NCBI GenBank assembly: GCA_025617745.1
Contig: CM046856.1
Location: 40,484,888-40,548,887 of the forward strand
DNA length: 64,000 nucleotides
Reading direction: 5' to 3'
Source: Heliocidaris erythrogramma
Taxonomy: Eukaryota > Echinodermata > Echinoidea > Camarodonta > Echinometridae
The notes under the pieces are model-generated. The model worked only from the letters and a program-made list of their open reading frames with translations, was not told where the DNA came from and ran no database searches. Made by a program: the position numbers and the translations under genes. Below are positions 1 through 64,000 of the stretch, in pieces (positions within the stretch are counted from its first letter, which is position 1; each line of letters opens with the position of its first letter).

Positions 1-740
1 TCTCTGGAAGCGGGGGAAAAGCGCTCTCGAGTGATGACAAAAAGCTGATCACTCTTATGAAGAGTCTTAGTCCTATCTAAATACCATTTCAAGGCCCCTC
101 ACCGGACACCAGACCTTATCCTCCTGCACCGAGGAATGGTCCGACAGCGGTCTAAGAAAAATCTCAACTGGTCCAGAGGAAGCAGTCTGATTTTTGGCAA
201 TAAAGGAGGCTTGGGTATAAATCGCACACCATGGTTCTCCCAACGGATGTGACCCAGAGTGATACACAGAGCATGAAGAGTACTCCTCCTCTGTGCATAA
301 GCAAAAGCGACTAAAAACAGCGTCTTGACCGTTAAATGGTGAAGGGACGCTTTACCCAAAGGTTCAAAAGGTGGCTTCGCAAGCACGTCAAGGACCTTGG
401 GTAGACTCCAAGAAGGAGTCAGGCTACGAGTTGATGGACGCTGCAAGAAGAAGGAGCGAGTCAACCTAGCCAAAAGAGGGGAGCTGGAGACTCCCGAACC
501 ATCAGCAAAACCAACGTGGACGGCGGCAATAGCCGAACGATAGCCACGTATGGTTGAAATCGATCTACCCTTATCGCAAAGGGAGATCAAAAAATCAGCA
601 ATAACACCAATAGGGGCTTCACGTGGCGAGACACCCTGATTCTTGCACCAAGAAAAGAAGACCCCTAGACGAGAGTTGTAGAGATCTCTAGTGGAGTCTC
701 TACGGCTTCTCATTACAAACTGGGAGGCCCTCTCGGAAAG
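1..740 (-). pseudogene. Tyrosine recombinase remnant of A1
   Basis: C-terminal gene of the DIRS element, which in this family integrates circular cDNA without target duplication. The minus-strand translation shows the N-terminal core-binding part (SRRDSTRDLYNSRLG, then FLISL-KGRSISTIRGYRSA) and the start of the catalytic part (QRRSTLHAL). It matches the fuller recombinase of A2 and A4. The reading frame overlaps the RT/RNase H frame upstream, as is usual for DIRS. The remnant runs off the window edge and is not intact. Confidence 0.85.
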
Positions 741-2290
741 CCCCGAGTTTCTGGCGTCTTCCCCAACAACGGCCAGGCAGTCAAGTGGAGGACCGCTGGG
801 CGTTGATGAACAATCCCCGAGAGGGGTTGAATTATCAAATCCTCCAGGAGACTCAGGTCTGGAAACCAACGTCTCGCTGGCCAATGTGGGGCTATCAACA
901 AGAGCCAAGTCCCGTCCTCCTTGACCTTCCTCAAGACCTGAGGGATCAGAGGAATGGGGCGAAAAGCGTACCCCCGGATAGCTCCCCAATGGAGGGAAAA
1001 GGCATCCATCGCCCACGCCTCCTGATCCCGAACCCGCGAGCAATACCTCGGGAGTCGGTGATTGAGGGTGGAGGCGAACAGATCGCTCTCCAGAGGACCC
1101 CACACCTCTTGGAGAAGAGCAAACACCTCCGGATGAAGAGTCCACTCTGACGGGAGGCATTTGCCCCAAGACAGAAAATCCGCGATCAGATTGTCCTGAC
1201 CGGGAATGTAGGAGGCTACCGGAATAATGTTCATAGACCGGCACCACCTCCACAGAAGGGAGGCGTCTGTCGCCAGAGAAACTGATGGAAGAAGGGTACA
1301 GAGAGGCTTGCCCTGGGCAAGAAACAAACTGTTCGTCCAGGGGGCGAGAAGGAGCTCGATATCTCTTGGGAGTGGAATCCACCTCAAAGGAGAATCTTTG
1401 CCCAGTCTGAAAAACTTGAGGAGGAGCCCCTGAAAGGGCCTCATCAACAGCCTGCAGTCTGGCAAGACGTCGACTAGACTGGCCAGATAGCCCAGGAATT
1501 GAAGCCATTGTCTGGCTCTGACCCTGCGGGCCACTCGCAATGACCGTGCGGTCATGGTGATAGTCCGAATTCTGTCCCGACTGGGGCGGGCAAGCTGATT
1601 CGGGATATCTATCTCCGCACCCAAGTACATCAGGGTACGTGTGGGAGATAATTCCTATTTTCCCAGTTTATCAGAAAGCCTAAGTCTTGCGTTAGCCGCA
1701 GTAAAAGGCATAACTGATCCAACAGGAGGGACTCTGAGTTTGCAACTAGGATCCAATCGTCTAGATAGACGAATAATCGGAGGCCGCGATTCCGTAGAAA
1801 CGCGGCCAGGGGCGACACTATTCGGATAAAGAGGGGCCGGCCTCAGCCCGAAGGGCAGGGCACAAAATCAAAACGTTTCGCCCTGGAACGCGAATCCCAG
1901 CAAATTTCTCGACAGACAGTGAATGGGAATGTGAAAGTACGCGTCTTTGACCGAGGGAGATCGCAAGGTCGTCCCGCTTGATCAAAGGCAAAATAGATGC
2001 CAAGGTCTCCATGCGAAAATGCACTGGAGGTATAAACCTGTTGATTCTTTTCATATTTAGAATCATACGTAAACCTCCTGAGCGCTTGGGGAATGACAAA
2101 TATTTGGGAGAGACAGAGATGAGGATGATCTCTCACCCTTTCTACAGCGCCCTTTCCCAGCAGCGTGGCGATCTCTGAGGAGATGTGCTGCTGGAAAAGG
2201 GCGGACATTGGAGGCGGGCGGATTCTGATGGCGCCGTTTGGAATTGGCTTTATCAGATCTATGTAAAAGCCGTCGCGCACGACGGATAGC
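713..2290 (-). pseudogene. RT/RNase H remnant of A1
   Basis: Reverse transcriptase and RNase H gene of a DIRS element. RT signatures visible on the minus strand include the KRINRFIPPVHFRMETLAS block, the FGLRP-type block and the YLDDW catalytic motif around 1750-1770. An RNase H-like block (SLATDASLLWRW) lies near 1230-1290. The C-terminal stretch NLIADFLSWGKCLPSEWTLH is typical of DIRS and Ngaro-type RNase H tails. The frame overlaps the recombinase frame over several hundred bases. Broken. Confidence 0.85.
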
Positions 2291-2362
2291 ACAAAGCACA
2301 AAGCACAAAGGCGTCGCCGGAGATTGCCTCCCAAACTGGGAGGAATCTCCGGAGCCGCCTGC

Positions 2363-3346
2363 CTACACTGTCCACAAGCACTCGGGGTAAGGTATCAAAA
2401 GGTCGACTTGGGCGGGGCCTGACCTGGCCCTTGGCGGCGGTCTTACGCCCCCTCTTCCTCTCTCCGAGCCTCTACCACGGTTGCCCAGGGTAGGGGTCTC
2501 AACCCGAGGGATAGTCACAGTCACTCGACGATTTGAGCGGTTAGCGCCTGTCGAGACCGACTTAGACATCGGAAAGGACCGAGCAGGCCGAGTGGGCAAG
2601 AATTGTCTAGCCATCTCCTTTGCCTGTTTGCGACCCTCTCTCTCTTTGTGGAAGACCTCATTAATCTGGCCCCCAAAGAGTTTGGGATGCGAGGAAGGGA
2701 TACCCTGCAAGAGAGGCAGGATGTTTTTCTCTAGCACTCCCAGTGTGGAGAGCGGCGTTGATGCGTAATGTCAATCGCCGCTGATGAGAGCTGAGACCAC
2801 TGAAGTCCAGCTAACAAAAGCAGGAGTTCATCACATTCAGTTCAACTGATCTGGCCCGAAGGCGTAACAGTGAACCCAGGTATGCCGAAAGTCTTAAGCC
2901 CGACCTGACTTTGGTTTCAAAGTTCACTAGGGGCTTCTCGGCGGATCTATAGGACCGAGACTTGAAATTGATATTCAAACGTTGTCCCATACCCAAAATT
3001 TCCTGGGATAAACCCTTGGCTGAAAAGAAGCCCTGGGTATCATCCCGATAGAAAGAGAAGGCACTACCAAAGGGACGTCGGGTAGCCTGACCCGCATCGG
3101 AGAGTGCCTCCCTATCCCCATACTCCTGTTTGAAGTCCGCTGTAAGAGGAATACCAGGAGACGGGCCATGCTGTCTGAATAACAGCGATGGCTGATCACT
3201 GTCGGACTGGACTTGGGGAAAAATTTCTGGCATATACTTCTCTAACAGGGCCTTGGCATCCGCCGCCATAGCCTGACAAGGCTGGGGGTCGTAGCCGGCC
3301 TGAGATTCTGAAACAGACGTGGTAGAAACCTGCGAGACAGAATCAA
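2363..3346 (-). pseudogene. Gag-like remnant of A1 (C-terminal part)
   Basis: The minus-strand translation begins MAADAKALLEKYMPEIFPQV and contains GMGQRLNINFKSRSYRSAEK and an Arg/Gly-rich tail (GNRGRGSERGRGG). It matches the 301-residue gag-like product of A2. The RGG-like tail suggests nucleic-acid binding in place of a CCHC zinc knuckle, none of which is visible. The segment stops at the left end of nested copy B1, and the N-terminal part of gag lies on the other side of B1 (9656-10583). Confidence 0.75.
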
Positions 3347-3379
3347 ATTTGTAAAATCAGCACTGATTTTCTTATTTAC

Positions 3380-3535
3380 TATATAAATCTATATACCTAC
3401 CTATTATGCCTGTAGTCTTGACTACGGGACCCCTTCGAGAATTTAACACACATGAGTCACAATATTGTGCGCACCCCCCGTAATCCTATTGTCCCCTTCG
3501 CCACTCACGCGCGTCAACACGCTACGGCCATCTTC
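3380..3535 (-). repeat. 3' inverted terminal repeat of B1
   Basis: This block has the element-end sequence ctacctattatg, then actacg, then gagtcacaatattgtgcgc. It is an inverted copy of the 5' terminal block of B2 (22376-22495). The perfect palindrome caatattg with a gcgcac arm is a recognisable core of the family-B ITR. Confidence 0.85.
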
Positions 3536-3599
3536 CTCTTTTGCGAGCAATCCCAAGTAGAAACATGTTGCTTGCAAGGTGAGGGGAAGGAGGGAGGGT

Positions 3600-3696
3600 C
3601 ATAGGTAGGTATATAGATTTATATAGTAAATAAGAAAATCACTGCTGATTTTACAAATTTACTGCAATAAATCATATATACCTACCTATTATGCCA
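3600..3696 (-). repeat. Internal complementary region (ICR) of B1
   Basis: The first half of this stretch is the reverse complement of the element's own outer 3' end. The second half is the reverse complement of the family's 5' end, as seen at 22478-22514 in B2. Side by side they reproduce the joint expected when the two ends meet in a circle, which is the hallmark of DIRS-1-type ICRs. Confidence 0.88.
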
Positions 3697-3750
3697 GACC
3701 AGCGCCAACTCAAAGACCGGGAGGCATGTTTCAAGCAGAAGGGAATAGGA

Positions 3751-4740
3751 TTACAGCGAAGAAAACAAAGACACAGCGGCCTTCAAGGTGGCTGACGCAA
3801 ACATAGCCTCACCTGCGGGAACATCCCTAAGGTAGCAAGAAATGAAGGAATTGGGCGAACGCCAATAAGCAGCCTTCAAAATATCAACAAGCGCCACACC
3901 TTGAAACAGAGCCCAAGAAGTGCCGACACTACGAGTATCATGAGCACGAGGCTTACTGTCGGATAAAAGAGCCTCTGTGCCAGCGGCCCTAATAGCTTCA
4001 ACGATCCACCTAGAGATGGAATCAAGAGAGGCAGGAGAAAAAGGCTCTCTAGTGATCAGGAACAACTGATCATCCTTACGATAAGACTTAGTCTTATCAA
4101 TATACCATTTGAGAGCCCTTACAGGACACCAAACTTTGTCCTCACGCACCGAAGAAAAGTCAGAAAGCGGACAATGAAAATCTCAACAGGGCCAGAGGCA
4201 GCTGTCTGATTCTTGGCAATAAAAGAAGCCCTAGGAATCAATCTAACGCCTTTTCTCTCCCAGCGAACATGACCAGGAGGAAGACAGAGAGCATGAAGAG
4301 TACTGCGCCTCTGCCCAGAGGCAATAGCTACCAAAAAGAGCGTCTTAACCGTAAGATGATGAAGCGAAGCTTCACCTAACGGTTCGAAAGGAGGTTTCGC
4401 CAAGGCCTCCAGGACCTTAGGCAGACTCCAAGACGGCACTAACTTAGAAAAGAAGGTCGTTTCAGAAAGAACGAACGAATCAAACCACTTAGTAGCGGGG
4501 AATTGGAAATCCCCGAACCATCTGAGAAACCCGAATGAATGGCCCCGATCACCGAACCGTAGCCTCGGATAGTAGAGATAGATCTCCCTTTGCCAAATAA
4601 CGAGATTAAGAAATCCGCAATTGAACCAATAGGAGCCTTAGAAGGGGTTTGATTTCTCTCTTTGCACCAAAGGAAAAAGGCCGAGAGACGGGAATTGTAA
4701 ATTTCCCTAGTAGAAACCCTACGACTGGACATTAAAAAGT
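3751..4740 (-). pseudogene. Tyrosine recombinase remnant of B1
   Basis: The minus-strand translation shows the recombinase order from N to C terminus: SSRRVSTREIYNSRLSAFF, KGRSISTIRGYGS, SGQRRSTLHALC (first catalytic Arg region), AHDTRSVGTSWALFQGV (His-x-x-Arg box) and SPNSFISCYLRDV (candidate nucleophile Tyr). It is about the usual length for a DIRS recombinase but spread over more than one frame. Broken. Confidence 0.85.
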
Positions 4741-6090
4741 CCGCGGCTCTATCAGAGAGCCCCGACTGTCTTGCAGATTCCGTGACAGGGGCCAAGCAGT
4801 CAAATGAAGAGACTCCGGACTGTGGTGAAGAATCCCCGAAAGGGGCTGCAACACCAGATCCGCTCTTAACGGGAGAACGAACGGTTGAGCCCTTAGGAGG
4901 CTCGTAAGTTCTGGAAACCAATTCCTCCGGGGCCAAAAGGGAGCTATTACAAGCACCCGCGCCCGATCTTCCCTGATTTTCCGCAAGACACGCGGAATCA
5001 GTTGGAAGGGAGGAAAGGCGAATCCCTGAAGGTTCTCCCAGCTGAGGGAGAAAGCATCGAGAGCCCATGCTCCCTGATCGCGAACACGGGAGCAATACTT
5101 CGGCAGCTGGTGATTTAGCACCGACGCAAATAGATCCACTTCCAGTGGACCTAGGCGACTGCGAATGCGGCAAAAGACCTCCGGATGGAGCGTCCATTCC
5201 GATGGAAGATACCTGCCCCGAGACAGAAAATCCGAAATGAGGTTTTCCCGACCGGGGATGAAAGAGGCCACGGGTGTGATTGCCATGCAACGACACCACC
5301 TCCACAGCTGAGCTGCCAGGGCATTCAGGGCAACCGAACGAGTGCCTCCCTGCCGATTGATATATGCCGCCAAAGTAACTAACATTGCCGTTGCAGTGTC
5401 CTCCCCACCCCAACCGAGAGGCGTCCGTCGAAATCGATATCGACGGGAGAGGGGCAGTGAAGGACCTGCCTTGCGCGAGAAACACCTCGCTCGTCCAACA
5501 AGAGAGAAGAGACTTGATCCTTACTGGTACTGGAATCCAGACCAAAAGAGAGTCTTTCCCCGGCTTGAAGAACCTGAGGAGATGTCTCTGAAAGGGTCTC
5601 ATGAGGAGCCGGCAGTCCTCTAGAACATCGACTAGACTGGCTAGATAACCTAAGTCTTGAGTAAGAGAGACGAGCAAACGAGTCTCGTCCAACAAACGAT
5701 CGCGCGACTCCGCAAGGAGAAGCCAATCGTCCAGGTAGCAAAAATAGCCGAAGGCCGCGTCGCCTCAGAGAGGCTGCCAGCACGGCTACAACCTGAGTAA
5801 GAACCCGAGGGACTGGGCGCAGCCCGAAGGGAAGAGTGCGAAAGCGATAAGTCTCTGAGAGGAAGGAAAAACCCCAGAAGATCGCGCGAAGCACGATGAA
5901 TGGGAAAGTGGAAATACGCATCTTCGAAAACTATCAAGACCGCGTAGTGCTTCCTCTTGATCAACAGGAGAATGGAGGCGAGAGTCTCCATCCGAAAATG
6001 TACTGAAGTTTTCCCGAGCGCTTGGGAAAAACAAAAGTCGGAGAAAGGGAAAAAGACAGCCAGTCTCTTACCCTTTCTATAGCCCACTTA
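4732..6090 (-). pseudogene. RT/RNase H remnant of B1
   Basis: DIRS-type RT and RNase H on the minus strand. The visible blocks are VHFRMETLASILLLIKRK and LPFGLRPVPRVLTQVVAVL, an RNase H-type ISTDASRLGWGGH with GNVSYFGGI following, and the NLISDFLSRGRYLPSEWTLH tail. The RNase H end overlaps the recombinase frame. Broken in several places. Confidence 0.82.
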
Positions 6091-6130
6091 ATCAACAGAG
6101 ATTCAATCTCTGATGAGGCACGAGAACGAG

Positions 6131-8613
6131 CTAGGGCCTGTGAGGTGACCGAGTTCCTATAGCCCCTCCGGGGAGCGCGGCGGACAGATCTATGAAGAAT
6201 CCGTCTCGTCCGTCAAAGAGAACAAAAGCTTCCCCGGAGATGGCCTCCCAAGCGGGGAGAAAGGAACGAAGACAGCCACCAACCAAGACGCGGACAGAGG
6301 CTCGCATCGACTTAGGATGAGCATGTAAACAAGACAGACCTGTTATCGCGCATCGCCAAAAGCAAAGGACCCGAGACGGAACATCCGAGAGAAGCAGTGC
6401 GATGTCCGACTCCTTAACCCAAAGGGCCGTAAGAACCAAGACTCTGCGACGGTACATGACCGAGGCAGCTGCAGTGGAAAACTATGACCACTGCAAACCA
6501 AACATGACGCTTAAAAGAAGCGCCGCTTCAATGCGTCCATAATCCAGCTTGAAATCCTCCGCAAGAGAAATACCCTCGGAGGAATCCCGCTGCCTGAACC
6601 CAAACAAAGTCGAACCCTGCGCGCGGGCTGACTGAAAGTCAGGGAAAGTTTAGAACAAAGCAATCGCTTCTACCCCACAAAGGGAGAGCGACTAAGGCTC
6701 TGCCTGCCCCAGCGATTCGGAAACCGAAGCTTGAGAAGCCGCTTCCAAAACTGGTTCTGCCTGAAATGATCAAGACAAAGGATCACGAACAAAGGCCGAA
6801 ACAGTCGGATTCACGCATGAACCGCCATAAGCCTCCTCACCCGACGGAGCCCCAAGGCTGCGAGAATAGAAGGCGCATGTGATCCCATCACAGACAAAGA
6901 AGAATAAACCATAAAAGGCTAATTAGTCTCGATGTCCGACCCAAAAGAGGGACAAAAACAGGGGATGTGATGCCTGGTACAAGGGACCAACCCTGAGTCT
7001 GGGCAAAGCCCATCTCACACCGAACATCTCAGCTTGAGAGACCGGAGGGTTAGCTAAACCCAATGGGCAAGAGGCAGGCAAAGCCTTGCCTCTTTTAGCC
7101 CCTTCCCTAGGCTTCTGATTGGCCCAAAAAGAGCCTAAGACGAAACCCGCTTTTCAGAGCGTTTATTCGGTTTCGTTCGGATCCCCGAAGCCCTTCGGGA
7201 ACACGAACCGAACCCTCCGCTGAGGGACGCTCACCTCCCTTTATGGGAGAAGTGCGCTGAGGGTATTGAACCCAAAGACGCGCACCAATTACCCATATCT
7301 GCTGAGCAAGAAGATGCAACAGCCATGGGCCGGGCGCCAAGGCGCCCAGTGCAAGGGCGGACCGGGATGACCCAGCAAAGGAACGCCAACAAAGGACTCA
7401 GCAGGCAGAGCCCCGCATGGTTCAACGAAAGTCTCCTCGCCCGGCGGCGCCCCAAGGGCCGCGGGAATAGGAGGCACATGCGAAACCGACTCAGACAAAG
7501 ACGAATCAAACACAAAAGGCTGATTAGTCTCAAAGTCAAACCCCTGAATAGGGACAGAAGTCAGGGTTGAAGTAGCCGGTACAAAGGACCAACCCTGATT
7601 CTGAGCAAAAGCCCGCATCATGCTGAACATGTCAGCTTGAGAGGAGCTAGCTGGGTTAGCCAGGCCAGACGGGCAAGAGGCCGGCAAAGCCTTGCCACTT
7701 TTTGCCTTCTTCTTGGCCTTTTTCTTGGCTGGCTCGACAAGAGTCGTAGCCGAAACCCTTTTCTAAGAACGCTTAATCGGATTCCTTCGGAAACACGAAC
7801 CGATCCCTCCGCGGAGGGACGTTCACTTCCCATAAAGGGATTGGAGCGCTCATGGCGTAAGCCTAGAGAATCGCCCAAATCACCCATATTGGCTAAGCAA
7901 GAAGATGCAGTAGCCATGGGTTGGGAGCTAAAAGCTCCCAGTGCGGGGGCAGACCGAGATGACTCGGTATGTGCCCGATGACTACTAAAGGCGTGTGAAC
8001 CCGCTATTGGACCGCTAGAAAGCGGCAATAGGGGAGCACTAGTAGTCACGCACTCAGGTGAAAACACCTGTTGCTCCGAAGAGCGTCCATAATTGTTAGC
8101 TCGAGCATTCCCATTAGCTGGCAATGTAGACAGCCCAGGAAGTACTCGTTCCCCCATATGGCGTTTGCCGGGGGCTAGGGTTTGAGAACCCAGACCAACA
8201 TGGACTAAGCCCGTGGGTTGCCCTGCAGTAGTGGGGCGCGTCTCCCCTAACGGATCAGAGCGAGTGAACGCTACCGTACGGGAAACAACCGCCTCCCCCC
8301 TCTGGTCTCAGCGACTGGGGGATTGGAATCGTTAGATATCCAAACCACTAGAATCTGACGCCACCCACCCCGAAACCACGGGCTTCGGAGTTGACAATCC
8401 CGACTCAGTTAACGCCACCCGTCCCGAAGCCGCAAGCTACGAGACTGGCAAACTCTGCAAGGAAACACCACTAGGCAACTTACCCTTAGCCCTCCTCCCT
8501 CCCCCATGTACCGAAGTACTCGGGAGAGTTCTGGAAGGCCGAGTCGTCTTGCTAGACGACTCTTCGGAAGAAGCAGGTCTCCTTGACCTAGCTGCTTCTT
8601 CTTCCGAATCCAT
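6131..8613 (-). pseudogene. Gag-like remnant of B1
   Basis: The start is placed at the ATG at 8613-8611, where the product begins MDSEEEAARSRRPASSEESS, a Ser/acidic N-terminus shared with B2 and B3. Downstream the recognisable family-B blocks recur (FAQNQGWSFVP, SLSESVSHVPPIPAALGAPP). The region is longer than in B2 because a block of about 0.6 kb is present twice (see the repeat at 6780-7990). No zinc-knuckle motif is seen. Broken. Confidence 0.7.
6780..7990 (-). repeat. ~0.6-kb direct duplication in the gag region of B1
   Basis: Two diverged copies follow each other. Landmarks that recur about 600 bp apart are the 'gggaccaaccctga' block (near 6986 and 7586), the 'gcaagaagatgca' block (near 7307 and 7897) and the Gly/Pro-rich PPGEE coding stretch. 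B2 has a single copy of this block. The divergence between the two units suggests an old duplication. Confidence 0.7.
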
Positions 8614-8808
8614 ACCACTGCAATAAAACAGACAATAAAGTATACTTTTCAAAATAAGAAATACTTCAACTGAATGCAGTAAAATAAGGGTAAATTTTAT
8701 TTGGGAGATACGCACAAAAGAATTTTCACAGCCAAAAAACCGTAAGAACAAACACCGAACCCAAAGGCTCGGTGACAAACGGAAACACCCGCAAACACAC
8801 AGAAATAT

Positions 8809-9501
8809 CCACTCCCGGGTACATTTCTGTAAAATAGTTGGTATTTTCTGTCGCATGTACTAAAGGTATGGGGGAAAAAATAAGATAAATATTTTAAATA
8901 CTTGCTTTCAAATTCAGCCCTTAAAAATCTCACTCCTACCTCAAATGGCCGTTAGGAAGAACTTTTGATATTTTCAGCAAAATCCAAAGTCAAAATCTTG
9001 TCCAAAACCGGAGAAATCCCCGCCGATTTGTTTCGCGATCGCGTGTTGTTTACAAACTGCCGATGTCTTAGACTAAAATCGGCCAATACAATTTTTGTCC
9101 ACGAAGAAACTCGGGATCGCAAGCGCACATCGATCTTTACGATCGCGCACACAGAAAATCGGAACTTTTCCGTGTATGCCATAGGGACCGAATTTTTGAG
9201 GACAAAACTCTTTTGGGGAGATGTCAGCGCCCGCGGCGACCAGGAAATGTACACAATGACTCCGATAGCTCGTTTCGCGAGAATCAACAGTAAATTACGG
9301 ATTTGATTTTTGAAAATATCTTTTCCAACATTGGTGAGTTGAATTTATTGTATTTCTTGGATATTTTGGGGTCGGTTTTTGAAAATTAAATGCCGATTTT
9401 GAGTGAATATTGGTGACTTTTGTGCAGTGGTGTTTTAAAAAGATGAGGTGTATGACTGCCTACATTATACACACGAAGTATAGGAATGTAGCTATGAGTG
9501 G
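8809..9501. mobile_element. ~693-bp insert with short terminal inverted repeats inside B1 5' leader
   Basis: The B2 leader runs straight from the 'cccgcaaacaca' block to 'atctacgtggggctgaccg'. In B1 the same two blocks are separated by about 700 bp. The insert begins ccactc and ends gagtgg, with further matching bases inside (ctacatt-type blocks), so it looks like a non-autonomous DNA transposon. No transposase-like frame is visible, and the short frames inside it match nothing I recognise. Any target duplication is very short (TA/TAT) and uncertain. Confidence 0.55.
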
Positions 9502-9655
9502 AACTATCTACGTGGGGCTGACCGTGAAAGAGAAAAATAAATGCCAAGAAAGGGAAACAAAAATCCCTTGCAATCGGCAAGAGTGACTACTAAAACACAA
9601 AGTACTATAATCTAAGCGAATATAGGTACCTAAAAGTGCTTTAAATGTGCGAAAA

Positions 9656-10583
9656 AGCGACCAGAGCCCCGATTCGCATTGACTGCCGGGGGGTGGACGG
9701 GCTGCTGCATTGCAGCACTACAGGGAATAGCACCCGGATCACTGACGTTGGTCAGTGGCTGGCGGGAACCAGCAGTCTTCCGCTGCGAGAACCTGCTCGA
9801 GGAGGAGGTCTTCTTAGCGGGATGCGGATTTGCGTTACCGGCTGTAATTCCCCCAGACACACCGACGGTGGTCGGATGTCGGGGGAAGCCAGTAACACTG
9901 GGTGAAATCTCGCTAGGCACCCCGACAGTGGTCGGGGTCGGCAAGACCCAGTATTAAACATCATTAGCTGACCGCTTAGCGGTCTTACCAGTTAATGCCC
10001 CCTCCAGGCTCCCGAAGGTGGTCGGGGGTCGAGAGGACCTGGTAATACTAGCTACCGCCCCCCCCCCCAACTGCAGACGCGGTGGTCGTGAGTTGGAGGG
10101 AGCTAGAATTGCTGCTGACGGGTGTTCGGTCCGAAGACTTATGAACACCTAACTTACCTATAAAGCCTGTCTTGCTCGACGCCCTGGGCGTTGTGGCGTG
10201 CGCCTGTAATCCAGCTACCAGTGGAAGTTATAAACTGATTCAGCGGACCCAGGTTCGAGACTGAGTCACGTCTTTCGGATGGTGACGTTAAAGGTCGGTC
10301 CCAGACGTAAATAATCATACCTGATTGATACACGTCTGTAAAAACCCAATTACACACACACGCTCCCGGTACAAAACTACCAGAGCGAGCCGACATACTG
10401 ACGCCCTTACCTCCCCTGACCATCGTGTTTTACTCCCTGGTAGGCGAGCGAAACACAGAGGTCTCCAACACACTCACTGGGCTGACGCCCTTATAAGTGA
10501 GAGTAGTGGAAGGGAGGGAAGAAGAATTGGAAGAGCACGGAGGCAACCAAGACCTCGATTGCTCTTCCTCCGAAGAACTCATA
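9656..10583 (-). pseudogene. Gag N-terminal region of A1 with degenerate repeats
   Basis: The start is placed at the ATG near 10583, giving MSSSEEEQSRSWLPPCSSNS, a Ser/acidic N-terminus like that of family-B gag. Further on, the minus-strand translation has several Pro/Thr-rich units built on PTTVGV or PTTFGS and spaced roughly 20-25 residues apart. At the DNA level these are GC-rich and locally palindromic (ggtggtcgggg). The same block, shorter, is present in A2 at 32600-32769. Function is unknown. Broken. Confidence 0.6.
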
Positions 10584-11039
10584 ATCACCTGTAAGGAGAT
10601 ATAAAAGAGTCAAACAATAAACAATTGTAAAGAAAAGGGCATACAAACGAGAGTGAAACAGAATGGAATTTTCCAGCGCAGTGTGTGGAAAATTCCATTC
10701 ACGCACTACTAAAGAACACTCTCGTAAGGGTATCATGCACACAACAGCCACACACACGAAACACCAACGAAACGTTACAGGGCTGAGCGCCCGGCAAAAC
10801 GCCAAAGCGAATGCCCTGGGCAACTATACGAAAGAGGTGAAAAGTGAGGTATGAATTTAAGCTCAAATATCACCAATTGAAAATAAATATGTGACAGACA
10901 TAAACCGACACTAAACAGATATTAAAACAAGTCTAGGACTGAAATATTGGCAAAAGTCACCAGAAAACGCGCTAAAAGAGTAGCAAACTCTGAATTTTCG
11001 CGCAAGATAGTGACTTAGCTGCAACTCTTTAGGCTGCGA

Positions 11040-11195
11040 GAAGGAAAGAGGAGGATTGTGTGCGCGCGCGTCATGCGTACGTGCACAGAGGAAGGCGTGA
11101 TGCAGTGACTTTAATTACTCGAATGGCTTACTCGAATGGCTTGCGTAGTCAGAAGACTAGCAAATAGGTAGGTACATTGATTTATAGTAGTAAAT
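11040..11195 (-). repeat. 5' inverted terminal repeat of A1
   Basis: The block ends in gactagcaaataggtaggt and a tail of gtagtaaat. It is the inverted counterpart of the 3' ITRs of A2 (28431-28540), A3 (42694-42850) and A4 (60084-60230). Shared landmarks are actacgcaagccattcgag, the gcacgtacgcatgac block and 'cacacaatcctcctctt'. This is the only family-A 5' end in the window. Confidence 0.88.
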
Positions 11196-12220
11196 ATGTC
11201 ATTATTGGTTTAATTTATAGACCCCCGCCTCTAATTCTGAACTATTCTGTGATGAAATGGATTCATATCTTCATAAAATAGGCGATGAAAACAAACATAT
11301 TTTTTATGCTTGGTGACTTTAATATCAATTTCCTGCCCTCATCTGACAGCAGTAATTCAACCAATTTTATGCAACTAATGTATTCATATGGCTTCATTTC
11401 GACTATTAATAAACCCACCAGAAGAAATTCACATTCTTCAACAATATTTTTTCCAACGTACATAATAACAAAACCATCAGGGGATATTATGCTCTGAAGT
11501 TTCCGAGCGCCTACCCATATTTTTAACTTGTGAATGCAAACTATGTTGCCCTAAATCATTTGATGAATTTTTATATATCGCAAAGAATCCAAACGTTATG
11601 TAGAATTACTGAAACAGGATTTACTTTTAGAGGGATGGGCAGATGTCTACAATGTAAATGATGTAAATACTGCATACAAATATTTTAATAACAAATTACA
11701 ATATTACTATGAAAAGAATATCCCTCTAGGCAAAATTAAAAACAAGCGAATTAAACCCAGGAATCCTTGGATAACGAAAGGTTTATTGACATCATTACAA
11801 ACACGCAACCGCCTCTATAAATTACATTTACGCAATCCAACTGACACTAACCTAAAGACAAAACTTACCGCAATAAATTAACCAAATTGATCCGAATATC
11901 CCATAAATTACACTTTTCTAATAGAATAAAGAAGGCCAGTCCAAACACTACTGCAACTTGGAAAATCATCAAAGAGGTTATGGGAAAAAAGACAAATCCC
12001 CCACCCACGGATAATATGACACTAAATACATGATCCTAGTATTTATACAAATTCATTTAATTCATTTTTCACGAATATCGGCCCTGAACTCGCCAGCAAA
12101 ACTAATAGCCCTAACGCTCACTTTGCAGACCTTTACAGATCTTTCCGAACAAAACCAAGAGTCTCTCTTTCTAAACCCAAAACATCTCAGCGAAATTTTT
12201 AATATTACCCAATCTCTTAA

Positions 12221-12823
12221 AGGCCAAGTCCACCCTAATATCAAGTTGATTTGAAAAAATAGAGTAAAATTAAACAAGCGTAACAGTGAAAATTTCACTG
12301 AAATCGGATGTAAAATAAGAAAGTTACAGCATTTTGAAGTTTTGCATTATTTCATGAAACAGTGATATGATTATGTATAACATGGGCGGTATGCAAATGA
12401 GTGAACCGATGATGCCATGCACTCCCTTTTCCTTATGCATTTTATTACATGAAATATCATATATTTCATTTTTTTGCTTCAATAATGTAAAACATGGTTT
12501 GACTCCATATGGAACATGTAAAATCATCATTATTGTAACTTAATATTTTCATACAAGGAAGGGATTCTTTAATATCACATCTACAAAAATTGAAATATTT
12601 GAAATTTCATACAAAATACATGAGGAAAAGTAAGTGTGTGACATCGGTTCACTCATTTGCATACCGCCCACGCTATGCACATCACTGTTACATGAAATAA
12701 TGAAAAAACTTCAAAATGCATAACTTTATTTTACATCCGATTTCAGTGAAATTTTCACTGTTAAGCTCGATTAATTTTACTCTATTTATTCAAGTCAACT
12801 TGATATTAGGGTGGACTTGGCTT
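12221..12823. mobile_element. TTAA-flanked MITE inside the LINE
   Basis: The 603-bp element has long terminal inverted repeats beginning aggccaagtccaccctaat on the left and its complement (ggtggacttggctt) on the right. It is flanked by TTAA at 12217-12220 and 12824-12827. The inverted similarity extends more than 150 bp inward. No coding potential is seen. The TTAA target duplication fits piggyBac or Kolobok superfamilies, and without a transposase the choice is open. Its removal restores continuity of the LINE translation. Confidence 0.85.
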
Positions 12824-13445
12824 TTAACAGCTCAAAATCTCATGGTTTCGATAAAATAAGTCTCTTTTAAAAGAAATAATCCACCCACTTGCAAAGCCTT
12901 TAACTCACATTTTTAATCACTCGTTATCACAAGGTGTTTTCCCTGATCTATTGAAAATAGCTAAAGTCAATCAATTTTCAAAAAAGAGGATCCGCACGAA
13001 ATAAGTAATTATCGTCCCATTTCCTTACTTCCAAGTATATCCAAAGTCTTAGAAAAAATTGTTTATAATAGGTTACATATATTTATCAATAAACACAATA
13101 TACTCAGTTCAAATCAATATCATAATAGCATTAATTCAAATTTATGACAAAATTACAAATGCCATAGCTAACAAAGAACATGTTGGTATATTCTGTGACT
13201 TAAGTAAAGCATTCGATATGCTGAATCACGCTATCCCCCTTTACAAAGTCAGTGATTATGGAATTTGGGGTCAACTACGTAATCTTATGGTTTAAAGATT
13301 ATTTAACACACAGAAGACAATATGTTACATTCAATGGATATGATTCTGATCCCTTTTTAGTTCAATGCGGTGTCCTTCAATGCGGTGTCCCCAAGGCTCC
13401 ATCTCATGCCCACTACTATTTCTTCTTTATGTCAATGATATAAGT

Positions 13446-13911
13446 TAAGTTAGTTCATGCCTTGATTTCATACCGGTTAGGTTTTGGAAATGCCCTTCTT
13501 GTCAATTTACCCCAGACTTTACTATCCAAGCTCCAGAAACTGCAAAATGCTGCAGCACGCATTGTGTCGTTATCCTCCAAACTCACTCACATTACTCCAA
13601 TTTTACGCTCATCACATTGGCTACCTGTGAAGGACCGCATCACCTTTAAGATTCTGCTGCTTACCTTTCATTGTATTCATGGCACTGCTCCTCAATATAA
13701 TATTTCACTTATTAAGCGCTACACCCCAACAAGATCACTTCGTTCTTCCTCTTCTGGCCTTCTCAATATACCCGAAGTATCTAAAACCTGGGGGGGGGGG
13801 GGAACGATCATATTCATTCACAAGCCCGACTTTTTGGAATAGCCTACCTGAAGACATAAAAAGAATGCGCCTTGAGCACTCCACAGAGGGGATTTGGCGC
13901 TATATAAATCA

Positions 13912-13942
<31 letters not shown>
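13446..13942 (+). mobile_element. L2/CR1-like LINE 3' fragment inside the first LINE
   Basis: The plus-strand translation gives the C-terminal end of an L2/CR1-type RT protein: GNALLVNLPQTLLSKLQKLQ, NAAARIVSL, HITPILRSSHWLPVKDRI, FKILLLTFHCIHGTAPQ, then FTSPTFWNSLPEDI. The 3' end is ggcgctatataaatca followed by an ATT microsatellite, a common tail of such elements. It is heavily 5'-truncated. A G-run near 13791-13802 shifts the frame. It sits where the older LINE would continue from its RT 'NDI' block to 'FADD'. Confidence 0.8.
13915..13942 (+). repeat. (ATT)n microsatellite tail
   Basis: About nine ATT units at the 3' end of the L2/CR1-like fragment. They are probably the element's own tail used in target-primed reverse transcription. 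Confidence 0.85.
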
Positions 13943-13945
<3 letters not shown>

Positions 13946-14030
13946 ACATCCATCTGTTCTTTCTTTTGTCTTATTTGCCGACGACACAAATATCTTTTGT
14001 TCTCACAAAGACTGTCACTATAGCAGTGTG

Positions 14031-14181
14031 TAGTGATGAACTGTAATATGCTTTATAACCTGCTTTTAAAAGAGTCTGATCATAAGACTACTACCAGGGA
14101 CATATATTTGCTCAGTTAGTCCCTGGTATGACTCATAATGAGTGCTTTGTTCTCCCCAAGAGTAACTTCTTAGAAGTAAAG
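14031..14181. other. Short unique-looking stretch
   Basis: There is no convincing LINE coding similarity here. A small inverted repeat (ccagggac / gtccctgg, about 14095-14128) is visible. The last nine bases (14173-14181, gaagtaaag) are the left target duplication of the neighbouring foldback element. Confidence 0.5.
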
Positions 14182-16114
14182 GGCTTGTCTCGAATGGGTG
14201 GGTTGCGGGAGCGGGATGGGAGCGGGAACGGGCACACCCTTTCGAGACAAGCCCCCCCCCCCCGGTTATCTTGAATGGACGCATTCCCGGGGCGGGGTCT
14301 TTCCTCGAATGGGTGTGTTGAGTAGACTTTTGTAACAGACGTCTTTTTGAGAAATTTTTAGAAAATGTAATAAAACAGTATCTAAAAAAGCTTTTGACAA
14401 GGAAATCATTATTTGTGCAAAATAAATAGGAGAATAGAATAATTATGGATTAAAACACACAGGGACGAAAGGGCAAGTGGCATAGCTACGATTTATTTAT
14501 TTATTTTTATTTTTTTGGCGTGACCTGTTAAATATTGTGAAATTGTGTTACATACATATGCTGACATAAGCCAAGGTTGTTTGTCATCTTTCCAAAACTA
14601 GAAACACCTATTAATGCCACTATCATTCTATCAATACCCACTATCAAAAGCCAAAACGCATATCAAAAGGTCGTTTGTACCCGGCCCCAACTCCCCATAC
14701 AAGGGGTAGGCCTATGCTTTTCAAAAGTGACCCCCTATCCCGGAGTAGTTGGAATTTGTTTTACCCCCCTATCCCGGGGATTTTCAGAGATATTGGACCT
14801 CCTATCCAGGCAATTTAGGAAATTAACCCCCCCCCCCCCCCCTCCTATCTCCGGGGAGTCTGCGAAAATTGACCCCTATTTACATTTTCCCGGGAAGATT
14901 TTTTTATCTTCCTCACTCATCTTGCTATTTTCTTACTCACCCACCGTAAAAAAATACGCCGCAGTGAATTAACATTCTATTCTGGACTGTCTGCCCGACC
15001 AGACCTTTGAATTTTAAATGAACATTCCATTATGAATTCATGCAACCTCATACATTCATTTGATTCTAACCAAAAACAAAGACTAACAAGATATTTGCTA
15101 ATGTATTTTGTATGGTGTCTGTGAATGTCCTGTTGAGTACAATTACACCGACAGACAAAACAATGGGAAACATTTGTTGATGTTATATTCAGAAACAGCT
15201 TGAGGGTGTATGTATGCAAAAATTAATAACGATCGATCGCTATGAATCAAGCTCTAATAGCATTTGATTGAAGTGGGGGGGGGGGGGGCTTTGTGTTACG
15301 GATTTTAGCGATTGATTGCCATCAGCGCTTGATCGGAGTTTAGCGATCTTTAGCGATTAACCGCTAAACACTCTTTATGCTACGGGGCCCAGGTCACGCC
15401 AAACAAAAATAATAATAAATAAATAAATACAAAAATCCTAGCTACGCCACTTGCCCATTTGTCCCTGTGTGTTTTAATGCATAATTATTAAATTCTCCTA
15501 TTTATTTTGCACAAATAATGATTTCCTTGTCAAAAGCTTTTTTTTAGATAATAATAATAAATAATAATACCTGGCATTTATAACACGCTTTTCCCATAGT
15601 GGCCCAAAGCGCTCACAATTACAGATATATATTACTACCCCGGTCATTGGATTCTGGCATGCCCGCACACAATGTATGCACATTCTCCACTCCCTGGGGA
15701 GTATTCCAGCAACGGGCAGTACAGTGACGCTCAAGTTGCTAAGCAAACGACATTAACCCATTTAACACCTGGGTGGAGAGTGGCAAATGTAGATTAACGT
15801 CTTGCCAAAGGACGCTAGTGCTGCGGTGGGATTCGAACCCTGGACCTCGTGGTTCACAGTCCGGGGACTTATCCGCTGATCCACAACACCTCTACACCGA
15901 TACTGTTTTATTATATTTTCTACATCTTTCTACATTTTCTACATCTTAGGCAAAAGAAAAATGAAAATGAAAATTTCTCAAAAATACGTCTGTTACAAGA
16001 GTCTACTCAACAACGTCTCGCTAGGAATGCGTCCATTCGAGATAACGGGGGGGCTTGTCTGTGCCCGTTCCCACTCCCATACCGCTCCCGCAACCCACCC
16101 ATTCGAGACAAGCC
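14182..16114. mobile_element. Foldback DNA element with 9-bp target duplication
   Basis: The left end ggcttgtctcgaatgggtgg and the right end, its complement (cccattcgagacaagcc), are flanked by a perfect direct repeat gaagtaaag at 14173-14181 and 16115-16123. Inverted similarity continues for several hundred bases: the 'acaagaaaatc' arm at 14330-14540 pairs with 15370-16060. The centre (14540-15370) has poly-C runs and no transposase frame. A 9-bp duplication fits Mutator-like elements, though other superfamilies are possible. A SINE has inserted into the right arm. Confidence 0.85.
15551..15900 (-). mobile_element. tRNA-headed SINE in the foldback element
   Basis: Read on the minus strand, it starts with a tRNA-like promoter (gaggtgttgtggatcagcgg, A-box like) and a B-box-like ggttcgaatccc near 15830-15841. 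A conserved body follows (caaagcgctc, attctccactccctgg), then 'ataaatgccag' and an ATT-rich tail at 15549-15569. The left arm of the foldback element lacks this segment, which defines the insertion. A relative is at 41075-41405. Confidence 0.8.
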
Positions 16115-16123
16115 GAAGTAAAG

Positions 16124-16783
16124 ATACCATCATTCTCATGCAAAGTGATGCAGTAAGGTGTGAATCATATACTGTAGCAGAAAGTTCAAGTTTTAGTTAT
16201 TTGTGGACAACTACATAAGCCCAATTGGGTAAGAACAGTATATTCCTATATTATTGTTTTGATATAAATCTGTTGTAGAATTAACATGAAGCTTTAAGAT
16301 AAGATAAATGTGTTTTAGTTGAAGAACAGACAAAGATATTATGTTATGGGTAGACATAGAGAGTATAGCGTATAATATGTAGCATAAGAAGGTTGATTTC
16401 TTTGTCTTTGATTAAGCATTTGAGTTTAATTTAGTGTTGTTGATATACTTATATAGTTCCATAGTTCTGCAAAGAAGAAGATGTATTATAGATGTACATA
16501 GAGCAAGCCTGGGTTTTTATTAGGACAACAAAGAGGGTCTGTACATTAGTTACCTCAGCGTAAGGGTGTATGAGCGGATTACTGTGTAATGTGGCCCCTT
16601 TCACATTCATCGTTTACTTCCTCCTTTGACGAGGTAGTTTACTGTACATTATGAATACAGGGTTCGTTCACATGGTATCTTGGTAGATTACAAAAAACAT
16701 TATGATACATTAACAGTATTAGTTAATCCATTTGCAGCTGTAGACATTTAGTTTATTATTTGTTTGTTCATTTTCATTACAGA
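16124..16783. other. AT-rich spacer, no gene seen
   Basis: About 660 bp of AT-rich sequence between the foldback element and B2. I see no coding similarity, RNA gene or clear repeat. Confidence 0.5.
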
Positions 16784-16815
16784 TTTGTAAAATCAGCACT
16801 GATTTTCTTATTTAC

Positions 16816-16955
16816 TATATAAATCTATATACCTACCTATTATGCTAGTAGTCTTGACTACGCGACCCCTTCGAGAACTTTAACACAAATGAGGCACAAT
16901 ATTGTGCGCACCCCCCGTAATCCTATTGTTCCCCTTCGCCACTCACGCGTGGCAA
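16816..16955 (-). repeat. 3' inverted terminal repeat of B2
   Basis: Inverted copy of 22376-22495 in the same element. Shared landmarks are ctacctattatgctagtag, tcttgactacgcgacccctt, cacaatattgtgcgcacccc and cgtaatcctattgttcccct. Confidence 0.9.
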
Positions 16956-17038
16956 CACGCAACGGCCATCTTCCTCTTTTGCGAGCAAGCCCAAGTAGAA
17001 ACATGTTGCTTCCAAGGTGAGGGGAAGGAGGGAGGGTC

Positions 17039-17135
17039 ATAGGTAGGTATATAGATTTATATAGTAAATAAGAAAATCAGTGCTGATTTTACAAATTTAC
17101 TACAATAAATCAAATATACCTACCTATTATGCTAG
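17039..17135 (-). repeat. ICR of B2
   Basis: The left half is the complement of this copy's own 3' outer end (16784-16850). The right half is the complement of its 5' outer end (22478-22514). The two halves abut at acaaat/ttactac, giving a direct reading of the circle joint for family B. Confidence 0.92.
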
Positions 17136-17139
17136 ACCA

Positions 17140-18180
17140 GTGCCAACTCAAGACCGGGAGGCATGTTTCAAGAGGAGAAGGGAACAGGAATACAAAGAAG
17201 ACACAGCGGCCTTCAAGGTAGCTGACGCAAAATAGCCTCACCTGCAGGGACATCCCTAAGGTAGCAGGAAATGAAGGAATTGGACGAACGCCAATAAGCA
17301 GTCTTCAAAATATCATAAAGCGTCACACCTTGAAAAAGAGCCCAAGAAGTGGTGACACTACGAGTGTCATGAGCATGAGGCTTACTGTCAGGCAAAAGAG
17401 CCTCTGTGCCAGCAGCCCTAATAGCCTCGACAATCCATCTAGAAATGGAATCAAGAGAAGCAGGAGAAAAAAAACTCTCGAGTGATCAGGAACAACTGAT
17501 CATCTTTACAATAAAACTTAGTCTTATCAATATACCATTTGAGAGCTCTAACAGGACACCAAACCTTGTCCTCCCGCACTGACGAAAATTCAGAAAGTGG
17601 GCAAGGAAAAAATCTCAACAGGGCCAGAGGAAGCTGTTTGATTCTTGGCAATAAAAGAAGCCTTAGGAATCAATCTAACACCTTTTCTCTCCCAGCAAAC
17701 ATGACCAGGAGTAAGACAGAGGACATGAAGAGTACTGCACCTCTGCCCAGAGGCAATGGCCACCAAGAAGAGCGTCTTAACCGTAAGATGGTGAAGCAAA
17801 GCTTCACCCAACGGCTCAAAAGGAGGCTTTGCCAGAGTGCTAAGACCTTAGGCAGACTCCAAGACGGGACTAACTTAGAACGAGGAGGACGTTTCAGAAA
17901 GAACGCCCGAATCAAACCACTCAACAGCGGGGAATTAGAAATCCCCGAATGAATGGCCCCGATCGCCGATCGGTAGCCTTGGATAGTAGAGATGAATCTC
18001 CCTTTGTCAAATACCGAGATTAGATAATCCGCAATTGGACCAATATAAGCCTAAGACGGGGTTTGATTTCGCTCTTTACACCAAAGGAAAAAGACCGAAA
18101 GACGGGAATTATAAATTTCCCTAGTAGAAACTCTACGACTGGACATTAAAAAGTCTGCGACTCTATCCGAGAGACCCGAC
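17140..18180 (-). pseudogene. Tyrosine recombinase remnant of B2
   Basis: Minus-strand blocks are SSRRVSTREIYNSRLSVFFL, LVPSWSLPKVL, SGQRCSTLHVLCLTPGHVCW, AHDTRSVTTSWALFQGVTLY (His-x-x-Arg box) and SNSFISCYLRDVPAGEA (nucleophile Tyr region). It lies at the 3' side of the element, just before the ICR. Broken. Confidence 0.83.
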
Positions 18181-19700
18181 TGTCTTGCAGATTCCCCAAC
18201 AGGGGCCAAGCAGTCAAATGAAGTGACTCCGGACTGTGGTGAAGAATCCCCGAGAGGGGTTGCAACACTAGATCCGTTCTTAACAGAAGAAGGAACGGTT
18301 GAGCCACCAAAAGGCTCATTAGCTCCGGAAACAAAGACCTCCTGGGCCAAAAAGGAGCTATCGCAAGCACCCGAGCCCGATCTTCCCTGATCTTCCGTGA
18401 GACTCGCGAAATCAGCTGGAAGGGAGGGAAGGCGAACCCTCGAAGATTCTCCCGAGAGAGAAAGTGTCCAGAGCCCACACTTCCTGGTCGCGAACACAGG
18501 AGCAAAGATTCGGAAGTTGGTGGTTCAGGACCGACACAAAAAGATCCACTTCCAGTGGATCCAGGCAACTGCGAATGCGGCAAAAGACCTCTGGATCTGG
18601 ATGGAGCATCCATTTTGATGGAAGACACCTGCCCCGGGACAGAAAATCTGCAATGAGGTTCTTCTGACCGGGGATGAAAGAGGCAACGGGTGTGATCGCC
18701 ATGCGACGACACCACCTCCACAGCTGGTGCTGCTAGGGCATTCAGGGAAGCAGAACGAGTGCCTCCCTGTCGATTGATATAAGCCGCCACAGTGACAGTG
18801 TCCGTGAGGATCAGAATGATATAGGGAAGAGTCCCAAGATGAGACCAATCCCCCGCGACCGTGCTGCCATTGCAATGTCCGCCCCACCCCAACCGAGAGG
18901 CGTCCGTCGAAAACCGAGATCGACGGAAGGGGGGTACGGAAGGACTTGCTTCGCGCGAGAAAGTCCTCGTTCGTCCAACGGGAGAGAAGAGACTTGATTC
19001 CTATTGGAACTGGAACCCGGACCAACAGTATCCTTGCCTTGTTTGTAAAACCTTAGGAGATGTCTCTGAAAAGGTCTCATAAGGAGCCGCCAAACCTCCA
19101 GAACATCTAGACTGGCAAGATAACCCAAAAACTGAAGCCACTGTCTAGCCTTGACCTTTCTGGCCAGAATGAGCTTGCGAGCCGCTGAGACAAAAAGTGA
19201 GAATCCTGTCTCGACTGGGCCGAGCCAACTGATTCCGAATGTCTCACACAGCCCCCAGAAAAACTGGGCTGCGAGTAGGAACTAACTCTGACTTTTCCCA
19301 ATTTATTAGGAAACCTAATTCTTGAGTAAGATTGACGAGCAAACGAGTCTCGTCCAACAAACGATCGTGCGACTCCACTAGAAGCCAGTCGTCCAGGTAG
19401 CAAAATAGCCGAAGACCGTGGCGCCTCAGTGAGGCTGCCAGCACGGTTACGACCTGAGTAAAAACCCGAAGGGCTGGGCGCAGCCCGAAGGGAAGAGCAC
19501 GAAAGTGAAAAGTCTCTGAGAGGAAGAAAAACCCTAGAAGATCGCGCGAAGCGCGATGAATGGGAACATGGAAATACACATCCTTGAGATTTATCAAGAC
19601 CGCGTATTCCTTCCTCTTGATCAACGGGAGAATGGAGGCGAGAGTCTCCATCCGAAAATATACTGAAGAAATAAATTTGTTTATTCTTTAAGCTCAGTAT
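18146..19700 (-). pseudogene. RT/RNase H remnant of B2
   Basis: The minus strand at 19244-19651 reads METLASILPLIKRKEYAVLI, LPFGLRPALRVFTQVVTVLA and CYLDDWLLVE, the RT palm with its YLDD catalytic motif. RNase H-type sequence (LGWGGHCNGSTVAGDWSHLG) and the FIPGQKNLIADFLSRGRCLP tail follow at 18400-18900. Broken in several places and overlapping the recombinase frame. Confidence 0.85.
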
Positions 19701-21937
19701 CCAACAAAGTTTTCCCGAGCGCTTGGGAATAACAAAAGTCGGAGAAAGGGAAAAAGACGGTCGGTCTCTTACCCTTTCTATAGCCCTCTTTTTCAACAGA
19801 GATGCGATCTCCGATGAGGCATGAGAACGAGCGAGGGCAGACATGTGAGGTGACCGAGTTCTTATAGCCCCTCCGGGGAGCGGGGCGGACAGATCTATGA
19901 AGAATCTGTCTCGTCCGACAAAGAGAACAAAAGCGTCCCCGGAGATGGCCTCCCAAGCGGGGAGAAAGGAACGAAGACGGCCACCTACCAAGTCGAGGAC
20001 AGAGGCCCGCGTCGACTTTCGTTTTTTTTTTCTGTTTTCGCGCATCGATTTCTCTTTGAAAAACCGTAGCAAATTGACCGCCAAAAAGCGAAGGACCCCG
20101 AGACGGAACATCCCTGAGAAGCGGTGCGATGTCCGACTCCTTAAACCCAAGGGCCATAAGAACCAAGACTCTGCGACGGTACGTGACCAAGGAGCAACTC
20201 CTCCACCCTAGACCCGAGGTCGGAGAGAAAACCTTGAAAAGCAGCCAAACGCATACCTGCTCTGACCTGGCTTTCAACACTACTCCAACGCTTATCCTCA
20301 GACTTAAAAGGGACAGAAGTTAGCGGATTGATCGCCCGCAAGCGACGATCCACCGCTAAAATCTCCGGAGAGAGAGACTTAGCTTTGAAAAAGCTGTCTT
20401 GGTCTTGGGAAACAAAGGCAAAGGCCTTACCATTAACTGCAACAGGGCGCTTAACTAGAAGCGCTGCTTCAATGCGGTCATACTCCAGCTTGAAATCCTC
20501 CGCAAGAGAAATACCCTCGGAGGAATCTTGCTGCCTGAACCAACACGAAGTCGAACCCTGCGCGCGGGCTGACTGAAAATCAGGGAGATATTTGGACAAC
20601 AAAGCAATCGCTTCTACCCCACAAAGGGCGAGACACTGAGGCTCTGCCTGCTCAAACGATTCGGAAACCGAAGCTTGAGAGGCCGCTTCTAAATCTGGTT
20701 CCGCCTGAATTGATTGGGACAAAGGACCGCCAACAAAGGACGAAACAGGCGGACCCTCCCATGGACCACCAAAAGTCTCCTCGCCCGGCGGAGCCCCAAG
20801 GGCCGCGGGAATAGGAGGCGCATGCGATCCCGTCTCAGACAATGAAGAATCAACCATAAAAGGCTGATTAGTCTCAACGTCAGACCCTAGAATAGGGACA
20901 GAAGCAGGGGGTTCAGTGCCCGGTACAAGGGACCAACCCTGACTCTGAGCAAACGTCCGCATCATGCTGAACATCTCAGATTGAGAGGATCTAGGCGGAT
21001 TAGTCAGGCCAGACGGGCAAGAGACAGGCAAAAACCTTGCCCCTTTTAGCCCCTTTCTTAGGGGTGGAGGGACGCTCACCTCCCTCAACGGGAGAAGTGC
21101 GCTGAGGTTATGAACCCAAAGTCTCGCACAAATTACCCATACTGGCTGAGCAAGAAGATGCAAGAGCCATGGGCTGGGTGCTGAAGGCACCCAGTGCGAG
21201 GGCGGACCGAGATGACCCGGTATTTGCCCACCGACTACTAAAGGCGTGTGAACTCGCTACTGAACCACTAGAGAGCAGCAATAGGAGAGCACTAGTAGTC
21301 GCGCACTCAGTGCGAGGGCGGACCGTGATGACCCGGTATTTGCCCACCGACTACTAAAGGCATGTGAACTCGCTATTGGACCACTAGAGAGCGGCAATAG
21401 GAGAGCACTAGTAGTCGCGCACTCAGGTGATAACACCTGTTGCTCCGTAGAGCGCCCATAATTGTTAGCTCGAGCCTCCCCATCAGCTGGCAATATAGAC
21501 AGCCCGGGCAGTACTCGTTCCCCCACTTGGCATCGGCCGGGGGCTAGGGTTTGAGAACCCAGACCAACATGGGCTGAGCCCGTGAGCTGCCCTGCAGTAG
21601 TGGCACGCGTCTCCGGATATAAGCGAGTCATCGCTACCGTGCGGGAAACAGACGTCCCCCCTTCTGGTCTTAACGACCGGGGGATTGGATTCGTGTTATC
21701 CAAACCACTAGAACCTGACGCCCCAAGTTCAACTAACGCCACCCGCCCCGAAGCCGCAAGCTCCGAGCCTGGCAAACTCTGCAGGGGAACACCACTGGGC
21801 AACTTACCTGCAGCCCTCCTCCCTCCCCCATGTACAGAAGTACTCGGGAGAGTTGTGGAGGGCCGAGTCGTCTTGCTAGACGACTCTTCGGAAGAAGCAG
21901 GTCTCTGCGACCTAGCTGCTTCTTCTTCCGAACTCAT
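19690..21937 (-). pseudogene. Gag-like remnant of B2
   Basis: The start is placed at 21937, giving MSSEEEAARSQRPASSEESS, followed by a long Ser/Pro/Gly-rich region. The more conserved C-terminal half (20141-21190) contains MMRTFAQSQGWSLVPG, SLSETGSHAPPIPAALGAPP, IALLSKYLPDFQSARAQ and VESQVRAGMRLAAFQGFLSD. The latter resembles the gag-like product of A2 in position and pattern. No zinc knuckle is visible. A short tandem duplication lies at 21195-21426. Broken. Confidence 0.7.
21195..21426 (-). repeat. ~115-bp tandem duplication in the gag region of B2
   Basis: Two consecutive units run from 'gcgagggcggacc' to 'agtcgcgcactcag' and differ at only a few positions, so the duplication is recent relative to the element. 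B1 and B3 have one unit here. Confidence 0.8.
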
Positions 21938-22375
21938 AACACTGCAATAAAACAGACAATAAAGTATACCAAAATATGAAATACTTTAACTGAGTGCAGG
22001 TAATAAAAATAAAATTTTGGAGATACGCACAAAAAATTTTCACAACAAAAAACCGTAACAACAAACACCGAACCCAAAGGCTCGGTGACAAACGGAAACA
22101 CCCGCAAACACATAGATATATCTACGTGGGGCTGACCGTGAAAGTGAAAAATAATTGCCAAGAAAGGAACAAAAAATCCCTTGCAATCGGCAAGTGTGAC
22201 TAATAAAACACAAGAGTACTATGATCTAGACGAATATAAGTACCAAAAAGTGCTTTAAAGATGCGAAAAAGCGCGCTGAAAAGATACAAAAAGACCTGAT
22301 TTCAGGAGCGCCGTGACTCGACATCCTAACTCGTCGGGGCGAGCAAGAAAGAGAAAGATGGCTGTTGCGTGTTGC

Positions 22376-22495
22376 CGCACGTGAGAAGGGGAACAATAGG
22401 ATTACGGGGGGTGCGCACAATATTGTGACTCATTTGTGTTAAAGTTCTCGAAGGGGTCGCGTAGTCAAGACTACTAGCATAATAGGTAGGTATAT
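22376..22495 (-). repeat. 5' inverted terminal repeat of B2
   Basis: Inverted counterpart of 16816-16955. It ends ctactagcataataggtagg and then tatatatgatttattgcac, which is the outer 5' end of the element. Confidence 0.9.
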
Positions 22496-22514
22496 ATGAT
22501 TTATTGCACTAAAT

Positions 22515-22741
22515 TGTTATCTGAAGGGACGACCGGAGTATGAACTGAAGTTATGTTCGTGGTGAAACCAATGTTGGAGTTTTAGCTGAATAAACAAAAG
22601 TTTGTCGCATTTTAGCAAAATCGAGTCCAGCATTGATTGAGTAGGCGTGCCTTGTGAATAGCAACAGTTGGACATATATGTAGAGGAAAATCCCTCGTAG
22701 AAAGTTTTACAAGGGCAGCCACAAAGACAAAGACCAATATA
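22515..22741. other. Spacer, nothing recognised
   Basis: Sequence between the end of B2 and the LINE fragment shows no coding similarity or repeat that I can support. Confidence 0.45.
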
Positions 22742-23560
22742 TATTAAAATCGATGATATGCCAGTAGAAAAGAAAACTAAGTCCAAATTTTTGCGAGTAA
22801 TTATAGATGAAACTTTGACTTGGAATGACCATTTACATCACGTAATAATGTGCATTTCTAAAAGCATTGGTATAATTTCCAAGCTAAAGTTTCTTCTACC
22901 CTATGCAACCTTATTCCTGTTATATAATATTGTAACATTGTATGGGCTAATTGTGGTTCAACAAAAATCAATTCTATTTTTAAACTACAAAAGAGAGCAA
23001 TACGTATTTGTACCGGATCGCATTTCTTAACTCACACTGACCCCTTATTCCATAAACTTAAAATGCTAACAATTTTCGACTTGAATACTATGCAAGTAGC
23101 ATTCATAATGTTCAAGTACATTAATAATCAACTTCCACCATCCTTTGATAACATGTTTAAGTTAAATAGTTCTGTTCATTCCTACCCTACTCGAATTTCT
23201 GGAAATTTCCATCTTACAAATCCCAAATTATCAATAACACACAAATCTGTAAGACATTCTGCTCCGGACATTTGGAATAATTTTCCTGATAACATAAAAT
23301 CTTGTTCAACCATCTACTCCTTAAAAGCTACACTTAAATGAAAGATACTACAATCATACGTGCCCACGCTTTATCTTTTTTACGAGGCCGCCATCCATTT
23401 CTAGTTTATTGGAGAAAAATATTTACATAGATCTATTATATTCCTTAATCTTGTTCGTATACTTGGTCTTATGTTTATTGTATACTATTATTGTACATGA
23501 TTTTTTACTTATGTAATACTTATGTAAAAATTCGATTTATTGTATGTTATTAGAGCGCAG
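22742..23560 (+). mobile_element. CR1-like LINE 3' fragment
   Basis: Plus-strand blocks are TKSKFLRVIIDETLTWNDHL, SKSIGIISKLKFLLPYAT, QKRAIRICTGSHFLTHTDPL, LNTMQVAFIMFKYINNQLPP and SYPTRISGNFHLTNPKLSIT, then SVRHSAPDIWNNFPDNIKSC before a stop near 23341. These are the C-terminal end of a CR1/Jockey-type RT protein. The fragment is 5'-truncated and frameshifted near 22940-23000. An AT-rich 3' UTR follows to about 23560. It resembles the LINE at 56842-59800. Confidence 0.8.
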
Positions 23561-24249
23561 AAAAAAAAGGAAACAAACAAACTCTGCTATGCTTGATTAA
23601 TATCAATGTCTCGGTTATTTGCATCATCATTACCGAAGTATTAATCGATTAAGGTGGAAACGGTCTATTCACATCTGAATTTGTCACATCCACCACAAGT
23701 AATTCAGGCATTCATAACTTTACAGAATGCATATCCTTGTGAGGAGTGACTTGTGTTCTGCAAATATCGATTTCTTGTTACTGGTAAAAAAATATTCTAT
23801 ATAAGTTATAAATTCCCATTGTGATTGAAAATTGAATTTTGCAAACTGTTTAATAACTAATGATGGGCTCATTTTTGTTTATTATTGGCTGAAATTCTAA
23901 AGTTAAAAGACGAACATTAGCAATGTTATATTAAGGATGTTAGATGTCCCCCACCACAATCATCATCTCCATGGAGTAATACATATCCTCAATGGGGAAG
24001 TGTAAAATGAAACTTTTCAGAGTCAAAAACCTTTTTATAATGCATTTTTTTTTCTTCACATTGCTATATATTTTAACAACAAATGTACAGAAAGGCACAA
24101 TTTTTGGAACAAAGTTTGCTTGAATCCCAATTCATCATGTGAACATGTGATAATATTGGTTGTACATATGGACCTCTAGTTATGTCTGTGATATTTAAAT
24201 GTTGTTTTTTATTCAAATTTCCCTAAACTTCAAAGTGGCCATTATAGAG
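23561..24249. other. AT-rich spacer, no gene seen
   Basis: About 690 bp of AT-rich sequence between the LINE fragment and the left end of DIRS copy D. No open frame of interest and no repeat structure are recognised. Confidence 0.5.
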
Positions 24250-24295
24250 CAGTAAAATCCTACCTGATTTTATTATTTGCTAAATAAGTTGATGA

Positions 24296-24440
24296 ATCTA
24301 CCTATTATGCTAGTTGACACAAACTACGCCACCACCAAGAAACTTAAAAAGTCACATTCGCGCACACCCCACCCCGCTATACCGCCTTCCCATAGTCACC
24401 TGCGTGAGCGCACGCCTGCCATCTTCCTCTAACGAGCTGC
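24296..24440 (-). repeat. 3' inverted terminal repeat of D
   Basis: Inverted counterpart of 39105-39235. Landmarks are ctacctattatgctagttga, acaaactacgcca, caccccgctataccgccttc and catagtcacctgcgtgag. Confidence 0.88.
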
Positions 24441-24492
24441 CAGAGACGCTTAGGACATGTTGCTGGGCAAGGAGAGGGGACTGTGGGAGGGA

Positions 24493-24588
24493 CATAGGTA
24501 GATACATCAACTTATTTAGCAAATAATAAATCAGGTAGCATTTTACTGATTTACTACAATAAATTGATGTATCTACCTATTATGCTAG
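24493..24588 (-). repeat. ICR of D
   Basis: The first half is the complement of the D left outer end (24250-24305). The second half is the complement of the D right outer end (39225-39259), so the family-D circle joint can be read here. Confidence 0.88.
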
Positions 24589-24599
24589 ACCAGCACAGA

Positions 24600-25041
24600 T
24601 AAAAATCCAGGGTGGCATGTCCCAAGGGAAGGAGGCTAACGCAGGGTAACAACAGAAGCTGCCACCCTCAGTGACGAAGTCGCAAACCGCGCTTCTGCAG
24701 AAGGAATGTCCTTCAGATAAAAAGAATTGGGAGACTGCCAAAAGGCGGCCCTCAAAATGTCTTCTGGGGCAATACCCTGAAAAAGCGCCCAAGAAGAGCT
24801 AATGCTTCTGGTATCATGCGCTCTAGGCTTACTATCCGAGAGAAGGGCCTCAGGGACCAGCGGCCTGGATGGCCTCAACAATCCAACTAGAAATGGATTC
24901 TTTAGAAGCAGGAGAGAAAGGTTCGCGAGTAATAAGGAAAAGTTGCTCGTCCGAGCGGCAATCTTTGGTCTTGTCTAAGTACCATTTTAGCGCCCTCACC
25001 GGGCACCAAACCTTGTCCTCCATGTCCTCCATGTCCCCCAC
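24600..25041 (-). pseudogene. Tyrosine recombinase remnant of D
   Basis: The minus-strand translation shows the C-terminal catalytic end: DKVWCPVRALKWYLDKTKDC, EQLFLITREPFSPASKESIS, AHDTRSISSSWALFQGIAPE (His-x-x-Arg box) and SPNSFYLKDIPSAEARF (nucleophile Tyr region). Only this end of the gene is recognisable in D. Confidence 0.8.
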
Positions 25042-25679
25042 ACAGTTGCCCCTCTGACTGAGGAATTTCCCCCCAGAATCCCTAAGGACGAGAGGGCCAG
25101 CTCTCTCCTAGAGTTTGTGGCTTTGACGGCCGCAAGGGTCAGCTGTGACCACAGAGATCCCATTAAGGAAAGCAGGATCTCGTCCAAAATCAGCCCATCA
25201 GCCTCAGAAACTTCAAGTTCTTGAGACCTGATTTTGAGGCTGATTAGAGACCTCAGATAAGCCGTTGGAAGAACCCAACTGAATCTTGGGGACGGAAAGC
25301 AAAGCCCGAGCAAGGGGTTGCTTACCAACAAAATCCCAGGCTGTGACGCCTGTTCAGCTAAGTTTGCGTAGGCAGCCTTGAAATCATCAGAAAGGGGTAT
25401 TCCCGAAGAGGGAACCCCTTGACTGAAAAGAAAAGCCTGAGCCGAAACCGGCTCAGCCAGAGGGAAAGGCTCAGGTAAGTATTTCTCCAAAAGAGCCTGC
25501 ACGTCGACAGCCAACCAACCAGAGTGTTGGGGGACCGCACTGGCTTGAGGCTCAACAACATAGTCAGCATCAGGTCTGGCTGTGTGAGAAACCTGACCAC
25601 AGGGGGGCGGATGTATCCACGAACCAAAGGCCTCCTCACCGGGTGGAGCACCAAGTGCCGCCGGTATCAGAGTAGCTTT
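25042..25679 (-). pseudogene. Gag-like remnant of D
   Basis: Minus-strand blocks MAVDVQALLEKYLPEPFPLA, GVPSSGIPLSDDFKAAYANL and LELSSLGILG correspond to the conserved gag-like C-terminal region of families A and B (compare MAADAKALLEKYMPEIFPQV in A2). Family D is therefore a relative of A by gag. Broken. Confidence 0.65.
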
Positions 25680-25799
25680 TGCCTACCTATATACCTACCT
25701 ATTATGCTAGTCACTTTACTACGCTAACCCGTTTGAGTACTTAAAACGAATGAGTCACAATATTGTGCGCAACCATCGTAATCAAGAAAATTATAACTA

Positions 25800-25960
25800 A
25801 TTTTGTTATTTACTAGATAAATCTACCTATTTGCTAGTTTCCCAAACTATGCCGTCATTCGAGAAAAACTAAGTCTAAAACGCGCAGCCCCTACCCGTGC
25901 GCGCGTACTCCCCGTCCACCAATCCAATCGCGCCACCACCATACTCTTCCTCTTCCGAGC
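25800..25960 (-). repeat. 3' inverted terminal repeat of C1
   Basis: Inverted counterpart of 34665-34825. Landmarks are ctatttgctagtttcccaaa, tatgccgtcattcgagaaaa, aaaacgcgcagcccc and the gcgcgcgtactccccgtcca block. Confidence 0.88.
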
Positions 25961-26093
25961 AGTCAGAGACAGATCTAGGACATGATGTCAGACAAGGAGA
26001 GGGGCTGGAGGGAGGGACATAGGTAGATACATAGATTTATCTAGTAAATAACAAAATTAGTTAGAATAGCACGGATAAAAACCCGGGTGGCAT

Positions 26094-27080
26094 GTCCCAG
26101 GACGGGAGTAACTAACGCGGGGCAGACAGAGACGACGAAGCAGCTCTCAACCCAGAGGTTGCAAATCTAACCTCACCCAAAGGAACATCCTTAAGATAGA
26201 AGGATGTGAAGGAAGTAGGGGAACGCCAAAAGGCGGCCCTCAAATGTCTTCCAAAGGAAGACCCTGAAAAAGCGCCCAGGAGGTAGAAACACTCCTAGTA
26301 TCATGCGCTCTTGGAGGATTCTCAGACAGGAGAGCCTCCGAACCCGCAGCTTGGATAGCCTCGACAATCCAACGAGAGATAGTCTCCCGTGATGCTGGGG
26401 AATAAGGGTGACGGGAAATGAGAAAGAGCTGATCATCCTTACGAAAAACCTTAGTCCTATCCAAGTACCATTTGAGAGCCCTAACAGGGCACCAAGATTT
26501 ATCCTCCTTGACAGAAGAGAATTCTGACAGAGGACTCAAGAACACTTCGATTGAGCCAGAAGAATCCGTCTGATTCTTGGCAATAAACGAAGGTCGAGGG
26601 ACAAGACGTACACCTTGCCTTTCCCATCTGATATGCCCGGGCGCCGTAGAGAGATCCTGAACAGTGCTTCTCCTCTGCCCAGAAGCAATAGCGACGAGAA
26701 AGGCGGTCTTAATCGAGAGATGGTGTAAAGACGCTTTGCACAATGGCTCAAAGGGCGGTTTGGCCAAGGCGTCCAAAACCAAAGGAAGGCTCCACGCAGG
26801 AGTCAACTGGCGATTTGCTGGTCGTTTCAAAAGGAAGACCTCAGCAAATGAGTCAAGAAGGGAGAGTTTGAAACTCCCGAACCATCAAAAAAACCAAGGT
26901 GAACCGGAGCAATAGCGGACCGGTAACCACGAATGGTAGAGAGGGACCTGCCCTTATCGAAAAGGGCGATAAGGAAATCTGCAATAGCACCCACCGGGGC
27001 AGAACGGGAAGCAAATCCCTTCTCCCCACACCAAGCATGGAAGGCTTCTAATTTCGAGCTGAGGTAGAATCTCTTCTGCT
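26094..27080 (-). pseudogene. Tyrosine recombinase remnant of C1
   Basis: The minus strand reads LTPAWSLPLVLDALAKPPFE, SGQRRSTVQDLSTAPGHIRW, DKSWCPVRALKWYLDRTKVF, SRETISRWIVEAIQAAGSEA, AHDTRSVSTSWALFQGLPLE and a Tyr-containing SFYLKDVP-type end. The catalytic Arg, His-x-x-Arg and Tyr regions are all recognisable. It is one of the longer uninterrupted recombinase stretches in the window (26240-26830), but the gene as a whole is broken. Confidence 0.84.
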
Positions 27081-27085
27081 CTGGA

Positions 27086-28382
27086 CTATGAACTGGGAGG
27101 CTCTCTCTGAGAGTCCTGCCGTCCTCGCATCCTCCCCGATAGAGGCCAGGCGGTCAAATGTAGAGCCGCCGGGCGATGGTGGAGGATCCCCGACAGGGGC
27201 TGAGCTATGAGGTCTGCTCTCCGGCGAAGGGAGAGAGGCCGACCGTCCAGCAGAGACAGAAGAAGAGGAAACCAAGGTCTCCTCGGCCAGCAAGGTGCTA
27301 TGAGCAGAAACCACGCCTGATCCTCCTGAATCTTCCCCAGGACCTGAGGAATTAAGGAGATCGGCGGAAAGGCATAAGCCCGGAAGTTCTTCCCCTGAAG
27401 GGAGAACGCATCAAGGGCCCAAGCTTCCGGATCTCGCACTCGAGAGCAGTATCTCGGGAGGCAATGATTGAGAGCTGTCGCAAATAGGTCTATCTCCAGA
27501 GGGGAGCAGACTGAACTGAGGTAGTCGAAGACCTCTTGGTTCAGTGACCACTCGGAGGGGAGACACATGCCCCGGGGCAGAAGTTCTGCAATCAGATTGT
27601 CCCGCCCGGGAACATAGGAGGCGAACGAAATCACTCGGTGAGACCGACACCACTTCCAAAGTTTGGCGGTTAGATCGTTCAGGGTAGTGGAACGAGTCCC
27701 GCCTTGCCTGTTGAAAGCAGGCAGCCACAGTAGTGTTGTCCGTCAAAATCAGGACGGAGTGACCTACAATCATGTTCTCGAAAAGGCGGAGAGACATGAA
27801 GACCGAGGAGAAACTTGCCCTGAAGAAGGAACGACTCTTTCGACCAGGGGATAAGCAGGCGTTTGATTTCCTCGGGTAGAGGAATCCACACCTTGAGCGA
27901 GTCTACACTGGGCTTGAAAAACTTCAGGAGATGAAGTTGGAAAAGGCCTCATATGAAGCCGACAGTCTTTGAGGACATCTACAAGGCTCGATAAGTGGCC
28001 CAAGAACTGGAGCCATCGGCCTGCCCGAACTCGACGTAAGAGACGAAGAGATCGAGCCAGTAAGACAAATGCCTGAACTCTCTCCCGACTGGGGCGGGCA
28101 AGTTGGTTCACGATGTGTATTTCCGCACCCAGGTAATTGGGTCAGCCTGTAGGAGTCAACTCCGACTTGTCCCAGTTGACTATGAATCCTACTTCTTGCG
28201 TAGTACGGAGAAGTAGGTCCATGTGTGACTGAAGGACGGACACAGAGCTCGCCACCAGGAGCCAGTCGTCCAGATAAGTGGAAAGTCTCAGACCGCGATA
28301 CCTGAGGAAAGCGGCTAGGGCAGAGACAACTCGAGTAAAAACTCGAGGAGCCGGTTTCAGGCCGAAAGTTAAGGCCTTGAAC
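27086..28382 (-). pseudogene. RNase H and RT C-terminal remnant of C1
   Basis: The minus strand gives VPGRDNLIAELLPRGMCLPS (RNase H tail), HSVLILTDNTTVAA (RNase H DN-type block) and RPSRERVQAFVLLARSLRLL (linker between RT and RNase H). The upstream RT palm is partly visible to about 28380, where A2 is inserted. Broken. Confidence 0.78.
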
Positions 28383-28567
28383 CAGTAAAATCAGAATTGA
28401 TTTTATTATTTGCTAGATAAATCTATGTACCTACCTATTTGCTAGTCTTCCGACTACGCAAGCCATTCGCGTAATTAAAGTCACGACAGTGCATATACCC
28501 CCCTAGGATCACGCCTCAGACAAACTTTGACATGTTGCTAGGCAAGGAGTGGGGTAGGAGGGTGGGA

Positions 28568-28663
28568 CATAGGTAGGTACATAGATTTATCTAGCAAATA
28601 ATAAAATCAATTCTGATTTTACTGATTTACTACAATAAATCAATGTACCTACCTATTTGCTAG
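28568..28663 (-). repeat. ICR of A2
   Basis: The left half is the complement of the A2 3' outer end (28383-28440). The right half is the complement of the family-A 5' end seen at 11162-11195. The joint is read as ctgattttactga/tttactacaataaat. Confidence 0.9.
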
Positions 28664-28705
28664 ACCAGCACAGATTCAAATGGGGGGCATGTCCCAAGAG
28701 GAAGG

Positions 28706-29650
28706 TCAACAGGAACCCAAGGATGACGTTGCAGCTTGCAACGTCTTGTTAGAAAAAGACTCTTCAGACAGAACATCTTTTAAATAAAAAGATGTGAAGG
28801 ACGTGGAGGAGCGCCAGTAGGCTGCCCTCATAATGTCCACTAGGGGCACCCCTTGGAAAAGAGCCCAAGAGGCACTGATGCCCCTGGTATCGTGAGCACG
28901 GGGCTTCCCATCACTCAGTAGGGCCTCCGGCCCAGCTGCCTGGATCGCTTCACTATCCATCTAGAAATGGATTCTCTGGAAGCGGGGGAAAAGGGCTCTC
29001 GAGTGATGACAAAAAGCTGATCACTCTTACGAAGAGTCTTAGTCCTATCTAAATACCATTTCAAGGCCCTCACCGGACACCAGACCTTATCCTCCTGCAC
29101 TGAGGAATGGTCCGACAGCGGTCTAAGAAAAATCTCAACTGGTCCAGAGGAAGCAGTCTGATTTTTGGCAATAAAGGAGGGCTTGGGTATAAGTCGCACA
29201 CCATGGTTTTCCCAACGGATGTTGACCGTTAAATGGTGAAAGGACGCTTTACCCAAAGGTTCAAAAGGTGGCTTCGCAAGCACGTCAAGGACCTTCGGTA
29301 GACTCCAAGAAGGAGTCAGGCTACGAGTTGATGGACGCTGCAAGAAGAAGGAGCGAGTCAACCTAGCCAAAAGAGGGGAGTTGGAGACTCCCGAACCATC
29401 AACAAAACCAACGTGGACGGCGGCAATAGCCGAACGATAGCCACGTATGGTTGAAATCGATCTACCCTTATCGAAAAGGGAGATCAAAAAATCGGCAATA
29501 ACACCAATAGGGGCTTCACGTGGCGAGACACCCTGATTCTCGCACCAAGAAAAGAAGGCCCCTAGACGAGAGTTGTAGAGATCTCTAGTGGAGTCTCTAC
29601 GGCTTCTCATTACAAACTGGGAGGCTCTTTCGGAGAGCCCCGAGTTTCTG
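28706..29650 (-). pseudogene. Tyrosine recombinase remnant of A2
   Basis: Order seen on the minus strand: RSRRDSTRDLYNSRLGAFFS (core-binding domain), KGRSISTIRGYRSAIAAVHV, LTPSWSLPKVLDVLAKPPFE, DKVWCPVRALKWYLDRTKTL, AHDTRGISASWALFQGVPLV (His-x-x-Arg) and SSTSFTSFYLKDVLSEESF (nucleophile Tyr). A long frame (28915-30816) carries its N-terminal part and overlaps RT/RNase H. Broken. Confidence 0.86.
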
Positions 29651-31641
29651 GCGTCTTCCCCAACAATGGCCAGGCAGTCAAGTGGAGGACCGCTGGGCGT
29701 TGATGAACAATCCCTGAGAGGGGTTGAATTATCAAAAAGGGGAAACGGCTGGCCGGCCAGGAGACTCAGCAGGTCTGGAAACCAATGTCTCGCTGGCCAA
29801 TGTGGGGCTATCAACAAGAGCCAAGCCCTGTTCTCCTTGACCTTCCTCAAGACCCGAGGGATCAGAGGAATGGGGGGAAAAGCGTACCCCCGGATAGCTC
29901 CCCAATGGAGGGAAAAGGCATCCATCGCCCACGCCTCCTGATCCCGAACCCACGAGCAATACCTCGGGAGTCGGTGATTGAGGGTGGAGGCGAACAGATC
30001 GATCTCCAGAGGACCCCACACCTCTTGGAGAAGAGCAAATACCTCCGGATGAAGAGTCCACTCTGACGGGAGGCATTTGCCCCGCGACAGAAAATCCGCG
30101 ATCAGATTTTCCTGACCGGGAATGTAGGAGGCTACCGGAATAATGTTCATAGACCGGCACCACCTCCACAACTGGGCAGCTAAGGTGTTCAGAGAGGAAG
30201 ACCGAGTGCCGCCTTGGCGATATAGGCAGCTACTGTGACATTGTCCGTAAGAACGAGTACAGTGCGACCAACAAGACCGGGCCTGAAATGATGAAGAGAC
30301 AGGCTGACCGCCATCATTTCCAAAACATTGATATGGGGCATAACTCTCAAGTGAGACCAGTCCCCTGAAATCATCTCGCCCCGGCAATGACCGCCCCAAC
30401 CGAGAAGGGAGGCGTCTGTCGCCAGAGAAACTGACGGAAGAGGTGTACAGAGAGGCTTGCCTTGGGCAAGAAACGAACTGTTCGACCAGGGGGCGAGAAG
30501 GAGCTTGATATCTCTTGGGAGTGGAATCCACCCCAAAGGAGAATCTTTGCCCGGTCTGTAAAACTTGAGGAGGTGCCTCTGAAAGGGCCTCATCAACAGC
30601 CTGCAGTCTGGTAAGACGTCGACTAGACTGGCCAGATAGCCCAGGAATTGAAGCCATTGTCTGGCTCTGACCCTGGGGGCTACTCGCAATGACCGTGCGG
30701 TCATGGTGATAGTCCGAATTCTGTCCCGACTGGGGCGGGCAAGCTGATTCGGGATATCTATCTCCGCCCCCAAGTACACCGGGGTACGTGTGGGAGATAA
30801 TTCCGATTTTTTCCAAGTTTATCAGAAAGCCTAAGTCTTGCGTTAGTCGCAGTAAAAGTCATAACTGATCCAACAGGAGGGACTCTGAGCTTGCAACTAG
30901 GAGCCAATCGTCTAGATAGACGAATAATCGGAGGCCGCGATTCCGTAGAAACGCGGCCAGGGCCGACACTATTCGGGTAAAGACTCGAGGGGCCGGCCTC
31001 AGCCCAAAGGGCAGGGCACGAAATCGAAACGTTTCGCCCTGGAACGCGAATCCCAGCAAATTTCTCGACAGAGAGTGAATGGGAATGTGAAAGTACGCGT
31101 CTTTGAGATCGAGGGAGATCGCAAGGTCGTCCCGCTTGATCAAGGGCAGAATAGATGCCAAGGTCTCCATGCGAAAATGCACTGGAGGTATAAACCTGTT
31201 GATTCTTTTCATGTTTAGAATCATACGTAAACTTCCCGAGCGCTTGGGAATGACAAAAATTGGGGAGAGACAGAGATGAGGATGATCTCTCGCCCTTTCT
31301 ACAGCGCCCTTTCCCAGCAGCGTGGTGATCTCTGAGGAGATGTGCTGCTGGAAAAGGGCTGACATTGGAGGCGGGCGGATTCTGATGGCGCCGTTTGGAA
31401 TCGGCTTTATCAGATCTATGTAAAAGCCGTCGCGCACGACGGATAGTACGAAGGCGTCGCCGGAGATTGCCTCCCAAACTGGGAGGAATCTCTGGAGCCG
31501 CCCGCCTACACTGTCCACAAGCACTCGGGGTAAGGTATCAAAAGGCCGACTTGGGCCTGACCGGGCCCTTGGCGGCGGTCTTACGCCCCCCTCTTCCTCT
31601 CGCCGAGCCTCTACCACGGTTGCCCAGGGTAGGGGTCTCAA
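29600..31641 (-). pseudogene. RT/RNase H remnant of A2
   Basis: The minus strand at 30859-31641 shows the RT palm in order: LSPIFVIPKRSGSLRMILNM, FRMETLASILPLIKRDDLAI, SLDLKDAYFHIPIHS, FRALPFGLRPAPRVFT and LFVYLDDWLLVA. The connection and RNase H lie at 30189-30779 (LGAEIDIPNQLARPSRDRIR, SLATDASLLGWGGH, VLVLTDNVTVAAYI). LDLKDAYF and YLDDW are the catalytic aspartate blocks typical of DIRS RT. Broken. Confidence 0.87.
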
Positions 31642-32443
31642 CCCGAGGGATAGTCACAGTCACTCGACGATTTGAGCGGTTAGCACCTGTCGAGACCGAC
31701 TTAGACTTCGGAAAGGACCGAGCAGGCTGAGTGGGCAAGAATTGTCTGGCCATCTCTTTTGCCTGTTTGCGACCCTCTATCTCTTTGAGGAAGACCTTGT
31801 TAAACTGGCCCCCAAAGAGTATGGGATGAGAGGAAGGGATACCCCGCAAGAGAGGCGGGATGTCTTTCTCTAGCACTCCCAGTGTGGAGAGCGCCAGCTT
31901 GCGGCGTTGATGCGTAATGTCAATCGCTGCTGATGAGAGCTGAGACCACTGAAGTCCAGCTAACAAAAGCAGGAGTTCATCCAACAAATTGGAGTCCCCC
32001 TCGGTCACATTCAGTTCAACTGATCTGGCCCGCAGGCATAACAGTGAACCCAGGTACGCCGAAAGCCTTAAGCCCGACCTGACTTTGGTTTCAAAGTTCA
32101 CTAGGGGCTTCTCGGCGGATCTATAGGACTGAGACTTGAAATTGATATTCAAACGTTGTCCCATACCCATAATTTCCTGGGATAAACCCTTGGCTGAAAA
32201 GAAGCCCTGGGTATCATCCCGATAGAAAGAGAAGGCACTACCAAAGGGGCGTCGGGTAGCCCGACCCGCACCGGCGAGTGCCTCCCTATCCCCATACTCC
32301 TGTTTGAAGTCCTCTGTAAGAGGAATACCAGGAGACGGGCCATGCTGTCTGAATAACAGCGATGGCTGATCACTGTCCGACTGGACTTGGGGGAAAATTT
32401 CTGGCATATACTTCTCTAACAGGGCCTTGGCATCTGCCGCCAT
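31538..32443 (-). pseudogene. Gag-like frame of A2 (301 residues)
   Basis: A single open stretch begins MAADAKALLEKYMPEIFPQV. It contains SAFSFYRDDTQGFFSAKGLS, YLGSLLCLRARSVELNVTEG and LDELLLLLAGLQWSQLSSAA, and ends in a basic, Gly/Arg-rich tail (RGRGSARGRGG) suited to RNA binding. It overlaps the start of the RT frame in another frame. Compared with A1 the gene would begin further upstream, so this is the C-terminal part. It is a remnant of a broken element. Confidence 0.72.
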
Positions 32444-32769
32444 AGCCTGACAAGGCTGGGGGTCTTAGCCGGCCTGAGATTCTGAAACAGACGGGGTAGA
32501 AACCTGCGAGACAGAATCAATTTCGGGAGAAGTAGTCCGGTGGGGAAAATCCCATGGGGGTGGATATGCCCACGGACCAGTGACAGACTCCTCCCCTGGT
32601 CGGGGGTCGGCAAGACCCAGTAACATCATTAGCTGACCGCTTAGCGGTCTTACCAGTTAATGCCCCCTCCAGGCTTCCGACGGTGGTCGGGGGTCAAGGG
32701 GACCCGGTAATACTAGCTACCGCCCCCCCCCCCCAACTGCAGACGCGGTGGTCGTGAGTTGGAGGGAGC

Positions 32770-34225
32770 TTCAAGCAGCTCTTGAATCTCGGTGGAGATG
32801 TGCTCTGCGGCGGATGGCTCCGTGTGGGAGGGGCTCTGCGAATCTTAGGCAGAAGCCTCCTCGCACGATGGAGAGCACGAAAAGTCGTCGGTAATTTCTT
32901 CCCAAGCGGGAAGAAAGTACTTAAGACGGCCACCAACCCTCTCCTCCAACGCTCGGGGCGCACCCTAAAAGTCGCGCGAATCGCGGGCCGAACCACGGCC
33001 CTGACCGCGACTTCGAGGTCTTCTCCTACCTCGAGGAGAAGGCTCCGCCCTGGCCCCCTGTGTGCGTGGGGCACTGGGCTGAACTTGCGGTGCACGAGAG
33101 GCTTGATAGCTGGAAGTGCCACCGCGCCTAGGAGGCGGAAAAATAGCCTGGGCCTGGGCCGAGGACTTGAGGCGTTTCAGAAGTTCCGTCGCCTGCTTGC
33201 GTGAATCAACCTAAGTTGAATCACATCAGACACCTTTACGTCCAAAGAGGTGTTGGCTGGAGTGCGGGACACTGGCCAGGAGGGCAGGTATGTCCGCATC
33301 CGCAATGCCCAGAGAGGAAAGAGCAAGTTTCCTCCTAGCATTAGTGGCTATTGCTGTCGAACAGACAGTTCTGACCACAACGAGCCTGTCAAGGACAAGA
33401 GGGCTTCGTCTAGAAACAGGATGTCCGAGTCGGACATCTCGAGTTCCGAGGGACGGACCCTACGAAGGATTGAAAGAGGCTGTGAGGCGAAGTCATTGTA
33501 GACTCGCTTAAAGTTCTCTGTAAGAGGGATGCCAGGAGGGATGCCAACTCAGAAGAAGTAGTCGCCCCTTGGGGGCTAACCTTCTTCTCCTTGGCCCCCC
33601 TGACACATGAGGTGAACACACAGTCGATGTCAAGGGGAGAGAGTCCGCCCCACCTGATGACTGGGCAGTACTCTGGTGCTTACGTGTCTTGGGCAGGTGA
33701 GCATGTTTATCGCTCCCTTTACCCTTAGAAACGGGCACCGCCTCCGTAGTAGGCCCTGAGGGGGGGTACTTTTGGAAGATCACAACTCTTTTTACTCTTT
33801 CCCGCCTTGCTTGTGTTAGAAGCGTGCGGAGAGACAAAAAGAGCCGACCCCTGAGCGAACATACCTATGGCTAGGGAGCGAGGAATGATGCTCGAGCGAG
33901 ACGAACTGTGGGTAGGGATAACACCCACAGTTTTATCGGTGAGAGGTATTGGCCTAAGGCACTCACTCCCACCGTTATACAAGTCTCTATCTTCGAGAGA
34001 GGTATTGGCCGAGTCCCAGCACTCACTCTCTCGGTTCATCCCGCATGAGTTGGTCGTCAAAACAGACGACAAACTCATAGCGGGGCGAGCCGTACACGAG
34101 GCTCCGGGGAAGATAACATTGGTGCGAGATGAAATCTCGCAGCCAACCTTCCAAGGCTAGGCGAGTCCCCTTATAAGTATTAAAATACTGGGGAACGCCA
34201 GCCCTAGACGGAGACTTCGACATGG
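32770..34225 (-). pseudogene. Gag-like remnant of C1
   Basis: The start is placed at an ATG near 34223, giving MSKSPSRAGVPQYFNTYKGT. Further recognisable blocks are NGGSECLRPIPLTDKTVGVI, RSSIIPRSLAIGMFAQGSAL and FVSPHASNTSKAGKSKKS, all shared with C2 (52823-53194). The function is assumed from its position, since similarity to the gag of families A and B is weak. Broken. Confidence 0.6.
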
Positions 34226-34664
34226 CTGAAAATAAAGACAAGCAAACAAATATAGAAAACTATATATGGTAATAAGATTATTATTATTACAAACAATATA
34301 GATCTATATAAAAAGTAACAACCAACTCACAATACGGAGTGGGAATAAACTCCTATTACGGAGTACACAATGTTTTGATAAGACCGCTTGTCTAAGCGCG
34401 TTGAATCAACCACCCACAGACACGGGGGAAGAGCCCGACACAGTGTACTAGTACACCGTCTGTGAATAAAGCCCCGTAAGGGGAAGGAAAAACGGTAAAA
34501 TAATTTGATTAATTTACCGTGAAGGAGGTTGACTCAGGAAAAATCCGATACACCAAAATGTGTGTGAAAACTTGGTGAACGGGATTTTTAATGCGAATAG
34601 CAACCAAAAACGCTTTTGGAGGTAAAAATCTCGCAATTTAGGTTAAGACTTAGCTTCATAGATG

Positions 34665-34845
34665 TCACTTCTCTGACGGGCGAGAAAGGAAGAGGAAGAG
34701 TATGGCGGTGGCGCGATTGGATTGGTGGACGGGGAGTACGCGCGCGCGGGCAGGGGCTGCGCGTTTTAGACTTAGTTTTTCTCGAATGACGGCATAGTTT
34801 GGGAAACTAGCAAATAGGTAGATACATCGATTTATTGCTATAAAT
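34665..34845 (-). repeat. 5' inverted terminal repeat and outer end of C1
   Basis: Inverted counterpart of the 3' ITR (25800-25960). It ends gaaactagcaaataggtaga, then tcgatttattgctataaat, directly joined to B4 sequence. Confidence 0.88.
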
Positions 34846-34963
34846 CCTATTGTTCTCCCCTTCGCCACTCACCCGCAGCAATACGCAACGGCCACCTTCC
34901 TCTTTTGCGAGCAACCCCAAGTAGAAAAACATGTTGCTTGCAAGGCTAGGGGAAGGAGGGAGG

Positions 34964-35056
34964 GTAGGTATATAGATTTATATAGTAAATAAGAAAATCA
35001 ATGCTGATTTTACAAATTTACTGCAATAAATCATATAAACCTACCTATTATGCTAG
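34964..35056 (-). repeat. ICR of B4
   Basis: Same arrangement as in B1 and B2: the complement of the family-B 3' end is followed by the complement of its 5' end (ctgcaataaatcatataaac). Confidence 0.82.
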
Positions 35057-35059
35057 ACT

Positions 35060-35640
35060 AGCACCCATTCAAAAACCGGGTGGCATGTTTTAAGAGAAGG
35101 GAACAGGATTACAAAGAAGACACAGCGGCCTTCAAGGTAGCTGACGCCAAAATTGCCTCTCCTGCAGGGACATGAAGGAATTGGGCGAACGCCAATAGGC
35201 AGCCTTCAAAATACCTTGAAACAGAGCCCAAGAGGTGCTGACACTACGATTGTCATGAGCATGGCGCTTACTATCTGACAAGAGCTTCTGGGCTGGCGGC
35301 CCGAATAGCTTGACAGTACATCTAGAAATGGAATCAAGAGAAGCAGGAGAAAAGGGCTCTCGAGTTATCAGGAACAACTGATCATCTTTGCGACGTGTCT
35401 TAGTCTTGAGGGCTCTAACGGGACACCAAACCTTGTCCTCACGCACTGACGAAAAGTCAGATAGCGGACAAAGAAAAATCTCAACAGGGCCAGAAGAAGC
35501 CGTCCGATTCTTGGCAATGAAAGAAGCTTTACAAAACAAACTAACACCAATGGCGCTTTACACCATTGGAAAAAGGCTTAAAGACAGGAATTAAAAAGTC
35601 AGCGGCCCTTTCAGAGAAACCTAACTGTCTTGCACACTTA
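35060..35640 (-). pseudogene. Tyrosine recombinase remnant of B4
   Basis: Minus-strand fragments are KVWCPVRALKTKTRRKDDQL, ITREPFSPASLDSISR, AHDNRSVSTSWALFQGI and YWRSPNSFMSLQE. The gene is reduced compared with B1 and B2 and clearly decayed. Confidence 0.75.
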
Positions 35641-37410
35641 GCGGAAGAAGGAACGGTTGAGCCACCAGAAGGCTCACTAACTAAGGGAACCAAATCCTCC
35701 TGGGCCAAAAAGGAGCTATTACAAGCACCCGAGCCCGATCTTCCCTGATCTTCTCCAAGACTCCCAGGATTAGCTGGAAGGGAGGAAAGGCAAACCTCCC
35801 GGACGCGAACACGGGAGCAGTACTTCGGAACCTGGTGGTTCAGAGCTGACGCGAACAGGTCTAACTCCAGTGGGCCCCAGCAACTGTAAATTCGGGAAAA
35901 GACCTCTGGATGAAGCTTCCATTCTGATGGAAGACACCTGCCCCGGGATAGATAATCCGCAATGAGGTTTTCCTGACCGGGGATCAAAGAGGCAATGGGC
36001 ATAATCGCCATGTGACACCACCTCCACAGCTGTGCTGCTAATGCATTCATGGTGGCAGAACGAGTGCCACCCTGCTGATTGATATAAGCCGCCACTGTGA
36101 CATTGTCCGTGAGGATCAGAACTGAACGAATGAGAAGTCGACTTCTGAAGTGTAGCAGGGTTAAGAAGACTGCCATGAATTCCAGGATATTGATATGGGG
36201 TAGAGTCCCAAGATGAGACCAATCCCCTGAAAACGTGCTGCCGTTGCAATGTCCGCCCCACCCCAGCCTAAAGGCATCCATCGAAACTGAGATCGACGGA
36301 AGGGGGTATGGAAGGACATGCCTCGCCTGAGAAACTCCACGTTCGTGCAACGGGAGAGAAGGGATTTGATTTCTACTGGTACTGTAATCCAGACCAAGAG
36401 AGAATCCTTGCACGGTTTGTAAAACCTGAGGAGATGCCTCTGAAAAGGCCTCATAAGGGGCCGGCAATCCTCTAGAACATCGACTAGACTAGCTAGAAAA
36501 CCTAAGAACTGAAGCCATTGTCTGGCCCTGACCCTTCTGGCCAGAATGAGCTTGCGAGCCGCTGAGACAATAGTTAGAATCCTGTCTCGACTGGGCCGAG
36601 CTAACTGATTCCGAATGTCTAACACAGCCCCCAGATAAACCGGGCTGCGAGTAGGAACAAACTCTGACTTTTCCCAATTTATGAGGAAACCTAAGTCTTG
36701 AGTAACTTTGACGAGCAAACGTGCCTCGTCTAACAGACGTACGTGCGACTCCGCTAAGAGAAGCCAGTCGTCCAGATAGCAAAACTGCCGAAAGCCGCGG
36801 CGCCTCAGCGAGGCTGCCAAAACGGCTACTACCTGCGTGAACACCCGAGGGGCTGTACGCAGCTCGAAGGCCGTGGCGCCTCAGCGAGGCTGCCAAAACG
36901 GCTACTACCTGCGTGAACACCCGAGGGGAAGAGCGCGAAAGCGAAAAGTCTCTGAAAGGAAGGAAAAACCCCAGAAGATCGCGCAATGAATAGAGATATG
37001 GAAATACGCATCTTTGAGATGTATCAAGATTGCGTAATCCTTCCTCTTGATCAACGGGAGAATTGAGGCGAGAGTTTCCATCCGAAAATGCACCGGAGGA
37101 ATGAATTTGTTTAATATTCTTTTCAAATTCAGTATCAAACAAAGTTTTCCCGAGCGCTTGGGAATAATGAAGATCGGAGAAAGAGAAAGAGACGGACGGT
37201 CTCTCACCCTTTCTATAGCCCTTTTGTTCAGAGATTTGATCTCCATTGAAGCGTGACAATGAGCCAGGGCAGACATGGGAGGTGAACGAGATCTTATAGC
37301 CCCTCCGGGGAGCGAGGCAGATAGATCTATGAAGAATCCGTCTCGCACTATGGAGAGCACGAAGGCGTCCCCGGAGACGGCCTCCCAAGCCGGGAGAAAA
37401 GAACAAAGTC
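35541..37410 (-). pseudogene. RT/RNase H remnant of B4
   Basis: Minus-strand blocks are FRMETLASILPLIKRKDYAI (RT), FCYLDDWLLLAESHVRLLDE (YLDD motif), RPSRDRILTIVSAARKLILA (linker), FRLGWGGHCNGSTFSGDWSH (RNase H) and IPGQENLIADYLSRGRCLPS (tail). Broken in many places. Confidence 0.82.
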
Positions 37411-38250
37411 GGCCACCTACCATATCGGACTGAACAAGCGCACAGGGAAGACCGTCAAAGACTATGAGTATGACTGAAACTCGGCAGGCAAGCCCCCAGA
37501 AACCCAACTTTGTTGTCCCGAAGTGGGAGCAACAGGCCTCCGACAGGCAGGGGCCCGCGTCGGCTTAAATTGATTGGTCCACGAACAAATGCCGAAACAG
37601 GCGGACACTCCCATGAACCGCTCGCTATAGGTCTCCTCACCTGGTGGAGCCCCGAGGGCTGCGGGTATAGGAGACGCGAGAGACCCCGTCTCAGACAATG
37701 AGGAATCAAGCACGTGCTTGATTAGTCTTAATGTCAGACCCGGAAAGGGATAGAAGCAGGGGCTGTGGTATCTGGTAAGAGGGACCAACCCTGTCGTTGG
37801 GCAAAAACCTGCATCATGCTGAGCATCTCAGATTAAGAAGGGTAAGAGGCAGGCAAAGCCTTGCTTCTTTTACCTTTTTAGGCTTCTTTTTAGCTGGCTC
37901 AACAGGAGCCGAAGCTGTGACCCGCTTCTTAGGGCGTCTGACAGACTTCGGGCGGTTCTCCGAAACAACTTCGGAAACACGAACCAAACCCACAACGGAG
38001 GGATGCCAACTGCCCGGGTAGTACTCGCTCCCCCATTTGGCATCGGCCGGGGGCTAGGGTATGTGAACCCAGACCAACATGGGCGGTGCCCGTGGCACGC
38101 GTCTCCTCCTGCGGATTTATGCGAGTTATCGCTACCATGCAGGAAATAGACGTCCCCCCTCTGGTCTGAGCGACCGGGGGCTTAGATTTGTGATATCCCA
38201 ACCTCTAGAGCTTGAAGCCACGGGCTTCGGAGTTGACGTCCCAAGCTCAA
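37411..38250 (-). pseudogene. Gag-like remnant of B4
   Basis: Short minus-strand blocks such as LDSSLSETGSLASPIPAALG and HVGLGSHTLAPGRCQMGERV match family-B gag. The region is much reduced and ends at the junction with D. Confidence 0.6.
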
Positions 38251-39259
38251 GGAGCTTGTTGTCGGGCATCCGACAGCTCCCCCTGTGAGGATGTGAGTTT
38301 CAGAGGTCGGAAGACCGGCGAAACTTACGCCCTGCGTTCGGGGGCCTGCGGTCGTTAAACCGCCGACCCCCTCATCGGGACCAAAAGACCCGACTGAAGT
38401 TGTAATGCTGAACCCGGCTAGCAAACAAATTGCCTGACCCAGTGCGAGACCCCATGCACGCAGGGGTCCCTTACTCACCTCCCGAAGAAAAGTCTGGGAG
38501 GATAGTTCCTGAACGAGTCGACGACCTCACGCCCGTCCCGATAGAAAGTGTACTGCGTCTCAAAGAAGAAGCCATAACACTGGCTCCTGCTGTGTCAGCC
38601 TGCGTACTGGCGGGGGCCGTACGGGTAACCGGAGTCGAGGAAAAACTCATACCGAAGCTATAGAGTCGATGTGAGACAAAAACCTGAAAATATAAAACAA
38701 AAACAAAACAAGCGCGCAGGAGTGAAAAATAAGGAGCTCACAGTATTCCTAAATAAGGGAATACAAGGACAACTAAGTGAGAAAGGGGAACCAACATCCC
38801 AAGGGCTGTGTACGAAAAAAAGAAATCTCCAACAACCCAAGCATGGCCACGTGCCAAGCCTGGATCGCCCACCCAGCAAACGAGCGAAAAGCTATGTCAC
38901 CGGGAGGAACGAAGGAGAAGAAAAGAGAGACAGAAAAATAACTGTCTGTCTTAAAACAACGTGACCAGAAAATCTGTACCACAAATAAAATAAGCATTAA
39001 ATGTGGACGATAAAAATTATTAAAGCAGATCAGAAAGCGCAAAAAATAGAGACAAATCTCAATTTTGGGCGCAGTGACTTATCTGACAATGTTCACTCAT
39101 CGGCAGCGAGAATGAAAAGAGGAAGATGGCGGGCGGGCGGGTGTGCACTCACGCAGGTGACTATGGGAAGGCGGTATAGCGGGGTGGGGCATGCGCGAAT
39201 GTGGCGTAGTTTGGGTCAACTAGCATAATAGGTAGATACATCAATTTATTGTAGTAAAT
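38250..39259 (-). mobile_element. 5' part of D: gag start, leader and ITR
   Basis: A gag-like start (MSFSSTPVTRTAPASTQADT) lies at about 38651 on the minus strand. It is followed upstream by a leader rich in A and the 5' ITR (39105-39235), which mirrors 24296-24440. The outer end is gtagtaaat. GC-rich 'ccgaccccctc' units at 38330-38400 recall the repeats in family-A gag. Confidence 0.7.
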
Positions 39260-39366
39260 CCAGGTGTTATGGCATTAATTAAGCTCTCACATTCCCAGGA
39301 TTGAAAAATCATACCGCTCTACATTTCAAATACCTAGGTTGACAAAAAGTGGCGCCTAACTGTGAA

Positions 39367-39720
39367 ACGGGCCACATAATGACCTCTATGACCTTTGACC
39401 TTTAACCTTGAGACCCCAAAATCTAATCAGTTCATCGTCCCTCACATATGCATACATGGGCCAAGATGGAAGCTGATCCGTCAAGCAGTTCTGAAGTTAT
39501 CACAAGAACGAACCATTTCTATGTACATAATTACCTCTGTGACCTTTGACCTTTGACCCCAAAATCTAATCAGTTCATCATCCCTCCCATATGCATACAT
39601 GGGCCAAGTTACAAAATGATAAAAAAAACAGTTTTGAAGTTATCGCGAGAAAGAAAAGGGGACGGACGGACGACCCAAAATCATAATGCCTCTGGCTACC
39701 ACCTAGGGGGGGCGGAGGCA
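39367..39720 (+). repeat. Two-unit 'gacctttgacc' repeat
   Basis: Two direct units of about 155 bp share 'gacctttgacctt', 'ccccaaaatctaatcagttc' and 'catatgcatacatgggccaa'. The second ends with 'gacggacggacgacccaaaa' and a G-rich stretch. This sequence style is widespread in marine invertebrate genomes. Whether it is a decayed transposon or a satellite cannot be told from two units. Confidence 0.7.
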
Positions 39721-40434
39721 TAAAAATTAACTCAACAAGTAAGAACAATAATAAACGGCTATGAATATTTCAAAAATAACCAATTGAGTATATTATGTAA
39801 TGTGGAATGTGGATAACATCCAGATGGATATGCAGATGCTGAATTGCATGACAAATACCCGGAACTCCAAATGTATAGGGTCCATGTTTTTGCAGGACAG
39901 GATTTTCTCTCCCAAAAAAGCGGTGACCAATGTATTGAACCTGCTTGGTACTCTACTTGGACATTACCGAAATAAATCATATGTACTTTCTATATATGTG
40001 CATGTATATGTATACAGTCAAACCTGCATTAAGTGGCCACCCGTCTTTATTGGTCACCTATTATCTTCCTTGCGAGAGAAATACTTGTAGAATCTGCCTA
40101 GAAAGGCTGTGTGCTGTCTCCAATGGTCATGTTTTATGTTATCCATTGGTAAACTTTATAGACAGGTCGTAGAAAAAAATCCCTCATGTCGGTGACCACT
40201 GAACTCGGGTGGCTACTAAGACAAGTTTGATGGTAGAAAAGTTTGGCGGTGTACGTTTATCTGTGAATATAATGTATAATCACAGAACCAACTTGATATT
40301 CCCTACCTGAGTAATCATAACTTTGCTTGAAACTTTCCAGTATAATGTTTTCAAGCAATTTGAAGACGTACACACAACTCTTAATTTCACAGAAACATAT
40401 TAAACAGCACCTTTGTTAACCAGGGCACACGCTG
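39721..40434. other. Intergenic or KHK 3' UTR and downstream region
   Basis: AT-rich sequence between the repeat and the KHK stop codon. Apart from the MITE at 40015-40233 I see no coding or RNA feature. Part of it next to 40434 should be the KHK 3' UTR, but I cannot place a poly(A) site with confidence. Confidence 0.5.
40015..40233. mobile_element. CAGTCAAACC-type MITE
   Basis: The 219-bp element starts cagtcaaacctgcattaagt and ends in an inverted version (aagacaagtttgatgg). It is flanked by TA on both sides (40013-40014, 40234-40235). A second inverted pair (ggccacccg / cgggtggct) lies inside. The TA flank fits a Tc1/mariner-like mobiliser. A relative is at 56610-56762. Confidence 0.7.
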
Positions 40435-40696
40435 TTATAGGTGATCCAGTGAAGCAGTATCGATCTTGAATCCAGTTCTCCCAACTTTCTGACCTGCGAC
40501 TTGGCAGCCGAGCCTCACAGCTTCTTCCACGGTTCTCCCCTTGTTCAGGGCATGGAGGGCACCTGCATTGAAAGTGTCCCCCGCACCCAATGTATCAACT
40601 ACTCTGATTGGTGGAAAAGCCGGGCTGTGCACTATCCTTTTACTTTCCTCCAATCCCCAGGCTCCTTTCTCGCCCCATGCGCAGATTGCTTTGGCA
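40435..40696 (-). CDS. KHK: Ketohexokinase, last coding exon
   Basis: Ketohexokinase (fructokinase) phosphorylates fructose to fructose 1-phosphate in the cytosol and belongs to the ribokinase/PfkB family. The exon encodes 86 residues to a TAA stop: AKAICAWGEKGAWGLEESKR, VHSPAFPPIRVVDTLGAGDT, FNAGALHALNKGRTVEEAVR and LGCQVAGQKVGRTGF, then a short variable tail. DTLGAGDTFNAG is the family's anion-hole and catalytic-Asp signature. AVxxAWGExG and GCQVAGxKxGxxGF match vertebrate KHK closely. The 5' boundary is an AG acceptor (positions 40698-40697), and the exon starts in phase 2. It joins exactly to the exon at 55961-56055, whose last two bases GA plus T make Asp. No damage is seen. Upstream exons lie beyond the window. 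Confidence 0.93.
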
Positions 40697-41074
40697 CTGG
40701 ATTATAAAAGGGTTACAATGACATTCAGTGAAAAACTGATATAATTGCTATCTCATGTACTGAAATTATTTCCATTACATATCAAAGGAGAATAATTCAT
40801 TATCTAAAGTAGAATTTGAACTTATATGCCATCCCAAGTTAATACAGTATCAAGTTAATACAGTATCAACGTATCCTTATCTCAATGTTCACTTAGCCCC
40901 ACCCATTAAAATATCTAAAAATGCATGGTATATAAAAGCCATCATCGCATTTGGGTAAAAATGGGGTTATACATGTATGTTACACAACTGAGTCACATCC
41001 AGGCAAGACCACATTGAATTTGTATAAAAGATTTTAAATATACCTTTCACGCCATGTTTTTAACTATCATGATA

Positions 41075-41405
41075 TAATAATAATAATCTGCATTTATATT
41101 GGGCCTTTCCAGTTAGTAACTGCTCAAAGCGCTGTACAGTGTATTATTACCACGGTTATTGGATCCTATTACGATTCTGCACTTATAGTGCACATTCTCC
41201 ACTCCGCAAAGGGAGCATTCCAGTCTAGCTGCCATTTTACAGGCACACATTCCAGTCACAGTGACATTCGCATCCTACCGGGTACCCATGGAGAGTGGCA
41301 AATGTAGATTAATGTCTTTCCAAAGGACATTAGTGCCGCAGCGGGGCTTGAACCGTGAACCATGTGATCCACAGTCCAGTGATATATCCACTTGACCATG
41401 ACACC
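41075..41405 (-). mobile_element. tRNA-headed SINE in KHK intron
   Basis: Read on the minus strand, it begins gaggtgtcatggtcaagtgg (A-box like), with a B-box-like ggttcaagccccgctg. The body contains caaagcgctgtacag and cattctccactccgc, and the tail 'aatgcagattattattat' ends it. The flanks share an ATAATAATAA-type duplication. It shares head, body and tail with the SINE at 15551-15900, with moderate divergence. Confidence 0.82.
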
Positions 41406-41525
41406 TCTATAATAATAAAGGTTCTTAATGTTTTGACTTAGGATACACCCTACTCAATGAAGTAATATTAAGAAACTACAACTTCACTGAATGCTTTTAG
41501 TAATTGCATTTCAACTTCAAAACTA

Positions 41526-41660
41526 GAAATGTCCATTGCCGCGCAATGCGAAATGTATCCCCCGACACTGGCAGCAATTCAAAGGAGGGAGAAAGAACCT
41601 CCCCCTCCCTTCCCTCAAACAAAAGGATGGCGTAGAGATTGCCGCCAGTGGCCCGGACTA
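41526..41660 (+). repeat. Dispersed repeat, copy 1
   Basis: The blocks 'gaaatgtcca', 'gcgcaatgcg', 'atgtatccccc' and 'cactggcagcaattc' recur in the same order at 56445-56530. Part of the motif appears near 55800-55835 as an inverted version. The family is unknown. Confidence 0.6.
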
Positions 41661-42647
41661 TTGTCAACACTATAGGACCAGCATCACCGAAACAATGTGT
41701 GTATATAATGCAAAATACGAAAGAAATCTGTCAAGAAATGTGATCTCAGAGTGCACACAAGATATTTACTAAAATATGACCTTTGACTCTATGAAAGACA
41801 TTACTGAGGGCAGCATCACCAAAAACTGTAGAGGTCTAGAGAAATCTATGATGGACCTCCACGAGAAATCAGTCAACAAATGTGTCCTCCAGAATGCATG
41901 CAACCAAAATATGACATTTGACCCTATAAAAAGCGGAACACTGGGGGCAGCATCAGTAAACACTAAATATATGTAGATTTCACACACCTCCATATAAAAT
42001 TTGAAAGAAATCCGTCAAGAAATGTGGAAGTTAGAGCACACAAAAGACATATGACCTTTGACCCTATAAAAGACGAAACAATGAGGGCAGCATCACCAAA
42101 AAGTAAAGATGTGTAGATTATACCAAGTTACATCTCCATACAAAAATTTGAAAAAAATCCATCAAGAAATTTGGCCAGCAGTGTGCACTCACGCCATCCT
42201 CCAAAGTATGATCTTTGACCGTATAAAAGACGGGACACTGGTGGCAGCATCACCAAAAACTATAGGTGTGTAGATTTTACCAAGATACACTTCCATACAA
42301 AATTTGAACGAAATCTGTCAAGAAATGCAGAAGAGTACAAGAAATGGACAAATGATGCACCACGCGTTACCCGGGGTAGCGTTGTACCCGAGGTACCATA
42401 GTGTCCCTGTATTAAAGAGTTGCGACATGGACGTCTCACTTTCTGGAAACAAAATTTAAAAAACCCAGGTGCTCTTCGGAATTGAATAGAAATGTTTTGT
42501 AATAGTGGAAACAAAATGGCGTTCAAATCCCCAGTTGTCGCAACTCTTTAAAACAGGGACACTATGGTACCCCGGGGTAATGCGTGGTGCATCAAATGAC
42601 CTTTGACCCTATGAAGGACGGAACAATGAGGGCAGCATCATAAAAAG
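41660..42647 (+). repeat. Tandem repeat, units ~130-160 bp
   Basis: Successive units are marked by 'gacctttgaccctat-aaagac', 'gggcagcatcacc', 'tgtgtagatt-taccaag' and 'gaaatccgtcaagaaatg', with starts near 41778, 41920, 42050, 42208 and 42598. Units differ from each other, so the array is old. It is interrupted by a palindromic element and by the DIRS block, and a further unit lies at 55712-55755. Confidence 0.78.
42353..42593. mobile_element. Palindromic MITE-like element in the tandem repeat
   Basis: The 241-bp segment has arms that are inverted copies: tgatgcaccacgcgttaccc on the left and its complement (ggggtaatgcgtggtgcatca) on the right. The second arm pair is tagtgtccctgtattaaaga / tctttaaaacagggacacta, and 'gttgcgaca' / 'tgtcgcaac' follow. 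No coding capacity. The superfamily is undetermined. Confidence 0.75.
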
Positions 42648-42930
42648 CAGTAAAATCAAAACTGATTTTATTATTTGCTAGATAAATCTATGTACCTACC
42701 TGTTTTGCTAGTCTTCCGACTACGCAAGCCATTCGAGTAATTTAAAGTCACGACAGTGCATAAACCCCCCCCCCCCCCCCCAGGATCCCGCCTTCCTCTC
42801 TGCACCCATGACACGCGCACACAATCATCCTCTTTACGAGTAACCTCAGACAAACTTTGACATGTTGCTAGGCAAGGATTGGGCAAGGAGTGGGGTAGGA
42901 GTGGGGTAGGAGTGGGGTAGGAGGGTGGGA

Positions 42931-43021
42931 CATAGGTAGGTACATAGATTTATCTAGCAAATAATAAAATCAGTTCTGATTTTACTGATTTACCACAATA
43001 AATCAATGTACCTTTTGCTAG
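42931..43021 (-). repeat. ICR of A3
   Basis: Complement of the A3 3' outer end followed by the complement of the family-A 5' end, as in A2 and A4. Confidence 0.85.
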
Positions 43022-43059
43022 ACCAGCACAAATTCAACTGGGGGGGCATGTCCCAAGAG

Positions 43060-44050
43060 GAAGGTCAACAGGATCCCAAGGATGACGTTGCAGCTTGCAA
43101 CGTCTTGTTAGAAAAAAACTTCAACTGTCAGAACATCTTTTAAATAAAAAGATGTGAAGGACGTGGAGGATAGCCAGTAGGCTGCCCTCATAATGTCCAC
43201 TACGGGCACTCCTTGGAAAAGAGCCCAAGAGGCACTGAAGCCCCTGGTATCGTTTCACTAGGGCCTCCGGCCCAGCTGCCTGGATCGCCTCGAATATCCA
43301 TCTAGAAATGGATTCTCTGGAAGCGGAGGAAAAAGGGCTCTCGAGTGATGACAAAAAGCTGATAACTCCTATGAAGAGTCTTAGTCCTATCTAAATACCA
43401 TTTCAGGGCGCTCACCGGACACCAGACCTTATCCTCCTGCACTGAGGAATGGTCCGACAGTGGTCTAAGAAAAATCTCAACTGGTCCAGAGGAAGCAGTC
43501 TGATTTTGGGCAATAAAGGAGGGCTTGGGTATAAGTCACACACCATGTGATACACAGAGCATGAAGAGTACTCCTCCTCTCTGCAGAAGCAATAGCAACT
43601 AAAAACAGCGTCTTGACAGTTAAATGGTGAAGGGACGCTTTACCCAACGGTTCAAACGGTGGCTTCGCAAGCTCGTCAAGGACCTTGGGTAGACTCCAGG
43701 ATGGAGTCAGGCTACGAGTTGATGGACACTGCAAAAGAAGGAGTGAGTCAACCTGGCCAAAAGAGGGGAGTTGCAGACTCCCGGACCATCAGCAAAACCA
43801 ACGTGGATGGCGGCAATAGCCGAACGATAGCCACGTATGGTAGAAATCAATCTACCCTTATCGAAAAGGGAGATAAAAAAAATCAGCAATAACACCAATG
43901 GGGGCTTCACACGGCGAGACCCTGATTCTCGCACCAAGAAAAGAAGGCCCAGAAACAAGAGTTGTAGAGATCTCTAGTGAAGTCTCTACGGCTTCTCATC
44001 ACAAACTGGGAGGCCCTCTCGGAGAGCCCCGAGTTTCTGGCGTCTTCCCC
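43060..44050 (-). pseudogene. Tyrosine recombinase remnant of A3
   Basis: Minus-strand fragments include SASRESISRWIFEAIQAAGP, LTPSWSLPKVLDELAKPPFE, SAERRSTLHALCIT, KGRLISTIRGYRSAIAAIHV and SQFVMRSRRDFTRDLYNS. Decayed more than in A2 and A4. Confidence 0.8.
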
Positions 44051-45250
44051 AACAACGGCCAGGCAGTCAAGTGGAGGACCGCTGGGCGTTGATGAACAAT
44101 CCCCGAGAGGGGTCGAATTATCAAATCCTCCCTGAGAGGGAGACTCAGCAGGTCTGGAAACCAAGGTCTCGCTGGCCAATGTGGGGCTTCCTCAAGACCT
44201 GAGGAATCAGAGAAATGGGGGGGGGGAAAGGCATACCCCCTGATAGCTCCCCAATGGAGGGAGAAGGCATCAAGCGCCCACGCCTCCTGATCCCGAACCC
44301 GCGAGCAATACCTCAGGAGTAAGTGATTGAGGGTGGAGGCTAACAGATCGATCTCCAGAGGACCCCACACCTCTTGGAGAAGAGCAAACACCTCCGGATG
44401 AAGAGTCCACTCTGACGAGAGGCATTTGCCCAAAGACAGAAAATCTGTGATCAGATTGTCCTGACCGGGAATGTAGGAGGCTACCGGAATAATGTTCATA
44501 GACAGGCACCACCTCCACAACTAGGCAGCTAAGGTGTTCAGAGAGGAAGACCGAGTGCCGCCTTGGAAATTGATGTAGGCAGCTACTGTGACATTGTCCG
44601 TAAGAACGACTACAGTGCGACCAACAAGACCGGGCCTGAAATGATGAAGAGACAGGCTGACCGCCATCATTTCCAAAACATTGATATGTGGCATAACTTT
44701 CAAGTGAGACCAGTCCCCTGAAATCATCTCGCCCCAGCAATGACCGCCCCTCGAGGGGCCGGCCTCAGCCCGAAGGGCAGGGCACCAAATCGGAACGTTT
44801 CGCACTGGAACGCGAATCCCAGCAAATTTCTCCACAGAGAGTGAATGGGAATGTTAAAGTATGTGTCTTTGAGATCGAGGGAGATCGCAAGGTCGTCCCG
44901 CTTGATGACGGGCAGAATAGATGCCAAGGTCTCCATGCAAAAATGCACTGGAGGTACAAGACTGCTGATAATTTTCATGTTTAGAATCATACGTAAACTT
45001 CCTGAGCGCTTGGGAATGACAAAAATTGGGGAGAGACAAAGATGAGGATAATCTCTCACCCTTTCTATGGCGCCCTTTTTCACCAGTGTGGCGATCTCTA
45101 AGGAGATTTGCTGCTGGAAAAGGGCGGACATTTGAGGCGGGCGGATTCTGATTCTGATGAGATCTATGTAAAAGCCGTTGCGAATGGATAGCACAAAGGC
45201 GTCACCGGAGATTGCCTCCCAAACTGGGAGGAATCTCCGGAGCCGCCCAC
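44000..45250 (-). pseudogene. RT/RNase H remnant of A3
   Basis: Minus-strand blocks are LSPIFVIPKRSGSLRMILNM, SLDLKDTYFNIPIHSLWRNL, LPFGLRPAPRG, VVVLTDNVTVAAYI and YIPGQDNLITDFLSLGKCLS. RT and RNase H order is as in A2. Broken. Confidence 0.82.
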
Positions 45251-45357
45251 CTCACTGTCCACAAGCACTCGGGGTAAGATATCAAAAGGCCGACTTGGGC
45301 CTGGCGACCTGGGATAAACCCTTGGCAGAAAAGAAGCCCTGGGTATCCTCCGGACAG

Positions 45358-46260
45358 CAAGAAATGAAGGAATTGGACGAACGCCAATAAGCAGCCTTCA
45401 AAATATCATCAAGCGCCACACCTTGAAACAGAGCCCAAGAAGTGCTGACACTACGAGTGTCATGAGCATGAGGCTTACTGTCAGACAAAAGAGCCTCTGT
45501 GCCAGCAGCCCTAATAGCCTCGACAATCCATCTAGAAATGGAATCAAGAAAAGCAGGAGAAAAAGGCTCTCAAGTGATCAGGAACAACTGATCATCCTTA
45601 CGATAAGACTTAAGTCTTATCAATATACCATTTGAGAGCTCTAACAGGACACCAAACCTTGTCCTCGAGCACTGACGAAAATTCAGAAAGCGGGCAAAGA
45701 AAAATCTCAACAGGGCCAGAGGAAGCCGTTTGATTCTTGGCAATGAAAGAAGCCTTAGGATTCAATCTTACACCTTTTCTCTCCCAGCGAACATGACCAG
45801 GAGTAAGACAGAGGGCATGAAGAGTACTGCCCAGAGGCAATGGCTACCAAGAAGAGCGTCTTAACCGTAAGATGGTGAAGCGAAGCGAAGCTTCACCTAA
45901 CGGCTCAAAAGGAGGCTTTGCCAGAGCTTCTAAGACCTTAGGCAGACTCCAAGACGGGACTAACTTAGAACGAGGAGGACGTTTCAGAAAGAACGACCGA
46001 ATCAAACCACTCAACAGCGGGGAATTAGAAATCCGCGAACCAACTGAGAACGCCGAATGAATGGCCACGATCGCCTCGGATAGTAGAGATGGATCTCCCT
46101 TTGTCAAACAGCGAGATTAGAAAATCCGCAATTGAACCAATAGGAACCTTAGACGGGGTTTGATTTCGCTCTTTACACCAAAGGAAAAAGACCGAAAGAC
46201 GGGAATTTCCCTAGTAGAAACTCTACGACTGGACATTAAAAAGTCTGCGGCTCTATCAGA
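45358..46260 (-). pseudogene. Tyrosine recombinase remnant of B3
   Basis: Minus-strand blocks are LVPSWSLPKVLEALAKPPFE, RWERKGVRLNPKASFIAKNQ, DKVWCPVRALKWYIDKT, AHDTRSVSTSWALFQGVALD (His-x-x-Arg) and YWRSSNSFISCCP. Broken. Confidence 0.82.
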
Positions 46261-47840
46261 GAGACCCCGACTGTCTTGCAGATTCCCTGACAGGGGCCAA
46301 GCAGTCAAATGAACGGACTCCGGACAGTGGTGAAGAATCCCCGAGAGGGGTTGCAACACTAGATCCGTTCTTAACGGAAGAAGGAACGGTTGAGCCACCA
46401 GAAGGCTCCTTGGCTGCGGAAACCAACTCCTCCTGGGCCAAAAAGGAGCTATCGCAAGCACCCGAGCCCGATCTTCCCCGATCTTCGCAAGACTTGCAGA
46501 ATCAGCTGGAAGGGAGGGAAGGCGAACCCTTGAAGATTCTCCCAACTGAGAAAGCATCCAGAGCCCAAGCTCCCTGATCGCGAACACGGGAGCAATATTT
46601 CGGAAGTTGGTGGTTCAGGACTGATGCAAAAAGATCCACTTCCAGTGGGCCCAGGCAAACTGTGAATGCAGCAAAAGACCTCTGGATGGAGCATCCATTC
46701 TGATGGAAGACACCTGCCCCAGGACAGAAAATCCGCAATGAGGTTTTCCTGACCGGGGATGAAAGAGGCGTGTGTGATCGCCATGCGACGACACCACCTG
46801 CACAGCTGTGCTGCTAGGGCATTTAGGGTAGTAGAATGAGTGCCTCCCTGCCGATTGATATAAGCCGCCACAGTGGCATTGTCCGTGAGGATCAGAACTG
46901 AACGACTGAGAAGCCAACTTCTGAAGTGGAGCAGGGTTAAAAGAACTGCCATAAACTCCAGGACATTGATATGGGGAAGAGTGCCAAGATGAGACCAATC
47001 CCCCGCGACAGTGCTGCCATTGCAATGTCCGCCCCACCCCAACCGAGAGGCGTTCGTCGAAACCGAGATCGACGGAAAGGGGGTACGGAAGGACTTGCCT
47101 CGCGCGAGAAACTCCTCGTTCGTCCAACGGGAGAGAAGAGACTTGATTCCTATTGGTACTGGAATCCAGACCAACAGAGAATCCTAGCTTGGTTTGTAAA
47201 ACCTGAGGAGATGTCTCTGAAAGGGTCAATCCTCCATAACATCGATTAGACTGGCTACATATATCAAAAACTGAAGCCACTGTCTGGCCTTGACCTTTCT
47301 GGCCAGAACGAGCTTGCGAGCCGCCGACAATAGTGAGAATCCTGTCTCGACTGGGCCGACCCAACTGATTCCGAATGTCTAACACAGCCCCCAGAAAAAC
47401 TGGGCTGCAAGTAGGAACTCTGACTTTTCCCAATTTATTAGGAAACCCAAATCTTGAGTAAGATTGACCAGCAAACGAGTCTCGTCCAACAAACGATCGT
47501 GCGACTCCGCTCCGAGAAGCCAGTCGTCCAGGTAGCAAAATAGCCGAAGGCCGCGGCGCCTCAGTGAAGCTGCCAGCACGGCTACAACCTGAGTAAAAAC
47601 CCGAGGGGGTGGGCGCAGCCCGAAGGGAAGAGCGCGGAAGCGAAAAGTCTCTAAGAGGAAGGAAAACCCCAGAAGATCGCCCGAAGCGCGATGAATGGGA
47701 ATATGGAAATACGCATCCTTGAGATCTATCGAGACCGCGTAGTCCTTCCTCTTGATCAACGGGAGAATGGAGGCGAGAGTCTCCATCCAAAAATGTACTG
47801 AAGGAATGAATTTGATTATTCTTTTCAAGTTCAGTATCAA
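46117..47840 (-). pseudogene. RT/RNase H remnant of B3
   Basis: The minus strand at 47379-47840 is the RT palm: ETLASILPLIKRKDYAVSID, LKDAYFHIPIHRASGDLLGF, LPFGLRPPPRVFTQVVAVLA and CYLDDWLLGA. RNase H lies at 46449-47174: SVSTNASRLGWGGHCNGSTV, RSVLILTDNATVAAYI and FIPGQENLIADFLSWGRCLP. It is one of the better-preserved family-B RT regions, but the gene as a whole is broken. Confidence 0.86.
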
Positions 47841-49040
47841 ACAGAGTTTTCCCCCGAGTGCTTGGGAATAACAAAGATTAGAGAAAGGGAAAGAGACGGC
47901 CGGTCTCTTACCCTTTCTATAGCCCTCTTTTTCAACAGAGATTCGATCTCCGATGAGGCATGAGAACGAGCCAGGCAGACATGGGAGGTGAACGAGTTCT
48001 TATAGCCCCTCCGGGGAGCGGGGCAGATAGATCTATGAAGAGTCCGTCTCGCACAACGGAGAGCACAAATGCGTCCCCGGAGATGGCCTCCCAAGCGGGG
48101 AGAAAGGAACAAAGTCGGCCACCTACCATGTCGAAATGAACAAGCGCTCGGGGAAGACCATCAAAGCCTAGGCTTAGCCTTATGCGAAACCATCGCCTTG
48201 CCACGAGAACCTCTCGAAGAGCCTCTGCCACGTCCTCCTCTCCCACGAGAAGGAGCTGGCTGAGGCTCAGCAGGCGGGACCCCAGAAACACGACTGTGTT
48301 GCCCCGAAGCGGGACCGGCAGGCCTCTGACGGACAGAGACCCGCGTCGATTTAGAGTGAGCGCGAAACTGCGTAGTCATGTCAGAGACCTGCTTTCGCGC
48401 ATCGATTTCTCTTTGAAAAACCGTAGCGAATTGACCACCAAAAAGCGAAGGACCCCGAGACAGAACATCGCGAAGAAGTGGCGCAATGTCCGACTCCTTA
48501 ACCCCAAGGGCCGAAAGAGCCAAGACTCTGCGACGGTACGTGACCGAGGCAACTGCAGTGGAAAGCTGTGACCACTGCAAACTAGAGTATGCAGCAGGTC
48601 ATCAATAACCAGCTTGTCACCATCAGTGACATTCAACTCCTCCGCCCTAGACCTGAGGTCGGAGAGAAAACCTTGAAAAGCAGCCAAACACATACCTGCT
48701 CTGACCTGGCTTTCAACACTACTCCAACGCTTATCCTTAGACCTAAAAGCGACAGAGGTAAGCGGATTGATCGTCCGCAAGCGACGACCCACCGCTAAAT
48801 TCTCCGGAGAGAGAGACTTAGCTTTGAAAAAGCTGTCTTGATCTTGGAAAACAAAGGCAAAGTCCTTACCCTTAACCGCAACATGGCGCTTAACTAGAAG
48901 CGCTGCTTCAATGCGGTCATACTCCAGATTGAAATCCTCCACAAGAGAAATACCCTCGGAGGAATCCTGCTGCCTGAACCAACGCGAAGTCGATCCCTGC
49001 GTGCGGGCTGACTGAAATTTAGGGAGATATTTGGACAACC
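47837..49040 (-). pseudogene. Gag-like remnant of B3, C-terminal segment
   Basis: Minus-strand blocks are LPKFQSARTQGSTSRWFRQQ, SLVEDFNLEYDRIEAALLVK, WSSVESQVRAGMCLAAFQGF and ELNVTDGDKLVIDDLLHTLV. The C-terminal end is Arg/Gly-rich (PSRGRGGRGRGSSRGSRGKA), RGG-like as in family A. It stops where C2 is inserted. Confidence 0.75.
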
Positions 49041-49274
49041 AAGAAAATTATAATTTTGTTATTTACTAGATAAATCTATGTATCTACCTATTTGCTAGTT
49101 TCCCAAACTATGCCGTCATTCGAGAAAAACTAAGTCTAAAACGCGCAGCCCCTGCCCGCGCGCGCGTACTCCCCGTCCACCAATACAATCGCGCCACCGC
49201 CATACTCTTCCTCTTCCGAGCAGTCAAAGACAGATCTAGGACATGTCAGACAAGGAGAGGGGCTGGAGGGAGGG

Positions 49275-49371
49275 ACATAGGTAGATACATAGATTTATCT
49301 AGTAAATAACAAAATTAGTTATAATTTTCTTAATTTACAGCAATAAATCGATGTATCTACCTATTTGCTAG
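49275..49371 (-). repeat. ICR of C2
   Basis: Complement of the C2 3' outer end (49041-49098) followed by the complement of its 5' outer end (53848-53884), meeting at ttataattttctta/atttacagc. Confidence 0.9.
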
Positions 49372-49379
49372 AATAGCAC

Positions 49380-50400
49380 AGATAAAAACCCGGGTGGCAT
49401 GTCCCAGGACGGGAAGAACGAATGCAGGGCAGGAGTGAAGACGAAAAACAGCTCTCCACCCAGAGGCAGCAAGGACAACCTCACCCGAAAGAGCATCCTT
49501 AAAAAAGGATGTGAAAGAGAAAAGGGGAACGCCAAAGGCAGCCTGCAAGATATCTTCCAAAGGAATACCCTGAAAAAACGCCCAGGAAGTAGAAAACTCC
49601 TGGTATCGTGCGCTCTTGGAGGATCCTCAAACAGAAGAGCCTCCCAACCCACAGCTTGGATAGCCTTGACAATCCAACAGGAGATAGTCTCCCACGACGC
49701 AGGGGAAAAAGGGTGACGGGAAAGGAAAGAGCTGATCATCCTTACAAAAAACCTTAGTCCTATCCAAGCGCCATTTGAGTGCATAACAGGGCACCAAAGA
49801 CTTACCCTCAATGGAAGAAGAGAATTCTGACAGAGGACTCAAGAACACTTCGATTGAGCCAGAAGAATCCGTCTGATACTTAGCAATAAACGAAGGTCTA
49901 GGAACAAGACGTACACCTTGCCTTTCCCATCTGATATGCCCGGGCGCCGTAGAGAGAGCCTGAATAGTGCTTCTCCTCAGCCCAGAAGCAATAGCGACGA
50001 GAAAGGTGGTCTTAATCGAGAGATGACGTAATGACGCTTTGCACAACGGCTCAAAGGGCGGTTTGGCCAAGGCGTCCAAAACCACAGGAAGGCTCCAACA
50101 AGGAGTCAACTGGCGATTTGCTGGCCGTTTCAAAAAGAACGACCTCAGCAAATGAGTCAAGAAGGGAGAGTTTGAAACTCCCGAACCATCAGAAAAACCA
50201 AGGTGAACCGCAGCCATAGCGGACCGGTAACCACGAATGGTAGCGAGGGACCTGCCCTTATCGAAAAGGGCGATAAGGAAACTGCAATAGCACCCACCGG
50301 GGCAGAACGGGAAGAAAATCCCTTCTCCCCACACCAAGCATGGAAGGCTTCTAACTTTGAGTTGTAAACAGCCCGGATAGAATCTCTTCTGCTCTGGACT
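49380..50400 (-). pseudogene. Tyrosine recombinase remnant of C2
   Basis: Minus-strand blocks are LIALFDKGRSLATIRGYRSA, LTPCWSLPVVLDALAKPPFE, SGLRRSTIQALSTAPGHIRW and RWERQGVRLVPRPSFIAKYQ, with a decayed AHDTRS box near 49610. Broken. Confidence 0.8.
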
Positions 50401-52055
50401 ATGAACTGGGAGGCTCTCTCTGAGAGTCCTGCCGTCCTCGCATCCTCCCCGATAGAGGCCAGGCGGTCAAATGTAGAGCCGCCGGGCGATGGTGGAGGAT
50501 CCCCGATAGGGGCTGAGCTATGAGGTCTGCTCTCCGGTGAAGGGAGAGAGGCCGACCGTCCAGCAGAGACAGAAGAAGAGGAAAACCAAGGTCTCCTCGG
50601 CCAGCCAGGTGCTTATGAGCAGAAACCATGCCTGATCCCCCTGAATCTTCCCCAGGACCTGAGGAATTAAGGAGACCGACGGAAAAGCGTAACCCCGGAA
50701 GTTCTTCCACTGAAGGGAGAACGCATCAAGGGCCCAAGCTTCCGGATCTCACCCTCGAGAGCAGTATCTCGGGAGGCGATGATTGAGAGCTGTCGCAAAC
50801 AGGTCTATCTCTAGAGGGGCGCAGACTGAACTGAGGTAGTCAAAGACCTCTTGATTCAGTGTTCACTCGGAGGGGAGACACATGCCCCGGGACAAAAAAA
50901 TGCAATAGGATTGTCCTGGCCGGGAGCATAAGAGGCGATCGGAAATACTCGGAGAGACCGACACCACCTCCAAGCTTAGCGGTCAGATCGTTCAGAGAAC
51001 GGAACGAGACCCGCCTTTTCGGTTGGAGTAGGCAGCAACAGAGGTGTTATCCGTCCAAAACAGGACGGAGCGACCTACAATCATGTTTCCGAAAAACGGG
51101 AGACATGAAGACTGCCATTAACTCCATTGATGTGGGGCAAGGTGCACAGGTGTGACCAGAGCCCCGAGACCAACCTGGCCCGAACAAGGGCCGCCCCACC
51201 CCAGAAGTGAGGCATCCGTCTAGACGGTGACTGACGGAAGGGGCGTGCGAAGAGACTTGCCTTGAAGAAGGAACAACTCTTTTGGCCAGGGGGAAAAACC
51301 GGCGTTTGATTCCCTCGTGAGAGGAATCCACACCGCGAGAGAGTCTACACTGGGCTTTGATAAACTTCAGATGAAGTTGGAATGGCCTCATATCAAGCCG
51401 ACAGTCTTGGAGGACATCCACAAGGCTCGATAAGTGGCTCGATAAGTGGCCCAAGAATTGGAGCCACCGGCCTGCCCGAACTCGACGTAAGAGAGACGAA
51501 GAGATCGATCTAGTAAGACAATCGCTTGAAACCTCTCCCGCTAGGGCGGGCAACTTGGTTCACGATGTCTATTTCCTCACCCAGGTAATTGGGCCTGCAG
51601 GTAGGAGTCAACTCCGACTTATCCCAATGGACTATGAAACCTACTCTCTGTGGGTACAAAGAAGTAGGTCCATGTGAGACTGAAGGACGGACACAGAGCT
51701 CGCCACCAGGAGCCAATCGTCCAGATAGTGAAAAGTCTCAGACCGCGATACCCGAGGAAAGCGGCTAGGGCAGAGACTACTCGAGTAAAAACTCGAGGTG
51801 AGGGTTTCAGGCGGAAAAGTAAGGCTCTGAACCGGAAAGTTTGGCCTTAAAAGGCAAAAATTTACATGTATAAGTTTCCAAGCGGAAAAGCTCCCTAGGT
51901 ATGAAGGTATTCATGACCGTCATATCCAGACCAAACTGAGTTTCCCCGAGTGTTGGGGAAAAAACAAGGATGGGGAGAGACACCGATGAGGGTGTCTTGT
52001 ACCCTGTCAATCGTGCCCTTTACCAGCTGCTCCCGAGTCTCTGTGGAGATGAGCT
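50399..52055 (-). pseudogene. RT/RNase H remnant of C2
   Basis: The minus strand shows LLSLLDGRPLSLHRRADLIA (downstream of RNase H), RRVRAGRWLQFLGHLSSHLS (linker), GEEIDIVNQVARPSGRG and a decayed RT palm toward 52000. It is weaker than in the other families and heavily broken. Confidence 0.68.
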
Positions 52056-53365
52056 CTAGAAAAAAGGGGGCAAGAGTGTAGGAGGGTTGTGAATCGTGGG
52101 CCGAAAAACACGGCCCCGAACGCGATCCTGGACCTTCTTCCTACTATGAGGAGACGGCCCCGCCTTGGCTCCAAACGAAAGTGGAGTACTAGGCTGAACT
52201 AGCGGTGTACGAGTGGGCTGAAAAGCCGGAAGTGACACCTCCAAGGAGGTGGAACGTTAGCCTGAGCCTGCGACTTCGGAGCCGTTATAGGACTTAAGGC
52301 GTTTGGAAGTTCCGCCTGCTTACGTGACGCAACTTCAAGTTGGATCTCTTCAGTCAGCCTACCTCCAAAGAGGTGTTGACTGGAGAGGGGAACACTGACC
52401 AACAGGGCAGTTATGACCCTCTAACAACAGAATGTCCGACTCAGACATCTGGAGTTCCTAGCCCCTAGCCCGAAGGGAAGGAGCGTACCCAAGTAGGTTG
52501 ACCTGGAAAGAACTTCCTTCAGGTTCGAGGAATTCTCCACTTTGGTGTAACTTGTATTGGTTGGAGTCAGGCGTCGTGGGGGGTACGGACACAGAGTCTG
52601 ACCAACCACTCCTCTCCACAATGATCTTCGGATAATTCAGAAGTTCATGGGAGACGCCCGACTCAGAAGTAGTCGCCCCAAGGGGGTTAACCCTCTTCTT
52701 CTTGCCCCCCCCCCCCCTGACACATGAGGTGAACACACAGTCGATGTCAAGGGGAGAGAGTCCGCCCCGCCGGCTGGCTGGGCAGTACTCAGGCGCTTAC
52801 GTTTCTTGGGCAGGTGAGCATGTTAATCGCTCCCTTTACCCTTAGAAACGGGCACCGCTTCCGTAGTAGGCCCTGCAGGGGGTACATTAGGAAGATCACG
52901 ACTCTCTTTACTCTTTCCAGCCTTGCTTGGATTAGAAGCGTGCGGAGAGACAAAAAGAGCCGACCCCTGAGCGAACATACCTATGGCTAGGGAGCGAGGA
53001 ATGATGCTCGAACGAGACGAACTGTGGGTAGGGATAACACCCACAGTTTTATCGGTGAGAGGTATTGGCCTAAGGCACTCACTTCCACCGTTATACAAGT
53101 CTCTATCTTCGAGAGAGCTATTGGCCGAGTCCCAGCACTCACTCTCTCGGTTTATCCCGCATGAGTTGGTCGTCAAAACAGACGACAAACTCATAACGGG
53201 GCGAGCCGTACACGAGGTAGGCCCTAACTTACCTTAGTCGAAGCTCCGGGGAAGATAACATTGGTGCGAGATGAAATCTCACAGCCAACCTTCCAAGGCT
53301 AGGCGAGTCCTCTTATAAGTATTAAAATACTGGGGAACGCCAGCCCTAGACGGAGACTTCGACAT
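52056..53365 (-). pseudogene. Gag-like remnant of C2
   Basis: Minus-strand 52823-53194 reads NGGSECLRPIPLTDKTVGVI, RSSIIPRSLAIGMFAQGSAL and FVSPHASNPSKAGKSKESRD, shared almost exactly with C1. The start is near 53363 (MSKSPSRAGVPQYF). The C-terminal half is Pro/Arg-rich. Broken. Confidence 0.6.
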
Positions 53366-53704
53366 GGCTGAAAATAAAGACAAGCAAACAAATATACAAA
53401 AAGTAACAACCAACTCACAATACGGAGTGGGAATAAACTCCTATTACGGAGTACACAATGTTTTGATAAGACCGCTTGTCTAAGCGCGTTGAATCAACCA
53501 CCTACAGACACGGGGGAAGAGCCCGACACACCGTCTGTGAATAAAGCCCCGTAAGGGGAAGGAAAAACGGTAAAGTAATTTGATTAATTTACCGTGAAGG
53601 AGGTTGACTCAGGAAAAATCCGATACACCAAAATGAGTGTGAAAACTTGGTGAACGGGATTTTTAATGCGAATAGCAACCAAAAAGACTTAGCTTCATAG
53701 ATGT

Positions 53705-53884
53705 CACTTCTCTGACGGGCGAGAAAGGAAGAGGAAGAGTATGGCGGTGGCACGATTGTATTGGTGGACGGGGAGTACGCGCGCGCTGGCAGGGGCTGCG
53801 CGTTTTAGACTTAGTTTTTCTCGAATGACGGCATAGGTTGGGAAACTAGCAAATAGGTAGATACATTGATTTATTGCTGTAAAT
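53705..53884 (-). repeat. 5' inverted terminal repeat and outer end of C2
   Basis: Inverted counterpart of 49070-49220. Landmarks are gcgcgttttagacttagttt, ttctcgaatgacggcatag and actagcaaataggtagatac. Confidence 0.88.
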
Positions 53885-55222
53885 AAAGCAATTGCTTCTA
53901 CCCCACAAAGGGAGAGCGACTGAGGCTCTGCCTGCCCAAACGACTCGGAAACCAAAGCTTGAGAGGCTGCCTCTAAATCTGGTTCCGCCTGAATTGATTG
54001 GGACAAAGGACCGCCAACAAAGGACGAAACAGGCGAACCCTCCCACGGACCACCATAAGTCTCCTCGCCCGGCGGAGCCCCGAGGGCTGCGGGAATAGGA
54101 GGTGCATGTGATCCCGTCTCAGACAATGAAGAATCAACCATAAAAGGCTGATTAGTCTCAGTGTCAAACCCTAGAATAGGGACAGAAGCAGGGGTTGTGG
54201 TGCCCGGTACAAGGGACCAACCCTGACTCTGAGCAAAAGCCTGCATCATGCCGAACATCTCCGATTGAGAGGACCCAGGCTGATAAGCCAGGACAGACGG
54301 GCCTCTTACAGCCTTGCCTCTTACAGCCCCTTTCTTAGGCTTCTTTTTGGCTGGCTCAACAAGAGTCGAAGCCGAGACCTGCTTTTTAGAGCGTTTATTC
54401 GGTTTCATTCGCATCCCCGAAGCCGCTTCGGAAACACGAACTGAACCCTCCGCGGAGGGACGTTCACCTCCCTCTACGGGAGAAGTGCACTGAGGGTGTG
54501 CACTGAGGGTATGAACCAAAAGTCGCGCACAAATTACCCATACTGGCTGAGCAAGAAGATGCAACAGCCATGGGCCGGGCGCTCAAGGCACCCATTGCGA
54601 GGGCGGACCGGGAGGTCAATGTATTTGCCCACCGACTACTAAAGGCATGTGAACTCGCTATTGTACCACGAGAGAGCAGTAATAGGAGAGCACTAGTAGT
54701 CGCGCACCCAGGTGACAACACCTGTTAGAGCGTCCATAATTGTTAGTTCGGTCCTCCCCATCAGCTGGCAATATAGACAGCCCGGGCAGTACTCGTTCCA
54801 CTACTTGGCATCGAACGGGGGCTAGGGTTTGAGAACCCAGACCAACATGGGCGGTGCCCGTGAGCTGCCCTGCCCTGCCCTGCCCGTGAGCTGCCCTGCC
54901 CTGCCCTGCCCGTGAGCTGCCCTGCCCTGCCCTGCAGCTACTGTGCGGGAAACAGACGTCCCCCCTTCTGGTCTAACGACCAGGGGATTGGATTCGTGAT
55001 ATCCAAACCACTAGAACCTGACGCCACCCGCCCCGAAGCCGCAAGCTCCGAGGCTGGCAAACCATGCAGGGAAACACCACTGGGCAACTTACCTGCAGCC
55101 CTCCTCCCTCCCCCATGTACAGAAGTACTCGGGAGAGTTCTGAAAGGCTGAGTCGTCTTGCTAGACGACTCTTCGGAAGAAGCAGGTCTCCGCGACCTAG
55201 CTGCTTCTTCTTCCGAACTCAT
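53885..55222 (-). pseudogene. Gag-like remnant of B3, N-terminal segment
   Basis: The start is placed at 55222 with MSSEEEAARSRRPASSEESS, as in B2. Later blocks are MMQAFAQSQGWSLVPGTTTP, SLSETGSHAPPIPAALGAPP and LEAASQALVSESFGQAEPQS. It contains a small minisatellite at 54866-54936. It is the upstream part of the gag region separated by C2. Broken. Confidence 0.72.
54866..54936. repeat. Minisatellite, ~26-bp unit, about three copies
   Basis: The unit cccgtgagctgccctgccct plus 'gccctg' is repeated about three times inside the family-B gag region. B2 has a single 'cccgtgagctgccctgcag' at the matching place (near 21579), so the expansion is private to B3. Confidence 0.85.
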
Positions 55223-55711
55223 AACACTGCAATAAAACAGACGATAAAGTATACCAAAATATGAAATACTTTAACCGAGTGCAGGTAATAATAATAAAAA
55301 AATTTGGAGATACTGTTTTTTGCTGTGAAAATTTTGTGTGCGTAACAACACCGAACCTTAAAGGCTCGGTGGCAAACGGAAACAACCGCAAACAGAGATA
55401 TAACTACGTGGGGCTGACCGTGAAAGTGAAAAATAATTGCCAAGAAAGGAATCAAAAATCCCTTGCAATCGGCAAGAGTGACATATAAAACACAAGAGTA
55501 CTATAATCTTAGACGAATATAAGTACCGAAAAGTGCTTTTAAGATGCGAAAAAACGCGCTGAAAAGATACAAAAAGACCTGATTTCAGGAGCGCAGTGAC
55601 TTGACATCCTAACTCGACGGGGGCGAGCAAGAAAGAGGAAGATGGCCGTTGCATGTTGCGAAGGAGAACAAATAGGATTACGGGGGGTATGCACAATATT
55701 GTGACTCATTT

Positions 55712-55870
55712 GACCCTATAAAAGACGGAACACTGAGGACAGCATCACCAAAATTGAATGCGACAAGAATGCGACGCGGCGCAACGCTGGTGAATCCAAA
55801 GTATCCTCCGGCATACTGCCGGGGGATACAACTAGTACGTCTGTTAAACAGAATATGCTTAATTCTGTCT
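55712..55870. repeat. Tandem-repeat remnant and dispersed repeat next to B3
   Basis: gaccctataaaagacggaac and 'gacagcatcaccaaaa' match the tandem array at 41660-42647, so the DIRS block separates two pieces of one array. 'atcctccggcatactgccgg' follows, a small palindrome related to the dispersed repeat at 41526 and 56445. Confidence 0.7.
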
Positions 55871-55960
55871 TTGAAGTCAACCTTCACTGATATACATTTC
55901 TGTACGTATATAAATTAAATAAAAAATTAAAATGAATAAATAAAGATGAGAGATTATTAC

Positions 55961-56055
55961 TCTTTCTTCAAAAGCTTCTTCTCTCTCACTCCATTGAGAC
56001 ACTCTTCTGCACTGTTGTATCCCATGGCCATGGAGTAATCCTTGCTGATGAATAC
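55961..56055 (-). CDS. KHK: Ketohexokinase, penultimate exon
   Basis: The 95-bp exon encodes VFISKDYSMAMGYNSAEECL, then NGVREKKLLKK and the first two bases of an Asp codon. VFISKD followed by GYNSAEE corresponds to the VFVSKD...GFQSAEE segment of vertebrate KHK, just before the strand leading to the GAGD motif. The AG acceptor is at 56057-56056 (tttgtag) and the GT donor at 55960-55959 (gtaataat). The exon starts in phase 0 and ends in phase 2, which fits the last exon at 40435-40696 exactly and keeps the alignment to human KHK without a gap. No damage is visible. Earlier exons are not in the window. Confidence 0.9.
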
Positions 56056-56112
56056 CTACAAAGATGACAAAAAATGTTTACATTGCGTCTGGATTTTAAC
56101 CCATAAAAATCA

Positions 56113-56437
56113 AAGGTAAATCTACCCTAATAGCAAGATTTTCTGAAAGAAAGCAGAAATATCAGAGAAGCAAATTGGTAAAAGTCTGAACTAAATTGAA
56201 AGTTACTGAAAGTTATGATATGGGAATTTCATACTGGCCGAACTGGTATTTGTCACTGTGATGTTGGAGCGGACATCTACCATTTGCACACTGATGACTA
56301 AAATGAGGAAGTGGTTTGATCTGGAATATTTTGTTACCATGGCAACCCATTTTCCGACACATTCCAAAATTATGTCTTGCACATCTTCATCCCAAGACAA
56401 ATGTGGATGGGAAATTTCATGGGCATTGCTCAAAAAC
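56113..56437. repeat. Possible half of a MITE-like element
   Basis: The start (aaggtaaatctaccctaata, then gcaag) resembles the end of the TTAA-flanked MITE at 12221 (aggccaagtccaccctaata). The body contains 'gttaccatggcaac', a motif often seen in repeats. No second inverted end is visible. Low confidence. Confidence 0.35.
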
Positions 56438-56444
56438 ACTAGAA

Positions 56445-56530
56445 ATGTCCACTGCTGCGCAATGCGTATGTATCCCCCGGCACTGGCAGCAATTCGAAGG
56501 AGGGACAAAGAATGTAGATTAGAGCACCGG
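56445..56530 (+). repeat. Dispersed repeat, copy 2
   Basis: Shares 'gaaatgtcca', 'gcgcaatgcg', 'atgtatccccc', 'cactggcagcaattc' and 'gaaggagggacaaagaa' with 41526-41660. Both copies flank or lie within KHK introns. Confidence 0.6.
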
Positions 56531-56609
56531 AGTACTGGTGGGGGGAGGGCACTTACCACCCCTAAATGAAATTCAACTACGGTTTATTTTCAATACCATA
56601 CAAGTGATA

Positions 56610-56762
56610 CAGTCAAACCTGCTTTAGCGACCACCTGTCTATAATGACCATCATTTTTGTTTCCTTTGAAACGTATTTCTCATTGAAACATGTATTAAAG
56701 GAACCTGTACATAAAGACCGCTTTTGTCTCCCTTGAGCGGTCTTTATATACAGGTTTCACTG
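56610..56762. mobile_element. CAGTCAAACC-type MITE, short copy
   Basis: The 153-bp element starts cagtcaaacctgctttagcg and ends in the inverted form (tatacaggtttcactg), flanked by TA at 56608-56609 and 56763-56764. Inner arms are 'gaaacgtatt' and 'gaccgc / gcggtc'. It belongs with 40015-40233. Confidence 0.75.
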
Positions 56763-56841
56763 TATATAAATATTTGTGATATCACATGATTTTTAATAAA
56801 ATGTGTATTTCTCCCTAAGACAAACTAACACACACATTCCC

Positions 56842-59800
56842 AAATTTGAATTTGAATTTGAATTTTATTTTCATAATTCACAATTGACATAACATAAAAA
56901 TACAAATATTAAACAATTTAACGGTAAATAAGTGAGTCATATGGCATGAAAATTCCTATAAATGATACATCAATGAGCTAGTTAAAATGAAGCAAGACAT
57001 TAAAATAACGTAGGTGAAATATGAAGGAACCTGCATAAAAAGCAAAGCTTGTTGAGTCTGCAGGTTCCTTGAAAAATATGGAGTCTTAGATGCTTGGAGG
57101 GGACACGTTAAAGGAATCGACTAGAAAAGAAATGCCAAAACAAGCAAAAAATAAAAAAGTGTCTGCCACACCGTGTAATGCTTGAAGGTGCATGAAGAGG
57201 TACAGTGCGGAAAGTGCAAGAAAGTTGCTCAGCCAGTGCGCATTGACAAGTACACAAAATCCTGTACACACTACGCAGAAGGCTTGTATGAGTTCAATAG
57301 CATCGTTTTCAATTTACATGTACCTTTGAAAACATTAAGTAAGGTACAGTGTACCATATCGAGGGGAAGGTCATTCCAGAACCTGGGTCCTTCAAATGCA
57401 ATTGTTCTTTGAGCAAAGAGTGTGCGATTACGTAGAAGGTAATAGGAGTCACTTTGTCTAGTGGGATACGTATAAATTAGGTTATTTCTTCGGAACATAT
57501 ATGCAAAAATATCTGGCAATTCATTTTTTGAAAGCTGAAACATGAATATCCCAACTTGATATATATATACAGTTAACAACAAAATTATTCATACCCCTTG
57601 GAAAATTCTAGTTTTTTGCATTTTTCCTAAAAATGAATGGTTAACTGAATTTAATTGCACATCACATGAATACATTTAGTTATCATCTGCAAATGAATGC
57701 CGTTTCTGGTTTCACCTCATTTGCATAACAATAGAAAAGGTGAATTATCCAAACTGGGTGATGTTCAAAATTATTCATACCCTTGGTGATCTATTGACTT
57801 TGTCAATCAGTATGAATCCAGTCCTTGTGATTAATGCTCGTAACACTTTCTTCACACTGTCACAATGCTTCCGGAGGTCTCTACTGAGATATCAGGCCAA
57901 TACCTGGTCTCCAATGGCCCAATCTCCTTGAGGATGTTGTCCACACCTGGTCTTCAGGGGATTCGATGGATTTAAAGCAGATTTTGTGTTTGCAGGTGGT
58001 GTAGTTTTAGACGTCATGAGGATAGGACTATGATATTGATATTTTCGTTAATATTCCTTACATTTTAATGACAATTCTGTATCTAAGTTGAAACAAAGCA
58101 CTCTTCCTGGAGAGACTTCCCTAGAGGCATTCACTGTTGCACTCTGTCAAGGGAAGGTATTTCCTGATACTTTTGTTCCATTATGTTTAGGGAGGCCATG
58201 GTAGTTGTCTAAAGGTTGGATGGTGCCAATTTTATCAGTTTATTCAGTTACACTGATTGACACATTTTTGATATGGACACCTGCAAGTGGGTACTCTAGT
58301 GAAGCCTAAAATACTGATCTTTATGTTCCAGTGCACTGTCAAACTGGTAGCATTTTGTGCACTGCAGCTGGTAACATGGAGGGCATATGGTATAAATTTG
58401 GTTTACATTCATTTTGATATCAAGGATTGTAGCTTTCATACCAAAGATACAAAGAATATACCATATGAAGATTGATACAGTAACAGTCAATGTGGGATGT
58501 GTATGGTACTCAAAGGTTACATACTGTTATTCATGGTGACCTGACGTTAGAGTCATGAAATGACTTTAATATCACCAACATGGCCTTCCTGAGCACTCAG
58601 ATTAAGAATGGGGCCAATGAATAAAGGTGAACCCTCCCACAGGCAGTGCAAAAGGGGAGGGCTCTTCAGGAATGGTGCTTTGCTTCATAAGTAGATACAG
58701 AATTTTCATTAAAATGCATGGAATAAATGACCGAAAATTTCAATATCATAGTCCTGTCATCATGAAGTCGATAACTGCATCACCTGTAGGACACAAAATC
58801 TAATGAACTCCCTGAAGGTCAGGTGAAGCATGTGTGGACACATCCCCAAGGAGATTGAGCCATTGGAGAACAGGTACTGACCTGATATCCCAGCAGAGAC
58901 CCCTCCGGAAGCCTTGTGACGGTGTATTATATAATAAAGTGAATTACAAGCATTAATCACAAGGATCGGATTCATACTGATTGACAAAGTCAATAAATCA
59001 GCAAGGGTATGAATAATTTTGAACATCGCCCAGTTTGGATAACTCACCTTTTCTATTGTTATGCAAATGAGGTGAAACCGGAAACGGCATTCATTTGCAG
59101 ATGATAACTAAATGTATTCAAGTGATGTGCAGGTAACTTCATTTAACCATTCATTTTTAGGAAAAATGCAAAAAACTAGAATTTTCCAAGGGGTATGAAT
59201 AATTTTGTTGTTAACTGTATATATATATACAGCGATTTTCAATAATTTATTATTAACAAAAAGTGGATTTGGGTGGGAATAAAACCCAACTTGGTTAATC
59301 ACCCTAATCGCCTGTTTTTGTATTTTGAATATTTTTTTAAAATTAAGGTTTTATTGCAATTTCCCCATGCCAATATTCCATAATTCAGATGAGATACGAT
59401 GTGTGTAGAATATGTTTTCAAAATATAATCAGGAAAGAAATACTTTAGTTTATTTAAAATACCAATATTTCTTGAAGATAACTTGCAAATGTAATCAATT
59501 TGACATTTGTAAAGTCCAAGAAATTTCGTAGAATTTACCTGCAGTAAGTTAACATTGTTTATAACTACATGGCCCGGCAATGATTTTAAAGAGTTACTAA
59601 AAAGCATAAAATGTGTTTTGTTTACATTGAGTGACAACTTATTTGCTCAGATCCAAGTCTGAACCGACTGTAATTCTCTGTTTATAAGACTGAGTAGTGA
59701 ATTTGGGTTACGGTGCGACAAAAAAAGGTTAGAATCATCCGCGAATAGAATAAAGGACAGGTCATTGGATAAATTATTAAAATCAATAGCGATGTAGAAA
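56842..59800 (-). mobile_element. CR1-like LINE, 5'-truncated, split by a Tc1-like element
   Basis: Minus-strand coding starts near 59800 with NNLSNDLSFILFADDSNLF (RT catalytic FADD). It continues LSLNVNKTHFMLFSNSLKSL, SSRNIGILNKLKYFFPDYIL and HLNYGILAWGNCNKTLI, then after the inserted element YQVGIFMFQLSKNELPDIFA, RRNNLIYTYPTRQSDSYYLL and GPRFWNDLPLDMVHCTLLNV, with a stop near 57271. The 3' UTR ends in aattcaaattcaaattcaaa, a simple tail typical of such LINEs. Frameshifts near 59520 and 59320 break it. Related to the fragment at 22742-23560. Confidence 0.85.
57570..59217. mobile_element. Tc1/mariner-type foldback element in the LINE
   Basis: The left end cagttaacaacaaaattatt and its complement at the right end are flanked by TA inside a short TA-rich run. 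The inverted similarity extends about 230 bp almost perfectly and, more weakly, at least 500 bp from each side (for example 'ggtctctactgagatatcag' against 'ctgatatcccagcagagacc'). The element is thus one large hairpin of 1648 bp. No transposase frame is visible. Terminal sequence and TA target fit a non-autonomous Tc1/mariner derivative. Confidence 0.82.
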
Positions 59801-60037
59801 ATATGTTTTTATAGTCAATATTGGGCATAATTAGTGACCACTGGCCACTTGACCAATAACACAAAACGGGTAAGTAGATAATTCCTTTCCCGGAGCTACA
59901 GTATAGTGCAACAAACGGTGCCAGGAGTTAACATAAAATTAGTTTACCCATAATTATGCACCACTCATGGGCTGTGCATGCATACATGTAAATGAGGACG
60001 AACGTTGATTATATCATGTAACACTTTTGAGGGAAAT
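59801..60037. other. Spacer between LINE and A4
   Basis: Short AT-rich stretch, with no gene or repeat recognised. Confidence 0.45.
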
Positions 60038-60281
60038 CAGTAAAATCAGAAGTGATTTTATTATTTGCTAGATAAATCTATATACCTACCTATTTGCTAG
60101 TCTACCGACTACGCAAGCCATTTGAGTAATTAAAGTCACGACAGTGCATATACCCCTCCCTAGGATCACACCTACCTCTGTGCACGTACGCATGACGCGC
60201 GCACACAATCCTCCTCTTTACGAGCACCCTCAGACAAACTTTGACATGTTGCTAGGCAAGGTATGGGGTAAGAGGGTGGGA

Positions 60282-60378
60282 CATAGGTAGGTACATAGAT
60301 TTATCTAGCAAATAATAAAATCACTTCTGATTTTACTGGTTTACTACAATAAATCAATGTACCTACCTATTTGCTAGA
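60282..60378 (-). repeat. ICR of A4
   Basis: Complement of the A4 3' outer end (60038-60095) followed by the complement of the family-A 5' end (11162-11195 in A1). Confidence 0.9.
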
Positions 60379-60419
60379 CCAGCACAGATTCAAATGGGGG
60401 GCATGTCCCAAGAGGAAGG

Positions 60420-61380
60420 TCAACAGGAACCCAAGGATGACGTTGCAGCTTGCAACGTCTTGCTAGAAAAAGACTCAACAGACAGAACATCTTTTAAATA
60501 AAAAGATGTGAAGGACGTGGAGGAGCGCCAGTAGGCTGCCCTCATAATGTCCACTAGGGGCACCCCTTGGAAAAAAGCCCAAGAGGCACTGATGCCCCTG
60601 GTATCGTGAGCACGGGGCTTCCCATCACTCAATAGGGCCTCCGGCCCAGCTGCCTGGATCGCTTCGACTATCCATCTAGAAATGGATTCTCTGGAAGCGG
60701 GGGAAAAAGGCTCTCGAGTGATGACAAAAAGCTGATCACTCTTACGAAGAGTCTTAGTCCTATCTAAATACCATTTCTCACCGGACACCAGACCTTATCC
60801 TAAGAAAAATCTCAACTGGTCCAGAGGAAGCAGTCTGATTTTTGGAATAAAGGAGGGCTTGGGTATAAGTCGCACACCATGGTTCTCCCAACGGATGTGA
60901 CCCGGTGTGATACACAGAGCATGAAGAGTACTCCTCCTCTGTGCAGAAGCAATAGCAACTAAAAACAGCGTCTTGACCGTTAAATGGTGAAGGGACGCTT
61001 TACCCAAAGGTTCAAAAGGTGCCTTCGCAAGCACGTCAAGGACCTTGGGTAGACTCCAAGAAGGAGTGAGGCTACGAGTTGATGGACGCTGCAAGAAGAA
61101 GGAGCGAGTAAACCTAGCCAAAAGAGGGGAGTTGGAGACTCCCGAACCATCAGCAAAACCAAAGTGGACGGCGGCAATAGCCGAACGATAGCCACGTATG
61201 ATTGAAAACGATCTACCCTTATCGAAAAGGGAGATAAAAAAAATCGGCAATAACACCAATAGGGGCTTCACGTGGCGAGACACACTGATTTCTCGCACCA
61301 AGAAAAGAAGGCCCCTAGACGAGAGTTGTAGAGATCTCTAGTGGAGTCTCTACGGCTTCTCATTACAAACTGGGAGGCCC
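60420..61380 (-). pseudogene. Tyrosine recombinase remnant of A4
   Basis: Minus-strand blocks are RSRRDSTRDLYNSRLGAFFS, KGRSFSIIRGYRSAIAAVHF, SAQRRSTLHALCITPGHIRW, SRESISRWIVEAIQAAGPEA, AHDTRGISASWAFFQGVPLV and STSFTSFYLKDVLSVESF. All catalytic regions (Arg, His-x-x-Arg, Tyr) are recognisable. Broken. Confidence 0.86.
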
Positions 61381-63150
61381 TCTCGGGGAGCCCCGAGTTT
61401 CTGGCGCCTTCCCCAACAACGGCCAGGCAGTCAAGTGGAGGACCACTGGGCGTTGATAAACAATCCCCGAGAGGGGTTGAATTATCAAATCCTCCCTGAG
61501 AGGAAGGGGAAACAGCTGGCCGGCCAGGAGACTCAGCAGGTCTGGAAACCAATGTCTCGCTGGCCAATGTGGGGCTATCAACAAGAGCCAAGCCCCGTCC
61601 TCCTTGACCTTCCTCAAGACCTGAGGGATCAGAGGAATGGGGGGGGGGGAAAAAGCGTACCCCCGGATAGCTCCCCAATGGAGGGAAAAGGCATCCATCG
61701 CCCACGCCTCCTGATCCCGAACCCGCGAGCAATACCTCGGGAGTCGGTGATTGAGGGTGGAGGTGAACAGATCGCTCTCCAGAGGACCCCACACCTCTTG
61801 GAGAAGAGCAAACACCTCCGGATGAAGAGTCCACTCTGACGGGAGGCATTTGCCCGGAGACAGAAAATCCGCGATCAGATTGTCCTGACCGGGAATGTAG
61901 GAGGCTACCGGAATAATGTTCATAGACCGGCACCACCTCCACAACTGGGCAGCTAAGGTGTTCCGAGAGGAAGACCGAGTGCCGCCTTGGTGATTGATAT
62001 AGGCAGCTACTGTGACATTGTCCGTAAGAACGAGTACAGTGCCACCAAGACAGGGCCTGAAATGATGAAGAGACAGGCTGACCGCCATCATTTCCAAAAC
62101 ATTGATATGGGGCATAACTCTTAAGTGAGACCAGTCCCCTGAAATCATCTCGCCCCGGCAATGACCGCCCCAACCGAGAAGGGAGGCGTCTGTCGCCAGA
62201 GAAACTGACAGAAGAGGGGTACAGAGAGGCTTGCCTTGGGCAAGAAACGAACTGTTCATCCAGGGGGCGAGAAGGACCTTGATATCTCTTGGGAGTGGAA
62301 TCCACCCCAAAGGAGAATCTTTGCCCAGTCTGAAAAACTTGAGGAGGTGCCTCTGAAAGGGCCTCATCAACAGCCTGCAGTCTGGCAAGACGTCGACTAG
62401 ACTGGCCAGATAGCCCAGGAATTGAAGCCACTGTCCGGCTCTGACCCTGCGGGCCACTCGCAATGACCGTGCGGTCATGGTGATAGTCTGAATTCTGTCC
62501 CGACTGGGGCGGGCAAGCTGATTCGGGATATCTATCTCCGCACCCAAGTACATCGGGGTACGTGTGGGAGATAATTCCGATTTTTCCCAGTTTATCAGAA
62601 AGCCTAAGTCTTGCGTTAGCCGCAGTAAAAGGCATAACTGATCCAACAGGAAGGACTCTGAGTTTGCAACTAGGAGCCAATCGTCTAGATAGACGAATAA
62701 TCGGAGGCCGCGATTCCGTAGAAACGCGGCCAGGGCCGACACTATTCGGGTAAAGACTCGAGGGGCCGGCCTCAGCCCGAAGGGCAGGGCACAAAATCGA
62801 CAGAGAGTGAGTGGGAATGTGAAAGTACGCGTCTTTGAGATCGAGGGAGATCGCAAGGTCGTCCCGCTTGATCAAGGGCAGAATAGATGCCAAGGTCTCC
62901 ATGCGAAAATGCACTGGAGGTATAAACCTGTTGATTCTTTTCATATTTAGAATCATACGTAAACTTCCCGAGCGCTTGGGAATGACAAATATTGGGGAGA
63001 GACAGAGATGAGGATGATCTCTCACCCTTTCTACAGCGCCCATTCCCAGCAGCGTGGCGATCTCTGAGGAGATGTGCTGCTGGAAAAGGGCGGACATTGG
63101 AGGCGGGCGGATTCTGATGGCGCCGTTTGGAATTGGCGGATAGCACAAAG
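61363..63150 (-). pseudogene. RT/RNase H remnant of A4
   Basis: Minus-strand 61363-62856 is a 497-residue open stretch with LPFGLRPAPRVFTRIVSALA, LFVYLDDWLLVANSES, LGAEIDIPNQLARPSRDRIQ, SLATDASLLGWGGHCRGEMI, VLVLTDNVTVAAYI and YIPGQDNLIADFLSPGKCLP. It covers the RT thumb side, connection and RNase H. The RT fingers and palm (LSPIFVIPKRSGSLRMILNM, SLDLKDAYFHIP) are upstream. It overlaps the recombinase frame at 61268-61400. Broken. Confidence 0.88.
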
Positions 63151-63234
63151 GCATCGCCGGAGATTGCTTCCCAAACTGGGAGGAATCTCCGGAGCCGCCC
63201 GCCTACACTGTCCACAAGCACTCGGGGTAAGGTA

Positions 63235-64000
63235 TCAAAAGGCCGACTTGGGCCTGACCGGGCCCTTGGCGGCGGTCTTACGCCCCCCTCTTCCTCTCGC
63301 CGAGCCTCTACCACGGTTGCCCATTGTAGGGGTCTCAACCTGAGGGATAGTCACAGTCACTCGACGATTTGAGCAGTTAGTGCCTGTCGAGACCGACTTA
63401 GACTTCGGAAAGGACCGAGCAGGCTGAGTGGGCAAGAATTGTCTGGCCATCTCCTTTGCCTGTTTGCGACCCTCTATCTCTTTGTGGAAGACCTCATTAA
63501 ACTGGCCCCCAAAGAGTTTGGGATGCGAGGAAGGGATACCCCGCAAGAGAGGCAGGATGTCTTTCTCTAGCACTCCCAGTATCGAGAGCGCCAACTTGCG
63601 GCGTAATGTCAATCGCCGCTGATGAGAGCTGAGACCATTGAAGTCCAGCTAACAAAAGCAGGAGTTCATCCAACAAATTGGATTCCCCCTCGGTCACATT
63701 CAGTTCAACTGATCTGGCCCGAAGGTGTAACAGTGAACCCAGGTACGCCGAAAACCTTAAGCCCGACCTGACTTTGGTTTCAAGTTCCCTAGGGGCTTCT
63801 CGGCGGATCTATAGGACTGAGACTTGAAATTGATATTCAAACGTTGTCCCATACCCAAAATTTCCTGGGATAAACCCTTGGCTGAAAAGAAGCCCTGGGT
63901 ATTATCCCGATAGAAAGAGAAGGCACTACCACAGGGACGTCGGGTAGCCCTCCCGATCCCCATACTCCTGTTTGAAGTCCTCTGTAAGAGGAAGTCCTCT
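63235..64000 (-). pseudogene. Gag-like remnant of A4 (to window edge)
   Basis: Minus-strand blocks are SAFSFYRDNTQGFFSAKGLS, LDELLLLLAGLQWSQLSSAA, GIPSSHPKLFGGQFNEVFHK and the RGRGSARGRGG tail, matching A2. The N-terminal part lies beyond base 64000. Broken. Confidence 0.72.

Follow-up and report, generated by a model that had tools for sequence, protein, structure and literature searches.

Nested DIRS1-like retrotransposons of four families in a 64-kb window: copy order, junctions and integration sites

The 64,000-nt stretch of DNA analysed here (the window) contains a real four-layer nest of retrotransposons, in which copy D encloses B4, B4 encloses C1 and C1 encloses A2. Self-BLAST and junction alignments reproduced every layer that the earlier note had described, and its assignment of the four families to DIRS was likewise borne out, as the copies are DIRS1-like retrotransposons. 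The locus was very probably built by successive integrations of DIRS1-like circles at sites sharing AA(T), without target duplication, families A, B and C being active in overlapping periods. Position gives the copy order as D > B4 > C1 > A2, and exact boundaries show it on both sides for B4 > C1 and on one side for C1 > A2.

Layers and boundaries of the nest

The insertion of C1 into B4 is base-exact at both boundaries, with no target duplication (Table 1). It splits the B4 3' ITR, as had been claimed, B4 stopping at 25782 and picking up at 34846, with a C at 25783 that fits either B4 or C1. When C1 was excised from B4, the joined 70-nt flanks matched B2 across the join (119/139 columns identical), and the same flanks matched B1 through the join with 115 of 138 columns identical. 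The left piece of B4 shows 84 identities in 100 columns to B2 16825-16922, and the right piece matches B2 from 16919 onwards (92/103).

A2/C1 is exact at one boundary only. The right junction lacks about 1.09 kb of the A2 5' end, judged against A1, together with some 190 bp of C1, and here only the left half of the joined flanks matches (70/140 nt). A2 ends at A1 coordinate ~10104, while A1 runs on to 11195. In the right piece of C1, position 32774 corresponds to C2 52025 (27/33) and 33554-34845 to C2 52665-53884; the left piece has an 8-nt gap in its 3' end and an ICR without the circle-junction half.

Both B4/D junctions are degraded, so that neither is exact or represents an element end; B4 lacks about 40 nt at its 3' end and about 790 nt at its 5' end (last B2 match at B2 ~21722; last matches at 38219 for B2 and 38221 for B3). 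The enclosure of B4 between the D ITRs suggests that it was inserted into D. In the 3' part of D, the YR C-terminus (24856-25020, tblastn with the A YR) is followed directly by gag (25074-25667, with A and B gag-region ORFs), and RT/RH/MT and most of YR are absent. Positions 24250-24305 pair with 24494-24548, and 39118-39259 is an inverted match to 24275-24430, the two ITRs sharing 133 aligned nt with 8 mismatches and 65 gap columns. The right part of D has no close copy within the window, and 38222-38980 matched none of the sequences compared. The leader piece at ~38909-39117 was assigned to D because it is continuous with the D 5' ITR; it is most similar to the A1 leader (136/198, score 32.5; shuffles 13.8±1.5), resembles the leaders of B2 (24.5; shuffles 13.6±1.9) and B3 (25.5; 13.4±1.4), and shows no resemblance to that of C2 (14.5; 13.8±1.4).

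Table 1. DIRS copies and pieces in the window
Copy or piece	Positions	Strand	Description	Boundary or remark
B1	3349-9659	-	inserted in A1	A1 flanks 1-3348 and ~9929-11195
B2	16785-22514	-	uninterrupted B copy	empty-site reference
D, whole span	24250-39259	-	encloses B4	
D, 3' part	24250-25686	-	3' end, ITR, ICR, YR C-terminus, then gag directly	
B4, left (3') piece	25687-25782	-	3' ITR	~40 nt of 3' end missing
C1, whole span	25783-34845	-	in B4 3' terminal repeat	
C1, left (3') piece	25783-28382	-		GTAAT^CAAGAAAATT
A2	28383-~32771	-	3' end, ITR, ICR, YR, MT-like, RT, gag; splits C1	5' ~1.09 kb missing
C1, right (5') piece	32772-34845	-	5' ITR ending AAAT	~190 bp missing at left edge
B4, right piece	34846-38221	-	picks up again in 3' ITR	5' ~790 nt missing
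D, 5' part	38222-39259	-	leader and 5' ITR ending AAAT	38222-38980 by position only
A3	42648-45362	-	internally deleted	meets B3 at degraded junction 45356-45362
C2	49040-53884	-	in B3 (45356-49039 and 53885-55712)	also a B > C nest
A4	60038-64000	-	best RT match 61366-62871	runs off window

Other nested copies in the window

DIRS copies make up 48,983 of the 64,000 bases. The extents given earlier for B2 and C2 (16784-22514 and 49041-53884) were off by at most 1 nt. Both ends of C2 in B3 are exact, GGACAAC^...^AAAGC against GGACAACAAAGC in B2. Excision of C2 rebuilds B2 (128/140), the lone gap being base 49039, which the cut omitted; against B1 the alignment covered 114 of 140 nt, with 98/114 identical. 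The first base of C2 disagrees both with its ICR and with its target. The outer host of B3 is probably A3. B1 has its 3' end within A1 at 3348/3349, where the A1 flank carries one A extra relative to the A2 reference; its joined flanks match on the left side only (73/140 nt), and the right junction is not an element end. The joined flanks thus match through the join at two of the four insertions tested and on the left side only at A2/C1 and B1/A1.

Anatomy and class of the elements

In A2, A3, A4, B1, B2, C2 and D, and partially in C1, the 3' end pairs with an ICR lying some 190-290 nt further in. The circle junction in the ICR reads GTAAAT/CAGTAAAAT in A2, A3 and D (A4 has GTAAAC), GTAAAT/TTGTAAAATC in B1 and B2, and GTAAAT/TAAGAAAATT in C2, whose own terminus is CAAG; the 3-nt circular junction is AAT in these copies and AAC in A4. 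All five preserved 5' ends (A1, B2, C1, C2 and D) terminate in AAAT, and ITR pairs could be aligned in B2, C1, C2 and D. C1 and C2, whose sites alone have two exact boundaries, show neither duplication nor loss there. The termini are inverted repeats and not split direct repeats of the PAT/Ngaro type, and self-BLAST, a search confined to direct repeats of at least 50 bp, found none joining the two ends of any copy.

The reverse transcriptase motif Y[LI]DD occurs as YLDD in nine of the eleven copies and was not found in A3 and D. The tyrosine recombinase expected at the 3' end is marked by an HDTR..W..Y-type stretch, HDTR being its catalytic motif, in five of the eleven (A2, A4, B1, B2 and D), which account for 5 of the 15 matches of the loose pattern used. 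Among 30 Pfam scans of DIRS ORFs (E limits 0.001, 1 and 10; one C2 ORF scanned twice with slightly different extents), RVT_1 was matched in two, both from A4 (E=1.4e-10, above its cut-off). Weak matches were Phage_integrase in A4 (E=0.0026; 18.0 bits against a curated cut-off of 27.1), RT_RNaseH in A4 (E=0.26) and, in 3/30 scans, PCIF1_WW (best E=0.00049, under its cut-off), a match that presumably resembles DIRS MT. Nineteen of the 21 scans of B, C and D ORFs, one of which crosses the C2/B3 boundary, gave no match and two gave weak unrelated families; the DIRS nature of B, C and D rests on their alignment to A and on their ends, not on Pfam. Searched against PDB sequences, the A2 ORF returned a single weak match (E=0.75), taken as chance. 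For relatives of the A4 RT-MT protein, the viral contig collection gave no pattern match, and the genome contig collection gave 23, none a relative by tblastn.

Elsewhere in the window no tRNA was found, Rfam gave no match at the gathering threshold, and the ten ORFs outside the DIRS copies gave none above a cut-off; a weak match to Nairovirus_Gn in one non-DIRS ORF (E=0.03) was taken as chance.

Integration targets and proposed mechanism

As seen in uninterrupted relatives, the targets are AAT (C1), AAC (C2), AAC (A2) and AAT (B1), and they resemble the AAT circle junction of the elements, as integration by a recombinase predicts. With an AA frequency of 0.096, four AA targets have p^4=8.6e-5, for a rule noticed on the same data that test it; two of the eight 3'-flank trinucleotides are GAT and GAG. 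From these sites it would seem that the trinucleotide at the 3' junction comes from the target and the AAT at the 5' junction from the element.

Following the published model, we infer that the element RNA would be reverse-transcribed and closed into a circle via the ICR, and that the circle would be recombined by its own tyrosine recombinase into a site with the same AA(T) as the circle junction, which would leave no target duplication. B4 would have entered D near the start of D gag; C1 then entered the B4 3' ITR and A2 entered C1, and deletions probably trimmed the D/B4 junctions, the right A2/C1 junction and the coding core of D. Base-exact nested insertions of this kind offer filled sites together with their empty counterparts, for an integration pathway that has seen few tests.

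Copy order and family history

Within the window A1 hosts B1, B4 hosts C1, B3 hosts C2 and C1 hosts A2. Since A, B and C host each other in this cycle, their periods of activity overlapped; what the nest places in relative order is four insertions and not four families. The order of the four copies claimed earlier stands, but in view of the cycle there is no support for extending it to the activity of the families, from D as the oldest to A as the youngest.

It had also been expected that divergence would follow the nesting order. In seven host/guest bootstrap comparisons of end-branch length among copies within the window, the host branch was longer in five and the relation reversed in two. 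The end branches fit D > B4 > C1 > A2, the host branch being longer in 100/100 bootstraps for D > B4, 99/100 for B4 > C1, and 99/100 (1.2 kb) and 80/100 (430 bp) for C1 > A2, and A3 > B3 gave 100/100. The reversed pairs, A1 > B1 (0/100) and B3 > C2 (1/100), belong to the best-supported nests. Divergence is therefore not a reliable clock here. In the 430-bp tree the C2 end branch measures 0.161, whereas C1 and C2 are 0.066 apart over 3748 sites; indels are the probable cause, and this tree was not used for C2. Comparison of the 3' end with the ICR was dropped as a means of ranking copies, being too short (~60 nt). ITR-to-ITR divergence was rejected as a clock because, in the standard DIRS model, neither ITR is copied from the other. 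A 'divergent ITR' part is described for DIRS1-like elements in PMC3266345.

It is very unlikely that the families truly succeeded one another in the order D, B, C and A, as a historical reading of the nest would have it, and in its strict form we rejected this explanation, as the A > B > C > A cycle contradicts it. The copy order within this nest agrees with such a succession, as do the median end branches, which fall from 0.204 (D) through 0.077 (B4) and 0.020-0.028 (C1) to 0.007-0.012 (A2), and the K2P values, lowest for A copies (0.031-0.067) and highest for B4 (0.127-0.145). However, B1 lies in A1 and B3 probably in A3, the guest branch exceeds the host branch at A1 > B1 and B3 > C2, and the long D branch says nothing on age because D has a single copy in the window. 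The cyclic nesting is a clear warning that a single nest is not readable as family history.

Common orientation and alternative origins of the nesting

All eleven DIRS copies lie on the minus strand, and none of 317 tblastn hits (E<=1e-3) of 16 DIRS ORFs fell on the plus strand, in agreement with the single orientation reported for the nest. Elements that home to DIRS DNA, with the target core setting their orientation, could account for both nesting and common strand, an explanation we consider rather unlikely. Five of the eleven copies (six with B3) lie inside another DIRS copy, a common strand for all eleven has a coin-flip probability of 0.001, AA outnumbers TT on this strand of DIRS DNA (4723 vs 2252), favouring same-strand insertion about 2:1, and self-targeting is reported in the cited parts of papers on DIRS-1 (PMC5633606, PMC5006619) and zebrafish DIRS1 (PMC5941688). 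Against this, insertion of about half of the copies into DIRS DNA is no excess, because DIRS makes up so much of the window, five co-oriented nests have p=0.14 given the AA content, and copies adjoining non-DIRS DNA, where AA/TT is 1750/1517, share the strand too. It is unlikely, too, that the families share a landing zone, their recombinases directing circles of any family to AA(T/C) cores in any DIRS copy; as the sense strands contain less A than T, the core would lie mostly on one strand, so that growing nests would be co-oriented and reciprocal (A in C, B in A and C in B), and core direction would set the strand asymmetry of the cluster. A narrow literature search covering few subscription papers found no remark on whether nested DIRS copies favour one strand. 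Repeated similar copies can mislead assembly, and no element end lies at either D/B4 junction, at the right-hand junctions of A2/C1 and B1/A1 or at A3/B3. A chimeric assembly of some of the nest, or its origin by rearrangement between separate elements rather than by insertion, is nevertheless highly improbable, as at both junctions of C1/B4 and of C2/B3, and likewise at the 3' ends of A2 and B1, an element terminus abuts sequence from the middle of the host element.

Relation to known DIRS systems

Clusters of Dictyostelium DIRS-1 were reportedly described by Cappello et al. in 1984. Judging from the cited parts of later papers, they contain DIRS copies within DIRS copies, as here, but DIRS-1 entered DIRS-1, whereas here different families entered each other (PMC5633606, PMC5006619); insertion there is described as being without apparent sequence preference (PMC5633606), whereas the four targets here are AAT or AAC. 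In nototheniid fish, according to the passages cited, several DIRS1 families per genome are gathered in hot spots and target duplication is stated to be absent; these hot spots were seen by FISH at chromosome scale, whereas the present nests are seen at base resolution (PMC5941688, PMC6387122). DIRS nesting has long been known, and the locus is a good example of it, not a new kind. Piednoel et al. (2011, PMC3266345) describe DIRS1-like elements that, like those here, have ITRs, a right extension and an ICR with a 3-nt circular junction, for which Table 3 gives AAT in 13 of its 28 rows; 23/28 start and finish with NTT, and the mean length of 5160 bp is comparable to B2 (5.7 kb) and C2 (4.8 kb). 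Relative to those elements, the present locus differs in having four families adjacent and mutually nested within 64 kb.

DIRS-type copies in the window

By our coordinates, eleven DIRS-type copies from four families (A1-A4, B1-B4, C1, C2 and D) occupy 48,983 of the 64,000 bases of the window. Copy boundaries were recomputed by self-BLAST and pairwise alignments, and for B2, C1, C2 and D they differ by at most 1 nt from those of an earlier note made from the sequence alone. None of the 317 tblastn hits obtained with 16 ORFs was on the plus strand; since all coding matches found lie on the minus strand, the left end of every copy in window coordinates is its 3' end.

In A4 Pfam recognised a reverse transcriptase (RVT_1, E=1.4e-10) and, weakly, Phage_integrase (E=0.0026, under the curated cut-off); RNase H and methyltransferase were matched only weakly. 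YLDD is present in 9 of the 11 copies and the HDTR..Y recombinase stretch in 5. When ORFs from B, C and D were run against Pfam (21 scans), 19 gave no match and two matched only unrelated families, weakly; alignment ties B, C and D to A. The copy ends carry inverted terminal repeats (ITRs), a right extension and an internal complementary region (ICR) pairing with the 3' end and spelling the circle junction, for example GTAAAT|CAGTAAAAT in A2, A3 and D. As judged from sequence, this anatomy settles the DIRS assignment; the same anatomy, including the AAT circular junction, has been given for DIRS1-like elements (PMC3266345). The ICR of C1 (26018-26080) lacks the circle-junction half that C2 retains.

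Families A-D belong to an already known kind of element. Nesting of DIRS elements has long been described (Cappello 1984, cited in PMC5633606 and PMC5006619), and DIRS1 hot spots have been too (PMC5941688, PMC6387122). Of value here are the cycle of nesting between families and the empty sites resolved to the base.

Nested insertions and family order

Coordinates of nested and interrupted copies
Copy	Position	Strand	Context
D	ends 24250 and 39259	-	outermost layer
B4	25687-25782 and 34846-38221	-	inside D
C1	25783-28382 and ~32772-34845	-	inside 3' ITR of B4
A2	28383-~32771	-	inside C1
A1	1-11195	-	interrupted by B1 (3349-9659)

By position the copies are ordered D, B4, C1, A2, as the earlier note had read them, and the inner three layers are defined by exact boundaries. 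Both junctions of C1 with B4 are base-exact: the sequence is CGTAAT^element^CCTATTG, against CGTAATCCTATTG in the uninterrupted site of B2 and B1; with C1 removed, alignment of the joined flanks crosses the join with 119/139 columns identical to B2 and 115/138 to B1. The left boundary of A2 is exact (GAAC^CAGTAAAATC; corresponding C2 site GAACC). On the right, A2 ends ~1.09 kb short of its 5' end and C1 restarts ~190 bp further on, losses most simply explained by deletion after insertion.

Enclosure between the ITRs of D places B4, by inference, within D; neither junction showed an exact element end, and B4 lacks ~40 nt of its 3' end and ~790 nt of its 5' end. D is a deletion derivative, its tyrosine recombinase C-terminus (24856-25020) being followed directly by gag (25074-25667), and a ~2.8 kb deletion relative to A2 is suggested at 25020-25075. 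A short tandem repeat lies beside this abutment. The right part can be assigned to D only tentatively: 38222-38980 had no match among the sequences compared, and the leader before the 5' ITR is most similar to A1, with B2 and B3 similar too.

A second insertion of C into B is C2 in B3, again exact at both boundaries (GGACAAC^...^AAAGC; B2 reads GGACAACAAAGC); without C2 the joined flanks match B2 in 128/140 columns, the sole gap being a base left out by our cut. In A1, the B1 3' end lies at 3348/3349; the right side is degraded, with the B1 5' ITR (about 240 nt) missing and a stretch, 9660-9928, that matches neither the B2 tail nor A2. The host of B3 is probably A3: satellite units of ~140 bp precede A3 on its left (41712-42647), and a stretch matching them (42/45) adjoins B3 on its right (55709-55753), although the junction between A3 and B3 is degraded. 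A3-B3-C2 looks like one compound insertion within a satellite array.

Nesting is thus cyclic, with B in A, C in B and A in C. The earlier note had taken the nest as an order of family activity; the positional order holds for the copies, but this cycle does not fit a history in which A, B and C strictly followed one another.

Divergence

Pairwise K2P distances were 0.031-0.067 among A copies, 0.066 for C1-C2, 0.073-0.119 for B1-B3 and 0.127-0.145 for B4 against other B copies. The expectation that divergence follows nesting held in five of seven host/guest end-branch comparisons, including the whole four-deep nest (C1>A2, 99/100 over 1.2 kb and 80/100 over 430 bp; B4>C1, 99/100; D>B4, 100/100; A3>B3, 100/100), but A1>B1 (0/100) and B3>C2 (1/100) were reversed. 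A guest has to land after its host, so with so few copies the length of an end branch depends both on the age of the insertion and on relatives that are absent from the sample.

Junctions and orientation

No target duplication was found at the two insertions exact on both sides (C1/B4 and C2/B3). The target trinucleotide is AAT or AAC at all four insertions with an uninterrupted relative showing the target; at the B1 insertion the A1 flank has one A extra relative to the reference. Trinucleotides flanking the 3' ends are AAC (A2, C2), AAG (A3), AAT (A4, B1, C1), GAT (B2) and GAG (D), and all five preserved 5' ends have AAT. The 3' junction thus seems to keep target bases and the 5' junction element bases, a pattern that would fit a circle whose junction is AAT recombining into sites that contain AA. 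The probabilities for AA at four target sites (p = 8.6e-5) and for middle A (8/8, p = 5e-5) and first A (6/8, p = 0.0096) in the 3' flanks are descriptive only, because the rule was noticed on the data that test it.

The coin-flip probability of 11 copies sharing one strand is 0.001, for copies that may be non-independent in a window that was picked. Base composition may partially explain the shared strand: AA exceeds TT within the DIRS DNA (4723 vs 2252), so an AA-directed recombinase would match host orientation about two thirds of the time, at which rate five co-oriented nests have p=0.14. Composition leaves unexplained the common strand of copies adjoining non-DIRS DNA.

Other repeats

B2 contains a 116-bp tandem duplication (21187-21426) and B3 a 26-bp G+C-rich tandem repeat (54855-54935). 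Immediately to the right of D, 39396-39655 holds a 143-bp unit almost twice over. Outside the DIRS copies, 57559-58121 and 58655-59228 form an inverted pair (86.7% identity over 579 columns), and shorter inverted repeats occur within AT-rich non-DIRS DNA at 14182-14527 and 15390-16114.
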